From Thiotrichaceae bacterium (GTDB taxonomy: Bacteria > Pseudomonadota > Gammaproteobacteria > Eutrophobiales > Eutrophobiaceae): 62,541 nt of DNA. The position numbers and the translations under genes are program-made. Location of the stretch: positions 1 to 62,541 of the forward strand of contig DUBV01000087.1 in assembly GCA_012960105.1 (NCBI GenBank), in the 5' to 3' direction. Shown piece after piece: positions 1-62,541 of this stretch. Within the stretch, counting starts at the first letter, position 1. Each line of letters begins with the position of its first letter. Under the pieces are notes generated by a model. That model was not told where the DNA came from, made no database searches, and saw nothing but the letters and a program-made list of their open reading frames with translations.

Positions 1-1823
1 TTACTAAAACCGGTAATTTTTGCAGTCTGTTGATTCCATTCATTGATCTTACCCTCAGTATCAATGCCAAAGATCGGTGCATTGGCAGTATTGATCAATT
101 GGGATAATTCAGCAGTAACTTGTTCTCGTTCTGCAGTTCGTTCCTTAACGCGGATGTCCAGTGTTTCATTCGCCTCAAGTAGTGCCTTCTCCGCATGTTT
201 AAGTTCAGTAATGTCGACAATTACACCATCGAGATAAAGTAGCTTGTCTTGTTCATCGAAAATGCCATTTCCTTTCTCATATACCCAGTGAATGGTTCCA
301 TCAGCATTAACAATACGATATTCAATAGTGTAGGTCTTTTTCTGTTCAATGCCTTTCGTAACAATGTCTTCCACCAATTGCCGGTCATCGTCATGAATGA
401 TCGAGGCATAGGTACGCACCGTATTTTGGAGAAAGTCAGTGACAGGATAACCACTAAGTAATTCCACGTTGTCACTGATGAATTCCATCGTCCAATGCTC
501 ATCACATGCGCAGCGGTAGGTCACACCGGGAACGTTCCCAACCAGGGTACGAAAATCATCTTCAACTCTTTTTAAGCTCTTCTCTGCATCCTCTCTTTCT
601 TTCAATGACTGCTTTAGTTGAGTGCTCATACGATTAAAAGATGAGCCTAACTGACCAATTTCATCTAATGTTTGAATCTGTATTTGTTGGTTATAATCAC
701 CCTTCATTATCCCTTCAGTACCCTTGATAAGAGCAACTAACGGTGCTGTTAATTTATTGGAAAAAAACACGGCGACCAGCACCGCTAGTAACAAAATTCC
801 GAAGCCGAGAAGCAATAATGTCTGTTTAAGTTGTACTGCATCATCAAAGGCTTCTGCTGTTTCTATTTTGACAACCATGCCCCATTGAAACTCCGGTATA
901 TAACGCCAGGCCGCAAGAATCTCTGTGCCTTCATAGCCGATCGAGACACCGGAACCTTTCTCGCCCAAAACAGACGATTGAATCAGACGGGCTATTTCCG
1001 ATCCGATAGGGAAGCGAAGATTAAATGCGGCCAGTGGGTTACGCCGTAGTGGGGCGATAACGACAGCATGGTTATCTTCTAACTTACTAATAACCACTTC
1101 CCCTGAGCGTCCAATACCAGTGTAATCAGTAGCAAGATGGTAGTAATCGTTACCATTGAGTTGAATAGCGACTACACCCAAAAACTTATCCTCATTAAAC
1201 ACCGGAGCGGTAATAAATGCGCTATGTGCCTCTTGTCCTTGTCCTTGTCCTTGTCCTTGCAATTCATTTTTGATTGCAGCCAATGGCGAGATTATGTTTC
1301 CTTGTGATGGTGCGTAAGGTTCAAATTGGGAAACTCTACTTTCCAGCAAGGATGCTGCTCGTTCAAATGACGATGCTAGTAATGTCTCACGGTAAAGCCC
1401 GGTTCTAAGATTGGTAGCAAAATCATCTTCATGAATAACAGTAAAGATAATATCGCCATTGGCTGCGATCAAAAGTAAATCGTAAGCATTAAACTGTTCT
1501 TTGAGTCGCCTGAGTGCAGGGCGGATTGCCATATCTTCAGAAAGATAAGCTGGACTTGTAACACCTTGGGCAAAAACAGTGGTTAAGCTTTCCAATGCAT
1601 TAACAACCATAGGTAAGTTTGCCAATATTTTTACGTGGTGTTCTTTTTCTAACAGATACTCGTTTATCAAGCCAACCTTTTCATCGACCAGGTTATTCAG
1701 TGCACTTTCAACCTCATGCTCTATGGTCTGAGTGGCATTATTAATCGCCAGAATGGAGAGCATGCCCAACGGTATGAACGTGAATGTAAAAAGGATCAAG
1801 AGCAACTTAATACGAATACTCAT
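1..1823 (-). CDS. Membrane-bound sensor protein (Cache-like, HAMP, PAS, PAS), C-terminus outside the window
   Basis: The reading frame is open from ATG at 1823 to the left edge, giving about 607 visible residues. A first membrane helix lies near residues 5-28, followed by a large extracytoplasmic region resembling a Cache-type sensor to about residue 325. A second helix (331-352), a HAMP segment, a PAS domain (about 422-536), a short charged helix and the start of a second PAS domain (from about 571) follow. The output domain, probably histidine kinase or GGDEF, lies outside the window. The ATG overlaps the stop of the upstream UrtA-like gene in an ATGA, so the two are co-translated. A run of Gly-Gln dipeptides, encoded by a 6-bp repeat at about 1230-1259, lies in the sensor region. 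Confidence 0.8.
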   Translation of the reverse strand, partial: MSIRIKLLLILFTFTFIPLGMLSILAINNATQTIEHEVESALNNLVDEKVGLINEYLLEKEHHVKILANLPMVVNALESLTTVFAQGVTSPAYLSEDMAIRPALRRLKEQFNAYDLLLIAANGDIIFTVIHEDDFATNLRTGLYRETLLASSFERAASLLESRVSQFEPYAPSQGNIISPLAAIKNELQGQGQGQGQEAHSAFITAPVFNEDKFLGVVAIQLNGNDYYHLATDYTGIGRSGEVVISKLEDNHAVVIAPLRRNPLAAFNLRFPIGSEIARLIQSSVLGEKGSGVSIGYEGTEILAAWRYIPEFQWGMVVKIETAEAFDDAVQLKQTLLLLGFGILLLAVLVAVFFSNKLTAPLVALIKGTEGIMKGDYNQQIQIQTLDEIGQLGSSFNRMSTQLKQSLKEREDAEKSLKRVEDDFRTLVGNVPGVTYRCACDEHWTMEFISDNVELLSGYPVTDFLQNTVRTYASIIHDDDRQLVEDIVTKGIEQKKTYTIEYRIVNADGTIHWVYEKGNGIFDEQDKLLYLDGVIVDITELKHAEKALLEANETLDIRVKERTAEREQVTAELSQLINTANAPIFGIDTEGKINEWNQQTAKITGFS

Positions 1824-3385
1824 AGTGTGGCTTCTTTCACCGTATGATCAGATATTGTTGCCGCCCAGTTATTTCCCCAAGTCTGATAAAGTTCGTCGAG
1901 ATAACGTTGCCACGATTGTTGTGTGCGATACGAAGGATAGGGCAACGGACGAATGGGTTTGGTTTGACTCCAGATAATTTTGAACTGACCATCGGCTTGA
2001 ATCTGACCGATATGCAGTGGTTTCCAAAGATGATTATTGAGTGCGCTAATGGTGACTTTACCTTCAGGAGCCAGATAACTTTCGCCCTTGAGAGCTTGCC
2101 GTACAGTCGAGGTATCAGTTGTGTTGGCATGGATGACTGCTTTGGCCCAGAGGTGAACCCCAAGATAGGCGGCTTCCATAGAAGCATTGGTGGTCCGATT
2201 AGCACCGTATCTTTTTTTGAAGTTTGTAACAAAACGATGATTTTCTGGAGTATCCAGACTTTGAAAATAATTCCATGCACTGTAATGACCAATCATTACC
2301 TCAATATCCATTTGTTGTAATTCATCCTCGGCAATACTAAAAGACATTACCGGTGTTTCAATTTCCTTATTATGTAGTTTCTGAAAAAAAGCCAGATTAC
2401 TATCACCGTTTATAGTATTGAGTATGACATCAGCTTGGCTATTCGCGATGTCATCAATTAATTCTGAAACATCATTGCTTCCCAACGGCAAGTAATATTC
2501 TCCTACGACTTCTGCACCGATAGCGGTGAGTTGTTTTTTGATTAACGTATTGGCTGCCCGTGGAAAGACATAGTCGGAAGCTGCAAGATAAACCCGTTTC
2601 CCCAAATGCTCTATGCTCCATTTTACTGCGGGCGATATCTGTTGGTTCGGTGTTGCACCGGTATAGATGATATTAGGTGATTGTTCCAGACCTTCGTATT
2701 GTACCGAGTAGAACAATAAATGATCGTATCGCTCTACGATAGGTTTCACCATCTTACGACTGGCAGAAGTCCAGCAACCAAATAAAACACTGACCTTTTC
2801 TTGCTGTATTAATGTTTCAGCTCCTGAAGCAAAACTTGGCCAGTCTGATTTACCGTCAACAACTACCGCTTCAAGATGCCGTCCCAGCAGACCACCAGAC
2901 GCATTAATTTCATCTATGGCCATTTGCGTTGCATCGACAACCGATGATTCACTAATGGCCATGGTGCCGGTAAGTGAATGCAGAATGCCTACCTTAAGAG
3001 GCTCATCATGAGAAGTATCTTGTTGTTCATAGAGAGAAAAGTTTCCGAGAAAAATAAATATTAATATACACGCTGCTACGATAGAAATGATTAGTTTAAG
3101 TATTGTTGTTCCCGATAGGTGATGTTCTTCTATAAGGTTTGAATAATGATTCCGGTCGAGTGCTAGTTGGTAAGCAGCACCGAAAAAGTAAAAGACGGTT
3201 CCCAGAACAAAGGGGGCCAGATCAACGATATAATGAATAGGATTATTTTGATGAATAAGTATAAATGCAGCAGGCGACAGCGTTAAACCGGATAAGAATG
3301 TATCCAGCGTCCATGCCACCAAGGGAAAGGCAAGCCCGAAGACGATCCCTGAAAGTGTATACTTATTCACAATACTTAATTGCAT
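1820..3385 (-). CDS. Membrane-anchored UrtA/AmiC-like periplasmic binding protein
   Basis: This 521-residue protein has three predicted N-terminal membrane segments (about 8-30, 50-75 and 94-115) and then a type I periplasmic binding fold from about residue 128. That domain resembles the urea/short-amide binding proteins UrtA and AmiC (VGILHSLTG, MAIDEINASGGLLGR, LFGCWTSASRK). Transport binding proteins are normally free or lipid-anchored, so a polytopic anchor with no ABC permease nearby points to ligand sensing. The stop overlaps the ATG of the sensor gene, and a response regulator is divergently transcribed upstream, so the three probably form one signalling unit. A good ribosome site (AAGGAT) precedes the ATG. 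The ligand is unknown; urea or an amide is only a family-based guess. Confidence 0.8.
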   Translation of the reverse strand: MQLSIVNKYTLSGIVFGLAFPLVAWTLDTFLSGLTLSPAAFILIHQNNPIHYIVDLAPFVLGTVFYFFGAAYQLALDRNHYSNLIEEHHLSGTTILKLIISIVAACILIFIFLGNFSLYEQQDTSHDEPLKVGILHSLTGTMAISESSVVDATQMAIDEINASGGLLGRHLEAVVVDGKSDWPSFASGAETLIQQEKVSVLFGCWTSASRKMVKPIVERYDHLLFYSVQYEGLEQSPNIIYTGATPNQQISPAVKWSIEHLGKRVYLAASDYVFPRAANTLIKKQLTAIGAEVVGEYYLPLGSNDVSELIDDIANSQADVILNTINGDSNLAFFQKLHNKEIETPVMSFSIAEDELQQMDIEVMIGHYSAWNYFQSLDTPENHRFVTNFKKRYGANRTTNASMEAAYLGVHLWAKAVIHANTTDTSTVRQALKGESYLAPEGKVTISALNNHLWKPLHIGQIQADGQFKIIWSQTKPIRPLPYPSYRTQQSWQRYLDELYQTWGNNWAATISDHTVKEATL

Positions 3386-3405
3386 TTTTCATATCCTTAA
3401 TAATA

Positions 3406-3430
3406 GAGATGAGATGAGATGAGATGAGAA
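3406..3430. repeat. GAGAT pentanucleotide tandem repeat
   Basis: Four perfect GAGAT units (3406-3425) followed by GAGAA lie 20-45 bases upstream of the start codon of the UrtA-like gene, in its 5' leader and within the divergent intergenic region shared with the response regulator. Short tandem repeats of this kind can change length by replication slippage. Confidence 0.85.
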
Positions 3431-3582
3431 GTTAAGCTATGATGTCGTTATGTAATGATTTGTAACTGTTATTATCTTTAAAGACGATATGTTAGTATAA
3501 ACATTAATGTTAATGTAATAAAAGTAAGTTAAGGTATTTTCAGGTCAGTTATTTTTCTTTTGTGACAGGAAATAATCCAACG

Positions 3583-4302
3583 ATGAGTCAGGATGCAGCT
3601 ATTTTAGTCGTCGATGATGATGTCAGGATCAGCAAGATCCTTGATCGCTATCTGACGTTCGCGGGTTATCAAGTTAAAACAGCCGCTAATGGTGAAGAGA
3701 TGCGCCGTTGTATGGAGTCTTATACACCTAACCTTATTATTCTCGATCTGCAGATGCCGGGTGAACATGGATTAGAACTGGCGAGAAAACTTCGGCAAGA
3801 GTCTGATGTAGGAATTATTATTGTCACCGGCTCGGGCGATAAAGTGGATGAAATCGTTGGTCTCGAAGGTGGTGCTGATGACTATTTAATGAAACCCGTT
3901 GAAGAGCGAGAATTACTTGCTCGAGTTCGTAGTGTCTTACGCCGAGTTATGTCTGATACAGATACATCAGATAATTCCGATAAATCAGTCGCTAGATTTT
4001 CAGATTGGATACTTGATATGACAGCGCATGAACTGAAATCCACGACGGGTGAAGAAGTTGAATTAACCAGTTATGAATTTCAGTTACTTTCAACGCTTGT
4101 TAAAAGTGCAAATCGAGTATTGAGCAGAGATCAGATCATGGATCATATTACCGGTCGTGACTGGATGCCAAGTGACAGAAGTGTTGATGTACTAATCGGC
4201 AAACTTCGTAAAAAAATTGAACAAGACCCACGACAACCATCATTGATAAAAACAATGCGTGGAGCAGGTTATAAATTTACTGCGCGTGTGTCTTATTCGT
4301 AA
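3583..4302 (+). CDS. OmpR-family response regulator
   Basis: A receiver domain (residues about 5-120) is followed by a C-terminal winged helix (about 140-235). The acidic pocket (VVDDDV), phosphoacceptor Asp55 (LILDLQMPG) and conserved Lys of LMKPVE are all visible, so phosphorylation should be intact. A GTG at 3562 could also start the frame, but ATG 3583 gives a protein beginning just before the receiver domain and has AGGA upstream, so I prefer it; the choice is not certain. It is divergent from the UrtA-like/sensor pair, and is the likely partner of the sensor protein. Confidence 0.88.
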   Translation: MSQDAAILVVDDDVRISKILDRYLTFAGYQVKTAANGEEMRRCMESYTPNLIILDLQMPGEHGLELARKLRQESDVGIIIVTGSGDKVDEIVGLEGGADDYLMKPVEERELLARVRSVLRRVMSDTDTSDNSDKSVARFSDWILDMTAHELKSTTGEEVELTSYEFQLLSTLVKSANRVLSRDQIMDHITGRDWMPSDRSVDVLIGKLRKKIEQDPRQPSLIKTMRGAGYKFTARVSYS

Positions 4303-4457
4303 TCACTTAAATTCCTAAGCAACAAAATGCTTGGATTCGCTTATTAAGTTAATTAAGAATTAAATTGTGAATATAAAAAACTCAACCTTACTATTTGTAA
4401 TGTTTCTTATATTTCATTCAAGTGTTTTGAATATTGTTGCATGATCAGTTACGAGCT

Positions 4458-5582
4458 TTATCTGCTTGTTAATTTTAATTCAATACGTCGGTTACGTGCA
4501 TAGGCTTCAGGTGTGTCGTCTATGTCGATTGGATGATGTTCTGCAAAGCCGGTAGCTGCCATGCGTTTAGCCAAGATGCCATTCTTAATCATTGCTTGTA
4601 CGATGCTAATTGCGCGTGCAGAAGAAAGTTCCCAGTTTGAAGAGTATTGTCCGCTAGTGATAGGGCGTTTGTCAGTATGTCCATCGATACGTAATACCCA
4701 ATTAATATCTTCCGGAATAATTTTTGAGATTTCTTTCAGTGTTTCCGACAGATGTTCTACCTGTTCTATACCAGTCACACCTAATTCAGCCGAGCCAGTT
4801 TCAAATAACAATTCAGAAGGAAAAACAAAACGATCGCCTTCTATACGTATACCGGGGTAATCACTTAAGGCATCCCGTAGGCGGCCAAAGAATTCTGAAC
4901 GATAGCGCTGTAACATTTGCGCCTTGTTTGCCAATGCCGTATTCAAACGCGCACCAAGATCATCTATGGTTGTTTGTTTAAGTGCGATATCTTTTTCTGC
5001 GATCTCCAAAGCATTTTCTATGCCGGACAGTTGTTGCTGAAGTTCGAGTAGTTGTCGATTAAGCAATTCCATCTGTGCGAGATTAAGAATGTTTAATTCA
5101 CTTTCTTCTGTTAACTTTTGTTTCACACTGTCATGTTCGGCAATTTCTTTTTCTATTTCTGCTGTCATACGTTCACGTAAGGCAGTTAAGGCGGCAATAT
5201 CGATTTTTAGTGTTTGTAGAATTTCTAGTTGGTTAGCTATCGTCGCTTCATGTTCAATGAGTAATTTATTTTTTTTATCAATGCTTTGGAGTTGTGATGA
5301 AATTTGTGTATTAGCTTTGTTTAGGTTTGCTGTACGTAGTGTCAATAGTTCTTTAAGCTTTGATTTTTCTGATTTTTCTAGTGAAAGTATTTCAGCGAGT
5401 TTACTTATGCGGCTGCTAAGTCGTGCTAGTGCATCATCGCGACCACTTAATGCCGTACTGAGTACCAGATGTCCGATAATAGTGAGTAATAAAGCAAAGA
5501 CGACGACCATTAATAAGGATGCCGTGGCATCAACAAATGCCGGCCAGATATCGAGCGGACGTCTGCGACGTGCTCGCGTCAT
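4458..5582 (-). CDS. MotB/OmpA-like peptidoglycan-anchored stator protein with long coiled coil
   Basis: The 374-residue protein begins with a basic segment and a single membrane helix (about 15-40) carrying an aspartate near its start (WPAFVDATASLLM), as in proton-conducting MotB/ExbD-type subunits. A charged coiled coil of about 170 residues follows. An OmpA-like peptidoglycan-binding domain ends the protein (about 235-374; RIDGHTD, LSSARA, RNRRIELKL). Its start overlaps the upstream MotA/TolQ-like gene by ATGA, so the two form a complex. There is no flagellar gene nearby. It is probably a cell-envelope force-generating or signalling motor of unknown task. Confidence 0.82.
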   Translation of the reverse strand: MTRARRRRPLDIWPAFVDATASLLMVVVFALLLTIIGHLVLSTALSGRDDALARLSSRISKLAEILSLEKSEKSKLKELLTLRTANLNKANTQISSQLQSIDKKNKLLIEHEATIANQLEILQTLKIDIAALTALRERMTAEIEKEIAEHDSVKQKLTEESELNILNLAQMELLNRQLLELQQQLSGIENALEIAEKDIALKQTTIDDLGARLNTALANKAQMLQRYRSEFFGRLRDALSDYPGIRIEGDRFVFPSELLFETGSAELGVTGIEQVEHLSETLKEISKIIPEDINWVLRIDGHTDKRPITSGQYSSNWELSSARAISIVQAMIKNGILAKRMAATGFAEHHPIDIDDTPEAYARNRRIELKLTSR

Positions 5583-6628
5583 GAACTACCTCTATTAGCA
5601 AGTGCATTAGCTATTGTCTTGCTTAAAAGTCTTAATTCAGAACGTAGTTCTTCGTTATCCGATGTTTGTTGTGGTTGTTCGGAGGAGGCTTTTAGTAAGC
5701 GTGCAATTTCATTTTGACTTGAGTTAAGTTGTTCAAAACGCTCATTTTGTTTATCGAGCAATTCATTAAAGCGATTAAAAGTATTACGCATATTTTCCAG
5801 TTGTTTAATCATTAAATCACGATGATTATCGTCGGATGAACTCGCGCGTTGCATTTTCTCCAAAGCATCAGCGGTTTTTTCTAATAGAGCTTGTACATAA
5901 GCGGGAGCACCAATAGCACCACCTTCCTCACCAATAATACCGCTAGAGATACGCGTACTGCTGGACAACCATTCTTCAAGTTCATTAATAAATCTGTTTT
6001 GCGCATGGCCTGCTTGTAAATCAAGAAAACCGACAACGAGAGATCCTGATAGTCCAAACAAAGAAGAAGAAAACGCGATACCCATACCGGATAGTGGTTC
6101 GGCCAAACTATTTTTTAGTGATTCAAAAATTGCTTCACCACTACTGGCTTCAACTGACATACCACCGATAAGATTACCTACCGCACTAACTGTCGACATT
6201 AACCCCCAAAATGTTCCGAGCAGACCAAGAAACACTAATACACTGATCATATATCGCGATAAGTCACGTGAGTCATCAATACGTGTACGTAGTGATTCAA
6301 GCATGGTGTGCATTGAACTGGTTGAAAGGCTTAGATCTTCTTTTCCTTCTAATAATCGAGCCATAGATGAGAGTAACTTTGGTTGTACCTTACTCGCGGT
6401 GCTTGCATCGGATTGAAAATGTTTTATCCAGGCGATCTCTGGATAGAGTTGCAAGACTTGACGAAAGTTAATACCGATACCGATAACCAGGACAGCCATG
6501 ATTATGCCGTTAAAAACAACATTGGATGTAAATGCCTGGTGTAAAGGTTCTGCTAAAAAGAATGCACCGGTGATGACAAGGATGGTGAAGAGGCTCATCC
6601 ATAACAAGGTTTGGATTGGACGTGTCAT
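5579..6628 (-). CDS. MotA/TolQ/ExbB-family proton channel protein
   Basis: The protein has 349 residues. Two N-terminal helices (about 9-28 and 38-55) are followed by a cytoplasmic segment and the MotA/ExbB signature pair of helices (about 140-165 and 185-210). The first of these contains VFLGLLGTFWGLM and is followed by SLAEPLSGMGIAFSSSLFG, both diagnostic of the family. The C-terminal 100 residues are predicted coiled coil. It is the first gene of a two-gene operon with the MotB/OmpA-like partner, joined by an ATGA overlap. The pairing, without helicase or nuclease genes next to it, argues against a Zorya defence system. Confidence 0.82.
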   Translation of the reverse strand: MTRPIQTLLWMSLFTILVITGAFFLAEPLHQAFTSNVVFNGIIMAVLVIGIGINFRQVLQLYPEIAWIKHFQSDASTASKVQPKLLSSMARLLEGKEDLSLSTSSMHTMLESLRTRIDDSRDLSRYMISVLVFLGLLGTFWGLMSTVSAVGNLIGGMSVEASSGEAIFESLKNSLAEPLSGMGIAFSSSLFGLSGSLVVGFLDLQAGHAQNRFINELEEWLSSSTRISSGIIGEEGGAIGAPAYVQALLEKTADALEKMQRASSSDDNHRDLMIKQLENMRNTFNRFNELLDKQNERFEQLNSSQNEIARLLKASSEQPQQTSDNEELRSELRLLSKTIANALANRGSS

Positions 6629-6711
6629 ATTACATAACCCTTTAAGTGATGATTACATGGGGTAATTCTTACATGAATAAACTTTACTGTCGCACTTTCA
6701 TTGATGATTAA

Positions 6712-7206
6712 TTAGTCGGAAAGTGTTTTTAAATTTTCATTTAATATATCGTCATGTATTTGTTCATCCAATACTCTAATCAATTTTTGAATTCGTTGTT
6801 GTAGTTCCTTATATATTATTTGAAATTCAAGGGTTTGTTCTGCATCAGAATCAAATTCGCGTGCGGGATCATTTAAATCCCAGTGTAGTAATATAGGGGC
6901 TCCTGGAAAAAGTGGGCAACTTTCATTTGCTGCGTTTGAACAGACAGTGATAACGATATACATCTCTGGGGCATCTGTTTCGGAAAATTCATCCCAACTT
7001 TTGCTACGGAAATTCGGACTGCCTAAATTATTATTTTTAAGTAATTCTACAGCCTTTGGGTGAGGATGGGCTTTCGGTTTGCTTCCCGCGCTAAATGCCT
7101 TAAATCTTCCATTTCCAAGATGATTTAACAAAGCTTCCGCCATAATGCTACGAGCTGAATTGCCAGTACATAGAAACAAGATATTGCACTGTTTGTTATT
7201 TAACAC
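6712..7206 (-). CDS. arsC: Arsenate reductase of the low-molecular-weight phosphatase family
   Basis: The 164-residue protein has the phosphatase P-loop near its N-terminus (CTGNSARS, nucleophile Cys13) and the later HWDLNDPA segment carrying the general-acid aspartate. Proteins of this type reduce arsenate to arsenite with thioredoxin-recycled cysteines, though the fold is shared with tyrosine phosphatases. Other cysteines (CSNAANESC) are present that could act in the redox relay. No arsR, arsB or acr3 gene is adjacent, so the gene stands alone. The arsenate-reductase call is favoured over protein phosphatase by SAGSKPK and the WD-N-DPA segment. Confidence 0.82.
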   Translation of the reverse strand: MLNNKQCNILFLCTGNSARSIMAEALLNHLGNGRFKAFSAGSKPKAHPHPKAVELLKNNNLGSPNFRSKSWDEFSETDAPEMYIVITVCSNAANESCPLFPGAPILLHWDLNDPAREFDSDAEQTLEFQIIYKELQQRIQKLIRVLDEQIHDDILNENLKTLSD

Positions 7207-7588
7207 GGTCGTTACTCCAAGTATTATTATTTTGAATAATTCTAAATGTTACTTTCATCTTCAAGCTGATAAAAGCATGCCGTGGTGAATTATTGTTATG
7301 GTATGTCTCATTTTGACGACGCAATAGCGCATCTATATGCAAAAGTTATTAGTAAATTCATCTGCTTAGAATAAAAACGAATAAAAACAGCGCGGGATCG
7401 ATAGAAATAAAGGATGTTTTCTAAAAAATAATGTGAACTAGATCACGTTTTATTGACCAATCTAACGCAGAATGTGTTGTTCATCGCAAATAATTGAATT
7501 TTCGATAGTTTTATAGGGAATTAATTTAAGAATATGGAATAAAATTTGCCATAATATAGTTATAGTTTGGCCAAAAAAAAGAGTTTTT
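7207..7588. other. Intergenic region without a gene
   Basis: These 382 bases are AT-rich and show no convincing coding frame. They contain one CRP-like site at 7432-7447, annotated separately, and presumably the promoters for the divergent arsC and DUF4347 chimera genes. Confidence 0.6.
7432..7447. promoter_or_regulatory. CRP/FNR-type binding site (near-consensus)
   Basis: TGTGAACTAGATCACG matches the CRP consensus TGTGA-N6-TCACA except for the last base. It lies about 140-175 bases upstream of the DUF4347 chimera gene. The call is based on the match alone. Confidence 0.45.
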
Positions 7589-8596
7589 ATGTTCGTAATT
7601 GGGCATAGAACAAAAGGATACATGCTTAATTTTATAAAGCGTAGAGTACAACATCTAAAGCAGCATCGCTCCAAGCTCGCTTATGAAGGCGCGCATGACA
7701 GTTACGGCTCACAGAAGATGAGTGTTTCTGATTCATTGCAAGCGCTGGAACCGCGGATCATGTTCGACGCTGCTGGTGTTGTCACCGGTGCAGAAATAGC
7801 TGCTGACAACGTAGCACAAGAACAAGCAGAGCAAGCACTCATTCCCGAAAATTTACAAGCACAGGCTGTTAATGATGAAAATGAACAGGCTGAAGAACTC
7901 GCGGCCGCATTAGTTGGTCTGGTTCCCCCCGCAGACCGAAATGAAATTATATTTATCGACAAAAGCGTCGAAGACTATCAATCCCTACTCGCAGAAGTTA
8001 GCAGTGATGCTGAATTAGTATTTATCGATGGCAATTCAGATGGTCTTGAACAAATCGCCAATATTCTTGAAACACGTACCGATATCGATGCTATCCACAT
8101 TATTTCCCATGGCGAAAGTGGTGAACTCAAACTAGGTAATACCACGCTTACGCAAGAATCCATGCAGGGCGAACATACCGATGAACTGGCAACAATAGTT
8201 CAAGCTGATAAACCCATAATTGAAGGCATCGTTACTACTGCAGACTTATCACGAATTAAAGGTCAAGCCAGTGCTAGATTTATTCCCGATAATCCACGGT
8301 TAGAACCAGTATGGGCTTATGTTAAAGATATTGAGCTGGCGAATCTTAAAGTACTGGATATACCTGAATTAGCATCAATTTATGGTGGGAAAGTGCCTGT
8401 TCAGTTTGATAAACGACAACAATTAGTTCCTGATAAATCAGCTTATAAGGTGAGATTTTCAATTAGTCAGGTTGAAGATGTTAGTGTTGATAAAATGATA
8501 CGTGGTGTTGTGCATGTGCAGGGAGAAGCTGAAAGTTATATTGAAAGGATGTATAAAAAAGTTGCTTCTGTTTTTATAAGAGAATCTGGCTTTTAA
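7589..8596 (+). CDS. DUF4347 adhesin N-terminus fused to the C-terminus of an HlyD/M50-associated adaptor
   Basis: This is an in-frame chimera of up to 335 residues. The first part has the LEPRIMFDAA motif and a DUF4347 domain (about residues 115-200; ELVFIDGNSDG, IHIISHGESGEL), which normally starts very large repeat-containing surface proteins. At about residue 202 (base 8190-8215) it switches to sequence resembling the end of the HlyD-like/M50 adaptor family (ARFIPDNP, VLDIPELASIYGGKVPV, final VFIRESGF). DUF4347 itself is cut short. The simplest explanation is an internal deletion that joined an adhesin gene to a downstream export gene. The start is uncertain: ATG 7622 with a close AAGGA is an alternative. 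No signal peptide is evident. Function is probably lost or changed. Confidence 0.7.
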   Translation: MFVIGHRTKGYMLNFIKRRVQHLKQHRSKLAYEGAHDSYGSQKMSVSDSLQALEPRIMFDAAGVVTGAEIAADNVAQEQAEQALIPENLQAQAVNDENEQAEELAAALVGLVPPADRNEIIFIDKSVEDYQSLLAEVSSDAELVFIDGNSDGLEQIANILETRTDIDAIHIISHGESGELKLGNTTLTQESMQGEHTDELATIVQADKPIIEGIVTTADLSRIKGQASARFIPDNPRLEPVWAYVKDIELANLKVLDIPELASIYGGKVPVQFDKRQQLVPDKSAYKVRFSISQVEDVSVDKMIRGVVHVQGEAESYIERMYKKVASVFIRESGF

Positions 8597-8668
8597 TTTA
8601 TATATAAGCGTCGTAATTATTATCTTTTATTAGTAAATGAGACTTGCTACTCATATGTTGTTTCATTA

Positions 8669-8684
8669 TGTGAATTAGCGCACA
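8669..8684. promoter_or_regulatory. CRP/FNR-type binding site (near-consensus)
   Basis: TGTGAATTAGCGCACA matches TGTGA-N6-TCACA with one mismatch and is centred about 65 bases upstream of the small lipoprotein gene, a typical position for CRP activation. Confidence 0.45.
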
Positions 8685-8741
8685 TCAATATTTCATATTA
8701 GTTATATAGTTTAAATAAGACATAACTATATGTGAGAAAAT

Positions 8742-9077
8742 ATGAATAAATATCTAATGCCTATTTCTGCAATAATTACTTTTCTCTTTCTGAATACGGC
8801 TTGTACAACAACTATAAGATCTGGCGATTCGCCTAAATTTCAAGAGACATTATTTGTTTTCGAAGATGGTAGGATGAAATTGAATTCAAGATACGTTGAT
8901 AGTAAAGATGTCGTTATTTATTCTGATGGTCGTGGCGGTGAAAAAGCAGCGGTTAAAGTTCGTGTGCCGCTCCATGCTGATTTTTATCGAAATTCAATTA
9001 TTGTTAATCGTATTGTAAGTGATTTTGATGAAGCAATAGGTCGACATGAAAAGGAAGATGTAAATAATATAAATTAA
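8742..9077 (+). CDS. Small lipoprotein of unknown function
   Basis: The 111-residue product starts with a short basic segment and a hydrophobic stretch ending in a lipobox (LNTAC, lipidated Cys21). It should be exported and anchored to the outer or inner membrane. The mature part is polar and shows no domain I recognise. It follows the DUF4347 chimera on the same strand after about 145 bases, with its own CRP-like site, and converges on the KefB-type antiporter gene. Confidence 0.7.
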   Translation: MNKYLMPISAIITFLFLNTACTTTIRSGDSPKFQETLFVFEDGRMKLNSRYVDSKDVVIYSDGRGGEKAAVKVRVPLHADFYRNSIIVNRIVSDFDEAIGRHEKEDVNNIN

Positions 9078-9099
9078 GTACTATGAACATAGGATAATA

Positions 9100-11073
9100 T
9101 TATCCCGCCAATAATCTTTTTTCCGCATTTAAAATTGCGTTTTGTGTCCCTTCAATAACGACAGCATCACCGCTGTTAAATAGAAATGTTTCATCGAAGT
9201 TATCGAGTCTATCTCGGCCTCGTCTTATAGCTAATAGCGTTGTGTCAGTTTGTGTGAAATTAATATGCTTTATCGATTTACCTACGGCATAACTGTCGGG
9301 TAATAAGATGATTGTATGTAATCGCAATGTGTAAGTTTCATCAAAACCAAGGGATGTTTCTCCGCGAAAATAACCACGTAAACGTCGATATTCATCTTTC
9401 CTAGCTTGCTCAACAAAAGCCATAGATTGATCTGTAGAAATTCCTAAATGTTGAAGCACATGGATAGCAAGCATCATACTGGCTTCAAAACTTTCTGGTA
9501 TGACATTATTAGCACCGACTTCATGTAATAAATCCATGTGCTGTTCATCTTTGCTTCGTACGATAATAGGAATTTCTTTATTGATTGAACGTGCGCTATG
9601 AATAATGTGTTCAGCGATCTGAGCATCATCAAAAGTGATGATTAATGCGCTGGCACACTCAATTTCAGCTTTCTGCAGTATTTCCGTATGTGTACTGTCT
9701 CCATAAAAAACATTTTCACCTGCCTCCCATGCTTCTCGAATTAAACTGTGATCGAGATCCAATGCTACGTAGGGAATTTTCATTTCGCGGAGTATGTTGG
9801 CGAGGTTCTGTCCAATACGACCGAAGCCACAAATTACGACATGTTCGGATAAGTTTGCACATGCCAAAATAAGTTCTTTAGTAGGTGCATTTAATCCACT
9901 TTTATATGTGCCACGAAATAAATATTCAGCTATATGTCCGTTATAACGAATTAAAATTGGCGTGATCATCATACTCAGTAAAGTCGCTGCAATGATGGGT
10001 TGAGTTTCTTCCAGTGTTAATAAATGATTACTTATGGCGACGACAAGCACTGCAAAACTGAATTCGCCGGCTTGTCCAAGTATTAGTCCTGTTCTGAATG
10101 CGGTTGGAAATTCATAAGCAGCAAGACGAGTTAATATTACAATAACAGTACCTTTGCCAATAATTAGGCCTGATGTTAACAGCCCAATCCAAAACCATTC
10201 CTTCAATATGATTGAGATATCTACTGATGCACCGACACTGATAAAAAACAAGCCCATCAGTACATCTCTAAAAGGTCTTATATCCGCTTGAACCTGATGT
10301 TTATATTCTGTTTCACTCAACATAAGTCCGGCTAGAAAAGCACCTAATGCAAGTGAAAGACCGAGTTGGTTTGTTAACCAGGCAGCAGCTAAAGACACAA
10401 GTAATGTTGCAAGTGTGAAAATTTCAGCTGATCGTGTTGCCGCAACGAGATGATAAAACGGTCTTAATAGTCTATGACCAATTTGGAACATAATAAAAAA
10501 TGCAAGAAAACCTTTAGCCAAAGCAATAATGATAGGCATAGCTAAAGACTGTTCATTGCTCATGCTGAGTATTGGAATAATAACCAATAATGGAACAACG
10601 GCAAGATCCTGAAAAAGTAAAATGGAGATAGCGAGCTGTCCATGAGGTGCCTGCATTTCTAACTGATCCGTTAATTGTTTTGCAACGATAGCGGTAGAAG
10701 AGAGAGCAAGTGCGCCACCAACGACCAGTGCTCCCTGCCAACTAATGCCCGTATACCAGGCAATAATACCACCTGATATTGTCGATATAATGACTTGGAT
10801 ACTACCAAGACCAAAAACGGTTGTTTTCATTGCAATTAGCCGAGACAATGAAAACTCTAAGCCGATCATGAATAATAGAAAAACCACGCCTATTTCGGCT
10901 AGTTTTTGAATACTTCCATCTTCAGGTAACCATCCTAGAGCAAAAGGTCCGACTAACGTACCAACAAATAAATAGCCCAAAATCGATGGTAATTTGATTC
11001 GTTTAAATAGCCAGACAACGAGCACGGATAATGCTAGTAATATTAGGCCATCATTGAGAGCATTGTGATCCAT
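9100..11073 (-). CDS. KefB-type monovalent cation:proton antiporter (CPA2) with RCK domain
   Basis: The 657-residue protein begins with about twelve membrane segments of the Na+/H+ exchanger (CPA2) family (residues 1-380; LPSILGYLFVGTLVGP, FLLFMIGLEFS, LALGAFLAGLMLSETEY). A TrkA-N/RCK nucleotide-binding domain follows (about 410-530), with the dinucleotide motif GFGRIGQNLA. A TrkA-C domain closes the protein (about 570-655). Such proteins export potassium or exchange cations for protons under nucleotide or glutathione control. A KefF/KefG partner is not adjacent, so the YbaL/KefB-like label is preferred to a strict kefB assignment. Confidence 0.87.
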   Translation of the reverse strand: MDHNALNDGLILLALSVLVVWLFKRIKLPSILGYLFVGTLVGPFALGWLPEDGSIQKLAEIGVVFLLFMIGLEFSLSRLIAMKTTVFGLGSIQVIISTISGGIIAWYTGISWQGALVVGGALALSSTAIVAKQLTDQLEMQAPHGQLAISILLFQDLAVVPLLVIIPILSMSNEQSLAMPIIIALAKGFLAFFIMFQIGHRLLRPFYHLVAATRSAEIFTLATLLVSLAAAWLTNQLGLSLALGAFLAGLMLSETEYKHQVQADIRPFRDVLMGLFFISVGASVDISIILKEWFWIGLLTSGLIIGKGTVIVILTRLAAYEFPTAFRTGLILGQAGEFSFAVLVVAISNHLLTLEETQPIIAATLLSMMITPILIRYNGHIAEYLFRGTYKSGLNAPTKELILACANLSEHVVICGFGRIGQNLANILREMKIPYVALDLDHSLIREAWEAGENVFYGDSTHTEILQKAEIECASALIITFDDAQIAEHIIHSARSINKEIPIIVRSKDEQHMDLLHEVGANNVIPESFEASMMLAIHVLQHLGISTDQSMAFVEQARKDEYRRLRGYFRGETSLGFDETYTLRLHTIILLPDSYAVGKSIKHINFTQTDTTLLAIRRGRDRLDNFDETFLFNSGDAVVIEGTQNAILNAEKRLLAG

Positions 11074-11218
11074 AAAGAATAATTTGATTATTTTTTTATT
11101 AACAAGTGTAAAGGAGGATTGTTGCTAAAAGAAGTCAAAAATTAGCAGCATAGTTTGTGATCCAAATAAGAATTAATTTATACTCATTAGCTGACAAATA
11201 AGGAGAAATAACGGGATT

Positions 11219-11407
11219 ATGGCAGTATGGGAACAAGCAATGGTTGGACTTGCAATATTTGCAGTTCTATATTTTTGGGGGCCGGGAGCTAAAAATGCCT
11301 TGGAGGATAGCCAGCAAGCGGAAAATCCTGATTGGAAAGGTGCGTTAATACCAATCGCCATGGTGGTTTTATTTGTCATTGTCCTGATTTCACTTGTTAG
11401 AAGTTGA
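11219..11407 (+). CDS. Small two-helix membrane protein of unknown function
   Basis: This 62-residue protein has two hydrophobic helices (about 7-22 and 41-60) separated by a polar loop (KNALEDSQQAENPDWKG). An AAGGAG lies about 13 bases upstream of the ATG. It is divergent from the antiporter gene. I do not recognise a characterised family. The clean topology and ribosome site make it a likely real gene. Confidence 0.6.
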   Translation: MAVWEQAMVGLAIFAVLYFWGPGAKNALEDSQQAENPDWKGALIPIAMVVLFVIVLISLVRS

Positions 11408-11425
11408 TTCTTAACCGTTATATTC

Positions 11426-11589
11426 AAGGAACCTCTGATTAAGTCATGAATCGACATCTTGCAATTAAAACATCCTATTTCTGCGTTGTAAAACTTCGCA
11501 ATAGCCCTGCTATTACGCGCGTTTCACGCCTTGAACTAGAATCTTTTAACCAACAATCTGTTCGACCCAGACTTAATCAGAGGTTCCTT
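11426..11589. repeat. MITE-like palindromic element with 20-bp perfect terminal inverted repeats
   Basis: The left end AAGGAACCTCTGATTAAGTC (11426-11445) is repeated exactly in inverse orientation at 11570-11589. Pairing continues imperfectly inward across most of the 164 bases, with a centre near 11508. It has no coding capacity. I see no clear target-site duplication and no second copy in the window. It fits a non-autonomous transposon derivative able to fold into a long hairpin. Confidence 0.8.
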
Positions 11590-11769
11590 AATAAATAAGT
11601 GAACGATTCCATTGTTTTAACTATCCAAACTAAAGTATCAAATCATATTTGTAATAAACGGTGTCTTGGCGTCTATAACGCGTCAGAACCTTCATTTTCA
11701 TGACATTTATTGAGTGTCGATAAATGATAAACTAAATCGCCTACAAGCGGTTATTATTGAGGAAGAGAA

Positions 11770-12159
11770 ATGAGTCTATTAAAGAAATTAATGTTTATCC
11801 TGTTATGCGCAGGATTATTGAATAGTAATATTGTTTTAGCCGAGGAAGAAGAGCAACTATTAAGTGCAGGTGAACTTTTAGAACGTTGTGATAAGGACTC
11901 ACTTCCAGGTGCGCCAAGTACCCCATGTATGCAATATGTCGTTGGTTTGGTATTAGCCGTTATGCAAAAGCAACAGGAAGAACAAAGTCAGCCGTTTTTT
12001 TGTATTAACCCTCAGACAAATCCAAGGGAAGAAGTGACTGAAAATGTGCATGTCTATTTACAAAATAAAAAATTACGTTCCAATGAAGCAGCACAAACTT
12101 TGACGCTAGAGGCTCTAATAAAAAGTTATCCCTGTACTGGTATGGGTAGTCAGATTTAA
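11770..12159 (+). CDS. Exported Rap1a/Tai-like protein
   Basis: The 129-residue protein has a signal peptide (about residues 1-24, cleavage after VLA) and a small helical domain with four cysteines (ELLERCDKD, TPCMQYV, FCINPQ, SYPCTG). This resembles the Rap1a/Tai family, which includes periplasmic immunity proteins against type VI amidase effectors. No effector gene is adjacent, so an immunity role here is only a family-based possibility; many members have unknown roles. A GAGGAAGAG ribosome site precedes the ATG. The gene ends three bases before ttcA. Confidence 0.7.
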   Translation: MSLLKKLMFILLCAGLLNSNIVLAEEEEQLLSAGELLERCDKDSLPGAPSTPCMQYVVGLVLAVMQKQQEEQSQPFFCINPQTNPREEVTENVHVYLQNKKLRSNEAAQTLTLEALIKSYPCTGMGSQI

Positions 12160-12162
12160 GTA

Positions 12163-13011
12163 ATGTCAGCCGTTCAACGTAAAGAAAAATATAACTACGA
12201 TAAGTTGCAAAAACGTTTGCGGCGAAATGTAGGTCGTGCGATTGCCGATTTTAATATGATAGAGGAAGGCGACCGAATTATGGTTTGTCTGTCAGGTGGC
12301 GCTGACTCTTATACGATGTTAGATATCTTACAAAATCTTCAACGTAGTGCCCCTATTAATTTTGAATTAATTGCCGTTAATCTGGATCAAAAACAACCGG
12401 GTTTTCCTGAACATATTTTGCCAGATTATCTGGATGCACTCGGTATCGAATACCATATTATTGAAGAAGATACCTACAGTGTTGTTAAACGTGTTATTCC
12501 AGAAAATAAAACTTATTGTGGTCTCTGTTCCAGATTAAGGCGCGGTATTATTTATCGTTTTGCCAAGGAACAAGGGTATACAAAAGTTGCTTTAGGCCAT
12601 CATCGTGATGACATTATTGAGACTTTATTCCTGAATATGTTTTATGGTGGAAAATTAAAATCGATGCCAGCAAAACTATTAAGTGACGATGGTGAGAATG
12701 TAGTTATTCGGCCGCTTGCATATTGTGCCGAGATAGACATAAAAAAATATGCAGAAGAAAAAGCATTTCCCATTATTCCTTGCACTCTATGTGGCTCGCA
12801 AGACAATATGCAGCGTCAGAAAATAAAACAAATGTTAATAGACTGGAATAAGGAAAATCCTGGGCGCACAGAAACTATTTTTAGTAGTATCCAAAATATT
12901 GTTCCGTCACATTTATTGGATACAGAAGCATTTGAATTTTCTCATTTTGGAAAAACAGAAGATGAAAAATCTCCTGACAGTGAAGGCTGGTTGCCAGGTT
13001 CACAAGAATAA
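12163..13011 (+). CDS. ttcA: tRNA 2-thiocytidine(32) synthetase
   Basis: TtcA puts sulfur on cytidine 32 of certain tRNAs, using ATP and an iron-sulfur cluster. The 282-residue protein has the PP-loop ([11 protein letters not shown]), the paired cysteines [10 protein letters not shown], the [19 protein letters not shown] segment and the third cluster cysteine in [13 protein letters not shown], all typical of the family. The order of motifs and the length agree with full-length TtcA. It sits three bases after the Rap1a/Tai-like gene and four before the M50 protease, so it is inside a compact transcription unit. Confidence 0.95.
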
Positions 13012-13015
13012 ATAC

Positions 13016-13666
13016 ATGTCTGAATTACCACTCTATTATCAAATAATTATTTGGGCTATCCCCGTGTTGTTTGCTGTTACCTTACATGAAGTAGGGCACG
13101 GCTGGGCGGCAAAGCAGTTAGGCGATCCGACTGCAGAGAATATGGGGCGCTTATCACTCAATCCGTTAAAGCATATCGATCCTATGGGTACGATTGCAAT
13201 TCCATTAGCCACCTTTTTTCTAAGTGGTTTTATCTTCGGTTGGGCTAAACCCGTACCAGTAAACTGGAATCAACTTAGAAATACAAAACGGGATATAGCG
13301 TTGGTAGCGTTGGCGGGTCCCGCTGCAAATTTAATCATGATTATTTTTTGGCTAATGGTGATGAAGTTAATTATTGTTTTGGCAGATCAAAGTAATGTTG
13401 TAGCTAATATTATGCTTTTCATGGCCAGTGCTGGAATTGCAATTAATAGCTTATTAATGATACTAAATCTGTTTCCTTTGCCTCCGCTAGATGGTAGCCG
13501 TGTAGTATTTTCGTTATTACCAACACAACTAGCTTATCGTTACTCGAAGATAGAACCTTACGGAATGATCATACTTGTTATATTATTGGCCAGTGGTATT
13601 TTATTTAAGATACTTGGTCCCATTCTTAATGGGTTTCAGAACTTTGCTTATTCACTGGTAATGTAA
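13016..13666 (+). CDS. Site-2 protease family (M50) membrane metalloprotease
   Basis: I start at ATG 13016; the frame is open further upstream but that would lie inside ttcA. The 216-residue protein is polytopic with the zinc site HEVGHGWAA in the first helix and the C-terminal NLFPLPPLDGSR motif that supplies the third ligand. It belongs to the short, PDZ-less M50 group whose substrates are mostly unknown. It follows ttcA by four bases and precedes a decayed MscS-like gene by two bases. Confidence 0.88.
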   Translation: MSELPLYYQIIIWAIPVLFAVTLHEVGHGWAAKQLGDPTAENMGRLSLNPLKHIDPMGTIAIPLATFFLSGFIFGWAKPVPVNWNQLRNTKRDIALVALAGPAANLIMIIFWLMVMKLIIVLADQSNVVANIMLFMASAGIAINSLLMILNLFPLPPLDGSRVVFSLLPTQLAYRYSKIEPYGMIILVILLASGILFKILGPILNGFQNFAYSLVM

Positions 13667-13668
13667 TT

Positions 13669-14709
13669 ATGCCGATAACAATAATAGGTCTTGAAAGCTT
13701 TAGTGCTTTTGATTACTCAGTCTTATCAATTAACTTATTATTATTTATCTTTTCAAGACCTTTAGTGCTTGGCTTTAAACGTAATGATAAAAAGTCTGTC
13801 AGTTCTAAACTGTATGCACTTCGAGCCATCAATATTATTCTTTTCTTACTGTATATCGAGGCCTTGTTTATTGCCGGTTGGAGTAAGCAAATATCGTTGA
13901 CTGGTTTGACCTTTCTGATAGCTTTTATTTTAAGCCATCTATTGCATATTTTCATTCTAAAAAGTTTGGTCGAGAAAAGGAAATTGATGGTGTTAACTAT
14001 CATAATGAAACCTACCAATCTGAAATATTTTCTCTGCTCATTACATTGATTGCGGTTATCGCATCTATTGTTATCGTCATCGATATTTGGGGAATGAATG
14101 ATTGGCTTAAGGCAACCAGTGTACTTGGTATTTTAGCTATTCTGATTTTTTCCACAAAGGATGTTTGGGTGCCAGATAATATTAGTGGCCTTATACTATT
14201 ATATAATGGCGATATCGAACCGGGAGCGGTTGTTAAAATTGATGAACAAAACCTTTTAGCAATAGTCGTGCAATCAACATTAACTCGCACCACCTTTCGT
14301 GATCTTAAAACACGTCATTTAATTGTGTTACCAAATACGGTTGTGCGTAATAGTAAGCTTGAGGTTTTAAGTAAAGGCCGCTGCGAGCGGCTTGATGCAA
14401 TTTGTACATTTCAATATAGCTTATGGAGTTCCCGCAGATATAGTTGAAAGTTTGTTAAAGACTATATGGGAACAAACTTGCAAAGAGACAAATGCACTCA
14501 ATGCAGATCGTGATCCGGAAATTAGTGTCGTGGAGACAGGTGATCATGCAGTGAACTGGCGTCTTGGTTATAAATTAAAAAATCTATATCAGATGCTTGA
14601 AGTAGAATGTCTGATAAAACGAGTTGCCTATGAAGTAGCAGAAGAGCAGAAGATCGAATTACAAACGCCGTTAACACATAATATCATCGACAATAAACTA
14701 CTGACTTAG
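13669..14709 (+). pseudogene. MscS-like channel gene with two compensating frameshifts
   Basis: Three reading-frame segments (13669 to about 13960, then to about 14380, then 14392-14709) together make one continuous protein. It has N-terminal membrane helices, an MscS-type pore/beta segment (DNISGLILL, VLPNTVVRN) and a cytoplasmic end (VHFNIAYGVPADIVESLL). The first shift fits loss of one A in the A5 run at 13959-13963. The second lies at a hairpin GCCGCT-gcg-AGCGGC (14377-14391). The first and third segments share a frame. Either the gene is dead or both shifts are sequence errors. A complete mscS follows on the opposite strand. Confidence 0.75.
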
Positions 14710-14715
14710 AACTCA

Positions 14716-15141
14716 ATGGAACTGGAAGATAAATTAAAAGTATATTATGTCACTGCTATTTTTAGTGTTGTCTTTGCGGTGGTTGGTTTTAGCTATAATG
14801 CATGGCGTCTGGAGGTAACGGAAGATAACAGTAATATAAGAGCCGCTTCATTTGAGGTTTTAACAGTGTTGGCTGAACTTGAGCAAATAATCTATGCCGC
14901 ACATTATGATAAGGACACTAAAGAAGGTAGCCCAAGAAAGGGTTGGGTAAAGATTGGATTAATTGTCGATCTTGGTAGTTTAATTAGCAAATCATCAGAA
15001 GAACAAGCGTAAAAGTTAAAAGACACATGGCAAAAAAACCGGGAAATTATGGCGCATGATATAGATGCAACGAATATCCTCGTCAATGAAATAGATGCTG
15101 TACGCAATGAAATAAAATTAACGCTAAATGAACTAGAATAA
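14716..15141 (+). pseudogene. Small membrane/coiled-coil protein gene interrupted by a TAA stop
   Basis: The frame starts at ATG 14716 with a membrane helix (about 8-28) and stops at TAA 15010-15012. The same frame then stays open for 42 codons with protein-like content (KLKDTWQKNRE, VRNEIKLTLNELE) to a second TAA at 15139-15141. The simplest reading is one gene of about 141 codons broken by a nonsense mutation. It begins six bases after the frameshifted MscS-like gene, so two adjacent genes are damaged. I do not recognise the family. Confidence 0.6.
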
Positions 15142-15269
15142 GAGTGACTGATGCGCGTTCAAGCGACAACAGGTTTAGTTCTAGCAGGAACCGATTTATA
15201 TTTTCCGCCGTTTGCGCAAGAGATTGTAACCTGAGGCAGGCCAGGAAAAGTGCCGCCCCAAAATACAGT

Positions 15270-16061
15270 TTATTTTTCTACTGTATGCAAATGCACATCC
15301 TGCTGAGGATAAGGAATAGAAATACCTTCTTTATCAAAAGTCAGTTTTACTTTTTCAGTATAATCATACTTAACAGCTGAAAAATCACCTGCTTTCACCC
15401 ATGGGCGTACGACAAAATTAACACTGCTGTCAGCGAGTTCTGATACCGCGACTAATGCTTCTGGATCTTTTAACACACGTTCGTCGTCATCTAGTAATTT
15501 CATCAAGATATCTTTCGCTTTCTTAATATCATCGTCATAACCAATGCCAAAAACCATATCTATACGGCGTGTGTCTTTTGCCGAGTAGTTAGTGATATTG
15601 CTACCAGTAATATTTGAATTAGGAACAATAATCGCTTTGTTATCACCGGTACGCATTTGCGTTGAGAATATTTGTATCCCTTCAACCACACCGGAAACAC
15701 CACCCGCTTCAACATAATCACCCACCTTGAAAGGACGAAAGGCAATAATCATCACTCCAGCGGCAAAGTTGGATAATGAGCTTTGTAGGGCCAGACCAAT
15801 AGCTAAACCTGCGGCACCAATAATCGCTATAAATGAGGTTGTTTGAATGCCAAGTTGCCCTAACGCGGCAATAACGACGAAAGCGACTAATGCTACATAA
15901 ATAATATTCCCGGTGAAGGAGGCTAACAGCGCATCGATTTCTCGTTTTTCCATTAACACGGCAATATATTTCTTTATTCGTTTCGCAAGCCAAATACCAC
16001 CAAACAGGATGACGGCAGCGACAACAATGTTTGTCAGTAGCATTAAAATTGATTCACTCAT
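15270..16061 (-). CDS. mscS: Small-conductance mechanosensitive channel
   Basis: The 263-residue protein has three membrane helices. The third is the glycine/alanine-rich pore helix (IIGAAGLAIGLALQSSLSNFAAGVMI), followed by the beta domain (RPFKVGDYVEAGGVSGVVEGI, IIVPNSNI) and the C-terminal alpha/beta cage (FDKEGISIPYPQQDVHL). This is the standard MscS layout and length; it opens under hypo-osmotic stress to release solutes. The start lies two bases from the end of the DMT exporter gene, so the pair is probably cotranscribed. Confidence 0.93.
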   Translation of the reverse strand: MSESILMLLTNIVVAAVILFGGIWLAKRIKKYIAVLMEKREIDALLASFTGNIIYVALVAFVVIAALGQLGIQTTSFIAIIGAAGLAIGLALQSSLSNFAAGVMIIAFRPFKVGDYVEAGGVSGVVEGIQIFSTQMRTGDNKAIIVPNSNITGSNITNYSAKDTRRIDMVFGIGYDDDIKKAKDILMKLLDDDERVLKDPEALVAVSELADSSVNFVVRPWVKAGDFSAVKYDYTEKVKLTFDKEGISIPYPQQDVHLHTVEK

Positions 16062-16063
16062 GA

Positions 16064-16957
16064 TTAGTCCTTAGTGTTTATAATTTTTATATGTCTTATT
16101 GCACCTTCAAACTCGAAGAAAAGCAAGCCTGACAGGATTAATGTGCAGCTAAAAATAATATTCCAGCTCAATGGTTCATTATTTATTATATTTCCTATTA
16201 AAAGTGCAAATATTGGCGTTACCAATGTAATCAATGAAACACGCATTGCTTCTACTCGTTTTAGTACATAGTAAAATAATAAAAATCCCAATACTGAACC
16301 GACTAAGGCCAAATAAAATATGGATAATCCTGCGCGTATCGGTATATCAGTCGGTACGGACGTTCCGAAAACTATCCAAACGAGTGTAAGCATCGAACAT
16401 GAGACCAGCATCGTACCTGCCACAGTGGCATAAGTATCTATGTCCGCATTTATCTTTTTAACTAAAACCATGCTTAATGAATAAAATAAGGCCGAGGATA
16501 GTATGCCGATAACACCAAGATAAGTATTCGAGTTATATTGCAAACCGGTATCCAACATGATGTATAGACCAATCATACTTAAGGCAATAGCAATCAAGCG
16601 GAATAAATTAAGTCCACGCTCGCCTAGTAATTTCATAGCAAACAACCCTGTGATAATGGGAGTAATCCCAAATATCATCGAAACCCAACCAGAAGGAATA
16701 TATTGTGCAGCCCAGTAAACGCTTAACATCGCAAAAGTAATGCCCAAACCACTAGCTAGATAGGTTTGAATCGCTTTCTTTTCCATAGTTAATTTTTTAC
16801 CAAGTATCATTATCAAGCTTAAAGCAAAAAATGCTCCGAGCAGAAAACGACTACATATTCCAAACAAATAGCCAACCGACTCGCTACTCCATTGAATAGC
16901 AAGCGGTGTCGTAGACCATATGAGTATGACGGTTATGTATGCTGTTATTAATTGCAT
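16064..16957 (-). CDS. EamA/DMT-family transporter
   Basis: The 297-residue protein has ten hydrophobic segments arranged as two EamA repeats (about 5-135 and 150-285), as in drug/metabolite exporters (RhaT/YdcZ-like DMT superfamily). TPLAIQWSSESVGYLFGICSR and WVSMIFGITPIITGLFAM are typical. The substrate cannot be told from sequence. It is cotranscribed with mscS. A terminator for the upstream gene lies just before its start, so it probably has its own promoter in 16958-16980 or receives read-through. Confidence 0.85.
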   Translation of the reverse strand: MQLITAYITVILIWSTTPLAIQWSSESVGYLFGICSRFLLGAFFALSLIMILGKKLTMEKKAIQTYLASGLGITFAMLSVYWAAQYIPSGWVSMIFGITPIITGLFAMKLLGERGLNLFRLIAIALSMIGLYIMLDTGLQYNSNTYLGVIGILSSALFYSLSMVLVKKINADIDTYATVAGTMLVSCSMLTLVWIVFGTSVPTDIPIRAGLSIFYLALVGSVLGFLLFYYVLKRVEAMRVSLITLVTPIFALLIGNIINNEPLSWNIIFSCTLILSGLLFFEFEGAIRHIKIINTKD

Positions 16958-16977
16958 GAGTGCGCTCCTTAATTACG

Positions 16978-17015
16978 CAAAAAAAAAGGCCACAGGTTTG
17001 TCACCTGTGGCCTTT
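16978..17015 (-). terminator. Rho-independent terminator of the YyaL-like gene unit
   Basis: AAAGGCCACAGGT (16985-16997) pairs perfectly with ACCTGTGGCCTTT (17003-17015) across a five-base loop. On the minus strand the hairpin is followed by a long run of T. It ends transcripts coming from the 17186-18511 gene. Confidence 0.9.
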
Positions 17016-17041
17016 ATAAAAAATCTTGTATTACTTATAAA

Positions 17042-17143
17042 TTAAGAACTATGATTTTCTCCGGCACACAGGCAAAAGCAAACACGCTTCAGCACGTAAT
17101 GTTGCCAAAGTGAAATAGAAAGCATGTGTGGTTGATCATTCAT
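17042..17143 (-). CDS. Possible 33-residue cysteine-rich peptide
   Basis: A short frame between the YyaL-like gene and its terminator would encode a 33-residue peptide ending in CFCLCAGENHSS. It lies in the same transcript. I see no clear ribosome site upstream of the ATG at 17143, and no homologue is known to me, so it may be chance. Confidence 0.25.
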   Translation of the reverse strand: MNDQPHMLSISLWQHYVLKRVCFCLCAGENHSS

Positions 17144-17185
17144 AGGCGCGCGAGTCTCTGCTCATTCGTTGTTTCTGTCAAGAGT

Positions 17186-18511
17186 TTAATGTTTGTGCAA
17201 TAACTGCTGAAGTTTTTCAGCTGTTGTTACTGCCAAAGATCTAAAACCATCTAATTCAACAGTTGCAGAAACTGTTTCAGATGAATGAAGTACGATTAGT
17301 TTATACCAGCCTTGATGACGGTGAGCGATATTGATGAAATCATTAACAACGAGGTCTCCTTTCTTGCCATAAATATGGATTGTTAATGGTGTAGATAACA
17401 TTTCACGATCAATGAGTAATATTCCGGCTTCTTCCATACGTGCTGTTGCGACTTCAGGGATACACAAATAACGTAAGCCATGTTTCGTCATTTTTTTAAA
17501 TTCTGATTTGTCAGTGTAGTAGGACAGTAGGTTAGCAAAGCGGCTCAATGAAATGTTTTCATCTATCTGTCGAGGTGGTGTTGCATCATATTTTGAAAAT
17601 ATGCGGGTGTTATAACCACACAACTCATTCTTAAAGTTTTGATGTATGAATCTAGCTGAATCACATGCATGGTCGAGATACTTTTTCTCAAAAGTTACAC
17701 GGTAGAGTTGTAACATTGCTCTAGCCATTGCCAGTGTGTCAGGTAAGTGTAGCGGTTTACTGGTCATTATATTGGTTAGGTAAGCCCCCGAATCTATTCG
17801 ACAATGTTCATTTATCCAATTAGCAGCTTTAAGTGCCATGTTTAAACTTTGCTGGCTTCCACAATATTCATAATGTGTTGCCAGTGCTTCTATGATCCAG
17901 CCATTTTCTCTAGTTAATATGCGTTTATCTATATCAGGGATACCTATCGATAGTCGTTTAGATTTATTCATTGCAAAGAATAAAGAGGGGGTCATGCCGG
18001 CAACGGTGTCGGCTTGACCAGAATAGAACGCGCCAACTTCGGATGTCATGAAATTATTTACGTAAGATAAAATTGAATTTGTCACATTTAAATAAGGTTC
18101 AAATTTTAGCTGTGCATAAGCCAATGAATATAATCTTAGATGACCTGACTGTGCGGCAATTGTTTTTCGGTAGTGTGGCACATCCCATTTACCCTGAGTA
18201 GAATATTGGTAGACACCACCCCAAATCGGATCAACTAATGACATGGCCTTATCTAATGTTAGTCGAGCCATACGTGCTTCGCTTTTTTCATGATCGGCTG
18301 CAACCACTAATGAATATTCAACGCTATCGCGGTCAATAAATTTTACGGTTGATAATAAACCACCTTGTTCCCAGTCGAAGCTGCGCATATGCATATAACG
18401 TAAACGTCGTCGACACTCGTTACTTAAAACAGGATTTACTTGTTCAATATAATTTAATTGTCGTTCGATAGTGATAGGTGCTTCGCTGCTGGATTTTAAT
18501 AATGCGTGCAT
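17186..18511 (-). CDS. YyaL/DUF255-like (alpha/alpha)6-barrel protein lacking the thioredoxin domain
   Basis: The 441-residue protein matches the C-terminal six-hairpin glycosidase-like part of the YyaL/SPATA20 (DUF255) family (IWGGVYQYS, KWDVPHYRKTIAAQSGHLRLYSLAYAQ). It has no preceding thioredoxin-like domain, which is normally the first 170 residues. No signal peptide is visible. It lies 9 bases downstream of the sortase gene and is probably the last main gene of the sortase operon. Enzymatic activity is unproven for the family. A role in modifying or handling the sortase substrate is inference from position only. Confidence 0.65.
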   Translation of the reverse strand: MHALLKSSSEAPITIERQLNYIEQVNPVLSNECRRRLRYMHMRSFDWEQGGLLSTVKFIDRDSVEYSLVVAADHEKSEARMARLTLDKAMSLVDPIWGGVYQYSTQGKWDVPHYRKTIAAQSGHLRLYSLAYAQLKFEPYLNVTNSILSYVNNFMTSEVGAFYSGQADTVAGMTPSLFFAMNKSKRLSIGIPDIDKRILTRENGWIIEALATHYEYCGSQQSLNMALKAANWINEHCRIDSGAYLTNIMTSKPLHLPDTLAMARAMLQLYRVTFEKKYLDHACDSARFIHQNFKNELCGYNTRIFSKYDATPPRQIDENISLSRFANLLSYYTDKSEFKKMTKHGLRYLCIPEVATARMEEAGILLIDREMLSTPLTIHIYGKKGDLVVNDFINIAHRHQGWYKLIVLHSSETVSATVELDGFRSLAVTTAEKLQQLLHKH

Positions 18512-18520
18512 AATATTTCC

Positions 18521-19243
18521 TCAACTAAGAATAAATGAATGTTTAAATTTGGCTGTAATCATGTAACGTAATGGCCCACCAGTCTGAATTGCATCAAAGG
18601 GATAACAGGTGATTAAAATGAGTTTGTTTTTTGAGTCGACAGGTATGGAATCAACTTTCGTTTTATCAATAATTTGTATGTTGCTAACTTGATAAACACT
18701 GGTTTTATCTTTCGATTGTAGTTCTATGTGATCTCCTTTTTTAAGTTTTTCCAAAAATGAAAAATGCGTGTCTCTGTGTCCAGATATTATGATGTTGCCT
18801 TTTGTCCCAGGTTTGGCGCTACCAAAAAGATGCCCTGGGCCAAAAGCCAGTGATGAACCACTAGCTCCGGCCAGGACGATGTGGCTAGTACCATAAGCGT
18901 GCGCACTAAGACGAGCAATTGGCCAGGTATCTGCCCAAGGCCACGGTTTTGCCTCCGTTTGACCATCGAGCGTCTCCGACCAAGCCGTCTCCAGGAGGAG
19001 TTGTGCTAACACCGCTTTGGTATGGATATAGGAGCCTTGTCCTATGAACCATAAGCCACAGAGGGGGGGGACTAATAGGATGACTTTTAAAATGCACTTT
19101 TTTCGTGATAACTTCGTCAGTGCCGTACTCGAGTCCTCATGTATGACATATACACTGCGGTTCTGCGTGCGGCGCTTCCTCGTTCTCACAAAAAAATCAC
19201 TATTTTTAAAGCCATCCTTAATATTTTTAAACGTATGAATCAT
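18521..19243 (-). CDS. Class GN sortase
   Basis: The 240-residue transpeptidase of the proteobacterial class GN type has a basic N-terminus, one membrane helix (about 48-66) and a periplasmic catalytic domain. His156 (SGHRDTHF), nucleophile Cys213 (ITCYPF) and Arg226 (GPLRYM) form the sortase triad. Its start overlaps the stop of its predicted substrate gene by ATGA. A tract of eight G (19063-19070; codons 58-61) lies between membrane helix and catalytic domain; a one-base change there would remove the active site. The N-terminus is rich in Arg and Lys and longer than I would expect. Confidence 0.88.
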   Translation of the reverse strand: MIHTFKNIKDGFKNSDFFVRTRKRRTQNRSVYVIHEDSSTALTKLSRKKCILKVILLVPPLCGLWFIGQGSYIHTKAVLAQLLLETAWSETLDGQTEAKPWPWADTWPIARLSAHAYGTSHIVLAGASGSSLAFGPGHLFGSAKPGTKGNIIISGHRDTHFSFLEKLKKGDHIELQSKDKTSVYQVSNIQIIDKTKVDSIPVDSKNKLILITCYPFDAIQTGGPLRYMITAKFKHSFILS

Positions 19244-21402
19244 GAGAACGGGTTAAGAAAACATTTTTGGCGATCTTGAGTCCATTCAGGAAAATAAATA
19301 AGAGAAGCAATTAACATGAGTAACAAGCCCATAATAAAATTCATACGTGCATCTGTTGCCGTTGCAGGAAATTGTTGTCCAAAGACTTTATTGTGATCCC
19401 AGCCCTTAGGTAAATGCGTTGGGATTACATGTGAATCGAGCTCTTCATCTTTAGGGCGTACCGGTGTGACATCGACAGCGACCAAACTGGTGTATTTACT
19501 AACCAGATGATGTTCTATTGCAGTTTCAATAATCGTTTGTTTTATAGATTCAAATTCAGCATCACGTTTTTGTTGCATGAGTGCAGAAATTTTATTTCTA
19601 GCCCATAGTGTCGAAATACCATTTCGACTTTGTCCACCATCGAGTTTCAGACTTGAAGACCAGTTATTATTCGCAACTTTACCTGTAATCTTTATTTCAC
19701 CGAGTTGTTGATTCGTTTTAGCTGTAATCAGTAAAGGCTCACCTTTATACAAATCAATAATCTTTTGTGGCCATATCTCCATATTTGTTTGCATCCAATC
19801 AATGGATATATCTTTTAATACAGGGCTTTCTATTTTTTCAAATAATGCAGCCATGCGCGTTTGCACTTCACCGAGCTTGCCAATATAAGTATGTGTGCCA
19901 CGTCCGAAATTTGCGGCGCGTTGCATAAAGTGGGAGTTAGGCGCCGATCCAATGCCTATGGTGAATAAACGACTACGTCCAAGTTGATTTTGTATGATTT
20001 CAAATAAAGCTTGTTCATTACCGATACTGCCATCAGTTAAAAAAACAACTTGTCGTAAATCATTATTGTCACCCTGATTAGAGAGTGCTGTTCGTAAGGC
20101 TGTTGCCATTTCGGTGCCGCCACCTGCTGTTAATGTAAGCACGTAATTAATGGCTTGCTGTATTGATACTGGAGTAACTAATTCTGATTGATTAAACAGT
20201 GATTGTGTTTGTGAATTAAATTGAATGACATTAAATCGATCTCCGGATTTAAGGCGAGTTAACGCTAGTTCCAGAGCTGCTCTGGCTTGAATAATTGATT
20301 GACCACCCATCGAACCAGAAGTGTCTATGACATAAATTATTTCTCTATTTATCGATTCTGATTTTTCTACACTAGGCGGCACCATCATAATCATGGCATA
20401 GGTATCACCGTTTAAGTCTTCTGTGAATAAAGCAGCCTTGGGTGCGACACTGGGGTGTGGCTTCCAGGTCAATTCAAAATCACGATTTGCAAGAGTTGAT
20501 TCTTGTTTAAGTACGATTTGATACTGATCAGATTGTCTATCGACTTGTATAGCATGATAGGGACTATCAATTTTTTCTAAAGCTAATCCAGCATCAAGTT
20601 TAATTTTTATTGCGATTATATTCTTGCGATCACTTCCAGGCTGTAATACAGGTGGCGTAATACGTTCGGCATCAGGAACTTCATCAGTATTTTTCGCCCA
20701 ACCTGTAGCGGAAAAGCTGTCTATGTTTTGTTCGCCAACAAGTGTTGAACCAAGAATACTGCCGGGTATATACCGAGGTCCAACCACCATAGGGAATCGT
20801 AATGAAAAAATACCATTGTCGAAATTAACTATTTGTTGATATTCAATTTCAACTTTAATCGTTTCATGCGGTGCAATATTGGCCACCGAAGTAGTAAAAA
20901 TATTTGGTCTTTCTTGCTCTGTCAGCGCAGCTTGTTTTCCCTGTTTCTTTGCCTGTTGGTAAATTTTCTTTGCTACTTGTTTCTCTTTTATCTGTCCTTC
21001 AATTATTCGTTCGCCAATTTTTAAACGCAGTCGGTCAACCGCAGCATTTTCAGGCAACGGGAAAACATAGATTCCTTCTTGCCATTGATCTGTCGTATTA
21101 GTAAAGCTTTGCGTTACACTGACACGGTTAATCATGCCAGTAACTACCATGTCTACATCTATATTTAGTTGAGCAGCTTTACTGTATTGATGCGCTTGTT
21201 TAAAAAGAAGAGTGCCTTGACCAATATCGGTCAGATTGTTAACGATGTCAGATCCAATTATCACATTCTGAGTTTGTTCGTCTGCATTAACAGGAATGCT
21301 GTTAAATAAAATAAACAATATAAAGGTGATAATTGACCCGCTGCTTAACCAGACTGAAGTTAAAAGTAATTTTGGGTTTGATAATCGATGGTTCGATTTC
21401 AT
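19240..21402 (-). CDS. Marine proteobacterial sortase target protein (VIT-VWA)
   Basis: This 720-residue protein starts with a membrane/signal helix (about 15-40). A VIT domain (about 55-185; FPLPENAAVDRLRLKIGERIIEG) and a von Willebrand A domain follow, with an intact MIDAS (DTSGSMGG, Asp360). The C-terminus is a sorting signal: FPATA (678-682), a hydrophobic helix (689-704) and a short polar/basic tail. It is the dedicated substrate of the adjacent class GN sortase, which would cut within the FPATA motif. In this family the target is encoded directly before its sortase, as here (ATGA overlap). Confidence 0.9.
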   Translation of the reverse strand: MKSNHRLSNPKLLLTSVWLSSGSIITFILFILFNSIPVNADEQTQNVIIGSDIVNNLTDIGQGTLLFKQAHQYSKAAQLNIDVDMVVTGMINRVSVTQSFTNTTDQWQEGIYVFPLPENAAVDRLRLKIGERIIEGQIKEKQVAKKIYQQAKKQGKQAALTEQERPNIFTTSVANIAPHETIKVEIEYQQIVNFDNGIFSLRFPMVVGPRYIPGSILGSTLVGEQNIDSFSATGWAKNTDEVPDAERITPPVLQPGSDRKNIIAIKIKLDAGLALEKIDSPYHAIQVDRQSDQYQIVLKQESTLANRDFELTWKPHPSVAPKAALFTEDLNGDTYAMIMMVPPSVEKSESINREIIYVIDTSGSMGGQSIIQARAALELALTRLKSGDRFNVIQFNSQTQSLFNQSELVTPVSIQQAINYVLTLTAGGGTEMATALRTALSNQGDNNDLRQVVFLTDGSIGNEQALFEIIQNQLGRSRLFTIGIGSAPNSHFMQRAANFGRGTHTYIGKLGEVQTRMAALFEKIESPVLKDISIDWMQTNMEIWPQKIIDLYKGEPLLITAKTNQQLGEIKITGKVANNNWSSSLKLDGGQSRNGISTLWARNKISALMQQKRDAEFESIKQTIIETAIEHHLVSKYTSLVAVDVTPVRPKDEELDSHVIPTHLPKGWDHNKVFGQQFPATATDARMNFIMGLLLMLIASLIYFPEWTQDRQKCFLNPFS

Positions 21403-21408
21403 GATGTA

Positions 21409-22119
21409 TTAAACCTCACGATCAAGCGTTAAACTAATTGTCACACGTCTATCAAAAACATAAGCTTCCTTATCACCTTGTTGCGCTTTTGTTTGACGTT
21501 CGCCATAGGCATGTGTGTGTAGCCGTTGTGATGAAATTCCTGAGTTAATAAATTCCGCGCGAACTTTTTTGATCCGTTCTTTACTAAGCGCCATGTTGTA
21601 ACTTTCTGAACCACGATAATCGGCATGACCTTCAATCTGGATCTGAATTTGTGGGTAGAGTTTTATCAACACCGCAAGTTGTTGGATTTGCGGTAGTACA
21701 TCACTGCGTATTTTGACATCGTTTGTTTTGTAGTAGATGACATAAGAAATACCCTGGCTTAAATTTTCCAGAGATTGAATTTCCTGACTATGAATGACAT
21801 GCTGAAATTCATTTTTAAATTGTTCTTTTGTACTAGCCAATTCATTTTGTTGATAAGCTAATTCCAGACTTTTTACATTCAACTCTTTTTCTAACATTGC
21901 AATTTTGTTGTCGGTATTGGTTTCATGAGTACCGAACCAGCTACCACCAACAGCGCCAATGATGGCTCCGGGAGGACCACCTAATAAGCCACCAATAAGG
22001 GCACCGATACTGAGTCCGGCATTTTCTTTTACGGAAGATATATGCTTTATGTCATCTGCATAGGTGGTAGATTGAATTCCGAGTAAACTAACTAGTAATA
22101 ATGATTTGCAAAATTTCAT
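21409..22119 (-). CDS. pdsO: Sortase-associated OmpA-like protein PdsO
   Basis: The 236-residue exported protein has a signal peptide (1-21), a glycine-zipper membrane segment (about 33-62; GALIGGLLGGPPGAIIGAVGG), a coiled coil and an OmpA-like peptidoglycan-binding domain (about 120-236; IEGHADYRGSESYNMALSKERI). This layout is that of PdsO, the OmpA-like component of the proteobacterial dedicated sortase system. The gene ends six bases before the sortase target gene and is divergent from pdsR across 216 bases. Confidence 0.88.
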   Translation of the reverse strand: MKFCKSLLLVSLLGIQSTTYADDIKHISSVKENAGLSIGALIGGLLGGPPGAIIGAVGGSWFGTHETNTDNKIAMLEKELNVKSLELAYQQNELASTKEQFKNEFQHVIHSQEIQSLENLSQGISYVIYYKTNDVKIRSDVLPQIQQLAVLIKLYPQIQIQIEGHADYRGSESYNMALSKERIKKVRAEFINSGISSQRLHTHAYGERQTKAQQGDKEAYVFDRRVTISLTLDREV

Positions 22120-22335
22120 GGTGAATCTCTCCTGTCTTTAAATCGTGTGTAATTAAGTGACACTGGTGACTATTAAAGACCATAGACATGGCAGAACCTG
22201 GCATGGAAAAGGGCAATACAGTGATGAAATGTGGCAAAAATATGGCAATACATACTTGGCTATTCCTATTTTCAGACAATCCCTCTAAAGTACGTAAAAG
22301 GCGCTTCTTAATTTAATAAACTTGTGGAGTCATGA

Positions 22336-23022
22336 ATGCCTAAACAAATTATCCTGGTTGAGGATGAACCCATACTTTGTGAAAACTATGCGAAAGCCAT
22401 TCGTGAACAGGGTTATGAGGTAATTACCTGTAATAACAAGCAAGATGCTTTGGATATCATCAATAAGCGATTGCCTGATCTTGCTCTTCTCGATATAGGT
22501 TTGGGTTATGATGCGGAAGCAGGTTTTGATTTATGTCGTGAAATACGCTCACTTTCACGAACATTACCGATTATATTTCTGACTGCTCGTGATTCGGATT
22601 TTGATACGATTTCTGGCTTACGTCTGGGAGCAGATGATTACTTGAGTAAAGATACCAGCATGCCGCATATTCTTGCTCGTATAGCTGCGTTGTTTCGACG
22701 AATACAGGCGCTGCAAGCACCGAATGAATCAGAACAAATTAAACACGAACAATTAATGGTTGATGCTCAATGTTTTCAAGTCGAATGGAATGGTGAGGTT
22801 GTTGATTTAAGTTTGACCGAATTCTGGATGGTGCATTCACTGGTGAAAAGAGTGGGTCATGTAAAAAATAGAGAACAACTCATGGGCGATTCAAATATCT
22901 ATGTTGATGATGGCACCATTACCTCTCATATAAAACGTATACGGAAAAAGTTTAAAGAATTAGATGATTCATTCGGCCATATAGAGACTGTTTACGGAAT
23001 AGGATATCGCTGGAAAACTTAA
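22336..23022 (+). CDS. pdsR: Dedicated sortase system response regulator PdsR
   Basis: The 228-residue OmpR-type regulator has a receiver domain with phosphoacceptor Asp53 (LALLDIGLG), acidic residues in VEDEP and Lys in LSKD, then a winged helix (SLTEFWMVHSLVKRVGHVKNREQLM, VYGIGYRW). It sits directly upstream of the sensor gene pdsS and is divergent from pdsO, the arrangement typical of the dedicated sortase system. It presumably controls the pdsO-target-sortase operon from the shared intergenic region. Confidence 0.9.
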   Translation: MPKQIILVEDEPILCENYAKAIREQGYEVITCNNKQDALDIINKRLPDLALLDIGLGYDAEAGFDLCREIRSLSRTLPIIFLTARDSDFDTISGLRLGADDYLSKDTSMPHILARIAALFRRIQALQAPNESEQIKHEQLMVDAQCFQVEWNGEVVDLSLTEFWMVHSLVKRVGHVKNREQLMGDSNIYVDDGTITSHIKRIRKKFKELDDSFGHIETVYGIGYRWKT

Positions 23023-23043
23023 GATTAGTTTTAATATTTATTC

Positions 23044-25107
23044 ATGTCTTCATCAAATATAAAATTTTCCCTGCGCAGCAAATTAATGTTGCTGTCTATA
23101 GCCGTATTAATTATCCCCTATATGGGGTTTGATTATTTAAAACAGATGGAGTCTTATCTAAGAGATACACTAGAAGCATCGCTGGTCGATAGTGCTTATG
23201 CTGTTGCTGGAGCTTTAAATGATAAGCCACGTTTGTTTGATTCTAGCTTTAATGAAGAAGAGAATAATTTATATGTACATCGTCTTAACAATACGGTTCA
23301 ACTTGATGGCTATACAGATGATTGGGACTCGTATATAGATTGGTCTGACTCCTATCATTCTGATTCCTTATTTAACTCAGATAATTTTAAATTAATAATC
23401 AGTAAAGATGACCACTATTATTATGTGTTGATACAGGTTGAAGATGATGAATTAATTTATTCTACTCTAGATCAATCAGAGAATATCGAAGGTGATCATT
23501 TTGTTGTCATTTACCGTGACAAATATCAACGCTTACAAAAGGATTATTTTGTGCCAAGCGGCCCGGGTTTAGTCAGACCGTTTCGATACGAAGAAAGCCT
23601 GGATGTTTACGGAGTAGAAACACGCGTACAAAAAAACTTAACTAATACCTCTGCCGTGTGGCAAGCCACTGAGGTTGGTTATAATATTGAAATTAAAATT
23701 CCAGTTTATTTAGTTGGTGAACGATTAGGTTTTATTTTTAACGATATTGATAAAACTAAAAAGAGTGCAATTAGTACTTATGGAAAAACAATTTATGATG
23801 AACCGGGAAGAGTCATTAGTTCATCGAGAAGAATTGAAACAATAATCTATACGCAAGGTCGTAGTGAAGGACGACGCATTTGGGTGCTTGATAAAGCGGC
23901 ACAGGTATTGGCCAATGATGGTAGCTTGAGACGTGTATTTCCTGATAATGCATTTAATATTATATATACTTTATTATTGCCTCCGGCCTCGGATTCTTTC
24001 ACCGATGATTTGGCTGGTGCTTCACGTTTACATGGTAATGAAGTAAAAGCTGCTTTGTCAGGTAATACACAAACGCGTTGGCGTTCCTCGCCTGATGGCA
24101 AAGCGGTGATTGTTTCCGCAGCAACCCCGGTCTGGTTTGAAAACAAAGTGGTTGGCGCTGTTGTTATTGAGGAAACCACGAATAATATTCAGATCATGCA
24201 ACGACAAGTGTTAGCCAGCTTGTTTAATAAAACCTTATTAATATTTTTTGTTATTGTCTTTTTGCTATTACTTTTTGCTAGCCGATTATCTTCTCGTCTT
24301 ATTAGACTTAATAAAGAAACAACAGCGGCTATAGATGAATATGGGAAGGTAAAAGGTAAAATATCGCTTAGTCATTCCAGTGATGAAATTGGTGAGCTAT
24401 CTCGAAGTTTTGGCAGCATGCTTGAACGTTTACAGCAATACCATAATTATCTCGAAGGCATGGCGAGTCGACTGTCACATGAGTTACGTACGCCGATGGC
24501 CATCGTTAAATCATCTTTGGATCGGTTGCATACGGCACAGGATGAAGACAGTCGCAAAGAAATACTGCAAGCGGCGGATACAGGTTTGCAACGTTTACAA
24601 ACATTACTAACGCGTTTGAGCGAAGCCGCGCGACTAGAACAAGCGTTACAGGAATCCGACAAAGAAGAGACTAATCTTAATGATTTTCTTAAACAATGTA
24701 TTGATGGTTATCAATTAGCTTATCCTAACAAGGCATTCAAATTATTAAAACCTGATGCAGATTTGAATTACAAAATTAATCGAGATTTATTTTTCCAGAT
24801 GTTGGATAAGCTAATCAGTAATGCTGTTGACTTCTCTTTTTCGGATAAAGAAGTTCTGATTATATTAATTGATAGAGTCGGAGAGATAGAAATTCAGGTG
24901 GTTAATTTTGGACCACGTTTACCAGAAGGTATGCTTGATGAATTATTCAACTCTATGGTATCAGTACGTAATGAAAGAACCGAAGTTGGCCCGCATCTAG
25001 GTCTGGGATTATTTGTTGCAAAATTAATTGCCGAATTTCATGATGGAAAAATTTTCGCAAGCAATTTGAATGACGAAGAAGGTGTTTGTATCAGTATTGT
25101 ATTTTAG
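23044..25107 (+). CDS. pdsS: Dedicated sortase system histidine kinase PdsS
   Basis: The 687-residue sensor kinase has an N-terminal membrane helix (about 12-30) and a long periplasmic region to about residue 390, partly resembling a carbohydrate-binding-like beta fold (VQLDGYTDDWDSYIDW). A second helix, HAMP, the dimerisation domain with phosphoacceptor His479 (RLSHELRTP) and an ATPase domain (N-box ISNAVDFS, GLGLFVAK) follow. This architecture is that of PdsS. It begins 21 bases after pdsR. The signal sensed is unknown. Confidence 0.9.
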   Translation: MSSSNIKFSLRSKLMLLSIAVLIIPYMGFDYLKQMESYLRDTLEASLVDSAYAVAGALNDKPRLFDSSFNEEENNLYVHRLNNTVQLDGYTDDWDSYIDWSDSYHSDSLFNSDNFKLIISKDDHYYYVLIQVEDDELIYSTLDQSENIEGDHFVVIYRDKYQRLQKDYFVPSGPGLVRPFRYEESLDVYGVETRVQKNLTNTSAVWQATEVGYNIEIKIPVYLVGERLGFIFNDIDKTKKSAISTYGKTIYDEPGRVISSSRRIETIIYTQGRSEGRRIWVLDKAAQVLANDGSLRRVFPDNAFNIIYTLLLPPASDSFTDDLAGASRLHGNEVKAALSGNTQTRWRSSPDGKAVIVSAATPVWFENKVVGAVVIEETTNNIQIMQRQVLASLFNKTLLIFFVIVFLLLLFASRLSSRLIRLNKETTAAIDEYGKVKGKISLSHSSDEIGELSRSFGSMLERLQQYHNYLEGMASRLSHELRTPMAIVKSSLDRLHTAQDEDSRKEILQAADTGLQRLQTLLTRLSEAARLEQALQESDKEETNLNDFLKQCIDGYQLAYPNKAFKLLKPDADLNYKINRDLFFQMLDKLISNAVDFSFSDKEVLIILIDRVGEIEIQVVNFGPRLPEGMLDELFNSMVSVRNERTEVGPHLGLGLFVAKLIAEFHDGKIFASNLNDEEGVCISIVF

Positions 25108-25111
25108 AATA

Positions 25112-25830
25112 TCACCAAAACTTTAATTTCTCTTCCGTCTTGTTGTTCGACTTAGTATCTAGGTTAGTTTTCAATGCTCGGGTTATTAATCCTGACTGCG
25201 TCAGTGATACTAAGTATGTTGCATTATCTGCCATGGGTAAATAAGTCGCGCTGCCATAATAAGCATTGATCCAAGGTAACCATTTCTTATGATTGTGAGC
25301 TAACTTCCAATGGTCAATTTGATCTCTTGGACCCAGAGCATAAACCGTACGAGTTTTTGTACGTTCTTCATCAATATCGCTATAGCGGCCACTGATTCTT
25401 TCTAATCGATATTGTGCATTTAGTCCGAGTATTTATGCCCAGCCATACCATTTGATAACTCGCGCATCTATTTGCCATTCATCGCCGTTGATTAAGTAGC
25501 TATCAAGCTTTTTTTATTCTCAAATGAAATATCAACTTGAAACTGTTGTTCTTCCATTTTTTTAAAAGTGAGCTGGACTATAGGCTGCTCAAAGGTAAGC
25601 CGACCGTAGCTGTAGAAGTTCATTGCTATGGAAAGGCTGAGTAGAGCAGCAAGGCAGAGTGATAATCCGGATAGACTCTGGATGCTTGCTGTCAGTATAT
25701 TTCCACGAAAAAATCGCTTAATAGCCAGCACAATAAATAACAGACTCAGAGCCAGTAATGATCCTACGGCGGATAAAATCCGATAGTCCAGATCAAGGGA
25801 AATTTCTGATCTAAATAGCTCGTTTAACAT
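25112..25830 (-). pseudogene. Decayed membrane-protein gene
   Basis: From ATG 25830 the frame gives two membrane helices and an exported beta-rich start, then shifts in a T7 run (25509-25515 on the plus strand; A7 in the gene). The continuing frame (INGDEWQIDARVIKWYGWA) meets an in-frame TAA at 25433-25435 and then continues (ILGLNAQYRLERISGRYSDI, YALGPRDQIDHW) to a TGA at 25112. I recognise it only as a conserved gammaproteobacterial membrane protein, sometimes labelled multidrug efflux pump without evidence. Two lesions imply a pseudogene, though the frameshift alone could be a sequencing error. Confidence 0.7.
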
Positions 25831-26014
25831 TACTTAAGGGTGTCCATTTCATATGCAAAATGATGGCTTATTTATCGACTGTCAGGCTGACAATTCGAGT
25901 TTATCATGTAATACTTATTTGTAGCTGAAATCCCTAAATTTCAGCCATGAAAACATGGACAGGACTGAGCAAACAGCACAATTTTAACAATTTTACGGAT
26001 AATTCTGAAAAACT

Positions 26015-28417
26015 ATGTCAGAAGCAAACGAACAAATCCTGCAGCGAATCAAGCAGCTCATTCCAATTAATGAATTGACGCCAAATCTGCAGTCGAAACT
26101 ACTAAATAGCGCTCAGGTTTTAAACGTAAAAAAATCGAGGTTTCTCTTCAAACAGGGCGATAAAGATGAGTATTCGTATTTTCTGCTCGAAGGTGAGGTT
26201 GAATTACATGCAAATAAAAAGCTGGATAGCGTACTCGATATCAGTAGTGATCGAGCCAAATATGCTTTGGCACAATTACAACCGCGACAATTCTCGGTAA
26301 AAGCCAAGACAGAAATTAAGGTTTTACTGATTGAGCGTAATAAGCTTGATCAACTAATGTTATTAGCTCAGGAAAGTACACTAAGCTCAACTATGTCAGG
26401 TGGTACTGATATTGAAGTCGATGTGGTAGATGGCGTTGACGACGACACTGATTGGATGACGCAGATGCTGCAATCAGAATTATTTTCTCGTATGTCTATG
26501 CCCAATATCCATCAGCTTTTTGCCTTGTTGGAGCCAATCGATAAAAAAGCCGGTGAGGTTGTTATTTCTCAAGGTGAGCCTGGAGAACATTATTATATAA
26601 TCTCGGAAGGAAAATGTGCTGTATCGAGAAAACCAATGCCGACTAGCAAAGATGTCAAATTAGCAGAGTTGAAGACGGGTGACAGTTTTGGTGAAGAAGC
26701 TCTGATATCAGATTCAACACGTAATGCAACGATTACCATGATTACAGATGGTGTCTTGATGAAACTGTCAAAAGATACATTTATTGAGTTAATTCAAAAA
26801 CCGACATTAGAATCATTATCGTTTTCTGATGCAGAAGCATTGGTCGACGAAGGTGCTGTCTGGTTGGATGTGCGTTTTCCTAATGAGCATCAGGAATCAT
26901 CAATTGATGACAGCATTAATATTCCACTTAATTCCTTGCGACTGAAGACGGACGATTTAGATTCTTCAAAACAATATGTTTTGTTTTGCGATACAGGTGG
27001 TCGTAGTTCCACCGGTGCATTCTTATTAGCCGAGCGTGGATTTACTGTTTCTTATCTTGAAGGTGGCTTAGTTAATAATCCTGAAGCGCTCGGTGTGCAA
27101 GCAGTTGTGCCAGAAGAACCTAAAAAAGCTCCTAAACCAGTTGAAGTAAAAAAAGAAAAAGAAGTAGAAGCGGATATTGATGTCGGTGTCGTTAATGAAG
27201 CCATTGATGCGCATGTACGTGTTGAAATACTAAATGCGAAACTTGAAACGACACAAATAGAGATGTCTGTGGCCGAAGATTCAAAAGATGAATTTGAGAA
27301 AGAAAATCAGAAAAAGTTATTAGCAGCTAAAAAGAAACTTGAAGCCCAAAAAACAAAAGCAGAAGCAGAAGCGAAAGAAAAAGAAAAAGAAGAAGAATTA
27401 AAGTTTCAGAAACTTAAGGAAGAAGCTAAAAAGAAAATGTTGCAAGAGAAAAAGCAACTAGAAGAAATTTATAATAAAAATGCCAAAGACATGGAAAAAC
27501 TTCAGAAGGCAAAGGAACAAGCCGAAGAGGAAATACGTAAGGAACGTGAGAAGCTTGAGCAACAAGCCGAAGCGGCTAAAAAACAAATAGAAGAAGCAGA
27601 AAGACTCAAGCAAGAAATTGAAGAATCGAAAAAAGGATTAGAAGTACAAGCTGAAAAGAAAAAGCTTGAAGATGAAGCTAGAGTAAAGAAAATTCAGGAT
27701 GCAGCAAAAGCTGAAATTGAAGAAGAGCGTAAAAAGCTGGCAGAGCAGTATGATCGTAATGCTAAAGAGTTTGAAGAACTTAAAAAAGAAAAAGCTGCAA
27801 CTGAAGCTGTACGTATAGCTGCGAAAGAAGAGGCGGATAAGATTATTCGCGAACATAAATTATCACATGAAAAAACACGCGCTGACGAAGTAGAGAAAAT
27901 GAAAGCCGAGCGTTTGGCACTTGAGGAAAAATCAAAGAAGATTGAAAGTGCAATGCAGCAAATTCAACAGGCCAAACAAAAAGCTGAAGAGGAAAAGAAA
28001 GTAGCATTAAGTAAGGCTAAAGACTTAAAAGAAAAACAAATGGAGTCGACCAATACTAAAGAACAGCGTGCCCAAATAGATACAGAAATCGAAGTTGTAT
28101 CCAAAAAGGTTGTTCAGGCTGAACGCAGCCTTAAGGATGTTAACCATCAAGCGAAACAAGCCGTATCTGCGAAAAAGCTTAATGAAGCAGACTTGATTAA
28201 GAAGGCAGAAGAAGAAAAAGAATTTCAGGTGCAAGTTCAGAACGACTTAGAAGAATTTGAAGATAAGCAGCAAGAAGAAGCCGAGACCGTGACTCAGGTA
28301 CAAGTTCATTCTGATCAGATGAAACGTATTATGGCTAAGGCTGCTGATGCGAAAATAAAAGCGGCTTCGGCAAATAAAAATTTAATGAATGACATATCTA
28401 AACAACTTGGTGATTAA
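26015..28417 (+). CDS. CNB-CNB-rhodanese protein with a long C-terminal coiled coil
   Basis: The 800-residue protein has a degenerate cyclic-nucleotide-binding (CNB) fold (about 30-115), then a second CNB domain (about 150-255) whose phosphate cassette looks intact (FGEEALI, RNATI). A rhodanese domain follows (about 265-355) with Cys325 in FCDTGGRSS. From about residue 400 to the end the protein is a highly charged Lys/Glu/Ala coiled coil. No signal or membrane helix is evident, so it is cytosolic. It is upstream of the Fae-like gene on the same strand (86 bases) and has a paralogue at 30998. Known CNB-rhodanese proteins are short; the 400-residue coiled coil suggests a scaffold or filament role, which is inference. 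Confidence 0.8.
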   Translation: MSEANEQILQRIKQLIPINELTPNLQSKLLNSAQVLNVKKSRFLFKQGDKDEYSYFLLEGEVELHANKKLDSVLDISSDRAKYALAQLQPRQFSVKAKTEIKVLLIERNKLDQLMLLAQESTLSSTMSGGTDIEVDVVDGVDDDTDWMTQMLQSELFSRMSMPNIHQLFALLEPIDKKAGEVVISQGEPGEHYYIISEGKCAVSRKPMPTSKDVKLAELKTGDSFGEEALISDSTRNATITMITDGVLMKLSKDTFIELIQKPTLESLSFSDAEALVDEGAVWLDVRFPNEHQESSIDDSINIPLNSLRLKTDDLDSSKQYVLFCDTGGRSSTGAFLLAERGFTVSYLEGGLVNNPEALGVQAVVPEEPKKAPKPVEVKKEKEVEADIDVGVVNEAIDAHVRVEILNAKLETTQIEMSVAEDSKDEFEKENQKKLLAAKKKLEAQKTKAEAEAKEKEKEEELKFQKLKEEAKKKMLQEKKQLEEIYNKNAKDMEKLQKAKEQAEEEIRKEREKLEQQAEAAKKQIEEAERLKQEIEESKKGLEVQAEKKKLEDEARVKKIQDAAKAEIEEERKKLAEQYDRNAKEFEELKKEKAATEAVRIAAKEEADKIIREHKLSHEKTRADEVEKMKAERLALEEKSKKIESAMQQIQQAKQKAEEEKKVALSKAKDLKEKQMESTNTKEQRAQIDTEIEVVSKKVVQAERSLKDVNHQAKQAVSAKKLNEADLIKKAEEEKEFQVQVQNDLEEFEDKQQEEAETVTQVQVHSDQMKRIMAKAADAKIKAASANKNLMNDISKQLGD

Positions 28418-28503
28418 TAGTTAAGTATCATCAGGTATCGTTTTTTAGTTCTTAAATAACTTAATTTCATATTTATAATCTATAAGAGTAAGGAGTATTG
28501 AGC

Positions 28504-29052
28504 ATGAGTGAACGTATTGTTATGCGTGTAGGTGAAGCATTGGTTGCAGGTGGCCCTCCAGGTACCGCCGCAGAGCCAGAAGTTGTCATAGGTGAACTTG
28601 ATGGACCAGTAGGAAATGCTTTTGCAAATTTAATTGGTGATCAAGTGAAAGGTCATTCACGCGTTTTAGCTATTATGAATACTGATATTATGGTTAAGCC
28701 AGCAACATTGATGGTGAGTAAAGTAACTGTTAATAAAGAGCGATATACCAATATCCTTATGGGAACGGTTCAAGGTGCAATTGCAAATGGTGTATTGGAT
28801 GCCGTTCGTAGTGGTGATATTCCCAAAGAGAAAGCGAATGATTTGGGTATTATTGTTTCAGTATGGTTAAACCCACTTGTTGCTAAAGCCGATGATCTGG
28901 ATCATAAAATACTATTTGATATTCATCGTAAGGCGACTGCTATGGCAATTCATAAAGCGATGAATAATGAACCTGATATTGACTGGTTGTTAGAAAATCA
29001 GGAAGAGATTATTCACAAGTATTATCAAATGGGATTGGACGGTAAAATCTAA
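28504..29052 (+). CDS. Formaldehyde-activating enzyme (Fae) homologue, active-site histidine not seen
   Basis: The 182-residue protein matches the Fae family along its length (VGEALV, KPATLMVSKVTV, GTVQGAIANGVLDAVRSGDIP, LGIIVSVWLNP, KATAMAIHKAMN). True Fae condenses formaldehyde with tetrahydromethanopterin. Where the characterised enzyme has AHIDL (His17), this protein has AEPEVVIGELDG with a slightly longer loop, so the catalytic His seems missing. It may therefore have another role, as suspected for some Fae paralogues. I start at ATG 28504, which has AAGGAG eight bases upstream; a TTG six bases earlier is less likely. It lies between the CNB-rhodanese gene and an exported unknown. Confidence 0.82.
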   Translation: MSERIVMRVGEALVAGGPPGTAAEPEVVIGELDGPVGNAFANLIGDQVKGHSRVLAIMNTDIMVKPATLMVSKVTVNKERYTNILMGTVQGAIANGVLDAVRSGDIPKEKANDLGIIVSVWLNPLVAKADDLDHKILFDIHRKATAMAIHKAMNNEPDIDWLLENQEEIIHKYYQMGLDGKI

Positions 29053-29110
29053 TTACGACGGGATAGGTTCGTTGCATCAGCATCGATATTTCATTTAGGG
29101 ACAAAAATCA

Positions 29111-30331
29111 ATGATTAAGAATTATTTAAAATCAGGTATGTTTATTAGTCTGTGCATTTTTTCATGGATTGTTGTCGCTGGTGAAAACGAAACTTATCCT
29201 GTAGTTAATAGTAATAACGTTTTATCCTCCGAATATTTGTCTTCGACATATCATCGAGTTGATTCAGTTAATATCAATAACGATTATTATCATTTTGTCG
29301 TTGAGTCAGATATTGGGCGTTACGATATTCATTCGCTCGCTTTGTTAAAGAAGCGAGTGAATGAAATTAAAACTATTTCGCGTGCTATTAATACCTATGA
29401 ACAGCAAGACGATGAGTTATCAGGAGAATTACGTAGTCAGTTAACGCTTTCCAGTGATTCAGCAATGAGTTTGCTTACTTCACCATTGGATTCAGCCTCG
29501 AATCTTGCTGGGCAATTAGCGGGCAACCTGAATGCAACACTTGATGGAGAAGATCCTTTTGTCTATCAATCGAGCAGTCGACTAGCTTATGAGCCTAAGG
29601 ATGCTACAACGGCAACACATAAACGTAATATTGCATTTCAACTTGGTCTGGATATGTATACCAGCAATACCCGAGTTCAGTCTTTTCTAAATACCATCGC
29701 AAATGCGCGTTCTTCAGGCAGGGCATCAGCAGGTGTTGGTTTGAGTAATGCTCTAGCAAAAAGCTCAGATGTTGATGGTATGGATTTTAAAATAAAATAC
29801 TTAATTAAAAACCGAACACTTGTTCAATTGAAACATCATAATAGTGAATGGCTTGCCAGAATGGGTGTTAATGAACTATTGATTAATAATTTTATTGAGC
29901 ATCCTGTATTAACTCCCACAAATAAAACAGTCATCACGGCGTATTTATCAAAGCTTAAAAATGTGTCGAGATTGGATAAATTTATTGAGTTGGTATTAAC
30001 TGCAAATAATGAAGTGATGTCCTTAATATATGAACGATTGAGCAAAGCATTATTACAGTATCAGGATAAAACAGAACATTTTAGTGCGTTCTATAATTTT
30101 AATGGTCAGGCCGCTGTTATTACAGACTCACGTAGAATTGTATTCTTTGATACAGCGGACTTATTAATCTGGTCAGAAGAGAAACAAATTAAATATGAAA
30201 AGTCTGCAAATCATGCAGAAAAATCAGGTTACAAAGGTTGGGAAATAGTGAGCTTTGGTGATATCTCTCGACTAGCTAGTCAAAAAATAAGTGAATTAGC
30301 GTTTAAACATACGGTTAAATTATCTGAGTAA
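29111..30331 (+). CDS. Exported protein of unknown function
   Basis: The 406-residue product has a signal peptide (about 1-23, cleaved after VVA). The mature protein is mainly helical with a glycine/serine/alanine-rich middle (residues about 120-210; SARSSGRASAGVGLSNALAK) and a C-terminal part resembling no domain I know. It lies 58 bases after the Fae-like gene on the same strand and is the last plus-strand gene of that unit before a convergent small gene. It is probably a periplasmic or outer-membrane partner of the cluster, but this is positional inference. Confidence 0.6.
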   Translation: MIKNYLKSGMFISLCIFSWIVVAGENETYPVVNSNNVLSSEYLSSTYHRVDSVNINNDYYHFVVESDIGRYDIHSLALLKKRVNEIKTISRAINTYEQQDDELSGELRSQLTLSSDSAMSLLTSPLDSASNLAGQLAGNLNATLDGEDPFVYQSSSRLAYEPKDATTATHKRNIAFQLGLDMYTSNTRVQSFLNTIANARSSGRASAGVGLSNALAKSSDVDGMDFKIKYLIKNRTLVQLKHHNSEWLARMGVNELLINNFIEHPVLTPTNKTVITAYLSKLKNVSRLDKFIELVLTANNEVMSLIYERLSKALLQYQDKTEHFSAFYNFNGQAAVITDSRRIVFFDTADLLIWSEEKQIKYEKSANHAEKSGYKGWEIVSFGDISRLASQKISELAFKHTVKLSE

Positions 30332-30334
30332 TTG

Positions 30335-30637
30335 TTATGTCTCGGAAGGTGAGTTTATAGATAAATCTTCTATTTGTTTTTTTAACTGACCGTGTCGATT
30401 ATTTTGCAAGTTCAATAGTAGTGTTCTTATATTCTTAATATGTTTCATATAGACCGTTAGTAAACCAATCTCAATAGGTGTTTTTGCATTACCAATCGAA
30501 CGAATTCTTTCTTCGTAATAACTTAAGTCATTTAGTAATATCGTCTCGTTGTCATCAAGCATTTTTTCAAAATGGAATATTTTCCAAAGTAGTGACTTCT
30601 CTTTTTCATCTATCGCTAGTAATTCAATTACAGACAC
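30335..30637 (-). CDS. Small helical protein of unknown function
   Basis: The 100-residue protein starts with GTG at 30637, which has a strong GAGGAG site at the right spacing, supporting a real gene. It is predicted almost entirely helical (KEKSLLWKIFHFEKMLDD, MKHIKNIRTLLLNLQNN) and has no membrane segment. It converges on the exported unknown gene with three bases between. I do not recognise it. Confidence 0.55.
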   Translation of the reverse strand: MSVIELLAIDEKEKSLLWKIFHFEKMLDDNETILLNDLSYYEERIRSIGNAKTPIEIGLLTVYMKHIKNIRTLLLNLQNNRHGQLKKQIEDLSINSPSET

Positions 30638-30793
30638 TCAGTTTTTCTCCTCAGATGGAATATCTTAAGTAGCGCAAGCCACGTGCCAAGAAAACCAATG
30701 TTATTAAAACTTATTTTAAATCAATCAGATAGATTGAATTATTGCCTGTAAGTAAGTTTATTTAAGTGGGTTTTATATCGATAATTTATAGTT

Positions 30794-30815
30794 TTCGTCG
30801 TTCAAGAACGACGAA
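30794..30815. repeat. Palindrome with 10-bp perfect arms
   Basis: TTCGTCGTTC (30794-30803) is inverted as GAACGACGAA (30806-30815) with two bases between. It could be an operator or a 9-bp-stem tetraloop hairpin; neighbouring A/T runs are on both sides but no gene end is near enough to make a terminator convincing. Confidence 0.7.
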
Positions 30816-30889
30816 TTTATAAAAATAAGTGTCATTTATTTTTAATAATTGTGAGATATAAAAAATAATAGATTAAATGTGCTGAATCC

Positions 30890-30905
30890 TGTGAGCATGT
30901 TCACA
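30890..30905. promoter_or_regulatory. CRP binding site, perfect consensus
   Basis: TGTGAGCATGTTCACA matches TGTGA-N6-TCACA exactly. It is centred about 100 bases upstream of the ATG of the second CNB-rhodanese gene, a plausible position for activation of that gene by a CRP-type regulator. No crp gene is in the window. Confidence 0.6.
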
Positions 30906-30997
30906 TATTAAGAGTTTTAATGTGTTAACAATGGGGTAAATAGCCTACATATAGACTCAAGTAATATAATCGTAGTGCATTGAACAAGTAAAAATAT

Positions 30998-32944
30998 ATG
31001 GCTTTACAATCAGACATTGAATTAATTAACGTTTTACAATCTCTCGTTCCGATAAGCAATTTATCGAAAGATAATATTGAGCTAATTGCTGCAAGTTCAA
31101 ATGTTCAATCCTTTGTAAAAGACTACATTGTCTTTAGCGAAGGTGATAATGATGAGTATGCCTATTATTTACTTGAAGGTGAGTTAGAACTTATCTCCAT
31201 GAATAGTACAAATTTTCACGTTGTTTCAGGTACAGATGATGCCCGTTATCCTTTGGCACAATTTCGACCTAGACAATATACTGCTAAAGCAAAAAAAGAT
31301 TCTCTGGTCTTAGTTCTTAACAGAACATTTCTCGACTCATTATTAGTTAGAAATAAAACGTATAATTCTTATATGGATGATGGTGTTGAAGTAACAGAGA
31401 ATATTGATGACGATGACTGGATGAGCCGAATTTTACAGTCTCCGCTATACACCAATATTTCAGTTGATAACATTCAAAAGATTTTTTCAAAAATTGAATC
31501 GATGGATGTAAAGAAGGGTGACGTCATCATTAAGCAGGGTGATGAAGGTGATTATTATTACATAATCCAGTCGGGGCACTGCTGCATTAGTAGAAAGCCA
31601 ACGCCGACATCACAAGATATTAATCTTGCTGATTTAAGAGAAGGCGATGCCTTTGGTGAAGAATCAATTATTGCTGATTTAAAACGAAATGCATCGGTTA
31701 CTATGACTACCGATGGTCGTTTAATACGGCTTAATAAAAAAGATTTTATAGAGTTGATTCTTGAGCCGATCTTACATGAAACAAATTTTGATTCAGCTCA
31801 GGATATAGCAAACAAAGGTGCTATTTGGCTGGATGTTCGTTATGTTGATGAATATCAGGATTACGCGATAGAAGGTAGTTTGAATATTCCTTTAAACGTA
31901 CTCCGCCTTCAGATAGATAAGCTGGATGATTCTAGACAATACATTACCTGTTGCGATACTGCCGCTAGAAGTTCGATAGCTGCTTATATACTTGCGCAGC
32001 ATGGCTATGATGTACTTCATTTAAACAAAGGTCTAAAGCATCTTGTTAAGCACGAAGATATAGAGCAGGTTGAAATACAAGTACAAGATCAAGCTTCTGA
32101 GTATGATGAAAAATCAAAGCAAGAAAATTCTACGAATGTAGTTCCCTTTAAAAACAATCAAGCCACTAATACTGACGAGCATGTATTGAACAGTACTTTC
32201 CATGACGAAATGAATCAACTGCGCAAAGAACTTGATTTGGTTAGAGAGCAATTTAAAGAATTAGAGTATGTAAAAGACATTGCCGCTGATTTAAAAAAAT
32301 CAGTTATTGTTGATACTGAAAAAAAGTTGAAGATACAAAAGGAACGAATCAATTTGCAAACTCAAAATGCAAATAAACTCATTCTGCAAGCGCAGGAAAT
32401 GCACAAAGAATTAAAAGAAGAAAAACGTTTGATTCATGAAAAGGTTGAGAAGCATCGTATAGATCAGGAACAAACGATATTGAATATACAGGACAGTATC
32501 AATAAAAGTTTACTGGAAGAAGAAAAAAAGATGCAGGTATTTTATACGTGGAAGGAAAATGAAATTAATAAAATCCGGGACTTAAAAATTGCTGCTGAAC
32601 GAGAATACCTTAGCCGAAAGATAGAAAACGAATTAGAGAAAAATAATGTTTCAATTCAAATTAAAAAATCAGATACTGAATCAGTAAAATCTGAAGCGGT
32701 AGATTTTAAACTTACGGAAAATAATAATGATGAACAAGAAGAAATGCATACTGATTTGAAAGAATGGTTAGGTCAGCAGGTGAAAAATGAAATGTCACCG
32801 ATTAATAAAGCGGTTCAGAATGCAAAGCGTAGAGTAATGGAGCAAGCTAATTTACGCGCGGGAAAAATGAAACAGATTTCAAAAATGCACGATCAAGCTC
32901 TTTTTTCCGAAATTGATACTTTACTGAAAGGAGTTGAGGATTAG
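30998..32944 (+). CDS. CNB-CNB-rhodanese coiled-coil protein, paralogue of 26015-28417
   Basis: The 648-residue protein repeats the layout of its paralogue: degenerate CNB fold (about 25-110), a second CNB domain (about 145-250) with FGEESII and RNASV, and rhodanese (about 260-350) with Cys318-Cys319 in CCDTAARSS. A C-terminal coiled coil follows (about 400-560), shorter and less regular than in the first copy, and then a helical tail. The first 350 residues are clearly homologous. A perfect CRP site lies upstream. It is probably cytosolic. The vicinal cysteines at the rhodanese site differ from the single cysteine of the paralogue, which may alter sulfur chemistry. Confidence 0.8.
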   Translation: MALQSDIELINVLQSLVPISNLSKDNIELIAASSNVQSFVKDYIVFSEGDNDEYAYYLLEGELELISMNSTNFHVVSGTDDARYPLAQFRPRQYTAKAKKDSLVLVLNRTFLDSLLVRNKTYNSYMDDGVEVTENIDDDDWMSRILQSPLYTNISVDNIQKIFSKIESMDVKKGDVIIKQGDEGDYYYIIQSGHCCISRKPTPTSQDINLADLREGDAFGEESIIADLKRNASVTMTTDGRLIRLNKKDFIELILEPILHETNFDSAQDIANKGAIWLDVRYVDEYQDYAIEGSLNIPLNVLRLQIDKLDDSRQYITCCDTAARSSIAAYILAQHGYDVLHLNKGLKHLVKHEDIEQVEIQVQDQASEYDEKSKQENSTNVVPFKNNQATNTDEHVLNSTFHDEMNQLRKELDLVREQFKELEYVKDIAADLKKSVIVDTEKKLKIQKERINLQTQNANKLILQAQEMHKELKEEKRLIHEKVEKHRIDQEQTILNIQDSINKSLLEEEKKMQVFYTWKENEINKIRDLKIAAEREYLSRKIENELEKNNVSIQIKKSDTESVKSEAVDFKLTENNNDEQEEMHTDLKEWLGQQVKNEMSPINKAVQNAKRRVMEQANLRAGKMKQISKMHDQALFSEIDTLLKGVED

Positions 32945-32975
32945 CTCAAGTTTTAAGCGGCTAAAATTCAAACTA

Positions 32976-33812
32976 TCACCAAAGTTCCCACACAGGTGTG
33001 AGCCCCTGCGGTAAGCCCGATAATTTTCCAAGCTGTGCCCAGGGTGTATTGGCATTGTGATAATCTGAACCTACTGAGCCTGCCATGTCATAACGCTTGG
33101 CATAATTTGTCATAGTTGTAATTTCGTTTTGATTATTATTACCAGTGACGACTTCAATTGCTTTGCCACCGCTGTCCTTAAATTCTGAAATTAATTTTCG
33201 CAATTTTGTTGCAGTCATTTTATAACGTAAGGGATGTGCGATTACGGCAACGCCACCAGCATTTGTAATGTTATTAATTGTTTCATCAAGACTAGGCCAG
33301 TTTACAGAGACATAACCGGGTTTGTTATTAACCAAAAAGCGTTTGAAAACATCGGCCTGACTTTTTGCATGACCATTATTTACCAGAAATTGTGAAAAAT
33401 GCTGCCGGGTAACGGTACCGTCTCCAGCAATTATTTTGGTATTTTCATAAGCGTTTTCAATACCGACTTTTTCTAATTTTTCACCAATTTTAATCGCGCG
33501 TTCTTCCCTGAGTTTATTGAGATGTATAGTGGCATCGAAGATAGTATTATTCTCTGCATCTATATTAAGCCCGACAATATGAATAGTTTTGTTATCCCAT
33601 CGTGTTGAAAACTCAATGCCATTAATTAAAGTGATGTTGTGTCTAGATGCTGCCGTTTGTGCTTCGGCAAGACCAGAAACAGTGTCGTGGTCAGTTAGAG
33701 CCAGTATATTTACGCTATTATCTACTGCTTTCACAACAAGTTCCGTGGGAGTTAATTCCCCATCTGATGCCGTTGAATGTGCATGTAAGTCGATAATGGT
33801 TTGGTGAGACAT
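32976..33812 (-). CDS. PHP-domain phosphoesterase, RNase AM (YciV) type
   Basis: The 278-residue protein has the PHP metal-binding motifs (IDLHAHSTASDGELTPTELV, LALTDHDTVSGLAEA, NGIEFSTRW, VIAHPLR, VGSDYH). It is of the YciV/TrpH type, which hydrolyses 3',5'-nucleoside bisphosphates and trims 5' ends of small RNAs. Full length and complete metal ligands suggest an active enzyme. It is eight bases from yajQ on the same strand, so the two are likely cotranscribed. Confidence 0.88.
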   Translation of the reverse strand: MSHQTIIDLHAHSTASDGELTPTELVVKAVDNSVNILALTDHDTVSGLAEAQTAASRHNITLINGIEFSTRWDNKTIHIVGLNIDAENNTIFDATIHLNKLREERAIKIGEKLEKVGIENAYENTKIIAGDGTVTRQHFSQFLVNNGHAKSQADVFKRFLVNNKPGYVSVNWPSLDETINNITNAGGVAVIAHPLRYKMTATKLRKLISEFKDSGGKAIEVVTGNNNQNEITTMTNYAKRYDMAGSVGSDYHNANTPWAQLGKLSGLPQGLTPVWELW

Positions 33813-33820
33813 TATGATTG

Positions 33821-34303
33821 TTAGTCGCGAAAGTTGATGTACTGCAAGGGGACATCAAACTTAGCTTCTTTTAGTTCAGCAATAGTCTGTTGTAAATCAT
33901 CGCGCTTCTTTCCTGTAATACGAACCTGTTCTCCCTGAATTGCCGCCTGTGTTTTTAATTTACTGGTTTTAATCATCTTTACAATCTTTCTTGCCAGTTC
34001 TTTATCCACACCTTTTTTAATATTGACGATTTGTCGTGCTTCATTATTATTTTCGATTATGTCGGCATAATCCAGACAACGGATATCAATACCTCGTTTA
34101 TTGATTTTGGTTTCGAGTATTTCCTGAATTTGTTTTACCTGAAATTCAGAAGAAGAAATGATTGTCAGGTTACCATCTACCTTGTCTATTTTTGAATCAG
34201 TGCCCTTGAAATCAAAACGATTACTGATTTCACGATTGGCCTGATCAATGGCGTTAGTTAGTTCATGTTGATCAATTTCAGAAACAACATCAAATGAAGG
34301 CAT
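33821..34303 (-). CDS. yajQ: YajQ-family nucleotide/c-di-GMP-binding protein
   Basis: The 160-residue protein has the standard YajQ start (MPSFDVVSEIDQHELTNAIDQ) and RFDFKGTDSKID motif, two ferredoxin-like lobes and a conserved end (VPLQYINFRD). Some members bind cyclic di-GMP and act with transcription factors. The window also holds a broken GGDEF gene, so a c-di-GMP link is possible but unproven. Confidence 0.95.
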   Translation of the reverse strand: MPSFDVVSEIDQHELTNAIDQANREISNRFDFKGTDSKIDKVDGNLTIISSSEFQVKQIQEILETKINKRGIDIRCLDYADIIENNNEARQIVNIKKGVDKELARKIVKMIKTSKLKTQAAIQGEQVRITGKKRDDLQQTIAELKEAKFDVPLQYINFRD

Positions 34304-34327
34304 GACTAATTCTCCTGGTATTCAAGA

Positions 34328-34657
34328 TTAATGGTTTTTATCTTCAATGATTATACCATCAGGATGGTCGAGCTGTATCGATTGTAGTTGGTTGCCAATT
34401 AGATATGCCGTTCCATTAAAACGGTTATGTCCATCAAGACTAAATTCAAATTGATAATATCGATGAAAAGCGAAATTTCCTGAATAATTTCGCCCCGGTT
34501 TTAATGATGATAAAGCAACCGTCTCATCTAGAAATTGAAAATCAATCTCCTGACAATATCGACGTGCGCGCGATACCGCTATTTCCCGTGCGCGTAAGGT
34601 ATCTTGCCAAAACCAGATAACAAGTCCTAATAACAATAGAAAAATAATTTCGCTCAT
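34328..34657 (-). CDS. DUF3301 small membrane-anchored protein
   Basis: The 109-residue protein has one N-terminal membrane helix (about 2-17) followed by WQDTLRAREIAVSRARRYCQEID, the hallmark of DUF3301, and a small beta domain. Function unknown. It lies between yajQ (24 bases) and the apbE-like gene (14 bases), all on the minus strand. Confidence 0.82.
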   Translation of the reverse strand: MSEIIFLLLLGLVIWFWQDTLRAREIAVSRARRYCQEIDFQFLDETVALSSLKPGRNYSGNFAFHRYYQFEFSLDGHNRFNGTAYLIGNQLQSIQLDHPDGIIIEDKNH

Positions 34658-34671
34658 ATTAATTAAATATT

Positions 34672-35685
34672 TTAATCAGTTAAGTAAGGTTTAAAATAAT
34701 CATTATACTTTTCTTCAAAACCAGTATCGGTTTTAGAAAGAGTGTATACCGCGATACCTAATTTATTTGCCAATGTGTGTGCCTTATCCGTTCCTAATAC
34801 CATGAAAGCCGTTGCCAAAGCATCGGCATGCATGGTTGATTTATCCAATACCGTAACCGAAGCCAGATTATGATAGATGGGGGCGGCTGTTGCAGGATCA
34901 ATAGTGTGGGAATAACGAATGCCATCCTTTTCAAAATAATTCCGGTAATCCCCTGATGTTGCCATAGCGATATTATTCAAACTAACAATGCGCTGAACCG
35001 AGCGTTCGAGCACATTGGCTTGTTCTATGCCAATTAACCATGACTGTTGATGGGAATTGAGTCCTTTAGTGATAAGTTCGCCGCCAATCTCTACTAGATA
35101 ATTTTGAATATTCTGTTTGTCCAGATAGCGTGCAATCTTGTCGACAGCAAAACCTTTGGCAATTGCGGATAGATCGATATAAATATCCGGATCAGATTTT
35201 GAGATTTGCCTGGATGCACGATCAATAATTATTTTTTGATAGCCAATATGTGCTTTCACGGACTGAAGTATCGAATCATCAGGTATTTTCTGCGTAAAAG
35301 GTTCTGGTCCAAATCCCCAAAGATTAACTAAAGGCCCAACAGTAATGTCGAATGCGCCATTTGTCATCAAACTGACATTATTTGCATGTTCAATAACAGT
35401 AAAGAGATCCTTGGACAGATTTTGCCGATCTGTTATTTTTGATTGATTAAGTAGAGACAGCTCAGAATCAGGAATATAGGTCGACATAGATTGATTAATA
35501 TCAGTAAGTATCTGTTCAATGTCACTATATAATATCTCTTCATCGATGCTTATTTGTTGTGTAATAAGTTTTATGGAATAGCTGGTACCCATAGTCAGGC
35601 CAGTTATGCTAACTAACTTATCGGGCACTCGCTGACAGGCACTAATTATGCATATGAAGATAATAATTGCTAATAAACGAGGCAT
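34672..35685 (-). CDS. apbE: FAD:protein FMN transferase, lipoprotein
   Basis: ApbE attaches FMN covalently to threonine residues of NqrB/RnfD-type subunits and of other periplasmic flavoproteins. I start at ATG 35685, which begins a lipoprotein signal with lipobox ISAC; a longer frame upstream to 35781 exists but would spoil the signal. No good ribosome site is seen for either, so the start remains uncertain. The 337-residue protein has MGTSYSIKL, the GAFDITVGPLVNLWGFGP segment, IDLSAIAKGFAVD, VEIGGELITKG and the C-terminal HADALATAFMVLG. Its partner flavoprotein is not in the window. Confidence 0.88.
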   Translation of the reverse strand: MPRLLAIIIFICIISACQRVPDKLVSITGLTMGTSYSIKLITQQISIDEEILYSDIEQILTDINQSMSTYIPDSELSLLNQSKITDRQNLSKDLFTVIEHANNVSLMTNGAFDITVGPLVNLWGFGPEPFTQKIPDDSILQSVKAHIGYQKIIIDRASRQISKSDPDIYIDLSAIAKGFAVDKIARYLDKQNIQNYLVEIGGELITKGLNSHQQSWLIGIEQANVLERSVQRIVSLNNIAMATSGDYRNYFEKDGIRYSHTIDPATAAPIYHNLASVTVLDKSTMHADALATAFMVLGTDKAHTLANKLGIAVYTLSKTDTGFEEKYNDYFKPYLTD

Positions 35686-36019
35686 GTAATAACTGTGATT
35701 AAGGTGAAATACTTTTTTTGAATAAAGAAAACATTCTGGAATAATGTCCATACTAAATAGAGCCACAGCATATAATAACAAGAATAAGGCGTTTTCGCTT
35801 TCAGTTGGAGGCGTTGTTGCCTATTTATCTCAAATCCTGAGTTTTCCTTACAGAAGTCGACTTTACTTAAGTAAGTCTCAATTTTTCACGAATCTAGCCG
35901 ATAATAAGTCATAATTACTTCATTACTTACGCTCTAAAATTTACTTTTTCGAAAATATAATGAAAAAATGCTATGCTAGCGAAAATAACAAAAATGATAA
36001 GACTCAATAGATTAAGAGC

Positions 36020-36871
36020 ATGAAAAGAAGGTATTTATTAAAAACGCTAGGCTTGGGGGCTGTCGGATTAGGGCTTGCTCCGGAAATATTGGCGAGAACA
36101 ACTCGTGGATATTTTGCCGGTGTAAATGAATATCCAGATGATGAGCTCAAAGATTATCTACATAAAATACAAAATTTTAATCATCCGCACAACGATGATG
36201 TGCAGATTGGCAGTGTGTTATATCCTATTTTCGAATCAACAGTGATGCGGATGAGACGCCTGCAGAAACTGGTAGGCTATGGAAACTTTAATATCCTGAA
36301 TTTTTCTAATGGTTTATCTTTCGCTAGAAATTATCCTGATGTCGGTAAATTTACCAAAGAAGAACTTCAGTTTATGGAAGTTACCTTCTATGCAGATAGT
36401 AAGCGGTACGGATTTTTGGGTGAAAAACCACTTAAAGAAATCACCGATAAGGTTAATAAAAAAGATGTCATTAAAGTTCCATATAGTGGCAATTACCTAT
36501 ACAAAGAAAGATCGGTAGAAATATTTGAAGACATCAAGAAAGAGCTGGGGGAAAAAGTCGTTCTGACTTCTGGAATCCGTGGTGTCATGAAGCAATTTAT
36601 GTTGTTTTTGAACAAGGTTTATAGCAGCGAAGGCAACCTTTCTCTTGCTTCCCGATCACTTGCACCTCCGGGCTATTCCTTTCACGGAAATGGCGATTTC
36701 GATGTAGGTCAGGTAGGTTACGGTAAATTAAATTTTACCGGGCATTTTACTAAAACAGATGTGTATAAAAAACTTGCTGAACTGGGCTACCTAAAACTAC
36801 GATATCCACAAGATAATAAGTTAGGCGTACGCTATGAGCCTTGGCATATCAAAATTAACGCGGACGTGTAA
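36020..36871 (+). CDS. Tat-exported M15-family D-Ala-D-Ala carboxypeptidase-like protein
   Basis: The N-terminus is a Tat signal (KRRYLLKTLGLGAVGLGLAPEILA), so the 283-residue protein is exported folded, probably with its metal. The C-terminal half has M15/VanY zinc motifs: SGIRG, SFHGNGDFDVG (zinc-ligand His and Asp) and EPWHI (third zinc-ligand His). It probably trims peptidoglycan stem peptides. It stands alone with about 240 and 420 bases of non-coding sequence on either side. Confidence 0.78.
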   Translation: MKRRYLLKTLGLGAVGLGLAPEILARTTRGYFAGVNEYPDDELKDYLHKIQNFNHPHNDDVQIGSVLYPIFESTVMRMRRLQKLVGYGNFNILNFSNGLSFARNYPDVGKFTKEELQFMEVTFYADSKRYGFLGEKPLKEITDKVNKKDVIKVPYSGNYLYKERSVEIFEDIKKELGEKVVLTSGIRGVMKQFMLFLNKVYSSEGNLSLASRSLAPPGYSFHGNGDFDVGQVGYGKLNFTGHFTKTDVYKKLAELGYLKLRYPQDNKLGVRYEPWHIKINADV

Positions 36872-37290
36872 ATAGAGCTGCCCATCTACTTAGTTAGAAA
36901 ATAAGCGTTCTTCAGCATCGCTGATACTTAGAAATATCTTTATATTGATCCCTCGATTTACGACAGCCATTTACCAAATGAATTGCATGCTTGATAATCA
37001 AGATATTGATTAAAATAGGCAATTTTGATTCTCATAAAACTAAGCTTGGGCAGTGCTGATACAAAAGCATACATTTCCGCTATGGATAGCTCAGTTCCAA
37101 GTTTCTCTTCAACGATTAGTTTTTGAAAACATCAGCTTTTGCATTGTGCGACAATAATGGTTCATGTCTTAATGCTTTCTTCCAAATCGTCCTCGGCACC
37201 CGTAATAAAGACGCATAAGTATTCTGGACGTTCTTAGAAAGTAATTTCGAAGCTAAGAATTTTAGATGTTCCTTTGCCTGTGTTCATAGA
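36872..37290. other. Non-coding stretch containing a gene remnant
   Basis: No intact gene is present in these 419 bases. The minus strand carries the frameshifted remnant annotated separately at 36958-37282; the rest (36872-36957) shows nothing I can interpret. Confidence 0.5.
36958..37282 (-). pseudogene. Frameshifted remnant of an unidentified gene
   Basis: Downstream of the ABC exporter, the minus strand encodes a protein-like stretch in one frame (KEHLKFLASKLLSKNVQ, SHNAKADVFKN) and continues in another (LIVEEKLGTELSIAEMYAFV, SFGKWLS) to a TAA at 36958-36960. The switch is at an AAAAACTAA context. There is no start codon or upstream domain, so this looks like the tail of a lost gene. I cannot assign a family. 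Confidence 0.35.
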
Positions 37291-39153
37291 CTAATGAGAT
37301 TGTCTGACGCCATAGAGTTTTGAGTATAAACCATCTTGAGAAAGCAATTCACCATGTGTGCCTTGCTCGCCTATCGTTCCTGCTTCGAAGACATAAACAT
37401 GATTTGCTTGTTTAATAGCGCTTAATCTGTGCGCAACAATAATCGTTGTTTTATTTTTTAGGAAATCAGCAAGAGCCGTATGTAAGTGATATTCTGTTTC
37501 TGCATCGAGTGCCGATGTTGCTTCGTCGAGTATGACGACATTCGGTTCGCTTAATACCATACGGGCTATGGCTAGTCGTTGGCGTTGTCCGCCAGAAAGC
37601 CTTATTCCTTGTCGGCCAACTATGGTATCAAGTTTGTTTGGTAACTTTTCAACTGTGTCTTTTAATTGAGCAATCTCTAGTGCATGCCATAAGTCTTTAT
37701 CTTCTAGTTCGCGACCTAGTGTTAAATTCGTTCTAACGGTGTCGTTGAATAATGCAGGATTTTGTAAAACAGTAGCAACATGTTCACGGACTACGTCCAA
37801 ACCTATTTGTGTAACGGGTGCGCCGTCATAAAATATGTTTCCGCTCTTGGCTGGATATAAACCAATTAATACTTGTACTAAAGTTGATTTGCCGCCGCCA
37901 CTAGCACCGACAAGCGCTACTTTTTCTCCGGGTTCAATTTTAAGGTTAATGCCATTTAATACGTCCGTTAATGCATCAGGATTATCGTCATCATTACCAT
38001 AAGAAAAATGAAGATCAGAAATGGTAATGCCAACGGTATTTTTATTCTCAAATGGATTAATAATATGTGGGTAGTTGGGTTCTTGTTTTAGTTTTATTAA
38101 CTCATTAATACGCGTCAATGCTGCAGTGGCGTTATAAAAAGCATATTGAATATTTAGAATTTCCTGTACCGGTGCCATCATAAACCATAGGTAACCAAAT
38201 ACAGCAAACATTTGTCCTATGCTCAAACCTGAATACACCACCATAATCATTGCAACAGCGCGGAAGATATCAAAGCCAAATAGAAAGATAACAAAACTTA
38301 ATCGTCCTGCGGTGTCACTTTGCCATGCGAATGCAATGCCGTGATCTTTTACCTCTCGCGCATGTTCGATGATGCGTTGTAGATAATGTTTTTCTCTATT
38401 GCTGGCACGGATCTGATGAATAGAGTCTAGCGTTTCAACTAATGATTGTTGGAAAATAGCGAAAGCCGAGTTTTCATTTTTCTTTAAGTCTTTAACACGC
38501 TTGCCTAATACTGTCGTGAAATAAATCACAATAGGGTTGGCAAATAAAATTAATAGAGCAATTTGCCAATGCATGATAAGTAAGATAATTGCGACGCCAA
38601 TGATCGTTAGTACGGCGATTAATAACTTACTGACGGTGCTGCCGACAAAATCATCAACAGTAGTTAGGTCGGTAACGAAATAAGAAGCAACTGTGCCACT
38701 GCCCAATGTTTCATATTCAGACATTGACACACTACTTAAGCGTTGAAGTAATGTACGACGAATTAGAAAGATGACATCTTTAGCAATAATAGTGAATTGT
38801 CTGGATTGTAGTACATTCAGTACTAGCGCGGTAAGACGTAGAAATAAAGTAAGAACAAGAATAGCTAAGATATAAAGCACCGGCCCATGCCACGATAAGG
38901 GTGTAATATTATTAATCGAATTAACAACAATATCGGGTTTGTTTAAAAGTACTTCATCAACTAACAGCGGCAATAACAAAGGCACTGGTACACTGGCTAA
39001 AGTTGCAACAATGGCGATTATATTTGCCATAACCAATTGATGTTTATGTTGCTTGGCGATATCGAGAATGTATTGCCAGTTATATTCCTTTATCTCTCCT
39101 TCGTTTACAACATTATCCATCGCTGATAATTTTGTATTTGCTGTCGTATCCAT
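37291..39153 (-). CDS. ABC exporter (fused permease and ATPase)
   Basis: The 620-residue half-transporter has six membrane helices (about 40-350; type 1 exporter fold) and an ATPase domain with Walker A (GASGGGKST), Q-loop, signature LSGGQRQRLAIAR, Walker B VVILDEATSALD and H-loop AHRLSAI. It resembles MsbA/LmrA-type homodimeric exporters. The substrate is not evident. It lies 21 bases after srkA and is probably cotranscribed with it. Confidence 0.9.
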   Translation of the reverse strand: MDTTANTKLSAMDNVVNEGEIKEYNWQYILDIAKQHKHQLVMANIIAIVATLASVPVPLLLPLLVDEVLLNKPDIVVNSINNITPLSWHGPVLYILAILVLTLFLRLTALVLNVLQSRQFTIIAKDVIFLIRRTLLQRLSSVSMSEYETLGSGTVASYFVTDLTTVDDFVGSTVSKLLIAVLTIIGVAIILLIMHWQIALLILFANPIVIYFTTVLGKRVKDLKKNENSAFAIFQQSLVETLDSIHQIRASNREKHYLQRIIEHAREVKDHGIAFAWQSDTAGRLSFVIFLFGFDIFRAVAMIMVVYSGLSIGQMFAVFGYLWFMMAPVQEILNIQYAFYNATAALTRINELIKLKQEPNYPHIINPFENKNTVGITISDLHFSYGNDDDNPDALTDVLNGINLKIEPGEKVALVGASGGGKSTLVQVLIGLYPAKSGNIFYDGAPVTQIGLDVVREHVATVLQNPALFNDTVRTNLTLGRELEDKDLWHALEIAQLKDTVEKLPNKLDTIVGRQGIRLSGGQRQRLAIARMVLSEPNVVILDEATSALDAETEYHLHTALADFLKNKTTIIVAHRLSAIKQANHVYVFEAGTIGEQGTHGELLSQDGLYSKLYGVRQSH

Positions 39154-39174
39154 GCTTTCTATTTTAAGGCGTAT

Positions 39175-40173
39175 CTATGGTCTATGCCAAACTAGAGGCG
39201 GCTCTTGCATCAACGCTGCCTGTTCTCTCAAACTGAGTATATGCTCTTCCCAATAATTATTGGTATTAAAGAACGGGAAGGCGATAGGGAAGGCTGGATC
39301 TTCCCAACGTTGAGCTAGCCATGCGGCATAATGTATTAAACGTAATGTTCTTAATGCTTCTACCAAATGTAATTCACGTGCAGAAAAGTCACGAAACTCG
39401 GTATAGCCTTCCATGAAATCATTTAGTCCCGTAGTCATATATTGTCGATCACCGGATAAGAACATCCAGATATCCTGTACCGCAGGCCCTGTGCGTGAAT
39501 CATCAAAATCAACAATATAAAACTTATCATCGCGCGTCATAATATTACTTTGATGACAATCGCCATGTAGTCTTAAACTTTTATAATCACCCGCTTGGTT
39601 AAAACATTTATTAATTCTGATAAGTAAATCATCAGTTAGTGTCGTATAAGCAGTTTCTAAATAATCGGGTATGAAATTATTTTCCAGGATATATTTCACT
39701 GGTTTTATAGCGAAATCTTCAATGGATATTTCAGGTCTCTCTACAAATGCTTTTGTTTCACCAATATTATGTAATTGTGCCAATATACGACCAAGTTGTA
39801 ATAAGTGATCCGGGTTATCTAGCTCCGGTGCATATCCACCAAAGCGCGGGTAGAGTGAAAAGCGATAATTCTCAAAAGTAAATATGGATTCATTATTTAT
39901 AGTTATCGGTGCAACCACGGGTAAATCCGCCTCTGCTAATTCCAGTGTGAAATTATGTTCCTCTCTGATCATTTCATCCGTCCAGCGACCTGGCCGATAG
40001 AATTTGGCAATAATAGGCTGCTCATCTTCTATTCCGACTTGATAAACGCGGTTTTCATAGCTGTTAAGCGCGAGAATTCTTCGGTCACAGATGTAATCTA
40101 CAGACTCAATTGCATTAATAATGGTATCTGGGATAAGTTCGCTATAATTTTGTACGGTGGAATCTTTTGACAT
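39175..40173 (-). CDS. srkA: Stress response kinase A (YihE/RdoA)
   Basis: The 332-residue choline-kinase-fold protein kinase starts at ATG 40173; a TTG two codons upstream is also in frame. Motifs include ALNSYENRVYQVG, the lysine strand IIAKFYRPGRW, catalytic LHGDCHQSNI and the metal-binding IVDFDDSRTGP. SrkA counters stress-induced death, partly linked to the Cpx response and MazF. Usual family neighbours (dsbA) are absent. It is head of a probable two-gene unit with the ABC exporter. Confidence 0.92.
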   Translation of the reverse strand: MSKDSTVQNYSELIPDTIINAIESVDYICDRRILALNSYENRVYQVGIEDEQPIIAKFYRPGRWTDEMIREEHNFTLELAEADLPVVAPITINNESIFTFENYRFSLYPRFGGYAPELDNPDHLLQLGRILAQLHNIGETKAFVERPEISIEDFAIKPVKYILENNFIPDYLETAYTTLTDDLLIRINKCFNQAGDYKSLRLHGDCHQSNIMTRDDKFYIVDFDDSRTGPAVQDIWMFLSGDRQYMTTGLNDFMEGYTEFRDFSARELHLVEALRTLRLIHYAAWLAQRWEDPAFPIAFPFFNTNNYWEEHILSLREQAALMQEPPLVWHRP

Positions 40174-40304
40174 GAGCAAGAGTCTATCAGAAGTCTTCTA
40201 CTACTTATGAAGTGATACTCATAATAATGAAATTAATATACAGCACAGCATGATACAGGCTAGTATTTTCCCTATGACTAACGACACGAAGGAATAAGCC
40301 ACGT

Positions 40305-41561
40305 ATGGCTTCTCCCATATCAACGCTGACAAATGATGCCAATGCAGGAGATATAGATGCTCAACTGCAGCTTGCGGATCTGTATGAGAATGGCTTTGGT
40401 GTTCTGCTTGATCAGGGACAGGCCGCGTATTGGTACAGAAAAGCCGCAGATCAAGATTCATCTAAGGCGCAATCTCACCTTGGTCAAATGTACATGCGTG
40501 GTGTAGGTGTACCCGAAGACTATGAACAAGCGGTGGAGTGGTTGACTAAATCAGCAGAAAAAGGTGATGCCATTGCGCAAGTTAATTTAGCTTGGTGTTA
40601 TCAACATGGTCTGGGAGTAGAAAAGAATTATGAACAGGCATTTGATTGCTATCTTAAATCAGCAGAACTTGGTCATGCTGGTGCGCGTTACAATTTAGCT
40701 TATATGTATTCTAAAGGTATTGGTATAACGAGAAATAATACAGAAGCTTTAAATTGGTACTTACTTGCTGCGAAGCAAGGACACATGAAAGCGCAACTTA
40801 ATGTTGGATTAATGTTTGCGCAAGGAACGGCGACAAAAACAAATGAAAAAGAGGCGGCTCGTTGGTATCGCGAAGCGGCGAATCAAGGTTATGTCAAGGC
40901 ACAGTATAATCTTGCACTTATGTATGGTGGTGGACTTGGTGTCCCGCAGGATGATGAAGAAGCATTTAAGTGGCATCAACTCGCAGCTCAACAAGGATAT
41001 GCGCGAGCACAATTTAATATGGGACTTTTTTATATTAATGGTTTAGGTGTGCCTCAAGATTTTAAAGCCGCTGAAAAATGTTTTCAGTTAGCAGCAAAAC
41101 AATCCTATGCCAAAGCGAATTATCAAATCGGTAAGTTACATGCTTTTGGATTAGGACTACCCGTTAATGAAATGGAAGCAGTGAAGTTTTATCGACTAGC
41201 TGCGAATGATGGTTATGACAAAGCGCAGTATCGTTTGGGACATCTCTATGCCAAAGGGCAAGGCATCGAAAAAGATGATGTGATTGCCTGTACATGGTTT
41301 GAAAAAGCCGCCCGACAAGGATACCAAAAATCACAACACATGCTTGGAGTGCGTTATGTAAAAGGTTTAGGAGTAAAGAAAGATTACGTCCATGCTTATG
41401 CCTGGTTGTTATTAGCGAATGATTCAATAGACAAACACATTAGCGAAGCATTAGCGCGCGTGCGCGACAAATTATCTGAAGGACAAGTATCCGAAGCTGG
41501 AGTATTGGCTAGTGAATATAGTCAGGCTTATAAAAGAAGGGATACTCAACTTACGGCTTAA
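40305..41561 (+). CDS. Sel1-repeat protein
   Basis: The 418-residue protein consists of about ten Sel1-like repeats of 36 residues (KAQYNLALMYGGGLGVPQDD and variants), forming an alpha solenoid used for protein interactions. No signal peptide is evident, so it is probably cytosolic, unlike most bacterial Sel1 proteins, which are exported. Its last four bases overlap the end of the convergent saccharopine-dehydrogenase-like gene. The role is unknown. Confidence 0.85.
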   Translation: MASPISTLTNDANAGDIDAQLQLADLYENGFGVLLDQGQAAYWYRKAADQDSSKAQSHLGQMYMRGVGVPEDYEQAVEWLTKSAEKGDAIAQVNLAWCYQHGLGVEKNYEQAFDCYLKSAELGHAGARYNLAYMYSKGIGITRNNTEALNWYLLAAKQGHMKAQLNVGLMFAQGTATKTNEKEAARWYREAANQGYVKAQYNLALMYGGGLGVPQDDEEAFKWHQLAAQQGYARAQFNMGLFYINGLGVPQDFKAAEKCFQLAAKQSYAKANYQIGKLHAFGLGLPVNEMEAVKFYRLAANDGYDKAQYRLGHLYAKGQGIEKDDVIACTWFEKAARQGYQKSQHMLGVRYVKGLGVKKDYVHAYAWLLLANDSIDKHISEALARVRDKLSEGQVSEAGVLASEYSQAYKRRDTQLTA

Positions 41562-42664
41562 GCACCTACTTCCCATGTTATATCCATTTTAGTAAGTGCA
41601 TCTAGATATTCACCTAGTGTAACGAAATCTACACAGGGGTATGCGCCGATTTTCATAATGTCGCCTTTAACAATAGCTTTAGTTATTAAGATAATTGGTA
41701 TGCAAGGAATATAAGGGCCGTCACCAGAACGAGCTGTTAATTCAAAGTTGATTTGTTTTTGGGTTCCGTCATTACCCTTACCTGATAGCTCCATATGAAA
41801 AGCACTGTTAGATGTTCCTAAGCAATCGAATAGAAATGAAATACGCAACAATAATGGCGTCGTTTTTTCAAGGTGTCGTATTAATTTAATTCTAACTAGC
41901 CACGATAATATCCAAAGTGTTAAGTGTATGAAAGGAATTTCAAGACCAGCATAAAAGCGAATCGTTTTCAATTCAGGGTATCGTTCTGGGAACAATACTA
42001 AATCTGGCACATCACAGTTCCCTAGTAGCCGCCAACCAAGATGTTTATATTTTCTTGCGTGTAATCCTTGCCATCCGAAAATATTGGATTCTTTGCCATC
42101 AATGATTGTTTTAAAAACCTTACCTGTATAACCAAGTATCGCTGCCGTTGTTGCCAAGCCGCGAGTAGTTTTCTGTGCGGTGGTTATTCCATAATCAAGT
42201 TTATCCAAACTACTAAATTCACTTTTATAATGGTCAACGATTGCTACCGTTAAACAAGGCACTGAGCTTGCGCCGCTGATTATTAACACATCTTTGGCTT
42301 TCGCTAGGTCATCGAGTTCGCGAATACCCGCAACAAAACCACGTCCGTCAGCTAAATCAATATAATGACAGCCTTGTTCTATACATGCTTTGGCTACGTT
42401 GTAAGACTGTGTTTGAAATGGCCCCGAAGTATGGATTACGATATCCGGTTTGATGATATTTAATTTATTAGAAAGATCGTTATTAATGTCTATATCTATG
42501 GTTTCTATCTTATTGATAGTATTTATTTCTTGAGCAAGTTTGTCTGCCTTATTAATTGTACGTCCTGCAATAATGAGCTGGATATTATTCTCTTGTGCCA
42601 TTGCTCTAGTGATGAAACTACCAAAGTTACCGTAGCCGCCAATGATAAGGACACGTTTTATCAT
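41558..42664 (-). CDS. Saccharopine-dehydrogenase-like NADP-binding protein
   Basis: The 368-residue protein starts with a Rossmann motif (LIIGGYGNFGSFITRAMAQ) and continues as the saccharopine dehydrogenase-like family (HTSGPFQTQSYNVAKACIEQGCHYIDLADGRGFV). Membrane-proximal hydrophobic stretches near residues 250-290 are seen. Its start overlaps the upstream DUF4166 gene by ATGA. In this operon type the three proteins occur together; the substrate is not known. Confidence 0.85.
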   Translation of the reverse strand: MIKRVLIIGGYGNFGSFITRAMAQENNIQLIIAGRTINKADKLAQEINTINKIETIDIDINNDLSNKLNIIKPDIVIHTSGPFQTQSYNVAKACIEQGCHYIDLADGRGFVAGIRELDDLAKAKDVLIISGASSVPCLTVAIVDHYKSEFSSLDKLDYGITTAQKTTRGLATTAAILGYTGKVFKTIIDGKESNIFGWQGLHARKYKHLGWRLLGNCDVPDLVLFPERYPELKTIRFYAGLEIPFIHLTLWILSWLVRIKLIRHLEKTTPLLLRISFLFDCLGTSNSAFHMELSGKGNDGTQKQINFELTARSGDGPYIPCIPIILITKAIVKGDIMKIGAYPCVDFVTLGEYLDALTKMDITWEVGA

Positions 42665-43314
42665 ATTTCTTGTGTAACTTTGAATTGGCCTTTATATCCA
42701 TAGATTTCTCCCCACAAAGAATGGGTAATACGCACATCCATAGCAAAGGTATTATCATCGATTGCGACTTCTTCGGCATTACCTTCTCCTATAAAAAAGG
42801 TTAAAGGCATAGGAATAAGATAGCCGAATAGATTGAAAACATAACCTTTATGTTTAAGTTTGACGCGATTATCTTCCCAACAATAATTCATGCGCCAACC
42901 AAAACCGAAACGCATTAGCTCAATTATCTCATTATCTGTTACAGGTACCATGCGTGATCGAAAATGGTAAGGCTTTCTGTTTTTGAAATAAAATATTCGG
43001 TTAAAATGAAATGCTTTACTGTTTTCATCACTATCAAAATATACGGTTGCAGCAACACCGTTTTCATTACGTGGAGGTATGTTTCCCATCAACCAGAATA
43101 GAGGGGCAAGTAATTTAATTGGGCCAGCACACATAATATCGAGCGTACCTTCAACAATAGCTCGATCCTTTGAATAAGGACGGTTGACATAATGTTTTTT
43201 CATGACGATAGGTAAATCATCCCATGAATCACCGAATACGTTTTTGAATGTAGGTTCTGTACTTAGCTTTAAACTATCTATACGCGAAATATTATTCTCT
43301 AGGGGTTTATTCAT
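42661..43314 (-). CDS. DUF4166 protein
   Basis: The 217-residue protein has the DUF4166 features (FKNVFGDSWDDLPIVMKKHY, YSKDRAIVEGTLDIMCAGPIKLLAPLFWLMGNIPP). It is coupled to its neighbours by ATGA overlaps on both sides. DUF4166 is often fused or adjacent to saccharopine-dehydrogenase-like proteins, as here, suggesting joint action on a lipid or quinone-like substrate, which is inference. Confidence 0.82.
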   Translation of the reverse strand: MNKPLENNISRIDSLKLSTEPTFKNVFGDSWDDLPIVMKKHYVNRPYSKDRAIVEGTLDIMCAGPIKLLAPLFWLMGNIPPRNENGVAATVYFDSDENSKAFHFNRIFYFKNRKPYHFRSRMVPVTDNEIIELMRFGFGWRMNYCWEDNRVKLKHKGYVFNLFGYLIPMPLTFFIGEGNAEEVAIDDNTFAMDVRITHSLWGEIYGYKGQFKVTQEI

Positions 43315-43778
43315 ACAGGTTTAAACACCATTAAAAAGAATACCGTTACCAAGCCAATAAATGCAGGCCAGCCTAATACAAACCATATTTTAAAAAGCCT
43401 GAAATAACGATCCGGTAATACTGAATTATTCTCGATAGCTTTAGCTAATAGCTTCTTCAGCTGTATCTGTATATACACCACTGGCAACCAACATAAACCA
43501 GCAATAATATAAATTATATAAGTAGCAGCTAACCACCAGTCCATCCAGTTATAACCACTGTTTGAAAGTAACCAAAAGCCAGATAAAGGTTGAACAATAA
43601 CCGCAGGAAAGGTGAATAGATAATCGGCTAGTATAGTATTACGAGTCGCATAAAATTTTTCATGCAGGTTATCTGTGAAATAAGAACGTAGCATAAAAAA
43701 TGCAATACCAATTCCTGTGCCGAACAGAATAGTCGAGCTTAGGATGTGAAGTGTTTTTACAGTTAGATATGTATCCAT
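43311..43778 (-). CDS. DUF2269 membrane protein
   Basis: The 155-residue polytopic protein has four membrane helices and the DUF2269 start (LTVKTLHILSSTILFGTGIG). It is the first gene of the DUF2269/DUF4166/saccharopine-dehydrogenase-like operon and overlaps the next gene by four bases. Function unknown. Confidence 0.8.
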   Translation of the reverse strand: MDTYLTVKTLHILSSTILFGTGIGIAFFMLRSYFTDNLHEKFYATRNTILADYLFTFPAVIVQPLSGFWLLSNSGYNWMDWWLAATYIIYIIAGLCWLPVVYIQIQLKKLLAKAIENNSVLPDRYFRLFKIWFVLGWPAFIGLVTVFFLMVFKPV

Positions 43779-43919
43779 ATAATTAACTAACTCAATAATT
43801 CAATATTTTATAGGAATGGATCCTACAAACAACGAACTGAACAGTCTTGAGACAGGTTATAAACTATTTCAGGACTAGCATTGATAATTAAATTATATTC
43901 TACAGTTGCCATATTTTTT

Positions 43920-45371
43920 TTAAAAAACCGGCGAATTAATCTGTAATTTATCCAACTCTAATGGTTTATCTAGTTTCTCCAGTATTTCTTCTTGCTGGTA
44001 GAGACGTAACATATCGTAATAGCGTCGAATTCTTTTTACGAATACTATTGGCTCATTTCCTCTGGCATATCCGTACTTACTTTTTTTATACCATTTCTTT
44101 TTTCTGAGTTTAGGTAAATGTTTTTCAACATCTAGCCAATTGTTTGGATCGTCACCTAAAGATTCAGTAATGATGCGTGCATCTTCTACATGACCTAAAC
44201 CAATATTGTAAGCCGCTAAGGTCATCCACGAACGGTCTGGCTCTTGAATACTTTTTGGAAGGGACTCTTTCAATATTCTCAGGTATTTTGCTCCACCTTT
44301 AATACTTTGCTCTGGATCTAGGCTGTCTTTTACGCCAACACGTTTGGCGGTATCCTTGGTTAACATCATTAAGCCACGCACGCCGGTGTACGAACGTGCT
44401 TTTTCATCCCAATGTGATTCTTGATAACTGATTGCCGCAAGTAGTCGTTCGTCAAATTTATTCTTGATGCCAGCTTTTATAAATAAATGGCTGTATTTTG
44501 GTAGCTTTGATTTTATGCGACGAAAGAAATAAAGAATGTCGACATAATCAAATACATTTAAATGATGAAAGTAGTCGTCATATATTTTTTCAAGTTGACC
44601 ACTTTGTTTATAACTATTTATAAATGCATTAATAGAATTCGAAATTGATGGGTCATCTTCATTGTTATAAGTTAACCAATGCGATGAATATTTTTTTGAT
44701 AATTTAAAAGCAATTTTTATATCAGGGTATAGATAACGATAGTAAGTATAGATGTCGGCATTAATTACACTGAATTTGAAATTCTTCATGCTGACTTGTT
44801 CCAATACTTGTCGAGTATTACCGTTTGGTAATTCTAGCCAGAATAGAGAAGGGTAGTCTGATTTGAGATTGGATAAAACCAATGATGGCTTACTACCTTC
44901 GGCAACGATAATCGTGCTCGGTGTCACTTCTTCAATAGATTTAGGTAATTTTTTATCACGATGACCTATGACATACCATTCGTTTTCGTTATAGGCGATA
45001 CCATTTATGATTTCATCATCAGGATATGGTGGAGAATTACCACCAATACCTACATGAACCTTGCCTTGTTTTAAAAATGTTGCAATTTCACTGATGGTGT
45101 TGGCTCTTATTATTTCGAGTTCAGCACCTATTGATGCAGCATAGGCCGAGATGATTTCATGGTCATAGCCACGAATCAGTGATTCATCAGGGAAATAGAG
45201 AGGTGGCGTTGCTATCAGCGCAACGCGTAAGCTTTTGCGAACCTTAATACGCTCAAGTTCTGTCAGGCCATCCGAGCAGCCACTTAAGCTTGTTATCAGG
45301 CTTAAAATTAACAGTACTGGTAAGCCTAATCTTAATATATAGCCTATAGGTGTCATTATGTTAATACCCAT
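43920..45371 (-). CDS. mltF: Membrane-bound lytic murein transglycosylase F
   Basis: The 483-residue protein has a lipoprotein-type signal (SLSGC). Next is a solute-binding-like domain (about 45-270; LRVALIATPPLYFPDESLIRGYDHEI), which in MltF is regulatory. A lysozyme-like SLT domain follows (about 295-460) with catalytic Glu318 (ISYQESHWDE), GLMMLTKDTAKRVGV and AAYNIGLGHV. It cleaves peptidoglycan, forming anhydro ends. The start could also be an internal ATG five codons later. Confidence 0.92.
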   Translation of the reverse strand: MGINIMTPIGYILRLGLPVLLILSLITSLSGCSDGLTELERIKVRKSLRVALIATPPLYFPDESLIRGYDHEIISAYAASIGAELEIIRANTISEIATFLKQGKVHVGIGGNSPPYPDDEIINGIAYNENEWYVIGHRDKKLPKSIEEVTPSTIIVAEGSKPSLVLSNLKSDYPSLFWLELPNGNTRQVLEQVSMKNFKFSVINADIYTYYRYLYPDIKIAFKLSKKYSSHWLTYNNEDDPSISNSINAFINSYKQSGQLEKIYDDYFHHLNVFDYVDILYFFRRIKSKLPKYSHLFIKAGIKNKFDERLLAAISYQESHWDEKARSYTGVRGLMMLTKDTAKRVGVKDSLDPEQSIKGGAKYLRILKESLPKSIQEPDRSWMTLAAYNIGLGHVEDARIITESLGDDPNNWLDVEKHLPKLRKKKWYKKSKYGYARGNEPIVFVKRIRRYYDMLRLYQQEEILEKLDKPLELDKLQINSPVF

Positions 45372-45630
45372 GACACTCGGAAATACCTATTCATAGCATA
45401 TCCGTTTTCATCCATGGTAGCGTCGCCTAATGCGCCTACGGTTGGTGCCCTCTTTGCAGGGAATGACCATGCGTATCGTCGCGTCTTGCCCTGAATAAAA
45501 CCGGACACACTCTAAACACGCATTTTCAAGTATCATGGATATAATAAATTTTGTGTATCCGTCCATATTCACATTCTAAAGCAGACTGGTATATGATGGG
45601 CAATATAATTTATATATAAAAATAATTAAC

Positions 45631-46317
45631 GTGTTTCGAATAGGTCAGATAATCACATTGCTGTTTCTACAATGCGCTATGAATAGTAGCTTTGCGGAGA
45701 GTTTACCTGTCGAAAATTACGATGAAGTAGTCGCTAATACCTTCTGGAATGATTTATATGGTCTAGGTGGCTGGTCATTGTATTGTGGCTATCGTTTCGA
45801 CCCCGCTGCAGATCTCACAGAAGATCGTTTATTTGTTATTGAGCAAATCTACCCAGCTAGCTGGATGTTGAAACATATGAGTTGTAATAGCCGTCGCCAA
45901 TGTCGGTTAGATAAAAAATCACGATTCACCCGTATGGAAGCAGACATGCACAATTTGTATCCTGCATGGCAAGAAGCAGATGTTTCACGACGTAATACGC
46001 TATTTGGCATGATAAAAGGCGAGGAATGGCGCTATGAGACCTGCGATTTTGAACGTCATCTCGGTGTTACCGAGCCACGGCCAATAGCACGGGGCAATAT
46101 AGCCCGCTCTATTTTCTATATGCACAACGAATATGGCGTCCCGATTGATAAAAAGATGCTGGGACAACTTAAAGCCTGGAATCGTGAAGATCCACCAAGT
46201 AAGCAGGAAAGCTTACGTAATGACATAATCGAGGAATTACAGGGAAATAGAAATATATATATCGATAATCCGACGATGGCGGAGCAGATTTCAAGTAAGT
46301 GGTTAGCTGACGGGTAA
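45631..46317 (+). CDS. Exported endonuclease I-family protein with a Gln at the general-base position
   Basis: The 228-residue product starts with GTG and has a signal peptide (about 1-23). It matches the endonuclease I (EndA/Vvn) family: WSLYCGYRF, MHNLYPAW, SRRNTLFG, ARSIFYMHNEYG, QGNRNIYIDNP. In characterised members the general base is the His of a Glu-His pair (His80 in Vvn); here the pair is Glu71-Gln72 (VIEQIYPASWM). If the alignment is right, normal DNA cleavage may be impaired. The ribosome site is weak. It converges on egtD with one base between. Confidence 0.78.
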   Translation: MFRIGQIITLLFLQCAMNSSFAESLPVENYDEVVANTFWNDLYGLGGWSLYCGYRFDPAADLTEDRLFVIEQIYPASWMLKHMSCNSRRQCRLDKKSRFTRMEADMHNLYPAWQEADVSRRNTLFGMIKGEEWRYETCDFERHLGVTEPRPIARGNIARSIFYMHNEYGVPIDKKMLGQLKAWNREDPPSKQESLRNDIIEELQGNRNIYIDNPTMAEQISSKWLADG

Positions 46318-46318
46318 G

Positions 46319-47314
46319 CTACTTCGAAGCTAATACCAAAGAAAAGTACGAATCCTCATCTTCATAGTGATACGTAATTGAAAAATTTGCTGCGGTTAAC
46401 ATTTCTTCTATACCGGAGTGAGTATATTTCTGGCTAATTTCAGTAACTATGTGCTCACCTTCTTCAAAATGGATGGATTCATTAAGTTTGTTGAGTTGTA
46501 CCTTCTGAGCAGAATTTGAGATCAATCGCATTTCTATTCTTTCTTCATCTGTATTGAATGTGGCCGAGTGGGTAAATTCATCTATATCGAAATTTGCATG
46601 CAGTTCTCGGTTCAATACATGTAATACATTCAGATTAAACTCAGCAGTAATACCTTGCGCATCATTATAGGCGGCATGCAATACATCATTTTCTTTTACG
46701 CGGTCTACACCAATTAGGAAGTGATCTCCCACGCGCATTACTTTGTAGAGTTCTTGTATAAAGGCTGTTGCTTCATGTCGTTCAAAGTTACCAATAGTGC
46801 TGCCAAGAAATACATACAAATGTGAGCCGTTGGCGGCGGGCAGGTTACCCAAACCAGCATTATAATCGCCAAGTAAGGGTTTCAGGTTAAGCCATTGGTA
46901 CTCTTTAGCGAGTTTTTTGGCTGATTCGACCAAAGCTTCTTCGCATACATCGAAAGGGGCATAGCTACAGTTATGTGAGATATTCTGACAAGCATCAAAT
47001 AAACGTCGTGTTTTAACCGAATAACCGCTGCCTAGTTCTAGAATCTGCTCTGGTTTAGTCTTGTTAATAATATCGGTGGCATATTTTTCTAGCAGCGCAT
47101 TTTCTGTTCTAGTTGGGTAATACTCCGGGGTAGAGCAAATTTGGTCAAAGAGTTCGGAGCCGCGTTCATCATAAAAATACTTTGGTGATAAACTTCGGGG
47201 TTGATTTAGCAAGCTTTCGCGTACGTCATCATGCATATTCGGAATCATGCGTGTTGGCATGATAGCGATACAGCCGGATTCTTCGATTTCAGAGAATTTT
47301 GTCGATATTTGCAT
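46319..47314 (-). CDS. egtD: EgtD-family amino-acid N-alpha-methyltransferase (likely histidine)
   Basis: The 331-residue SAM-dependent methyltransferase matches EgtD (LSPKYFYDERGSELFDQICSTPEYYPTRTE, ILELGSGYSVKTRRL, YVFLGSTIGNF). EgtD trimethylates histidine to hercynine, the first step of ergothioneine synthesis. The partner EgtB is not in the window, so the pathway cannot be confirmed, and related enzymes with other amino-acid substrates exist. Start ATG 47314 has GGGAG upstream. Confidence 0.85.
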   Translation of the reverse strand: MQISTKFSEIEESGCIAIMPTRMIPNMHDDVRESLLNQPRSLSPKYFYDERGSELFDQICSTPEYYPTRTENALLEKYATDIINKTKPEQILELGSGYSVKTRRLFDACQNISHNCSYAPFDVCEEALVESAKKLAKEYQWLNLKPLLGDYNAGLGNLPAANGSHLYVFLGSTIGNFERHEATAFIQELYKVMRVGDHFLIGVDRVKENDVLHAAYNDAQGITAEFNLNVLHVLNRELHANFDIDEFTHSATFNTDEERIEMRLISNSAQKVQLNKLNESIHFEEGEHIVTEISQKYTHSGIEEMLTAANFSITYHYEDEDSYFSLVLASK

Positions 47315-47589
47315 AAGGCTCCCTGCGATTTGGAGACATTAAAATAGTAAACGCCATGTTACACGAGTCGCTAATAAGGACACTCAAAATTAATGCATAA
47401 TGGCTACGCATGTTTGCAGAGCTTAGTTACAACATGAATACAAAACCAAAGTAGACGACCTAAGTCGTGTAAACTGTAGCCAAGTCTTAAGGCTAACACG
47501 GTCAGCTTATATTACGATATGAGCCGATACAAAAAACCAGCAGTTTTATATATAGATAAAAGTGGTTCATATTAAATCTCTCTTAAACA

Positions 47590-50250
47590 ATGGATAGCAA
47601 TCTCAGTAAATTGATGTGCGATGGCACGACGGTTCTAGTGCCGACTCAGCGATTGAGTCGCCATATCCGTTACCAATTTGCGACAGATCAAATAGCACAG
47701 GGAAAGCAAGCATGGCAAACGCCAGACTGTTTGCCATGGTCGGCCTGGTGTAAGCGTAGTTTTGAATCTCTGTCATTCCGTACTGAAGAAAATAGATTTT
47801 TGTTAAATAGCTTTCAGCAACAATGGTTATGGCAGGAAATAATTAGTAGTTCAAAGTACAAGAATCAATTATTACAAATTACCGCAACTGCAAAACAAGC
47901 GGCTCAGGCTTATCAGTTAGCCAAGGAATGGGCTGTTCCCATTTTCCCCAAGGATATTTATCTCTCTGAAGATGCTTATGCATTTAAAAATTGGGCTGAT
48001 GCTTTCGAACAACAAAAACAGCAGCATCATTGGCTGGATGATGCCAGCTTGCCTGATTATCTAGTTACGCATATTGATGAATTGAAAAAAACCTTAGATA
48101 AAATAGTTTTTTATGATTTTGATCAACTGACAACTCAGCAAATTAAACTCAAACAAGCTTTGATTGAGGCGGGTATTGAGGTTGAAGAGATAAACGGAGA
48201 AGACAGGAATAAATCGACCAGCGTAAGCGAACAAACAGACAAGCAATCAGAAATAATAGCTGCAGCCTCTTGGGCAAAACAACATTTGGAAAAAGACGAA
48301 AATGCAACGATAGGAATTATTGCACCGAATCTCAGTAGCATCCGTGACAAAGTAGAATATGGTTTTGCCTCAGTATTAACGCCGCAGAAATGGGTGGCCT
48401 CTATTGAAACCATTCATAAACCTTATTCAATCTCTTTAGGTAAACCTTTATCTAGCTATGCCTTAATTCACACGGCAATTAATTTATTGTCTTTAGGCAA
48501 GCGCAAGGTATCTATTAATACACTAAGCGCATTATTACATTCGCCATTTATAAGCGGCGCAACCGAAGAAGCTGCGGCTAGGGCTAAATTTGATGCGACG
48601 TTGAGACGCATAGGCGAACAACAGCTTAGCCTAAAAACACTATATTGGATTTCAGAAACACGCTGTAAGGATTTTGAACAGTGTGAAGGATTTATGCAGT
48701 TATTAAAAACATTTGAAATTTCATTTTTGAGTCATGCTCGAAAACAAAGTTTACGATTATGGGCAATGACATTCTCAGAATGGTTGTCTGGTTTTGGCTG
48801 GCCTGGAGAACGCAGTTTAAATAGTGATGAACATCAAATAATAACTGCATGGCAAACAGCATTAACTCAACTAAGCAGTCTAGATGGATTAAGCAAGCCG
48901 GTAAATTTTAGTGCGGCTTTATTTCAACTGAATAGATTACTTACAGAAACCCGCTTTCAACCGGAAACTACAGAAACACCAATACAGATACTCGGTATGA
49001 CCGGTGCTGCAGGTATGCAGTTTGATGCCTTGTGGGTAATGAATATGCAGGATGATAACTGGCCTGCAATCATGCCGGTGAATGCTTTCATTCCGATAGC
49101 CGTACAGAGAGTGTTTAATATTCCAAATGCTAGTGCAGATGCACAGTTAGCAACAGCTAAGCACATTACGGATAAATTAATAAATTCGGCAAAAGAAGTG
49201 GTGTTCAGCTATGCCAATCAGGAAGGTGATAGAGAGTGTCGCTTAAGTCCACTAATTAAAGTTAATGAAGTAAATATTGTTAGTAATGTATATAACGATT
49301 ATAAAAATACAATACTGGCATCATCAAAACTAGAAACGTTTATTGATATAAATGCACCGGAAATTCCTGCGGGTCAAACGGCGAATGGCGGTAGTTCCTT
49401 ATTCAAAGATCAATCCGGTTGTCCTTTTAAGGCTTTCGCACGACATCGTCTACATGCTGAATCCTTACAGGAAGCCGATATAGGGCTAAGTGCCGCCGAA
49501 CGCGGTAATCTTGTGCATCGCGCTTTGCAATATTTGTGGCAACGATTAAAGACCTTAGAGAATTTAAAGTATCGAACAGAACTAGAGTTAAATAAAATAA
49601 TTCATTCTGTTGTCAGCGAGGCGATTAAATTACAAATATCACAACAACCAGAAACTTTCACGGATCGTTTTACGGAACTAGAACAACAACGTCTAGAACA
49701 ATTATTAAAGCAGTGGTTATTAATAGAACATGATCGTGGTGACTTTAAAGTTATTTCAACAGAAGAATGGAAAACAATATTATTCGAAGATATCGAATTA
49801 CATCTACGCGTCGATCGTGTTGATGAGTTGGCTGATGGTCGCTGCGTTATTCTTGACTATAAGACGGGTGCAGTGACTAAGAATGATTGGGAATCCGATA
49901 ATCCAAATGATCCACAACTACCTTTATATGCAGTAACAAATTCACAACAAGTGGCAGCAATTGCTTTTGCCAGTTTAAAACGAGGTAAGATGGGCTTTGT
50001 TGGTCTGGCCGATGCTGAAGATATTTTACCGCACGTAAAACAAGATGCGGATGTCGCGTGGCAGGAGAAGCTTGATAGCTGGGAACAGATATTAATTAAA
50101 CTAGCGAATGATTTCCGTTCGGGGATAGCAACGGTTGAACCAACTACGAGTGCTTGTCGTTATTGTGATTTGCATTCCTTATGTCGAATACATGAACGAA
50201 AAGAAAATTCAATAGATAGTTTTGGTGAAGAGGAACTTGCTAATGGCTAG
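47590..50250 (+). CDS. AddB-like nuclease subunit (PD-(D/E)XK, Fe-S), probable DNA repair protein
   Basis: The 886-residue protein has a degenerate helicase-like N-terminus (VLVPTQRLSRHIR) and no Walker lysine. A C-terminal RecB-type nuclease follows (about 680-790; VDRVDELADGRCVILDYKTG). Cys611 (GCPFKAFARHRL), Cys856, Cys859 and Cys865 (CRYCDLHSLC) form an iron-sulfur staple as in AddB. It overlaps the helicase gene by eight bases, so both subunits form an AddAB-like end-resection complex. The family is usually annotated as a probable DNA repair protein in proteobacteria. No chi-like sequence can be deduced. Confidence 0.85.
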   Translation: MDSNLSKLMCDGTTVLVPTQRLSRHIRYQFATDQIAQGKQAWQTPDCLPWSAWCKRSFESLSFRTEENRFLLNSFQQQWLWQEIISSSKYKNQLLQITATAKQAAQAYQLAKEWAVPIFPKDIYLSEDAYAFKNWADAFEQQKQQHHWLDDASLPDYLVTHIDELKKTLDKIVFYDFDQLTTQQIKLKQALIEAGIEVEEINGEDRNKSTSVSEQTDKQSEIIAAASWAKQHLEKDENATIGIIAPNLSSIRDKVEYGFASVLTPQKWVASIETIHKPYSISLGKPLSSYALIHTAINLLSLGKRKVSINTLSALLHSPFISGATEEAAARAKFDATLRRIGEQQLSLKTLYWISETRCKDFEQCEGFMQLLKTFEISFLSHARKQSLRLWAMTFSEWLSGFGWPGERSLNSDEHQIITAWQTALTQLSSLDGLSKPVNFSAALFQLNRLLTETRFQPETTETPIQILGMTGAAGMQFDALWVMNMQDDNWPAIMPVNAFIPIAVQRVFNIPNASADAQLATAKHITDKLINSAKEVVFSYANQEGDRECRLSPLIKVNEVNIVSNVYNDYKNTILASSKLETFIDINAPEIPAGQTANGGSSLFKDQSGCPFKAFARHRLHAESLQEADIGLSAAERGNLVHRALQYLWQRLKTLENLKYRTELELNKIIHSVVSEAIKLQISQQPETFTDRFTELEQQRLEQLLKQWLLIEHDRGDFKVISTEEWKTILFEDIELHLRVDRVDELADGRCVILDYKTGAVTKNDWESDNPNDPQLPLYAVTNSQQVAAIAFASLKRGKMGFVGLADAEDILPHVKQDADVAWQEKLDSWEQILIKLANDFRSGIATVEPTTSACRYCDLHSLCRIHERKENSIDSFGEEELANG

Positions 50251-53200
50251 TTCAATCATCGATATTGAAGCAAGAACAAAATCGCTTGCGCCAGATCAAT
50301 CATTTATTATTCAAGCGCCAGCAGGTTCAGGTAAAACCGGTTTATTAATTCAACGTTATCTAAGATTATTATCTTTAGTTGATGCACCGGAAGAGATTAT
50401 TGCTGTTACCTTTACGCGCAAAGCTGCGGCAGAAATGCAAAGTCGAATTCTCGATGCTTTGAATATGGTCTTGAATAAGAAAACACCAGAATCCGAACAT
50501 GAAAAAGTAACTTATGATTTAGCGAAACAGGCATTAGAACGTGATCAGAAAAAAGGCTGGCAGATAATAGAAAACCCTGCGCGTTTACGATTACAAACAA
50601 TAGACTCACTTTGCGCATCTTTAACAAGGCAAATGCCGATGTTGGCTAGACTCGGTACGCAACCGGAAACACTGGAAAACGCCGACCCCTTATATCAACA
50701 AGCGGCTATTAATACCTTGGCAGAATTGGAAAGCGGCGAAGGTTGGTCAGATGCCATTGCTAATCTTGTTGTACATTTGGACAATGATTTACCACGCATT
50801 AAAAATCTAATCGTTGATATGTTAAGAAAACGCGATCAATGGTTGAGTCATGTAATACAAGAACATGAGCGTGAAGAAATGGAGCAAGCGCTGGTTAGAT
50901 TAATTGAAGATCAATTAACTATTGTAAATAATGTATTTCCGAAAGAATTTGAATCAGAGTTAATAGACATTATTCAGTTTGCAGCAAATAATTTACGTGA
51001 GTCCGATCCGGATAATCCAGTAGTAAATTGTTTGTCTTTATCTTCTCTACCCGGTAGTGATGCGACTAGCCTTAATCTATGGTGTGGAATTAGTGAGTTG
51101 CTATTAACCAAAACAGGAACTTGGCGTAAGCGCGTTAATGTTAAGAATGGTTTTCCAGCAGCGAAAGACAGTAAGAACAAAGAAGACAATCTAAATATTA
51201 AGAAAAAGCAGGTGCAGGCGCTGTTAGCAGACTTGCAAAATATTGATGGTCTACAACAAATTTTGGCAAAGGTGATCGCTTTGCCACCGGCGAAGTATAG
51301 CGATTCCGAATGGTTGATTGTGAATGCACTATGTGAATTATTGATGATCGCTGCGGGGCAGTTACGTTTAATATTCGCTGAAAGAAATCAAATGGATTTT
51401 ATCGGTATTGCCGAATCAGCTGTTGAAGCATTAGGCACAGATGAAGCGCCAACCGAGTTGGCTTTAAATATGGATTATCATATTAAACATCTACTGGTTG
51501 ATGAGTATCAGGATATTTCAGTTAGCCAATATAGATTGTTACAACGCTTAACTAGCGAATGGTCGATGGATGATGGACGTAGTTTGTTTCTGGTGGGTGA
51601 TCCGATGCAATCCATCTATCGTTTTCGCCAAGCGGAAGTTGCCATCTTTATAAAAACTTTTCATGATGAATCATTGGGTAATATTCCGCTTCAAGCATTA
51701 CGGCTCAAGGTTAACTTCAGGTCACAACAAAATATTGTCGAGTGGGTAAATAATAGTTTCAAATCTATCTTTCCGAGACAGGATGATTTAATTACCAGTG
51801 CAGTTTCTTATAGTTCAGCGGTGGCTTTCGATTCAACAGTTACAAATGAAAATGTAAAAGTCTATCCGCAATACACTAGCGCTCATAAAAAAGAATCGAA
51901 AAATATTGTCGAAATAGTTAATGAAATAAAACAGCAAAGCCCTGAAGACAATATTGCTGTTTTGGTTCGTAGTCGTTCACATCTTGCTGAAGTCATTCCG
52001 GCATTAAGAAAAGCCGCAATAGGATTCAAAGCCATAGATATCGAAGGACTAGGCACACAAGCATCAATTCAGGATTTACTTGCTTTAACTCGCGCATTTT
52101 TATATCCGGCTGATAGGGTTGCATGGTTAGCCTGTTTGCGTGCGCCGTGGTGTGGAATGAGTCTGGAGTCGTTATATCTTCTTTGTAATCAAAATAAAGA
52201 TAAAACAGTATGGGAATGCATTTGTAATAATGAGTTAGTTAAAAATTTGCAAGAAGATGAATTGATGCGACTTAATCATTTTAAAGAAAAGTATGAAAAT
52301 AGTCTGTTACAAAAACAACGTTTATCAACACGCGATACCATAGAAGCACTCTGGATACAATTAGGTGGTCCGGCTACATTATCCAATGCCACTGATCTGG
52401 AAAACTGTGCTACCTATTTATCCTTGCTAGAAAGTTTAGAGCAGGGTGGCACCATAGAAGATTTAAAAGAATTACTCGATGATGTCAGTCATCTATACGC
52501 GACGCCTGATTTAAAAGCAGACAGTCAGTTACAAATTATGACTATACATAAAGCCAAGGGGCTTGAGTTTGATCATGTTATCTTGCCGGGACTAGGTCGT
52601 TCTCCGCGTTCGAACCAAGGTGATTTATTAGTCTGGTTATTACGTCAACGTGAACACCAACAGGAAGATTTGGTATTGGCTCCCATACGCGAGGCAGGGA
52701 ATTTTCAGGCGCCGATTTATGATTACATAAATAATACCGATAAATCCAAGCAAAGCTTTGAAGATGCACGTTTATTATATGTTGCAACAACACGTACCAG
52801 GAAAACTCTACATCTACTTGGACATGTCAGCCTTAAAGAAAAGAAAGATGATATTACCTGTGCGCCACAAAGCCGTTCTTTATTAGGCCATTTATGGACT
52901 ACGGTTAGCTATGATTACGAACAAAATATGCCTGCAAGTGTAGAGCAGGACGGAGAAGAACCCTCTCTAGTTATTAATCAAAATACAAAACGTTTAATAA
53001 AAGAATGGAAGCTACCAGAAGTGCCAAGAGCAACACAATGGCAACAACCACCGGAAGATGAGTCTGGAGAAGAGCGTGAAATGATCGAATTCGAATGGGT
53101 AGGCGAAACAACCAAACATATTGGATCAGTTGTACATAATGCAATTCAATGTATGACTGAAGAAGGAACAACTAAGTGGACGAGTGCATATATCGATGCG

Positions 53201-53632
53201 GAACGACAAAGTTTCGATACCGCACTAAAACAACTCGGCGTACCCGATAACGAAAGAACCGATGCCGTAAGTCGCGTAGTCCATGCATTAGTCAATATGC
53301 TAGAAGATGAACGCGGACAGTGGATACTTTCGGACGAACATATACAACAACAAAACGAATACTCAATCAGCGGCATAGTGGATAACAAATTAACCAATGC
53401 TATTCTGGATAGGACCTTCATAGATGATAATGGAACACGCTGGATTATAGATTACAAAACCAGTCGTCACGAAGGCCCAAACCTAGATGGATTTTTAAAT
53501 CATGAGCAAGAACGTTACAAAGAACAACTGGAAAAATACTCAACCTTAATGAAACAACTAGGTGAAGAGAATATAAAGCTAGGATTGTACTTCCCGTTAT
53601 TACAAGGCTGGCGTGAATGGGAAAGTATATAG
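50243..53632 (+). CDS. AddA-like helicase-nuclease (UvrD/RecB superfamily)
   Basis: I start at ATG 50243, inside the previous gene's end, with GAGG upstream. The 1129-residue protein has UvrD-type helicase motifs in order: Walker A (APAGSGKTGL, Lys31), TFTRKAAAEM, LVDEYQDIS, LVGDPMQSIYRFRQAE, VNFRSQ, TIHKAKGLEFDHV and YVATTRTRKTLHL. A RecB-type nuclease follows near the C-terminus (WIIDYKTSRHEG). Together with the AddB-like subunit it would unwind and resect double-strand breaks. The nuclease lysine (DYKT) is present. Confidence 0.88.
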   Translation: MASSIIDIEARTKSLAPDQSFIIQAPAGSGKTGLLIQRYLRLLSLVDAPEEIIAVTFTRKAAAEMQSRILDALNMVLNKKTPESEHEKVTYDLAKQALERDQKKGWQIIENPARLRLQTIDSLCASLTRQMPMLARLGTQPETLENADPLYQQAAINTLAELESGEGWSDAIANLVVHLDNDLPRIKNLIVDMLRKRDQWLSHVIQEHEREEMEQALVRLIEDQLTIVNNVFPKEFESELIDIIQFAANNLRESDPDNPVVNCLSLSSLPGSDATSLNLWCGISELLLTKTGTWRKRVNVKNGFPAAKDSKNKEDNLNIKKKQVQALLADLQNIDGLQQILAKVIALPPAKYSDSEWLIVNALCELLMIAAGQLRLIFAERNQMDFIGIAESAVEALGTDEAPTELALNMDYHIKHLLVDEYQDISVSQYRLLQRLTSEWSMDDGRSLFLVGDPMQSIYRFRQAEVAIFIKTFHDESLGNIPLQALRLKVNFRSQQNIVEWVNNSFKSIFPRQDDLITSAVSYSSAVAFDSTVTNENVKVYPQYTSAHKKESKNIVEIVNEIKQQSPEDNIAVLVRSRSHLAEVIPALRKAAIGFKAIDIEGLGTQASIQDLLALTRAFLYPADRVAWLACLRAPWCGMSLESLYLLCNQNKDKTVWECICNNELVKNLQEDELMRLNHFKEKYENSLLQKQRLSTRDTIEALWIQLGGPATLSNATDLENCATYLSLLESLEQGGTIEDLKELLDDVSHLYATPDLKADSQLQIMTIHKAKGLEFDHVILPGLGRSPRSNQGDLLVWLLRQREHQQEDLVLAPIREAGNFQAPIYDYINNTDKSKQSFEDARLLYVATTRTRKTLHLLGHVSLKEKKDDITCAPQSRSLLGHLWTTVSYDYEQNMPASVEQDGEEPSLVINQNTKRLIKEWKLPEVPRATQWQQPPEDESGEEREMIEFEWVGETTKHIGSVVHNAIQCMTEEGTTKWTSAYIDAERQSFDTALKQLGVPDNERTDAVSRVVHALVNMLEDERGQWILSDEHIQQQNEYSISGIVDNKLTNAILDRTFIDDNGTRWIIDYKTSRHEGPNLDGFLNHEQERYKEQLEKYSTLMKQLGEENIKLGLYFPLLQGWREWESI

Positions 53633-53697
53633 ATTCACATGATCAAGTGGGCATTCAGTTTACCGATGATTTTTTTGTTTAACTAAAGAAATAATTT

Positions 53698-54084
53698 ATG
53701 ACATCAGAAATCACAGCTGGTTTATTTGGATTAATCGGGGTGCTTGTTGGTGGCTTGATTTCATGGTGGTTGCAGAAGGATCGAGCATCTACTGATTTAC
53801 GGATTGCTTTGGAATCAGTTAAAACTGAACACATGGCGGAGAAGACAGCGCAATATTTCTTGAACCACAAAGGTTATACCGATCGTTCGTGTAAATTATT
53901 GAGTAAACGACTTGGTGGCTTTGAGGATAATTAATTAATAAAAATACCAGTCCGCGCTGGTGCTGTTCGTTATTTACGTGGTGACGGGATCGAATGGTGG
54001 CGATTGCTATAGAGAACGGATGAAGCTATTGCTAATGCAAAGGAAAAGAATGAATCGCTCGGGCCGGGGGATGAAGATCTCTAG
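53698..54084 (+). pseudogene. Small membrane-protein gene with two in-frame stops
   Basis: ATG 53698 starts a protein with a membrane helix (about 6-24) and a polar remainder (LQKDRASTDLRIALESVKTEHMAEKTAQYFL). The frame stops at TAA 53932-53934 but stays protein-like beyond it (VRAGAVRYLRGDGIEWWRLL). It meets TAG at 54010-54012 and ends at TAG 54082-54084 (EKNESLGPGDEDL). Two nonsense changes in one frame imply decay rather than recoding. Family not recognised. Confidence 0.65.
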
Positions 54085-54173
54085 ATAAAATGGAGAGAAT
54101 TTATTTCTCCTGATTTATAATATATTCAGTATTTCCCGCTATTATTAATTATGTAGGTACTATTAATAATAGA

Positions 54174-55289
54174 ATTATCAAAATTGGCGTAATCAAGGAA
54201 GTAAAAGATAAGGAAAATCGTGTTGCTTTAACGCCAGATGGTGCTAAAGCTTTAATCGCTGCAGGTCATGATGTTCTTCTAGAAAATAATGCCGGTAGTG
54301 GCTCGGGCTATGATAATCAGGAGTATCAAGCTCTGGGTATCGAAATCGTCACAACTAATGAGGCATGGAAAGCTGATTTAGTCATCAAAATTAAAGAACC
54401 GCTAGAACAAGAATTTCAGTATTTCTCCGATAATATCCTCTTTACCTATCTCCATCTTGCCGGTGTACCTAAGTCTTTAACTACGGCATTAATAGATGCA
54501 GGAACAACGGCTATTGCTTACGAAACAGTTGAGAGTAATGAAGGTGGCTTTTTTCCATTACTTGCACCGATGAGTGCTGTAGCCGGTAATATGGCGGCAA
54601 CAGTGGGTGCTTATTATCTGGCTAATTTCAACCAAGGCAAGGGCATTCAGCTGGGTCGCATACTGGGCGAGCGTAATGGCAAGGTCATGGTGATAGGTAA
54701 TGGTATTGTTGGTCAACATGCGGCGATTACTGCGGATGGTTTGGGTGCCAATGTTTTTATTCTTGGGCGTGATGAACGAAAATTTATCGAACAAGAGAAA
54801 TCTGTTTCAGACAATATTACCTTTGTGAAATCGACACAGGAATCGATAGAGGAACATATTCAAGATACTGATTTGCTTATAGGTGCGGTGTTATTACCCG
54901 GAGCTAAAGCGCCACATTTGGTTTCTGAAACTATGGTGAAACAAATGCAGGCAGGTTCAGTTATCGTCGATGTCGCAATAGATCAAGGTGGTTGTGTCGA
55001 AACATCACACATTACATCACATACCGATCCGATTTTTATTAAACACGATGTTGTGCATTATTGTGTGAGTAATATGCCCGGCGCATATCCTAGAACATCG
55101 ACCATAGCTCTAACTCGAGCGACGTTACCGTATATTACAACTCTTGCGAATCAAGGTAGTAGTGCTTTGAGAAGTGATAAAGGATTTGTTGCTGGGGTAA
55201 ATGTTTGTAAAGGACATATTACTTATAAGTCAGTTGCGGAGTCTCTTAACATGGGTTCTTTGTATAAAGCATTTTTTGATATCGATTAA
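54174..55289 (+). CDS. ald: Alanine dehydrogenase without a canonical start codon
   Basis: The protein is complete in sequence. It has the start IIKIGVIKEVKDKENRVALTP, the catalytic Lys (ADLVIKIKEP) and His (TYLHLAG), the NAD motif VIGNGIVGQHAA, the Asp of VDVAIDQGG and the family end, totalling about 371 residues. It catalyses reversible alanine-pyruvate interconversion. No ATG, GTG or TTG occurs in frame between an upstream TGA (54111) and the domain start; I place the start at ATT 54174, where the family begins. The first in-frame ATG is at 54570, inside the domain. Either an unusual start is used or the gene has lost its start. No clear ribosome site is seen. Confidence 0.8.
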   Translation: MIKIGVIKEVKDKENRVALTPDGAKALIAAGHDVLLENNAGSGSGYDNQEYQALGIEIVTTNEAWKADLVIKIKEPLEQEFQYFSDNILFTYLHLAGVPKSLTTALIDAGTTAIAYETVESNEGGFFPLLAPMSAVAGNMAATVGAYYLANFNQGKGIQLGRILGERNGKVMVIGNGIVGQHAAITADGLGANVFILGRDERKFIEQEKSVSDNITFVKSTQESIEEHIQDTDLLIGAVLLPGAKAPHLVSETMVKQMQAGSVIVDVAIDQGGCVETSHITSHTDPIFIKHDVVHYCVSNMPGAYPRTSTIALTRATLPYITTLANQGSSALRSDKGFVAGVNVCKGHITYKSVAESLNMGSLYKAFFDID

Positions 55290-55340
55290 TTTGTTCTATA
55301 TAGTTTTTCTCCAAAATCACTCCAATAAAAGTAGTTTTAA

Positions 55341-55354
55341 GTTCATAAATGAAC
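55341..55354. promoter_or_regulatory. TTCA-N4-TGAA palindromic operator, site 1
   Basis: GTTCATAAATGAAC is an inverted repeat with 6-bp arms and a 2-base centre, followed by CTAAAT. It lies 144-157 bases upstream of the exported unknown gene. The same pattern recurs at 55367, 61139 and 61431. Confidence 0.55.
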
Positions 55355-55366
55355 CTAAATTGTGGA

Positions 55367-55378
55367 TTCACAAGTGAA
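55367..55378. promoter_or_regulatory. TTCA-N4-TGAA palindromic operator, site 2
   Basis: TTCACAAGTGAA is followed by CCTAAATGG and is 25 bases from site 1, so the pair may be bound cooperatively by one dimeric regulator. Confidence 0.55.
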
Positions 55379-55498
55379 CCTAAATGGCACTTACTATGGC
55401 AAAATATTGTCTATAGTCTTCTGTATTACAGTAAATATTTTATGGAGACGTATGAGCGTACTTGAAAGTTACAATATGAAGCAGAGGTGGTGCCAGCT

Positions 55499-56071
55499 AT
55501 GTTGATACCGAAAAAGATAATATCTATCGGTGCAGTATTATTTTTGTTCTCACCATTTTCTATGGCGTCAGATGCTGCCGAACAGATCAAGTTTGATATT
55601 AATGGTATCGAGCTTGGTGATAAATTAAGTGAAGTATTTTTTAATAAATACTGTCCATCTAAGTATAAAGGTAAATCAGAAATTGAATGTAAGCAAAAGA
55701 TAAGTTTGGATGGAATAAATTTATCTATTATCTATTTTTACTATGATGCCAAATTACTTGCGATCTCTATTGATTACCCTTCTTTTCAATATGGGGATTT
55801 AATTAAGACATATACGAGAAAGTTTAACAAATCACCGCACAATAACAAACAAGAAGCGATCTTAATCAGTACGGGCGAGGAATATACGAATAAACAATCT
55901 TCATGGAAGACTATGTCTGGAGAGTTTGTCATTGAAAAGTACGGCAATAATTTTAAAAGAGGAATTGCTTATCTATCATCCTTTGATTACGAAGAATATA
56001 AAATTAAGAAAAATGAGGCAATAAACCCAGAATTTTTGGATAAATTATTTGGAGATATTTTCAATATCTAG
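55499..56071 (+). CDS. Exported protein of unknown function
   Basis: The 190-residue protein has a signal peptide (about 1-23, cleaved after SMA). The mature part is small and mixed alpha/beta (FDINGIELGDKLSEVFFNKYC). I choose ATG 55499 over the GTG at 55487. A 17-codon leader frame (55452-55505) with GGAG upstream overlaps the ATG and may couple translation. Two palindromic operators lie upstream. Convergent aldo/keto reductase gene overlaps by four bases. Family unknown to me. Confidence 0.65.
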   Translation: MLIPKKIISIGAVLFLFSPFSMASDAAEQIKFDINGIELGDKLSEVFFNKYCPSKYKGKSEIECKQKISLDGINLSIIYFYYDAKLLAISIDYPSFQYGDLIKTYTRKFNKSPHNNKQEAILISTGEEYTNKQSSWKTMSGEFVIEKYGNNFKRGIAYLSSFDYEEYKIKKNEAINPEFLDKLFGDIFNI

Positions 56072-56928
56072 ATTCTTTTCAGTAACTGCATATCTTCCTT
56101 TTGAAGATCTATCTTTATCGCTTTTAGGCTATCGTTAATACTGCTCACTTTAGTTGCTCCGAGAATCGGAAATATGGCTGAGCTTTTGCGTAATAGCCAT
56201 GCAATCATAATTTGATAAGTGGTTGTCTGATATTTATCTGCTACCTGCTTTAATGAAACATTATCTGTGTGTTGCGCATGTTCAAAATGGCCACCAACCG
56301 GACTATGAGCGATAAAGGCGATCTCATTATTTTTACAGAATTTGACCACACCATTAGCAAATGATTTTTTATTAAATAAATTACATCGGTTTTGTACTGA
56401 TAGGATTGCTGTAATAGATAGTGCTAGCTCTATTTGTTCAACATCGACATTGGATAAACCGATATGTTGAATTTTTCCTTCATCTTTTAATTTTAGTATC
56501 TCACCAACGGAGTCCGTTAATGGTACGTCAGGGTCGGGCGCATGCAGTTGATAGAGAAATATTGAATCAGTTTTTAAATCATTCAGGCTTTGTTCACAAG
56601 ATTGCCTTAGGAATTTAGGAGTGCCATCAGCTATCCAGTTATCTCTATCACGTTTTACACCACCTTTTGTCGCAATGATGATTTCTTTTTCAGGATTTAG
56701 CTTTGATAGTATATTTGTAATCAAACGTTCATTGTGGCCAATTTCTGAAGCGTCAGCGCAATAAACATTCGCTGTATCAATGTAGTTCCCGCCACTTTGA
56801 ATAAAAGCTTCTATAACAGAATGAGCCTGCTCTTTGTCTGGTCGTCCATTCAGAGACAAAGGCATTGCTCCTAGACCGATAGGGTAAACCTCAATGCTTG
56901 TATTTCCTAATCGTCTGACTGCGTCCAT
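56068..56928 (-). CDS. Aldo/keto reductase
   Basis: The 286-residue TIM-barrel NADPH oxidoreductase has the family motifs: GAMPLSLNG, the catalytic Asp/Tyr segment (YIDTANVYCADASEIGHNERLI), the Lys of ATKGG, LYQLHAPDPDVPLTDSVGEI and IGLSNVDVEQIE. It resembles the IolS/YajO-type group with broad aldehyde substrates. It is divergent from the HugZ-like gene by 60 bases. Confidence 0.9.
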   Translation of the reverse strand: MDAVRRLGNTSIEVYPIGLGAMPLSLNGRPDKEQAHSVIEAFIQSGGNYIDTANVYCADASEIGHNERLITNILSKLNPEKEIIIATKGGVKRDRDNWIADGTPKFLRQSCEQSLNDLKTDSIFLYQLHAPDPDVPLTDSVGEILKLKDEGKIQHIGLSNVDVEQIELALSITAILSVQNRCNLFNKKSFANGVVKFCKNNEIAFIAHSPVGGHFEHAQHTDNVSLKQVADKYQTTTYQIMIAWLLRKSSAIFPILGATKVSSINDSLKAIKIDLQKEDMQLLKRI

Positions 56929-56988
56929 AATTTTTGTGTTGTTATGTCCTTAACATTTATTCTAGTCTATTTCTGCTAGAATCTATCG

Positions 56989-57696
56989 ATGAATCAAAAT
57001 AAAAAAGTAAAACAAGCTAGAAAATTATTGTTGTCAGAATATCAGGCAATTTTATGCACCCATTCCGTTGACGTTGATGGTTATCCCTTTGGTTCGGTTG
57101 TGCCGTATTGTCTGAATAAAGATGGTGAGCCGATTATGTTGATTAGTTCTATCGCACAACATACTAAAAATATACTGTCTGATCACAAAGTTTCATTGAT
57201 TGCTACCGAGGGTGGTGCGGATGACTTACAGACAGTAGGACGAATTACTTATATTGGTAATGCTCAAAAATTGAATGACGACGATATTGATAGCATGGAA
57301 CGCTATTATAGTTACTTCCCACAGTCACGAGATTTCCACAAAACACACGATTTCGATTTTTATCGGTTAGAGCCAGTACGAATTCGATATATTGGTGGTT
57401 TTGGTAAAATCTATTGGGTGGAGAAAGATGAGTTTTTATTGGCCAATCCTTTTAGCTTCGAAGAAGAAAAAAGAATGGTTGAGCATATGAACGCGGATCA
57501 TCTTGAAGCGATTAAGCATTATTGCGAGACATATGAAATTTCGCATACTACTGATGATATTCCCGTTATGGTCGGTATTGATAGTGAAGGTTTTAATTTA
57601 CGTGTTGGTGCGCGTATACATCGGATAGATTTTAATGATGTGGTAACAACGGCAGGAGATATCCGTAAGGTTTTAGTAGAGATGGCTAAAACGTAA
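56989..57696 (+). CDS. HugZ-like heme-associated/PNPOx-fold protein with DUF2470
   Basis: The 235-residue protein has an N-terminal split-barrel (PNPOx-like) domain (about 1-145; GYPFGSVVPYCLNKDGEPIMLIS, RIRYIGGFGKIYWV) and a C-terminal DUF2470 domain (about 160-232; MVEHMNADHLEAIKHYC, VGIDSEGFNLRVG). This layout is that of the HugZ/HutZ heme-oxygenase-like family. No heme uptake genes are adjacent. It is two bases before the pilin-like gene. Confidence 0.85.
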   Translation: MNQNKKVKQARKLLLSEYQAILCTHSVDVDGYPFGSVVPYCLNKDGEPIMLISSIAQHTKNILSDHKVSLIATEGGADDLQTVGRITYIGNAQKLNDDDIDSMERYYSYFPQSRDFHKTHDFDFYRLEPVRIRYIGGFGKIYWVEKDEFLLANPFSFEEEKRMVEHMNADHLEAIKHYCETYEISHTTDDIPVMVGIDSEGFNLRVGARIHRIDFNDVVTTAGDIRKVLVEMAKT

Positions 57697-57697
57697 T

Positions 57698-58129
57698 ATG
57701 AATAAGACGCTTATTGTTTTAATCCTTGCGGTTATTTTACTTAGCTGGAATTTTATTTTTACTAAACCAAAAATAGAATTAACTGATCCGGCTAAAGTAC
57801 TACAAGGCTTATCGCAATCAATTAAGTACAAGCTAGCGGTCAAAAAATACTGGAAAGAGAATAAGAGTTTGCCCGATGCTGAAACATGGGAGAAACAAGG
57901 TTCGAAGATCGAAGTCGATATCAGTAAGTCTCTGGTTAAAAGTATTGAAGTCGGTGTCGATGGACCCGGTGCAGTTACAGTTCATTTTATGAATAAAGAA
58001 ACTATTCAACTTGAAAAAGATATTGAAGGTACAAAGATTGTATTAATACCCGAGGCTAAAGGAGAAAGACTGGTCTGGTCGTGTAACGGTACGATGGATA
58101 AACAATATTTGCCAAAAAAATGTCAATGA
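57698..58129 (+). CDS. Membrane-anchored pilin-like protein
   Basis: The 143-residue protein has an N-terminal hydrophobic helix (about 4-22), but no GFTLIE prepilin motif. Its soluble end (LVWSCNGTMDKQYLPKKC) resembles the C-terminal disulfide loop of type IV pilins (a W-x-C then LP-x-x-C). It may be a pilin-derived membrane protein. It begins two bases after the HugZ-like gene, in one transcript. I know no characterised homologue. Confidence 0.5.
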   Translation: MNKTLIVLILAVILLSWNFIFTKPKIELTDPAKVLQGLSQSIKYKLAVKKYWKENKSLPDAETWEKQGSKIEVDISKSLVKSIEVGVDGPGAVTVHFMNKETIQLEKDIEGTKIVLIPEAKGERLVWSCNGTMDKQYLPKKCQ

Positions 58130-58140
58130 AGGGAAATGAT

Positions 58141-58590
58141 TTAAGCCGCAACTTCGTCTGCTAGTTTATCTGTGGTTGCGCGTAAGTTATCACTTAATGT
58201 TTGCGCAACGCCTTTAAGGATATTGACGCCTAGCTCAGGTTCTGTGTCAAGCATCACATCAAAGGCTTTTTGTGTCAGTATCGCTAAACGTGTTTTTTCG
58301 TAGGCTCTTATAGTTGCCGATCTGGGTGCATGGTCGATTAAAGCCATCTCACCAATACAACTACCTTCATATAAGGTTGTAATTACAGTGGTAAAATTTT
58401 GCCAGGTGGTCATTTTGATAACTTCCAGTGAACCGGAAGTTATGTAGCAAACATAATCACCTGTATCGCCTTCCTCAAATAATATGTCACCAGCATTGAG
58501 TTCTAGTGGCTCGATATAGGTCATTATCTTATCCATTTGTTCTTCTGTTAGATAAGAAAAAAAGAGAAGATTCTTAAGTGAGTCCTTCAT
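58141..58590 (-). CDS. Single-domain cyclic-nucleotide-binding protein
   Basis: The 149-residue protein begins at ATG 58590, with GGAG upstream; a TTG two codons earlier is in frame. It is a lone CNB domain (about 15-125) with an intact phosphate cassette (CIGEMALIDHAPRSATIRA). It has no DNA-binding helix, so it is not a CRP transcription factor. It is third of three CNB-bearing proteins in the window and lies downstream of the two leader-domain genes on the same strand (gap of 97 bases). Confidence 0.82.
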   Translation of the reverse strand: MKDSLKNLLFFSYLTEEQMDKIMTYIEPLELNAGDILFEEGDTGDYVCYITSGSLEVIKMTTWQNFTTVITTLYEGSCIGEMALIDHAPRSATIRAYEKTRLAILTQKAFDVMLDTEPELGVNILKGVAQTLSDNLRATTDKLADEVAA

Positions 58591-58687
58591 GAGCAAGCTC
58601 CAATTTCCGTTACCTTACGGGTATCGGCAAAATCTAAAGAAGCTTTAGGTGTATAGTTACTATTTCAGCATAAGTATGATTTAAAAA

Positions 58688-59578
58688 TCATACTCGGCAT
58701 TGACTTACTTTCTGAATATGAGAGCTAGTAATTTTATGTCTATGGTCATTAGCTTCAAGAAACTTTGCTTCCAGTACATAAGCCAGAGATTCGAGTTCAT
58801 TCTTACATTTAACGTCATAATCCATGCCGGTTTGATACTGTAAATAATGAACTAACTCGTGCAATAAAATACCTTTGCCTTCATCAGTAACAAGGTCGAT
58901 TGAATCAAGAAGATAAACAGCACCTTCGTTAAAATTATATAAGCCAAATATTTTTAGACTATCCGGGTTAACGGCCTTTGGTAACTTTCCGCCGAAAGCA
59001 ACCATGGCAATTTTTTTGGCAGATACTTTTTTCACAGTCGGTATCTTTTCAATATCATATTTAAAAGATGAATGGTCATTTATCCATCCTAATAATCCTG
59101 ATACGAGCTCTTCTTGAGTATTATAAGAATCAAAATCGAAATCAAAACCTGACTGAATTTGCGTAGTTGATGAATCGCTACCTGTAGGTATGTCAAAATT
59201 AAGTGAAGAGTGTGGCTTGGCATAGGCTGATTGTGACATCAAGCCTGCAGTCAACATCATTACTGATACAACATTTGCCCGACGACGATTTTTGACGCGT
59301 TTAACACCTTCAAGGAAGTCAGAACGTTGATCTTCTTTTAATTGATAACCTTGAGTCGTGGCAAATTCAGAAATTTTCTGAAATGCCTCTGGGTTTTTAT
59401 TGTGTAAGTCATTCTCATAAACAAGCGTATGTTGGCCATTAATTATACATGGGTGAACCATCGCTTGTTCTTTCTTCTTCGGCGTCATAGAGCGCATAAT
59501 TTTTTCAACCAGACTCTCCGGTTTCTTCTGCGCATCAGGCTTTTGAAGATTATTCAGAATGTTTATTACATCAGTCAT
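58688..59578 (-). CDS. Leader-domain protein with C-terminal HExxH metallopeptidase-like domain
   Basis: The 296-residue protein starts with a cytosolic N-terminal domain (about 30-95) containing VHPCIINGQH, LVYENDL, NPEAF and KEDQR. An internal hydrophobic segment with a signal-peptidase-like end follows (VVSVMMLTAGLMSQSAYA, about 103-120). The remainder, about 175 residues, has HELVHYLQYQTG, a zinc-binding HExxH site, near residue 240. The N-terminal domain is shared with the neighbouring protein at 59632-60645 but the C-terminal parts differ. Export with a cleavable internal signal is inferred. It lies 53 bases after the paralogue. Confidence 0.7.
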   Translation of the reverse strand: MTDVINILNNLQKPDAQKKPESLVEKIMRSMTPKKKEQAMVHPCIINGQHTLVYENDLHNKNPEAFQKISEFATTQGYQLKEDQRSDFLEGVKRVKNRRRANVVSVMMLTAGLMSQSAYAKPHSSLNFDIPTGSDSSTTQIQSGFDFDFDSYNTQEELVSGLLGWINDHSSFKYDIEKIPTVKKVSAKKIAMVAFGGKLPKAVNPDSLKIFGLYNFNEGAVYLLDSIDLVTDEGKGILLHELVHYLQYQTGMDYDVKCKNELESLAYVLEAKFLEANDHRHKITSSHIQKVSQCRV

Positions 59579-59631
59579 ATTATATTGACCCCGTTATGTT
59601 ATTTAAAAATAAACTCAACATAGGTTAGCTA

Positions 59632-60645
59632 TTAGCTCTTGTCCTTACTGATTTCATTAGCTGAAGTAATATTCATGTCCGGTGCATCACCGCTGGCAAT
59701 TATATTTTTGACAGTTTCGTTTACAGCAGTGCTGTAAGCATTACCAAAGTCAGCATAAGCTTCTTCAGCCATAACAGCGGTATAACCAATGGCATAAGAT
59801 GCTTTTAATAAGCCCATACCATCTTTACTACCGTCACCCATCATTAACTGCATAGAAGAATTATCCTTATCGCCAAGTAATTGATCGTAAGGTCCCCATA
59901 GTTTTGGCGAAGAGAACGCACCACCACCGATAAGAACATCTAATACAACTTTTCCGTCGCCAGCGTGGTATCCCAGAGCGCCAAAGCCTTCACCTTCGTA
60001 GTAACTAAAGGTTTCGCCATTAGAAAAAGTGTTTTCATATTTGTTGATAAAACCACCAACATATCCAGAAGGCATTTTTATACTTCGGGTGCTAACGCGT
60101 TTTAACTTTCCTTGCGCTTTAGTCTGTGCAGCAATCGCTAATATTGATTCGGTTTCACCATAAGGGTTTGTGATAAAACGTTTGCCGTTTTCCTGAGAAT
60201 AGGCGCGATCAGATTTATCATAAGTCCCGGTGACTTCGACATCAGCCATAACTTTCACACTAGTATCAAGAGGATTTATCCCTCCAGCAGAAGCTGCTCC
60301 CGACATAAATATACCACTGGCGAGAAATAACAGAGGTAAGGATTTAGCCAGCCTTCTTTCAAAATTAACAGGCTTACTATCTTTTTCGCGTTGGTCTTCC
60401 TTAATAGCAAACGAATTACTTTCTGCATAAGCTTTAAGCTGTTCAAAGGCTTCAGGGCTTTTTTCCTGAAGACCATACTCATGAACTAGTACGCGATGGT
60501 TGTTAATAATACAGGGATGAACCTTAGTCGCTTTTTTTAATTTGCGATTAATTCTGTTCTTAAGAAAGCTTTCAGTCACTCTCTCAATCCAGTTGTTAGC
60601 TCCATCATTACCTGTAAATGTATCTACAGTGGCATTGTTTTTCAT
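59632..60645 (-). CDS. Leader-domain protein, exported part of unknown function
   Basis: The 337-residue protein has the same N-terminal domain as its neighbour (about 40-90: VHPCIINNHRVLVHEYGL, SPEAFEQLKAYA, KEDQRE), then a hydrophobic segment ending in ASA (LPLLFLASGIFMSGAASA, about 103-121). A glycine-rich domain of about 215 residues follows (YVGGFINKYENTFSNGETFSYYEGEGFGALGYHAGDGKVV) that I do not recognise. It starts 37 bases after the winged-helix regulator gene. The leader domain plus late signal is unusual for a Sec substrate. Confidence 0.7.
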   Translation of the reverse strand: MKNNATVDTFTGNDGANNWIERVTESFLKNRINRKLKKATKVHPCIINNHRVLVHEYGLQEKSPEAFEQLKAYAESNSFAIKEDQREKDSKPVNFERRLAKSLPLLFLASGIFMSGAASAGGINPLDTSVKVMADVEVTGTYDKSDRAYSQENGKRFITNPYGETESILAIAAQTKAQGKLKRVSTRSIKMPSGYVGGFINKYENTFSNGETFSYYEGEGFGALGYHAGDGKVVLDVLIGGGAFSSPKLWGPYDQLLGDKDNSSMQLMMGDGSKDGMGLLKASYAIGYTAVMAEEAYADFGNAYSTAVNETVKNIIASGDAPDMNITSANEISKDKS

Positions 60646-60682
60646 CTTTAATAATCTCCAAAAAAATTTAAACTAATTAACT

Positions 60683-61090
60683 CTATTCTCTAACTTCTGC
60701 AGACTCATCATTCGACTTACGCGAATCTACCCATTGCGAAATAAAAACCTCAAAATCTTCTCTGAACTTATTCGTTAACTTAACTCGCTTAACTCGCGAA
60801 TCATTCGTGTCATGTAGTCGAGATACTATTTTCATTTCTTCAAGCAACTCCAGGTTTCGTAGTGACTTATTACGTGGTTCACCAACATTCAAATAAATTT
60901 CTTTTACCGATGGCATATGCTCACGCAAATTACTAATGCCGATAAAAAAAACAGTATCGAACATTGTTCCAAGCATTTTGCTTCTGCTCAGTGTTATTGA
61001 CTCAATTGAATACTCTCCAATCAAATCAACGAACCTGTCTCGTACTCGTAATAAATTTTCTAATTCGCCTTCGCGATAATTTAATTCCAT
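60683..61090 (-). CDS. Winged-helix (MarR-like) regulator
   Basis: The 135-residue protein has a helical N-terminus and a likely winged-helix segment (SVKEIYLNVGEPRNKSLRNLELLEEMKIVSRLHDTNDSRVKRVKLTN split over about 60-115), with the wing residues SRVKRVKLT. It is the first gene of the leader-domain operon. A TTCA-N4-TGAA palindrome sits about 50-60 bases upstream, consistent with autoregulation. The MarR-like call is by secondary-structure pattern only. Confidence 0.6.
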   Translation of the reverse strand: MELNYREGELENLLRVRDRFVDLIGEYSIESITLSRSKMLGTMFDTVFFIGISNLREHMPSVKEIYLNVGEPRNKSLRNLELLEEMKIVSRLHDTNDSRVKRVKLTNKFREDFEVFISQWVDSRKSNDESAEVRE

Positions 61091-61138
61091 GTCATTCCAA
61101 GTTTAGCTACTCTTTTTCCATTCGCAATGACATAAGAG

Positions 61139-61150
61139 TTCACTTCTGAA
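61139..61150. promoter_or_regulatory. TTCA-N4-TGAA palindromic operator, site 3
   Basis: TTCACTTCTGAA lies 49-60 bases upstream of the winged-helix regulator's ATG, where it could cover the promoter. The centre is imperfect. Confidence 0.45.
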
Positions 61151-61425
61151 CATTGTTCCAATCTTAATGGTCGGAAATGCTTAGCTGCCTTTAAATGAAC
61201 AAAAAACAAAACAGGTAAAAATATTTCATTTCTATAATTTCACGAGCAAACCGACAATTATTTTTCTCTAACATATCTATTGAGACAATTCTTATTCGGA
61301 ATCGGCCTTGTTAGTTGTATATCGGCAATATTAGTGAATTACTTTAGGATTCAATGACATAGTGAAATGGCTTAGATGCGATTGTAATTAATTGAAATAT
61401 TGAGAGTTTTAGCGATAGACTGCAG

Positions 61426-61447
61426 TTAGGTTCAATATTGAACCTAA
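61426..61447. promoter_or_regulatory. Perfect 22-bp palindrome containing TTCA-N4-TGAA, site 4
   Basis: The sequence is a perfect inverted repeat (TTAGGTTCAA-TA-TTGAACCTAA) followed by TTTTGG. It has the same core and flanks (GAACCTAA) as the pair near 55.35 kb. It lies between the GGDEF fragment and the winged-helix operon. Confidence 0.7.
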
Positions 61448-61478
61448 TTTTGGAAATTTGGCGGGCTGATTCCAGCTA

Positions 61479-61994
61479 TTAAGCTAAATTACTAATTTGG
61501 GCTAAGTCTTCATTTTCCAGTAATTGCTCTTTGGCGTGGCTACTTAAACTTTTAGCAATCACAGTTCTGTCTCTGCCTGTTTCTTTGGCTTGATAAAGCG
61601 CCATATCAGCTGCTTTTATTAAGCCCTTTGGCGTTTCGGCGTAAATTGGATAAGACGCTATGCCAATTGACACAGTAATATTATTTAATGTCTTTCCATG
61701 ATGGTTTATTTTGAGTTCTGTTAATTTGTCACGAATTAATACGGCTCTTTTTTCTAAAGATGATATAGGAGCATCTGGTAAAATAAGCATGAATTCTTCA
61801 CCGCCATAACGACAAGCAATATCTCCTTCGCGCAATTTATCATTAATTAAGTTAGTAAATTCCACCAAAACCAAATCACCGACATCATGTCCATGGTCAT
61901 CGTTGTAATTTTTGAAATAATCTATGTCTAGCATAAGGATGCCGAGTTCTGTTTTTGCACGGAAGCATAGTATGTAGATGGTACCTATGCTATT
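61479..61994 (-). pseudogene. 5'-truncated diguanylate cyclase (GGDEF) gene
   Basis: The frame is open from a TGA at 61995-61997. The protein-like part starts at YILCFRAKTELGILMLDIDYFKNYND, the second half of a GGDEF domain's start, and continues through the intact RYGGEEFMLIL active-site loop to the end. The N-terminal signalling domain and first GGDEF helix are absent. ATG 61934 could start a 151-residue partial domain but it would lack part of the fold. The break is close to the integrase remnant and ssrA, so loss may have come from island insertion or deletion. Confidence 0.75.
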
Positions 61995-61997
61995 TCA

Positions 61998-62161
61998 AAA
62001 AATGGGGGGTACCCCGGAGGTGGGGTTGATGCATTCTGGATTTTACCCAGAACAAGAAAAATCTATGGGTAAAAATGCTGATTATTTTTGTGTGCGTCAG
62101 TGAGGGCTAATTCAAAAAGAATGTCAAAGCTATCAGTCACTAATTGTGGGGAAAACTGTGG
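61998..62161. other. Non-coding junction sequence
   Basis: No gene or gene remnant was recognised here. The sequence includes a short G/C-rich patch (GGGGTACCCC near 62006) and a sharp break in the GGDEF frame, so the segment may hold a recombination junction. Confidence 0.4.
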
Positions 62162-62191
62162 GGAAAAAAGAAAAAGGACCCGAAGGCCCTT
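62162..62191 (-). terminator. Rho-independent terminator after the integrase remnant
   Basis: On the minus strand AAGGGCC-TTCG-GGTCCTT forms a UUCG-capped stem with one G-U pair and is followed by TTTCTTTTTT. It ends transcripts from the integrase remnant. Confidence 0.8.
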
Positions 62192-62202
62192 ATTTCTATT
62201 AA

Positions 62203-62298
62203 CTAATTGGTGGGGCCATCAGATAGCGTATAAATCTTGTCTTTTGATTTAGCTTGTTTTACTTCGGTATTGGTTAGAGGTTTAGTAGTTCTGGCCAT
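62203..62298 (-). pseudogene. 31-codon remnant of a P4-type phage integrase
   Basis: The frame encodes MARTTKPLTNTEVKQAKSKD followed by KIYTLSDG and then PTN and a stop. This is the conserved start of P4-type tyrosine integrases (N-terminal DUF4102 domain, ending at the SDG segment), cut off after the first 28 or so residues. It lies directly downstream of ssrA in the same orientation, the normal site for such integrases. The remainder of the gene, including the catalytic domain, is missing from the window. Confidence 0.8.
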
Positions 62299-62355
62299 TT
62301 TAGTAGTACTGCCTATTGCTGTATTGTCATGGTACTACAATCAGTACTACTAAAA
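62298..62355. repeat. Inverted repeat upstream of the integrase remnant
   Basis: TTTTAGTAGTACTG (62298-62311) is perfectly inverted as CAGTACTACTAAAA (62342-62355), and further partial copies of AGTAGT/GGTACTAC lie within and beside it (62281, 62331). They are likely arm-type integrase or excisionase sites, or an operator at the integrase promoter. Confidence 0.7.
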
Positions 62356-62427
62356 AAGCTGGATTTTATAGGATTCGTTAGTACCTAATAGGCGGTAAAT
62401 TTAAGGTAAGCCACTGTTTTTAGACGT

Positions 62428-62453
62428 AAAAAAAGCCGTCCTAGGACAGCTTT
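62428..62453 (-). terminator. Rho-independent terminator of ssrA
   Basis: AAAGCTGTCC-TA-GGACGGCTTT on the minus strand pairs almost completely (one mismatch) and is followed by a T run. It starts about 12 bases after the ssrA 3' end. Confidence 0.85.
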
Positions 62454-62464
62454 AAATACGTTAG

Positions 62465-62541
62465 TGGTGGAGGCGGCGAGAATCGAACTCGCGTCCGCAA
62501 ATCCTCTGCCATTGGATCTACATGCTTAGCCGACTCTTTAA
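62465..62541 (-). ncRNA. ssrA: tmRNA (ssrA), 3' part; continues beyond the right edge
   Basis: The minus strand reads GGCTAAGCATGTAG and later GGACGCGAGTTCGATTCTCG and CCGCCTCCACCA, the conserved 3' end of tmRNA including the T-arm and CCA. The gene releases stalled ribosomes by trans-translation. Only the 3' portion lies in the window. The tRNA-like end is a common attachment site for integrative elements, fitting the integrase remnant just downstream. Confidence 0.95.

Follow-up and report, generated by a model that had tools for sequence, protein, structure and literature searches.

The two large paralogues A and B are members of a subfamily of CNB-CNB-rhodanese-coiled-coil proteins that bears a conserved C-terminal tail and occurs in 16 of 369 sampled gammaproteobacterial genomes, and across families the partner that tracks A is E, a protein of no known family encoded between the two. 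The window, here the whole stretch of 62,541 nucleotides that was analysed, also encodes a homologue of formaldehyde-activating enzyme (Fae) and a class GN sortase locus, and A has no general link with either. Tentatively, we read A and B as cNMP-gated rhodanese scaffold proteins of an uncharacterised cytoplasmic family with E as an exported partner.

Layout of the locus

Protein A (800 aa, 26015–28417, + strand) is followed by the Fae homologue (28504–29052, +), best read from the ATG at 28504 as a protein of 182 aa, as in relatives, in place of the listed TTG start at 28498. E comes next (406 aa, 29111–30331, +), then g100, a small protein of no known family on the opposite strand (30335–30637, −) that lies beside E and/or B in relatives, and finally B (648 aa, 30998–32944, +). 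The first-pass annotation had described two large paralogues with a degenerate CNB fold, a second CNB domain, a rhodanese domain and a coiled coil, bracketing a homologue of Fae and an unknown exported protein. Pfam, the cassette alignment and the coil statistics agree with the former description; as to the latter, Fae is a Pfam match and E begins with a hydrophobic, signal-like segment read by eye, by which E is probably exported and A probably cytoplasmic. The annotation had also staked its proposal on conservation of the neighbourhood, and A, Fae, E, g100 (other strand) and B do recur in precisely this order in 7 of the 58 genomes of a relatives set (G000, G001, G003, G004, G007, G009 and G019), the window's own among them. 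The gaps within A-Fae-E are short (86 and 58 bp), and no terminator-like site was found on the + strand inside these three genes. Promoter-like sites are rarer than in shuffled sequences (22 versus 29.5) and are uninformative.

On the upstream side lies U (25111–25830, −), by eye probably a gene for a two-TM protein, which is frameshifted in this contig and encodes 223–240 aa in most relatives. Beyond it stands the class GN sortase locus, which the annotation overlooked. Its five components span 18521–25107: the sortase, the sortase target protein and pdsO (18521–22119, −), and the two-component genes pdsR and pdsS (22336–25107, +). The sortase, the target and PdsR score above their model cut-offs, while PdsS (603.7, cut-off 612.2) and PdsO (148.1, cut-off 152.2) fall just under. 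Downstream, a PHP-domain gene and yajQ (DUF520) occupy 32976–34303 on the − strand; four families (f1, f12, f92 and f140) have yajQ in the vicinity of A-class genes, and YajQ is described as a c-di-GMP effector in Xanthomonas (PMC4199771).

Domains and distribution of the A/B family

Both proteins match cNMP_binding (PF00027) in two stretches each (97 bits for A, 94.4 for B, cut-off 27.5) and Rhodanese (PF00581; 48.8 and 39.8 bits, cut-off 22.2). The second CNB of A (26450–26800, +), placed by Pfam and alignment, retains an FGE...R cassette in which G226, E227 and R236, which we take to be the phosphate-binding cassette residues, are invariant in 19 of 19 aligned rows; equally invariant (19/19) is the active-loop Cys325 of the rhodanese domain (26816–27073, +), placed in the same way. 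The first CNB (26042–26359, +), delimited by alignment and structure model, lacks the G-E pair of the cassette and conserves AQxxPRQ there instead. Its fold is supported by the model of A residues 1–380, which resembles the tandem CNBs of PKA and PKG in Foldseek searches at E-values of about 1e-19 to 1e-18; the model-normalised TM-scores are about 0.27–0.30, and the rmsd reaches 16–22 Å because the domains differ in orientation. The window's own genome encodes three class III cyclase domains. Assignment to a defence system was considered and rejected, as the TIR effectors that A and B match in PADLOC align through their CNB portions.

The CNB-CNB-rhodanese core occurs in at least 170 of the 369 class genomes, a sample in which related genomes are not independent. 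Long paralogues stand as neighbouring pairs in six families (f1, f9, f92, f120, f133 and f140), and the tree suggests that one such pair predates the split of f92, f120 and f133 while another arose within f12. In the relatives set, A was counted where the best match with its N-terminal part exceeded 360 bits, giving 27 genomes; this count adds G018 on contig-edge pieces, includes the coil-less G002, and leaves out long relatives with weaker matches in G044 and G037. In G002, A has no coil, neither E nor B was found, and the Fae gene is kept.

Coiled coil and C-terminal tail

The C-terminal part of A, which includes the coiled coil (27152–28282, +), runs for 420 aa without a single proline and with a hydrophobic period of 3.5 residues. 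This part shows a heptad contrast of 0.378 against 0.273 ± 0.022 in shuffled sequences, and its i,i+4 salt bridges number 78 where shuffling gives 46 ± 5. The corresponding signal in B is weaker than in A, with a heptad contrast of 0.334 (shuffled 0.276 ± 0.026) and 22 salt bridges (shuffled 20.5 ± 3.8). Had the coil varied freely, the annotation's own proposal would have suffered; in the 21 proteins compared (f1, longer than 780 aa) out of 40 distinct A-like ones, mean pairwise identity is 0.41–0.54 in three coil segments versus 0.26–0.32 in two linkers, where coil composition by itself would give about 0.13. The coil of A is constrained. As judged from the coil statistics, it may possibly serve as a filament or scaffold.

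The coil ends in the conserved tail (28283–28414, +), of the type RI..kA..Ak......LL.dIa.qL, which is weak and degenerate in B. Within the class sample 16 of 369 genomes carry the tail, with 25 matches in all, and in the 23 whose context was examined it is restricted to the CNB2-rhodanese architecture: among the matches listed, 21 of 25 lie inside long CNB2-rhodanese frames, two lie in another frame on the same strand, no more than about 2.4 kb downstream of a CNB2-rhodanese match (G071 and G216), and the remaining two sit on short frames (G175 and G383). Nine of the 16 genomes, with G175 and G383 counted, carry two tails.

The exported partner

E has no Pfam or NCBIfam match. Residues 300–406 weakly resemble PD-(D/E)XK/RPB5-like folds, the best comparison being with 5gkj (Z 8.6 over 94 residues), at a level that common structural arrangements reach as well; a Foldseek search of the PDB returned nothing at E ≤ 0.001, and across 13 rows these residues hold no invariant or near-invariant lysine that could be the catalytic one of PD-(D/E)XK. 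In its N-terminal half the model is of low quality, with pLDDT below 50 at residues 95–158, and the fold comparisons largely cover the other half.

It is the distribution of E that ties it to A. Seven of the nine genomes with E among the 369 also carry the tail (p = 2.3e-9, Fisher, shared ancestry ignored), as do five of seven outside f1 (p = 5e-7, same test, shared ancestry likewise ignored) and five of five whose E match exceeds 250 bits; conversely, at E ≤ 1e-6 a match to E is absent from nine of the 16 genomes with a tail. Within the relatives set, A is present in 20 of 21 genomes with E, two of which (G032 and G034) owe their E to weak fragments, and in the remaining one, G013, the contig begins inside an A-like coil with tail. 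The genome sets behind the Fisher tests, all of which ignore shared ancestry, were compiled by hand from match tables, with G013 entered as lacking A. Outside f1 the genes are apart: in f12 about 17–18 kb separate E from A on one contig, and in f120 they lie on different contigs.

The Fae homologue

The Fae homologue passes the cut-offs of Pfam Fae (200.6 bits, cut-off 27) and TIGR03126 (128.6 bits, cut-off 118.05), yet its identity to canonical Fae is only 32–36% across seven methylotroph genomes and 34% for the copy in its own genome, which is encoded on contig C78 and was overlooked in the first pass. Canonical rows of a 24-row alignment, in which 4 of 26 Fae loci have no row, read A-H-I-D; the window protein reads A-E-P-E and so lacks the histidine, presumably the catalytic residue of formaldehyde-activating enzyme. 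The protein belongs to a widespread methylotroph paralogue class with a mean column identity of 91% over 19 rows (L010, with an internal stop, was left out). Its distribution leads us to infer the Fae3 kind. Among 41 sampled genomes of the Methylobacillus family, 35 have a type with 39–46% identity and 20 have the window type, a pattern that fits the table of PMC4109929, where all nine genomes have fae2 and four have fae3. With the window type so assigned, the fae2 for which PMC6277846 reports a 14-fold induction by La is probably of another class.

The annotation had suggested looking for a conserved Fae–A neighbourhood, and the outcome is split. Of the 17 relatives-set genomes counted as having both genes, 16 have Fae3 immediately after A, and in the last one contig ends split the pair; the two proteins may therefore share a function in this family. 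When G044, where Fae3 was scored as lacking A and a weaker tail-bearing A relative sits on another contig, is counted in, they occur together in 18 genomes and adjacent in 16. The association does not extend further: A is missing at 60 of 75 Fae loci, examined with flanks of at most 8 kb, although nine of the 60 have less than 3 kb of upstream DNA. These loci are the closest 80 of 530 less five in which ORF calling gave no Fae frame, and some belong to genomes of the relatives set. Within that set A occurs without Fae3 in 10 of 27 genomes, and Fae3 without A in 5 of 22. Fae was accordingly rejected as a general core partner, and the annotation's view of Fae chemistry as a core part gives way before these counts and the A-E-P-E motif.

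Proposed mechanism and alternatives

In the mechanism we tentatively favour, a cyclic mononucleotide, probably cAMP, would bind the second CNB of A and B, and the first CNB, its cassette lost, would probably form an interface. Binding would alter the state of both the rhodanese and the coiled coil, Cys325 would carry or sense persulfide sulfur, and A and B would self-assemble or pair via their coils. The tail may dock onto a partner, most likely one linked to the envelope, where E would act, perhaps through an A–E contact; the Fae3-type protein would be an operon companion in this lineage and not a core part. A more far-reaching version, a gammaproteobacterial signalling family forming a cAMP-to-sulfur relay to the envelope, in which the nucleotide controls the rhodanese on a coil scaffold, paired tail-bearing forms work with E, and giants (see below) have the extracytoplasmic part in their own chain, strikes us as decidedly improbable.

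History alone might account for the neighbourhood, with A/B, E, Fae3 and the sortase genes standing together without common function. The recurrence of yajQ near A-class genes does point to an old locus, and the sortase and Fae links fade outside f1, yet the co-occurrence of E with the tail persists where adjacency is lost, and coil, B and E are jointly missing in G002 while Fae3 stays; we regard this explanation as unlikely. The sortase genes themselves offer another: A, E and B could be accessories of the class GN sortase under PdsRS, with A informing surface-protein anchoring of cAMP or of the redox state. In 18 of 27 relatives-set A genomes no more than two ORFs separate A from pdsS, pdsS (counted from matches above 360 bits, with the split genes of G018 and G037) is present in 24 of the 27 (p = 8e-8 in the 58 genomes, 1.6e-4 within f1), and an f140 relative likewise has both on one 19-kb stretch. 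These ties are offset by the class sample, in which the target occurs in 60 of 369 genomes and 3 of 16 tail genomes (p = 0.50), or 1 of 13 outside f1 (p = 0.90), and by G016, G019 and G002, where pdsS is 13 kb away or on another contig. The link of A to the sortase is local, the sortase was rejected as a general partner of A, and an accessory role, which we still consider for f1, is improbable.

A C1-sensing unit, in which Fae3 would bind a C1 or pterin ligand and pass its state to A, is very improbable, even though the adjacency described above, the short gaps and terminator-free + strand of A-Fae-E and the strong conservation of Fae3 all speak for it. A and Fae3 also co-occur (p = 2.8e-4 in the 58 genomes; weakly within f1, p = 0.04), PMC4109929 lists signal transduction among the functions proposed for fae-like genes, and in Methyloversatilis, as reported in PMC5023235, methylamine raises fae3 almost tenfold and no revertants were obtained from a double mutant of fae1 and fae3. 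The same source reports no growth defect for single deletions of fae2 or fae3, however, each protein often occurs without the other by the counts given above, and G002 retains Fae3 beside a coil-less A.

Should the mechanism we favour prove true, cAMP signalling and persulfide chemistry would be connected in a new way, through a class-wide cNMP receptor joined to a sulfur-transfer domain; the tail and E provide direct handles for tests. The locus also provides the Fae3 kind with a fixed genomic context in one lineage.

Comparison with known systems

The annotation knew the architecture as no described system, and our searches of the open-licence PMC literature yielded no description of a CNB-CNB-rhodanese-coil protein either; a 2023 survey of the rhodanese-phosphatase superfamily may describe it. 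The closest structural parallel is with PKA-R and PKG, which likewise carry two CNBs in tandem and supply the top Foldseek matches (6no7, 2qcs and 4z07 among them). A differs in that its first CNB has no cassette and a rhodanese and coil follow; Pfam finds no kinase domain in it. Family 2B encapsulins share the CNB domain, and according to PMC8346489 their operons often hold two CNB shell proteins, with rhodaneses as accessory genes of the cysteine desulfurase operons of family 2A. Unlike these, A and B have no HK97 shell domain among their Pfam matches, and the short paralogue discussed next matches the family 2B model in its CNB alone, far below cut-off.

Closer kin lie within the class. Short gammaproteobacterial CNB-CNB-rhodanese proteins of about 350 aa share the core with about 39–45% identity to A but have neither coil nor tail; one of them (347 aa, on contig C60) is encoded in the window's own genome, a third paralogue that the annotation overlooked. 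In the tree all four short rows group with a set of CNB2-rhodanese-coil-FGE giants (1465–1881 aa, five sequences), which have both the core and a long coil but end in an FGE-sulfatase domain in place of the tail (by Pfam in two, by similar ends in three), one of them with a TM-like segment. By joining CNB2-rhodanese-coil and FGE-sulfatase domain in a single chain, these giants give a hint that the module may serve the envelope.

Domains and coiled coils of the paired proteins

Gene calls place four genes where the first-pass annotation had put them: A (26015-28417, 800 aa), the Fae homologue (28504-29052), the probably exported protein E (29111-30331, 406 aa) and B (30998-32944, 648 aa). The domains that it named are real too: Pfam thresholds for cNMP_binding and for rhodanese are exceeded by both paralogues, A and B, and the threshold for Fae by the small protein. 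The description of the first CNB of A as degenerate holds as well: its cassette lacks the Gly-Glu pair, and an AlphaFold model of residues 1-380 (mean pLDDT 77.5; alignment of 19 rows) matches the tandem CNBs of PKA/PKG regulatory parts, with an rmsd of 16-22 Å over both domains. This match supports a predicted CNB fold for the degenerate domain. An AQxxPRQ stretch is conserved in the first CNB; FGE...R of the second CNB, with R236 as its arginine, and the loop cysteine of the rhodanese, Cys325, are each kept in 19/19 rows, four B proteins included.

The coiled coil proposed for A qualifies over its C-terminal 420 residues by composition, a 3.5-residue period and shuffled controls, while the same statistics give B a weaker signal. 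Free variation of the coil, raised in the first-pass annotation, is not what the sequences display: in f1, the window's own family, coil segments have a mean pairwise identity of 0.41-0.54 versus 0.26-0.32 in two linkers and ~0.13 expected from coil composition, which argues that the coil is constrained in this family.

A widespread core and a rarer tail

The CNB-CNB-rhodanese core occurs in 170 of the 369 class genomes sampled (E<=1e-30), on frames of ~340 to ~2000 aa among the matches listed. Fetched proteins, the only ones assigned to size classes, are short (~350 aa), of intermediate length with a coil (~600-1300 aa) or, in five cases, giant (1465-1881 aa); the window's own genome encodes a third, short member. 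Two giants carry an FGE-sulfatase domain at the C-terminal end by Pfam (L211 6951-11348; L268 9628-14397), and three further ones (L267, L269, L274) have similar ends. Since FGE here lies behind CNB2, rhodanese and coil, and once (L211) behind a TM-like segment visible by eye, an envelope role for the module is plausible.

Most full-length A-type proteins share a conserved C-terminal tail, 44 residues long in A and absent from the long L262 and L273. A tail-only search returned 25 matches, spread over 16/369 class genomes. Long CNB2-rhodanese frames contain 21 of them, two lie at most ~2.4 kb after a CNB2-rhodanese match on the same strand in another frame, and two are on short frames. Nine genomes hold two tails, short frames counted. 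In one relative (G031, L093), the A orthologue is split by an in-frame stop near 9003, ahead of the tail.

Long paralogues form neighboring pairs in six families; the f12 copies sit on different contigs. The sequence tree suggests that one pair predates the split of f92, f120 and f133, a grouping of which one half is starred and the whole reaches only 92/94, and that a separate pair arose in f12; the placement of several long branches, which include B-like rows, is unsure.

Genes around the pair

The neighborhood recurs among relatives, as the reading in the first-pass annotation requires: the full bracket A-Fae-E-g100-B is present in 7 of 58 genomes, a set that contains the window's own, g100 (30335-30637, −) being a small protein gene between E and B. 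The g100 loci (window, L216, L263, L071, L076, L089) include one where it accompanies B although B sits elsewhere (G016) and one between the pair in f140; g100 beside E without B was seen in G005, G011 and G026.

The E model is good only from about residue 222. A weak resemblance to the PD-(D/E)XK/RPB5 fold is confined to residues 300-406, in which no lysine is conserved. A distant E paralogue (24% identity) lies elsewhere in the window's own genome (L106; contig C105, 32948-34111), beside DUF3300 and DUF2950 genes.

Upstream of A stands a class GN sortase locus of sortase, target, PdsO, PdsR and PdsS, with PdsS and PdsO slightly below curated cut-offs. The gene that separates PdsS from A, U (25111-25830, −), encodes by eye a probable two-TM protein; relatives have it intact, and its frameshift in the window contig may be due either to decay or to an assembly error. 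PHP and yajQ (33821-34303, −) genes follow B, and yajQ is found near A-class genes in f1, f12, f92 and f140 (window; L258, L263, L264, L266), where a link to c-di-GMP is conceivable. The window also encodes a Sel1-repeat protein of ten repeats (40305-41561, +); in f92 and f120, genes similar to it, perhaps through repeat similarity only, occur close to those of the A class.

Identity of the Fae homologue

Seven methylotroph genomes each hold three Fae classes, which are 83-85% (window type), 42-47% (second type) and 32-36% (canonical) identical to the window protein. In a 24-row alignment, canonical Fae has the motif A-H-I-D, its histidine presumably catalytic; the motif is A-E-P-E in proteins of the window class and A-M-P-E in those of the second type. 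Canonical Fae is also present in the window's own genome. In the Methylobacillus family, 20 of the 41 genomes sampled have the window type and 35 the second. By comparison with PMC4109929, where all nine genomes compared have fae2 and four have fae3, this distribution makes the window type most likely Fae3. In Methyloversatilis universalis, according to PMC5023235, growth is normal when either fae2 or fae3 alone is deleted, methylamine raises fae3 almost tenfold, and a fae1 fae3 double mutant gave no revertants. Members of the genus are 89-97% identical to the window in Fae, 71-77% in the N-terminus of A and 57-70% in E; by this sequence measure, Fae3 is under strong constraint of its own, as would fit a separate role.

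Possible function and its alternatives

Our leading proposal, tentative and given rather less than even confidence, is that A is a cNMP receptor: its bound state would have two readouts, the rhodanese and the assembly of the coil, the tail would serve as a docking site, and E would be the exported end of the pathway. The window's own genome encodes three class III cyclase domains. In the 58-genome set, A is present in 27 genomes, counted by a best match of >360 bits to its N-terminal part with the addition of G018 from contig-edge pieces, and E in 21, of which two are weak fragments; 20 of the 21 have A, and the contig that carries E in the last of them (G013) opens within an A-like coil bearing the tail. 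The class sample has E in 9/369 genomes, with the tail in seven (Fisher p=2.3e-9), and outside f1 the tail is in 5/7 E genomes (p=5e-7), relatedness being ignored in both; all five genomes with E matches >250 bits have the tail, and 9 of the 16 tail genomes have no E.

It is unlikely, if a serious contender, that A, E, B, Fae3 and the sortase genes keep company by mere synteny. Fisher tests that ignore relatedness associate A with pdsS (p=8e-8), E (8e-9) and Fae (2.8e-4) in the 58 genomes, and in f1 taken alone at 1.6e-4, 4.7e-4 and 0.04; in one relative (G002; L068 10669-11748), A ends right after the rhodanese, without coil, E and B were not found in the genome, and the Fae3 gene still follows. 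The pdsS association would suit a role as an accessory of the sortase system, to which we give a small probability; the sortase target is in 60/369 class genomes and 3/16 tail genomes (p=0.50, relatedness ignored). Least probable of all is C1 sensing through Fae3. Window-type Fae occurs in 22 of the 58 genomes, 17 of them with A; the two genes are immediate neighbors in 16 of these, and in G017 they sit at the ends of two contigs. The first-pass annotation brought Fae together with A, and as a general partner Fae did not hold up: 10 of the 27 A genomes lack the window type, and A stands at 15 of 75 examined Fae loci from the best 80 of 530 in an alignment scan of genomes, the names of those 80 records including Methylobacillus, Methylotuvimicrobium, Methyloversatilis and Rickettsiales.

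Excerpts of open-licence PMC articles on CNB with rhodanese yielded no description of the CNB-CNB-rhodanese architecture. The parts are of known kinds; what appears new is how they are combined, together with a tail that defines a subfamily and pairing that recurs.
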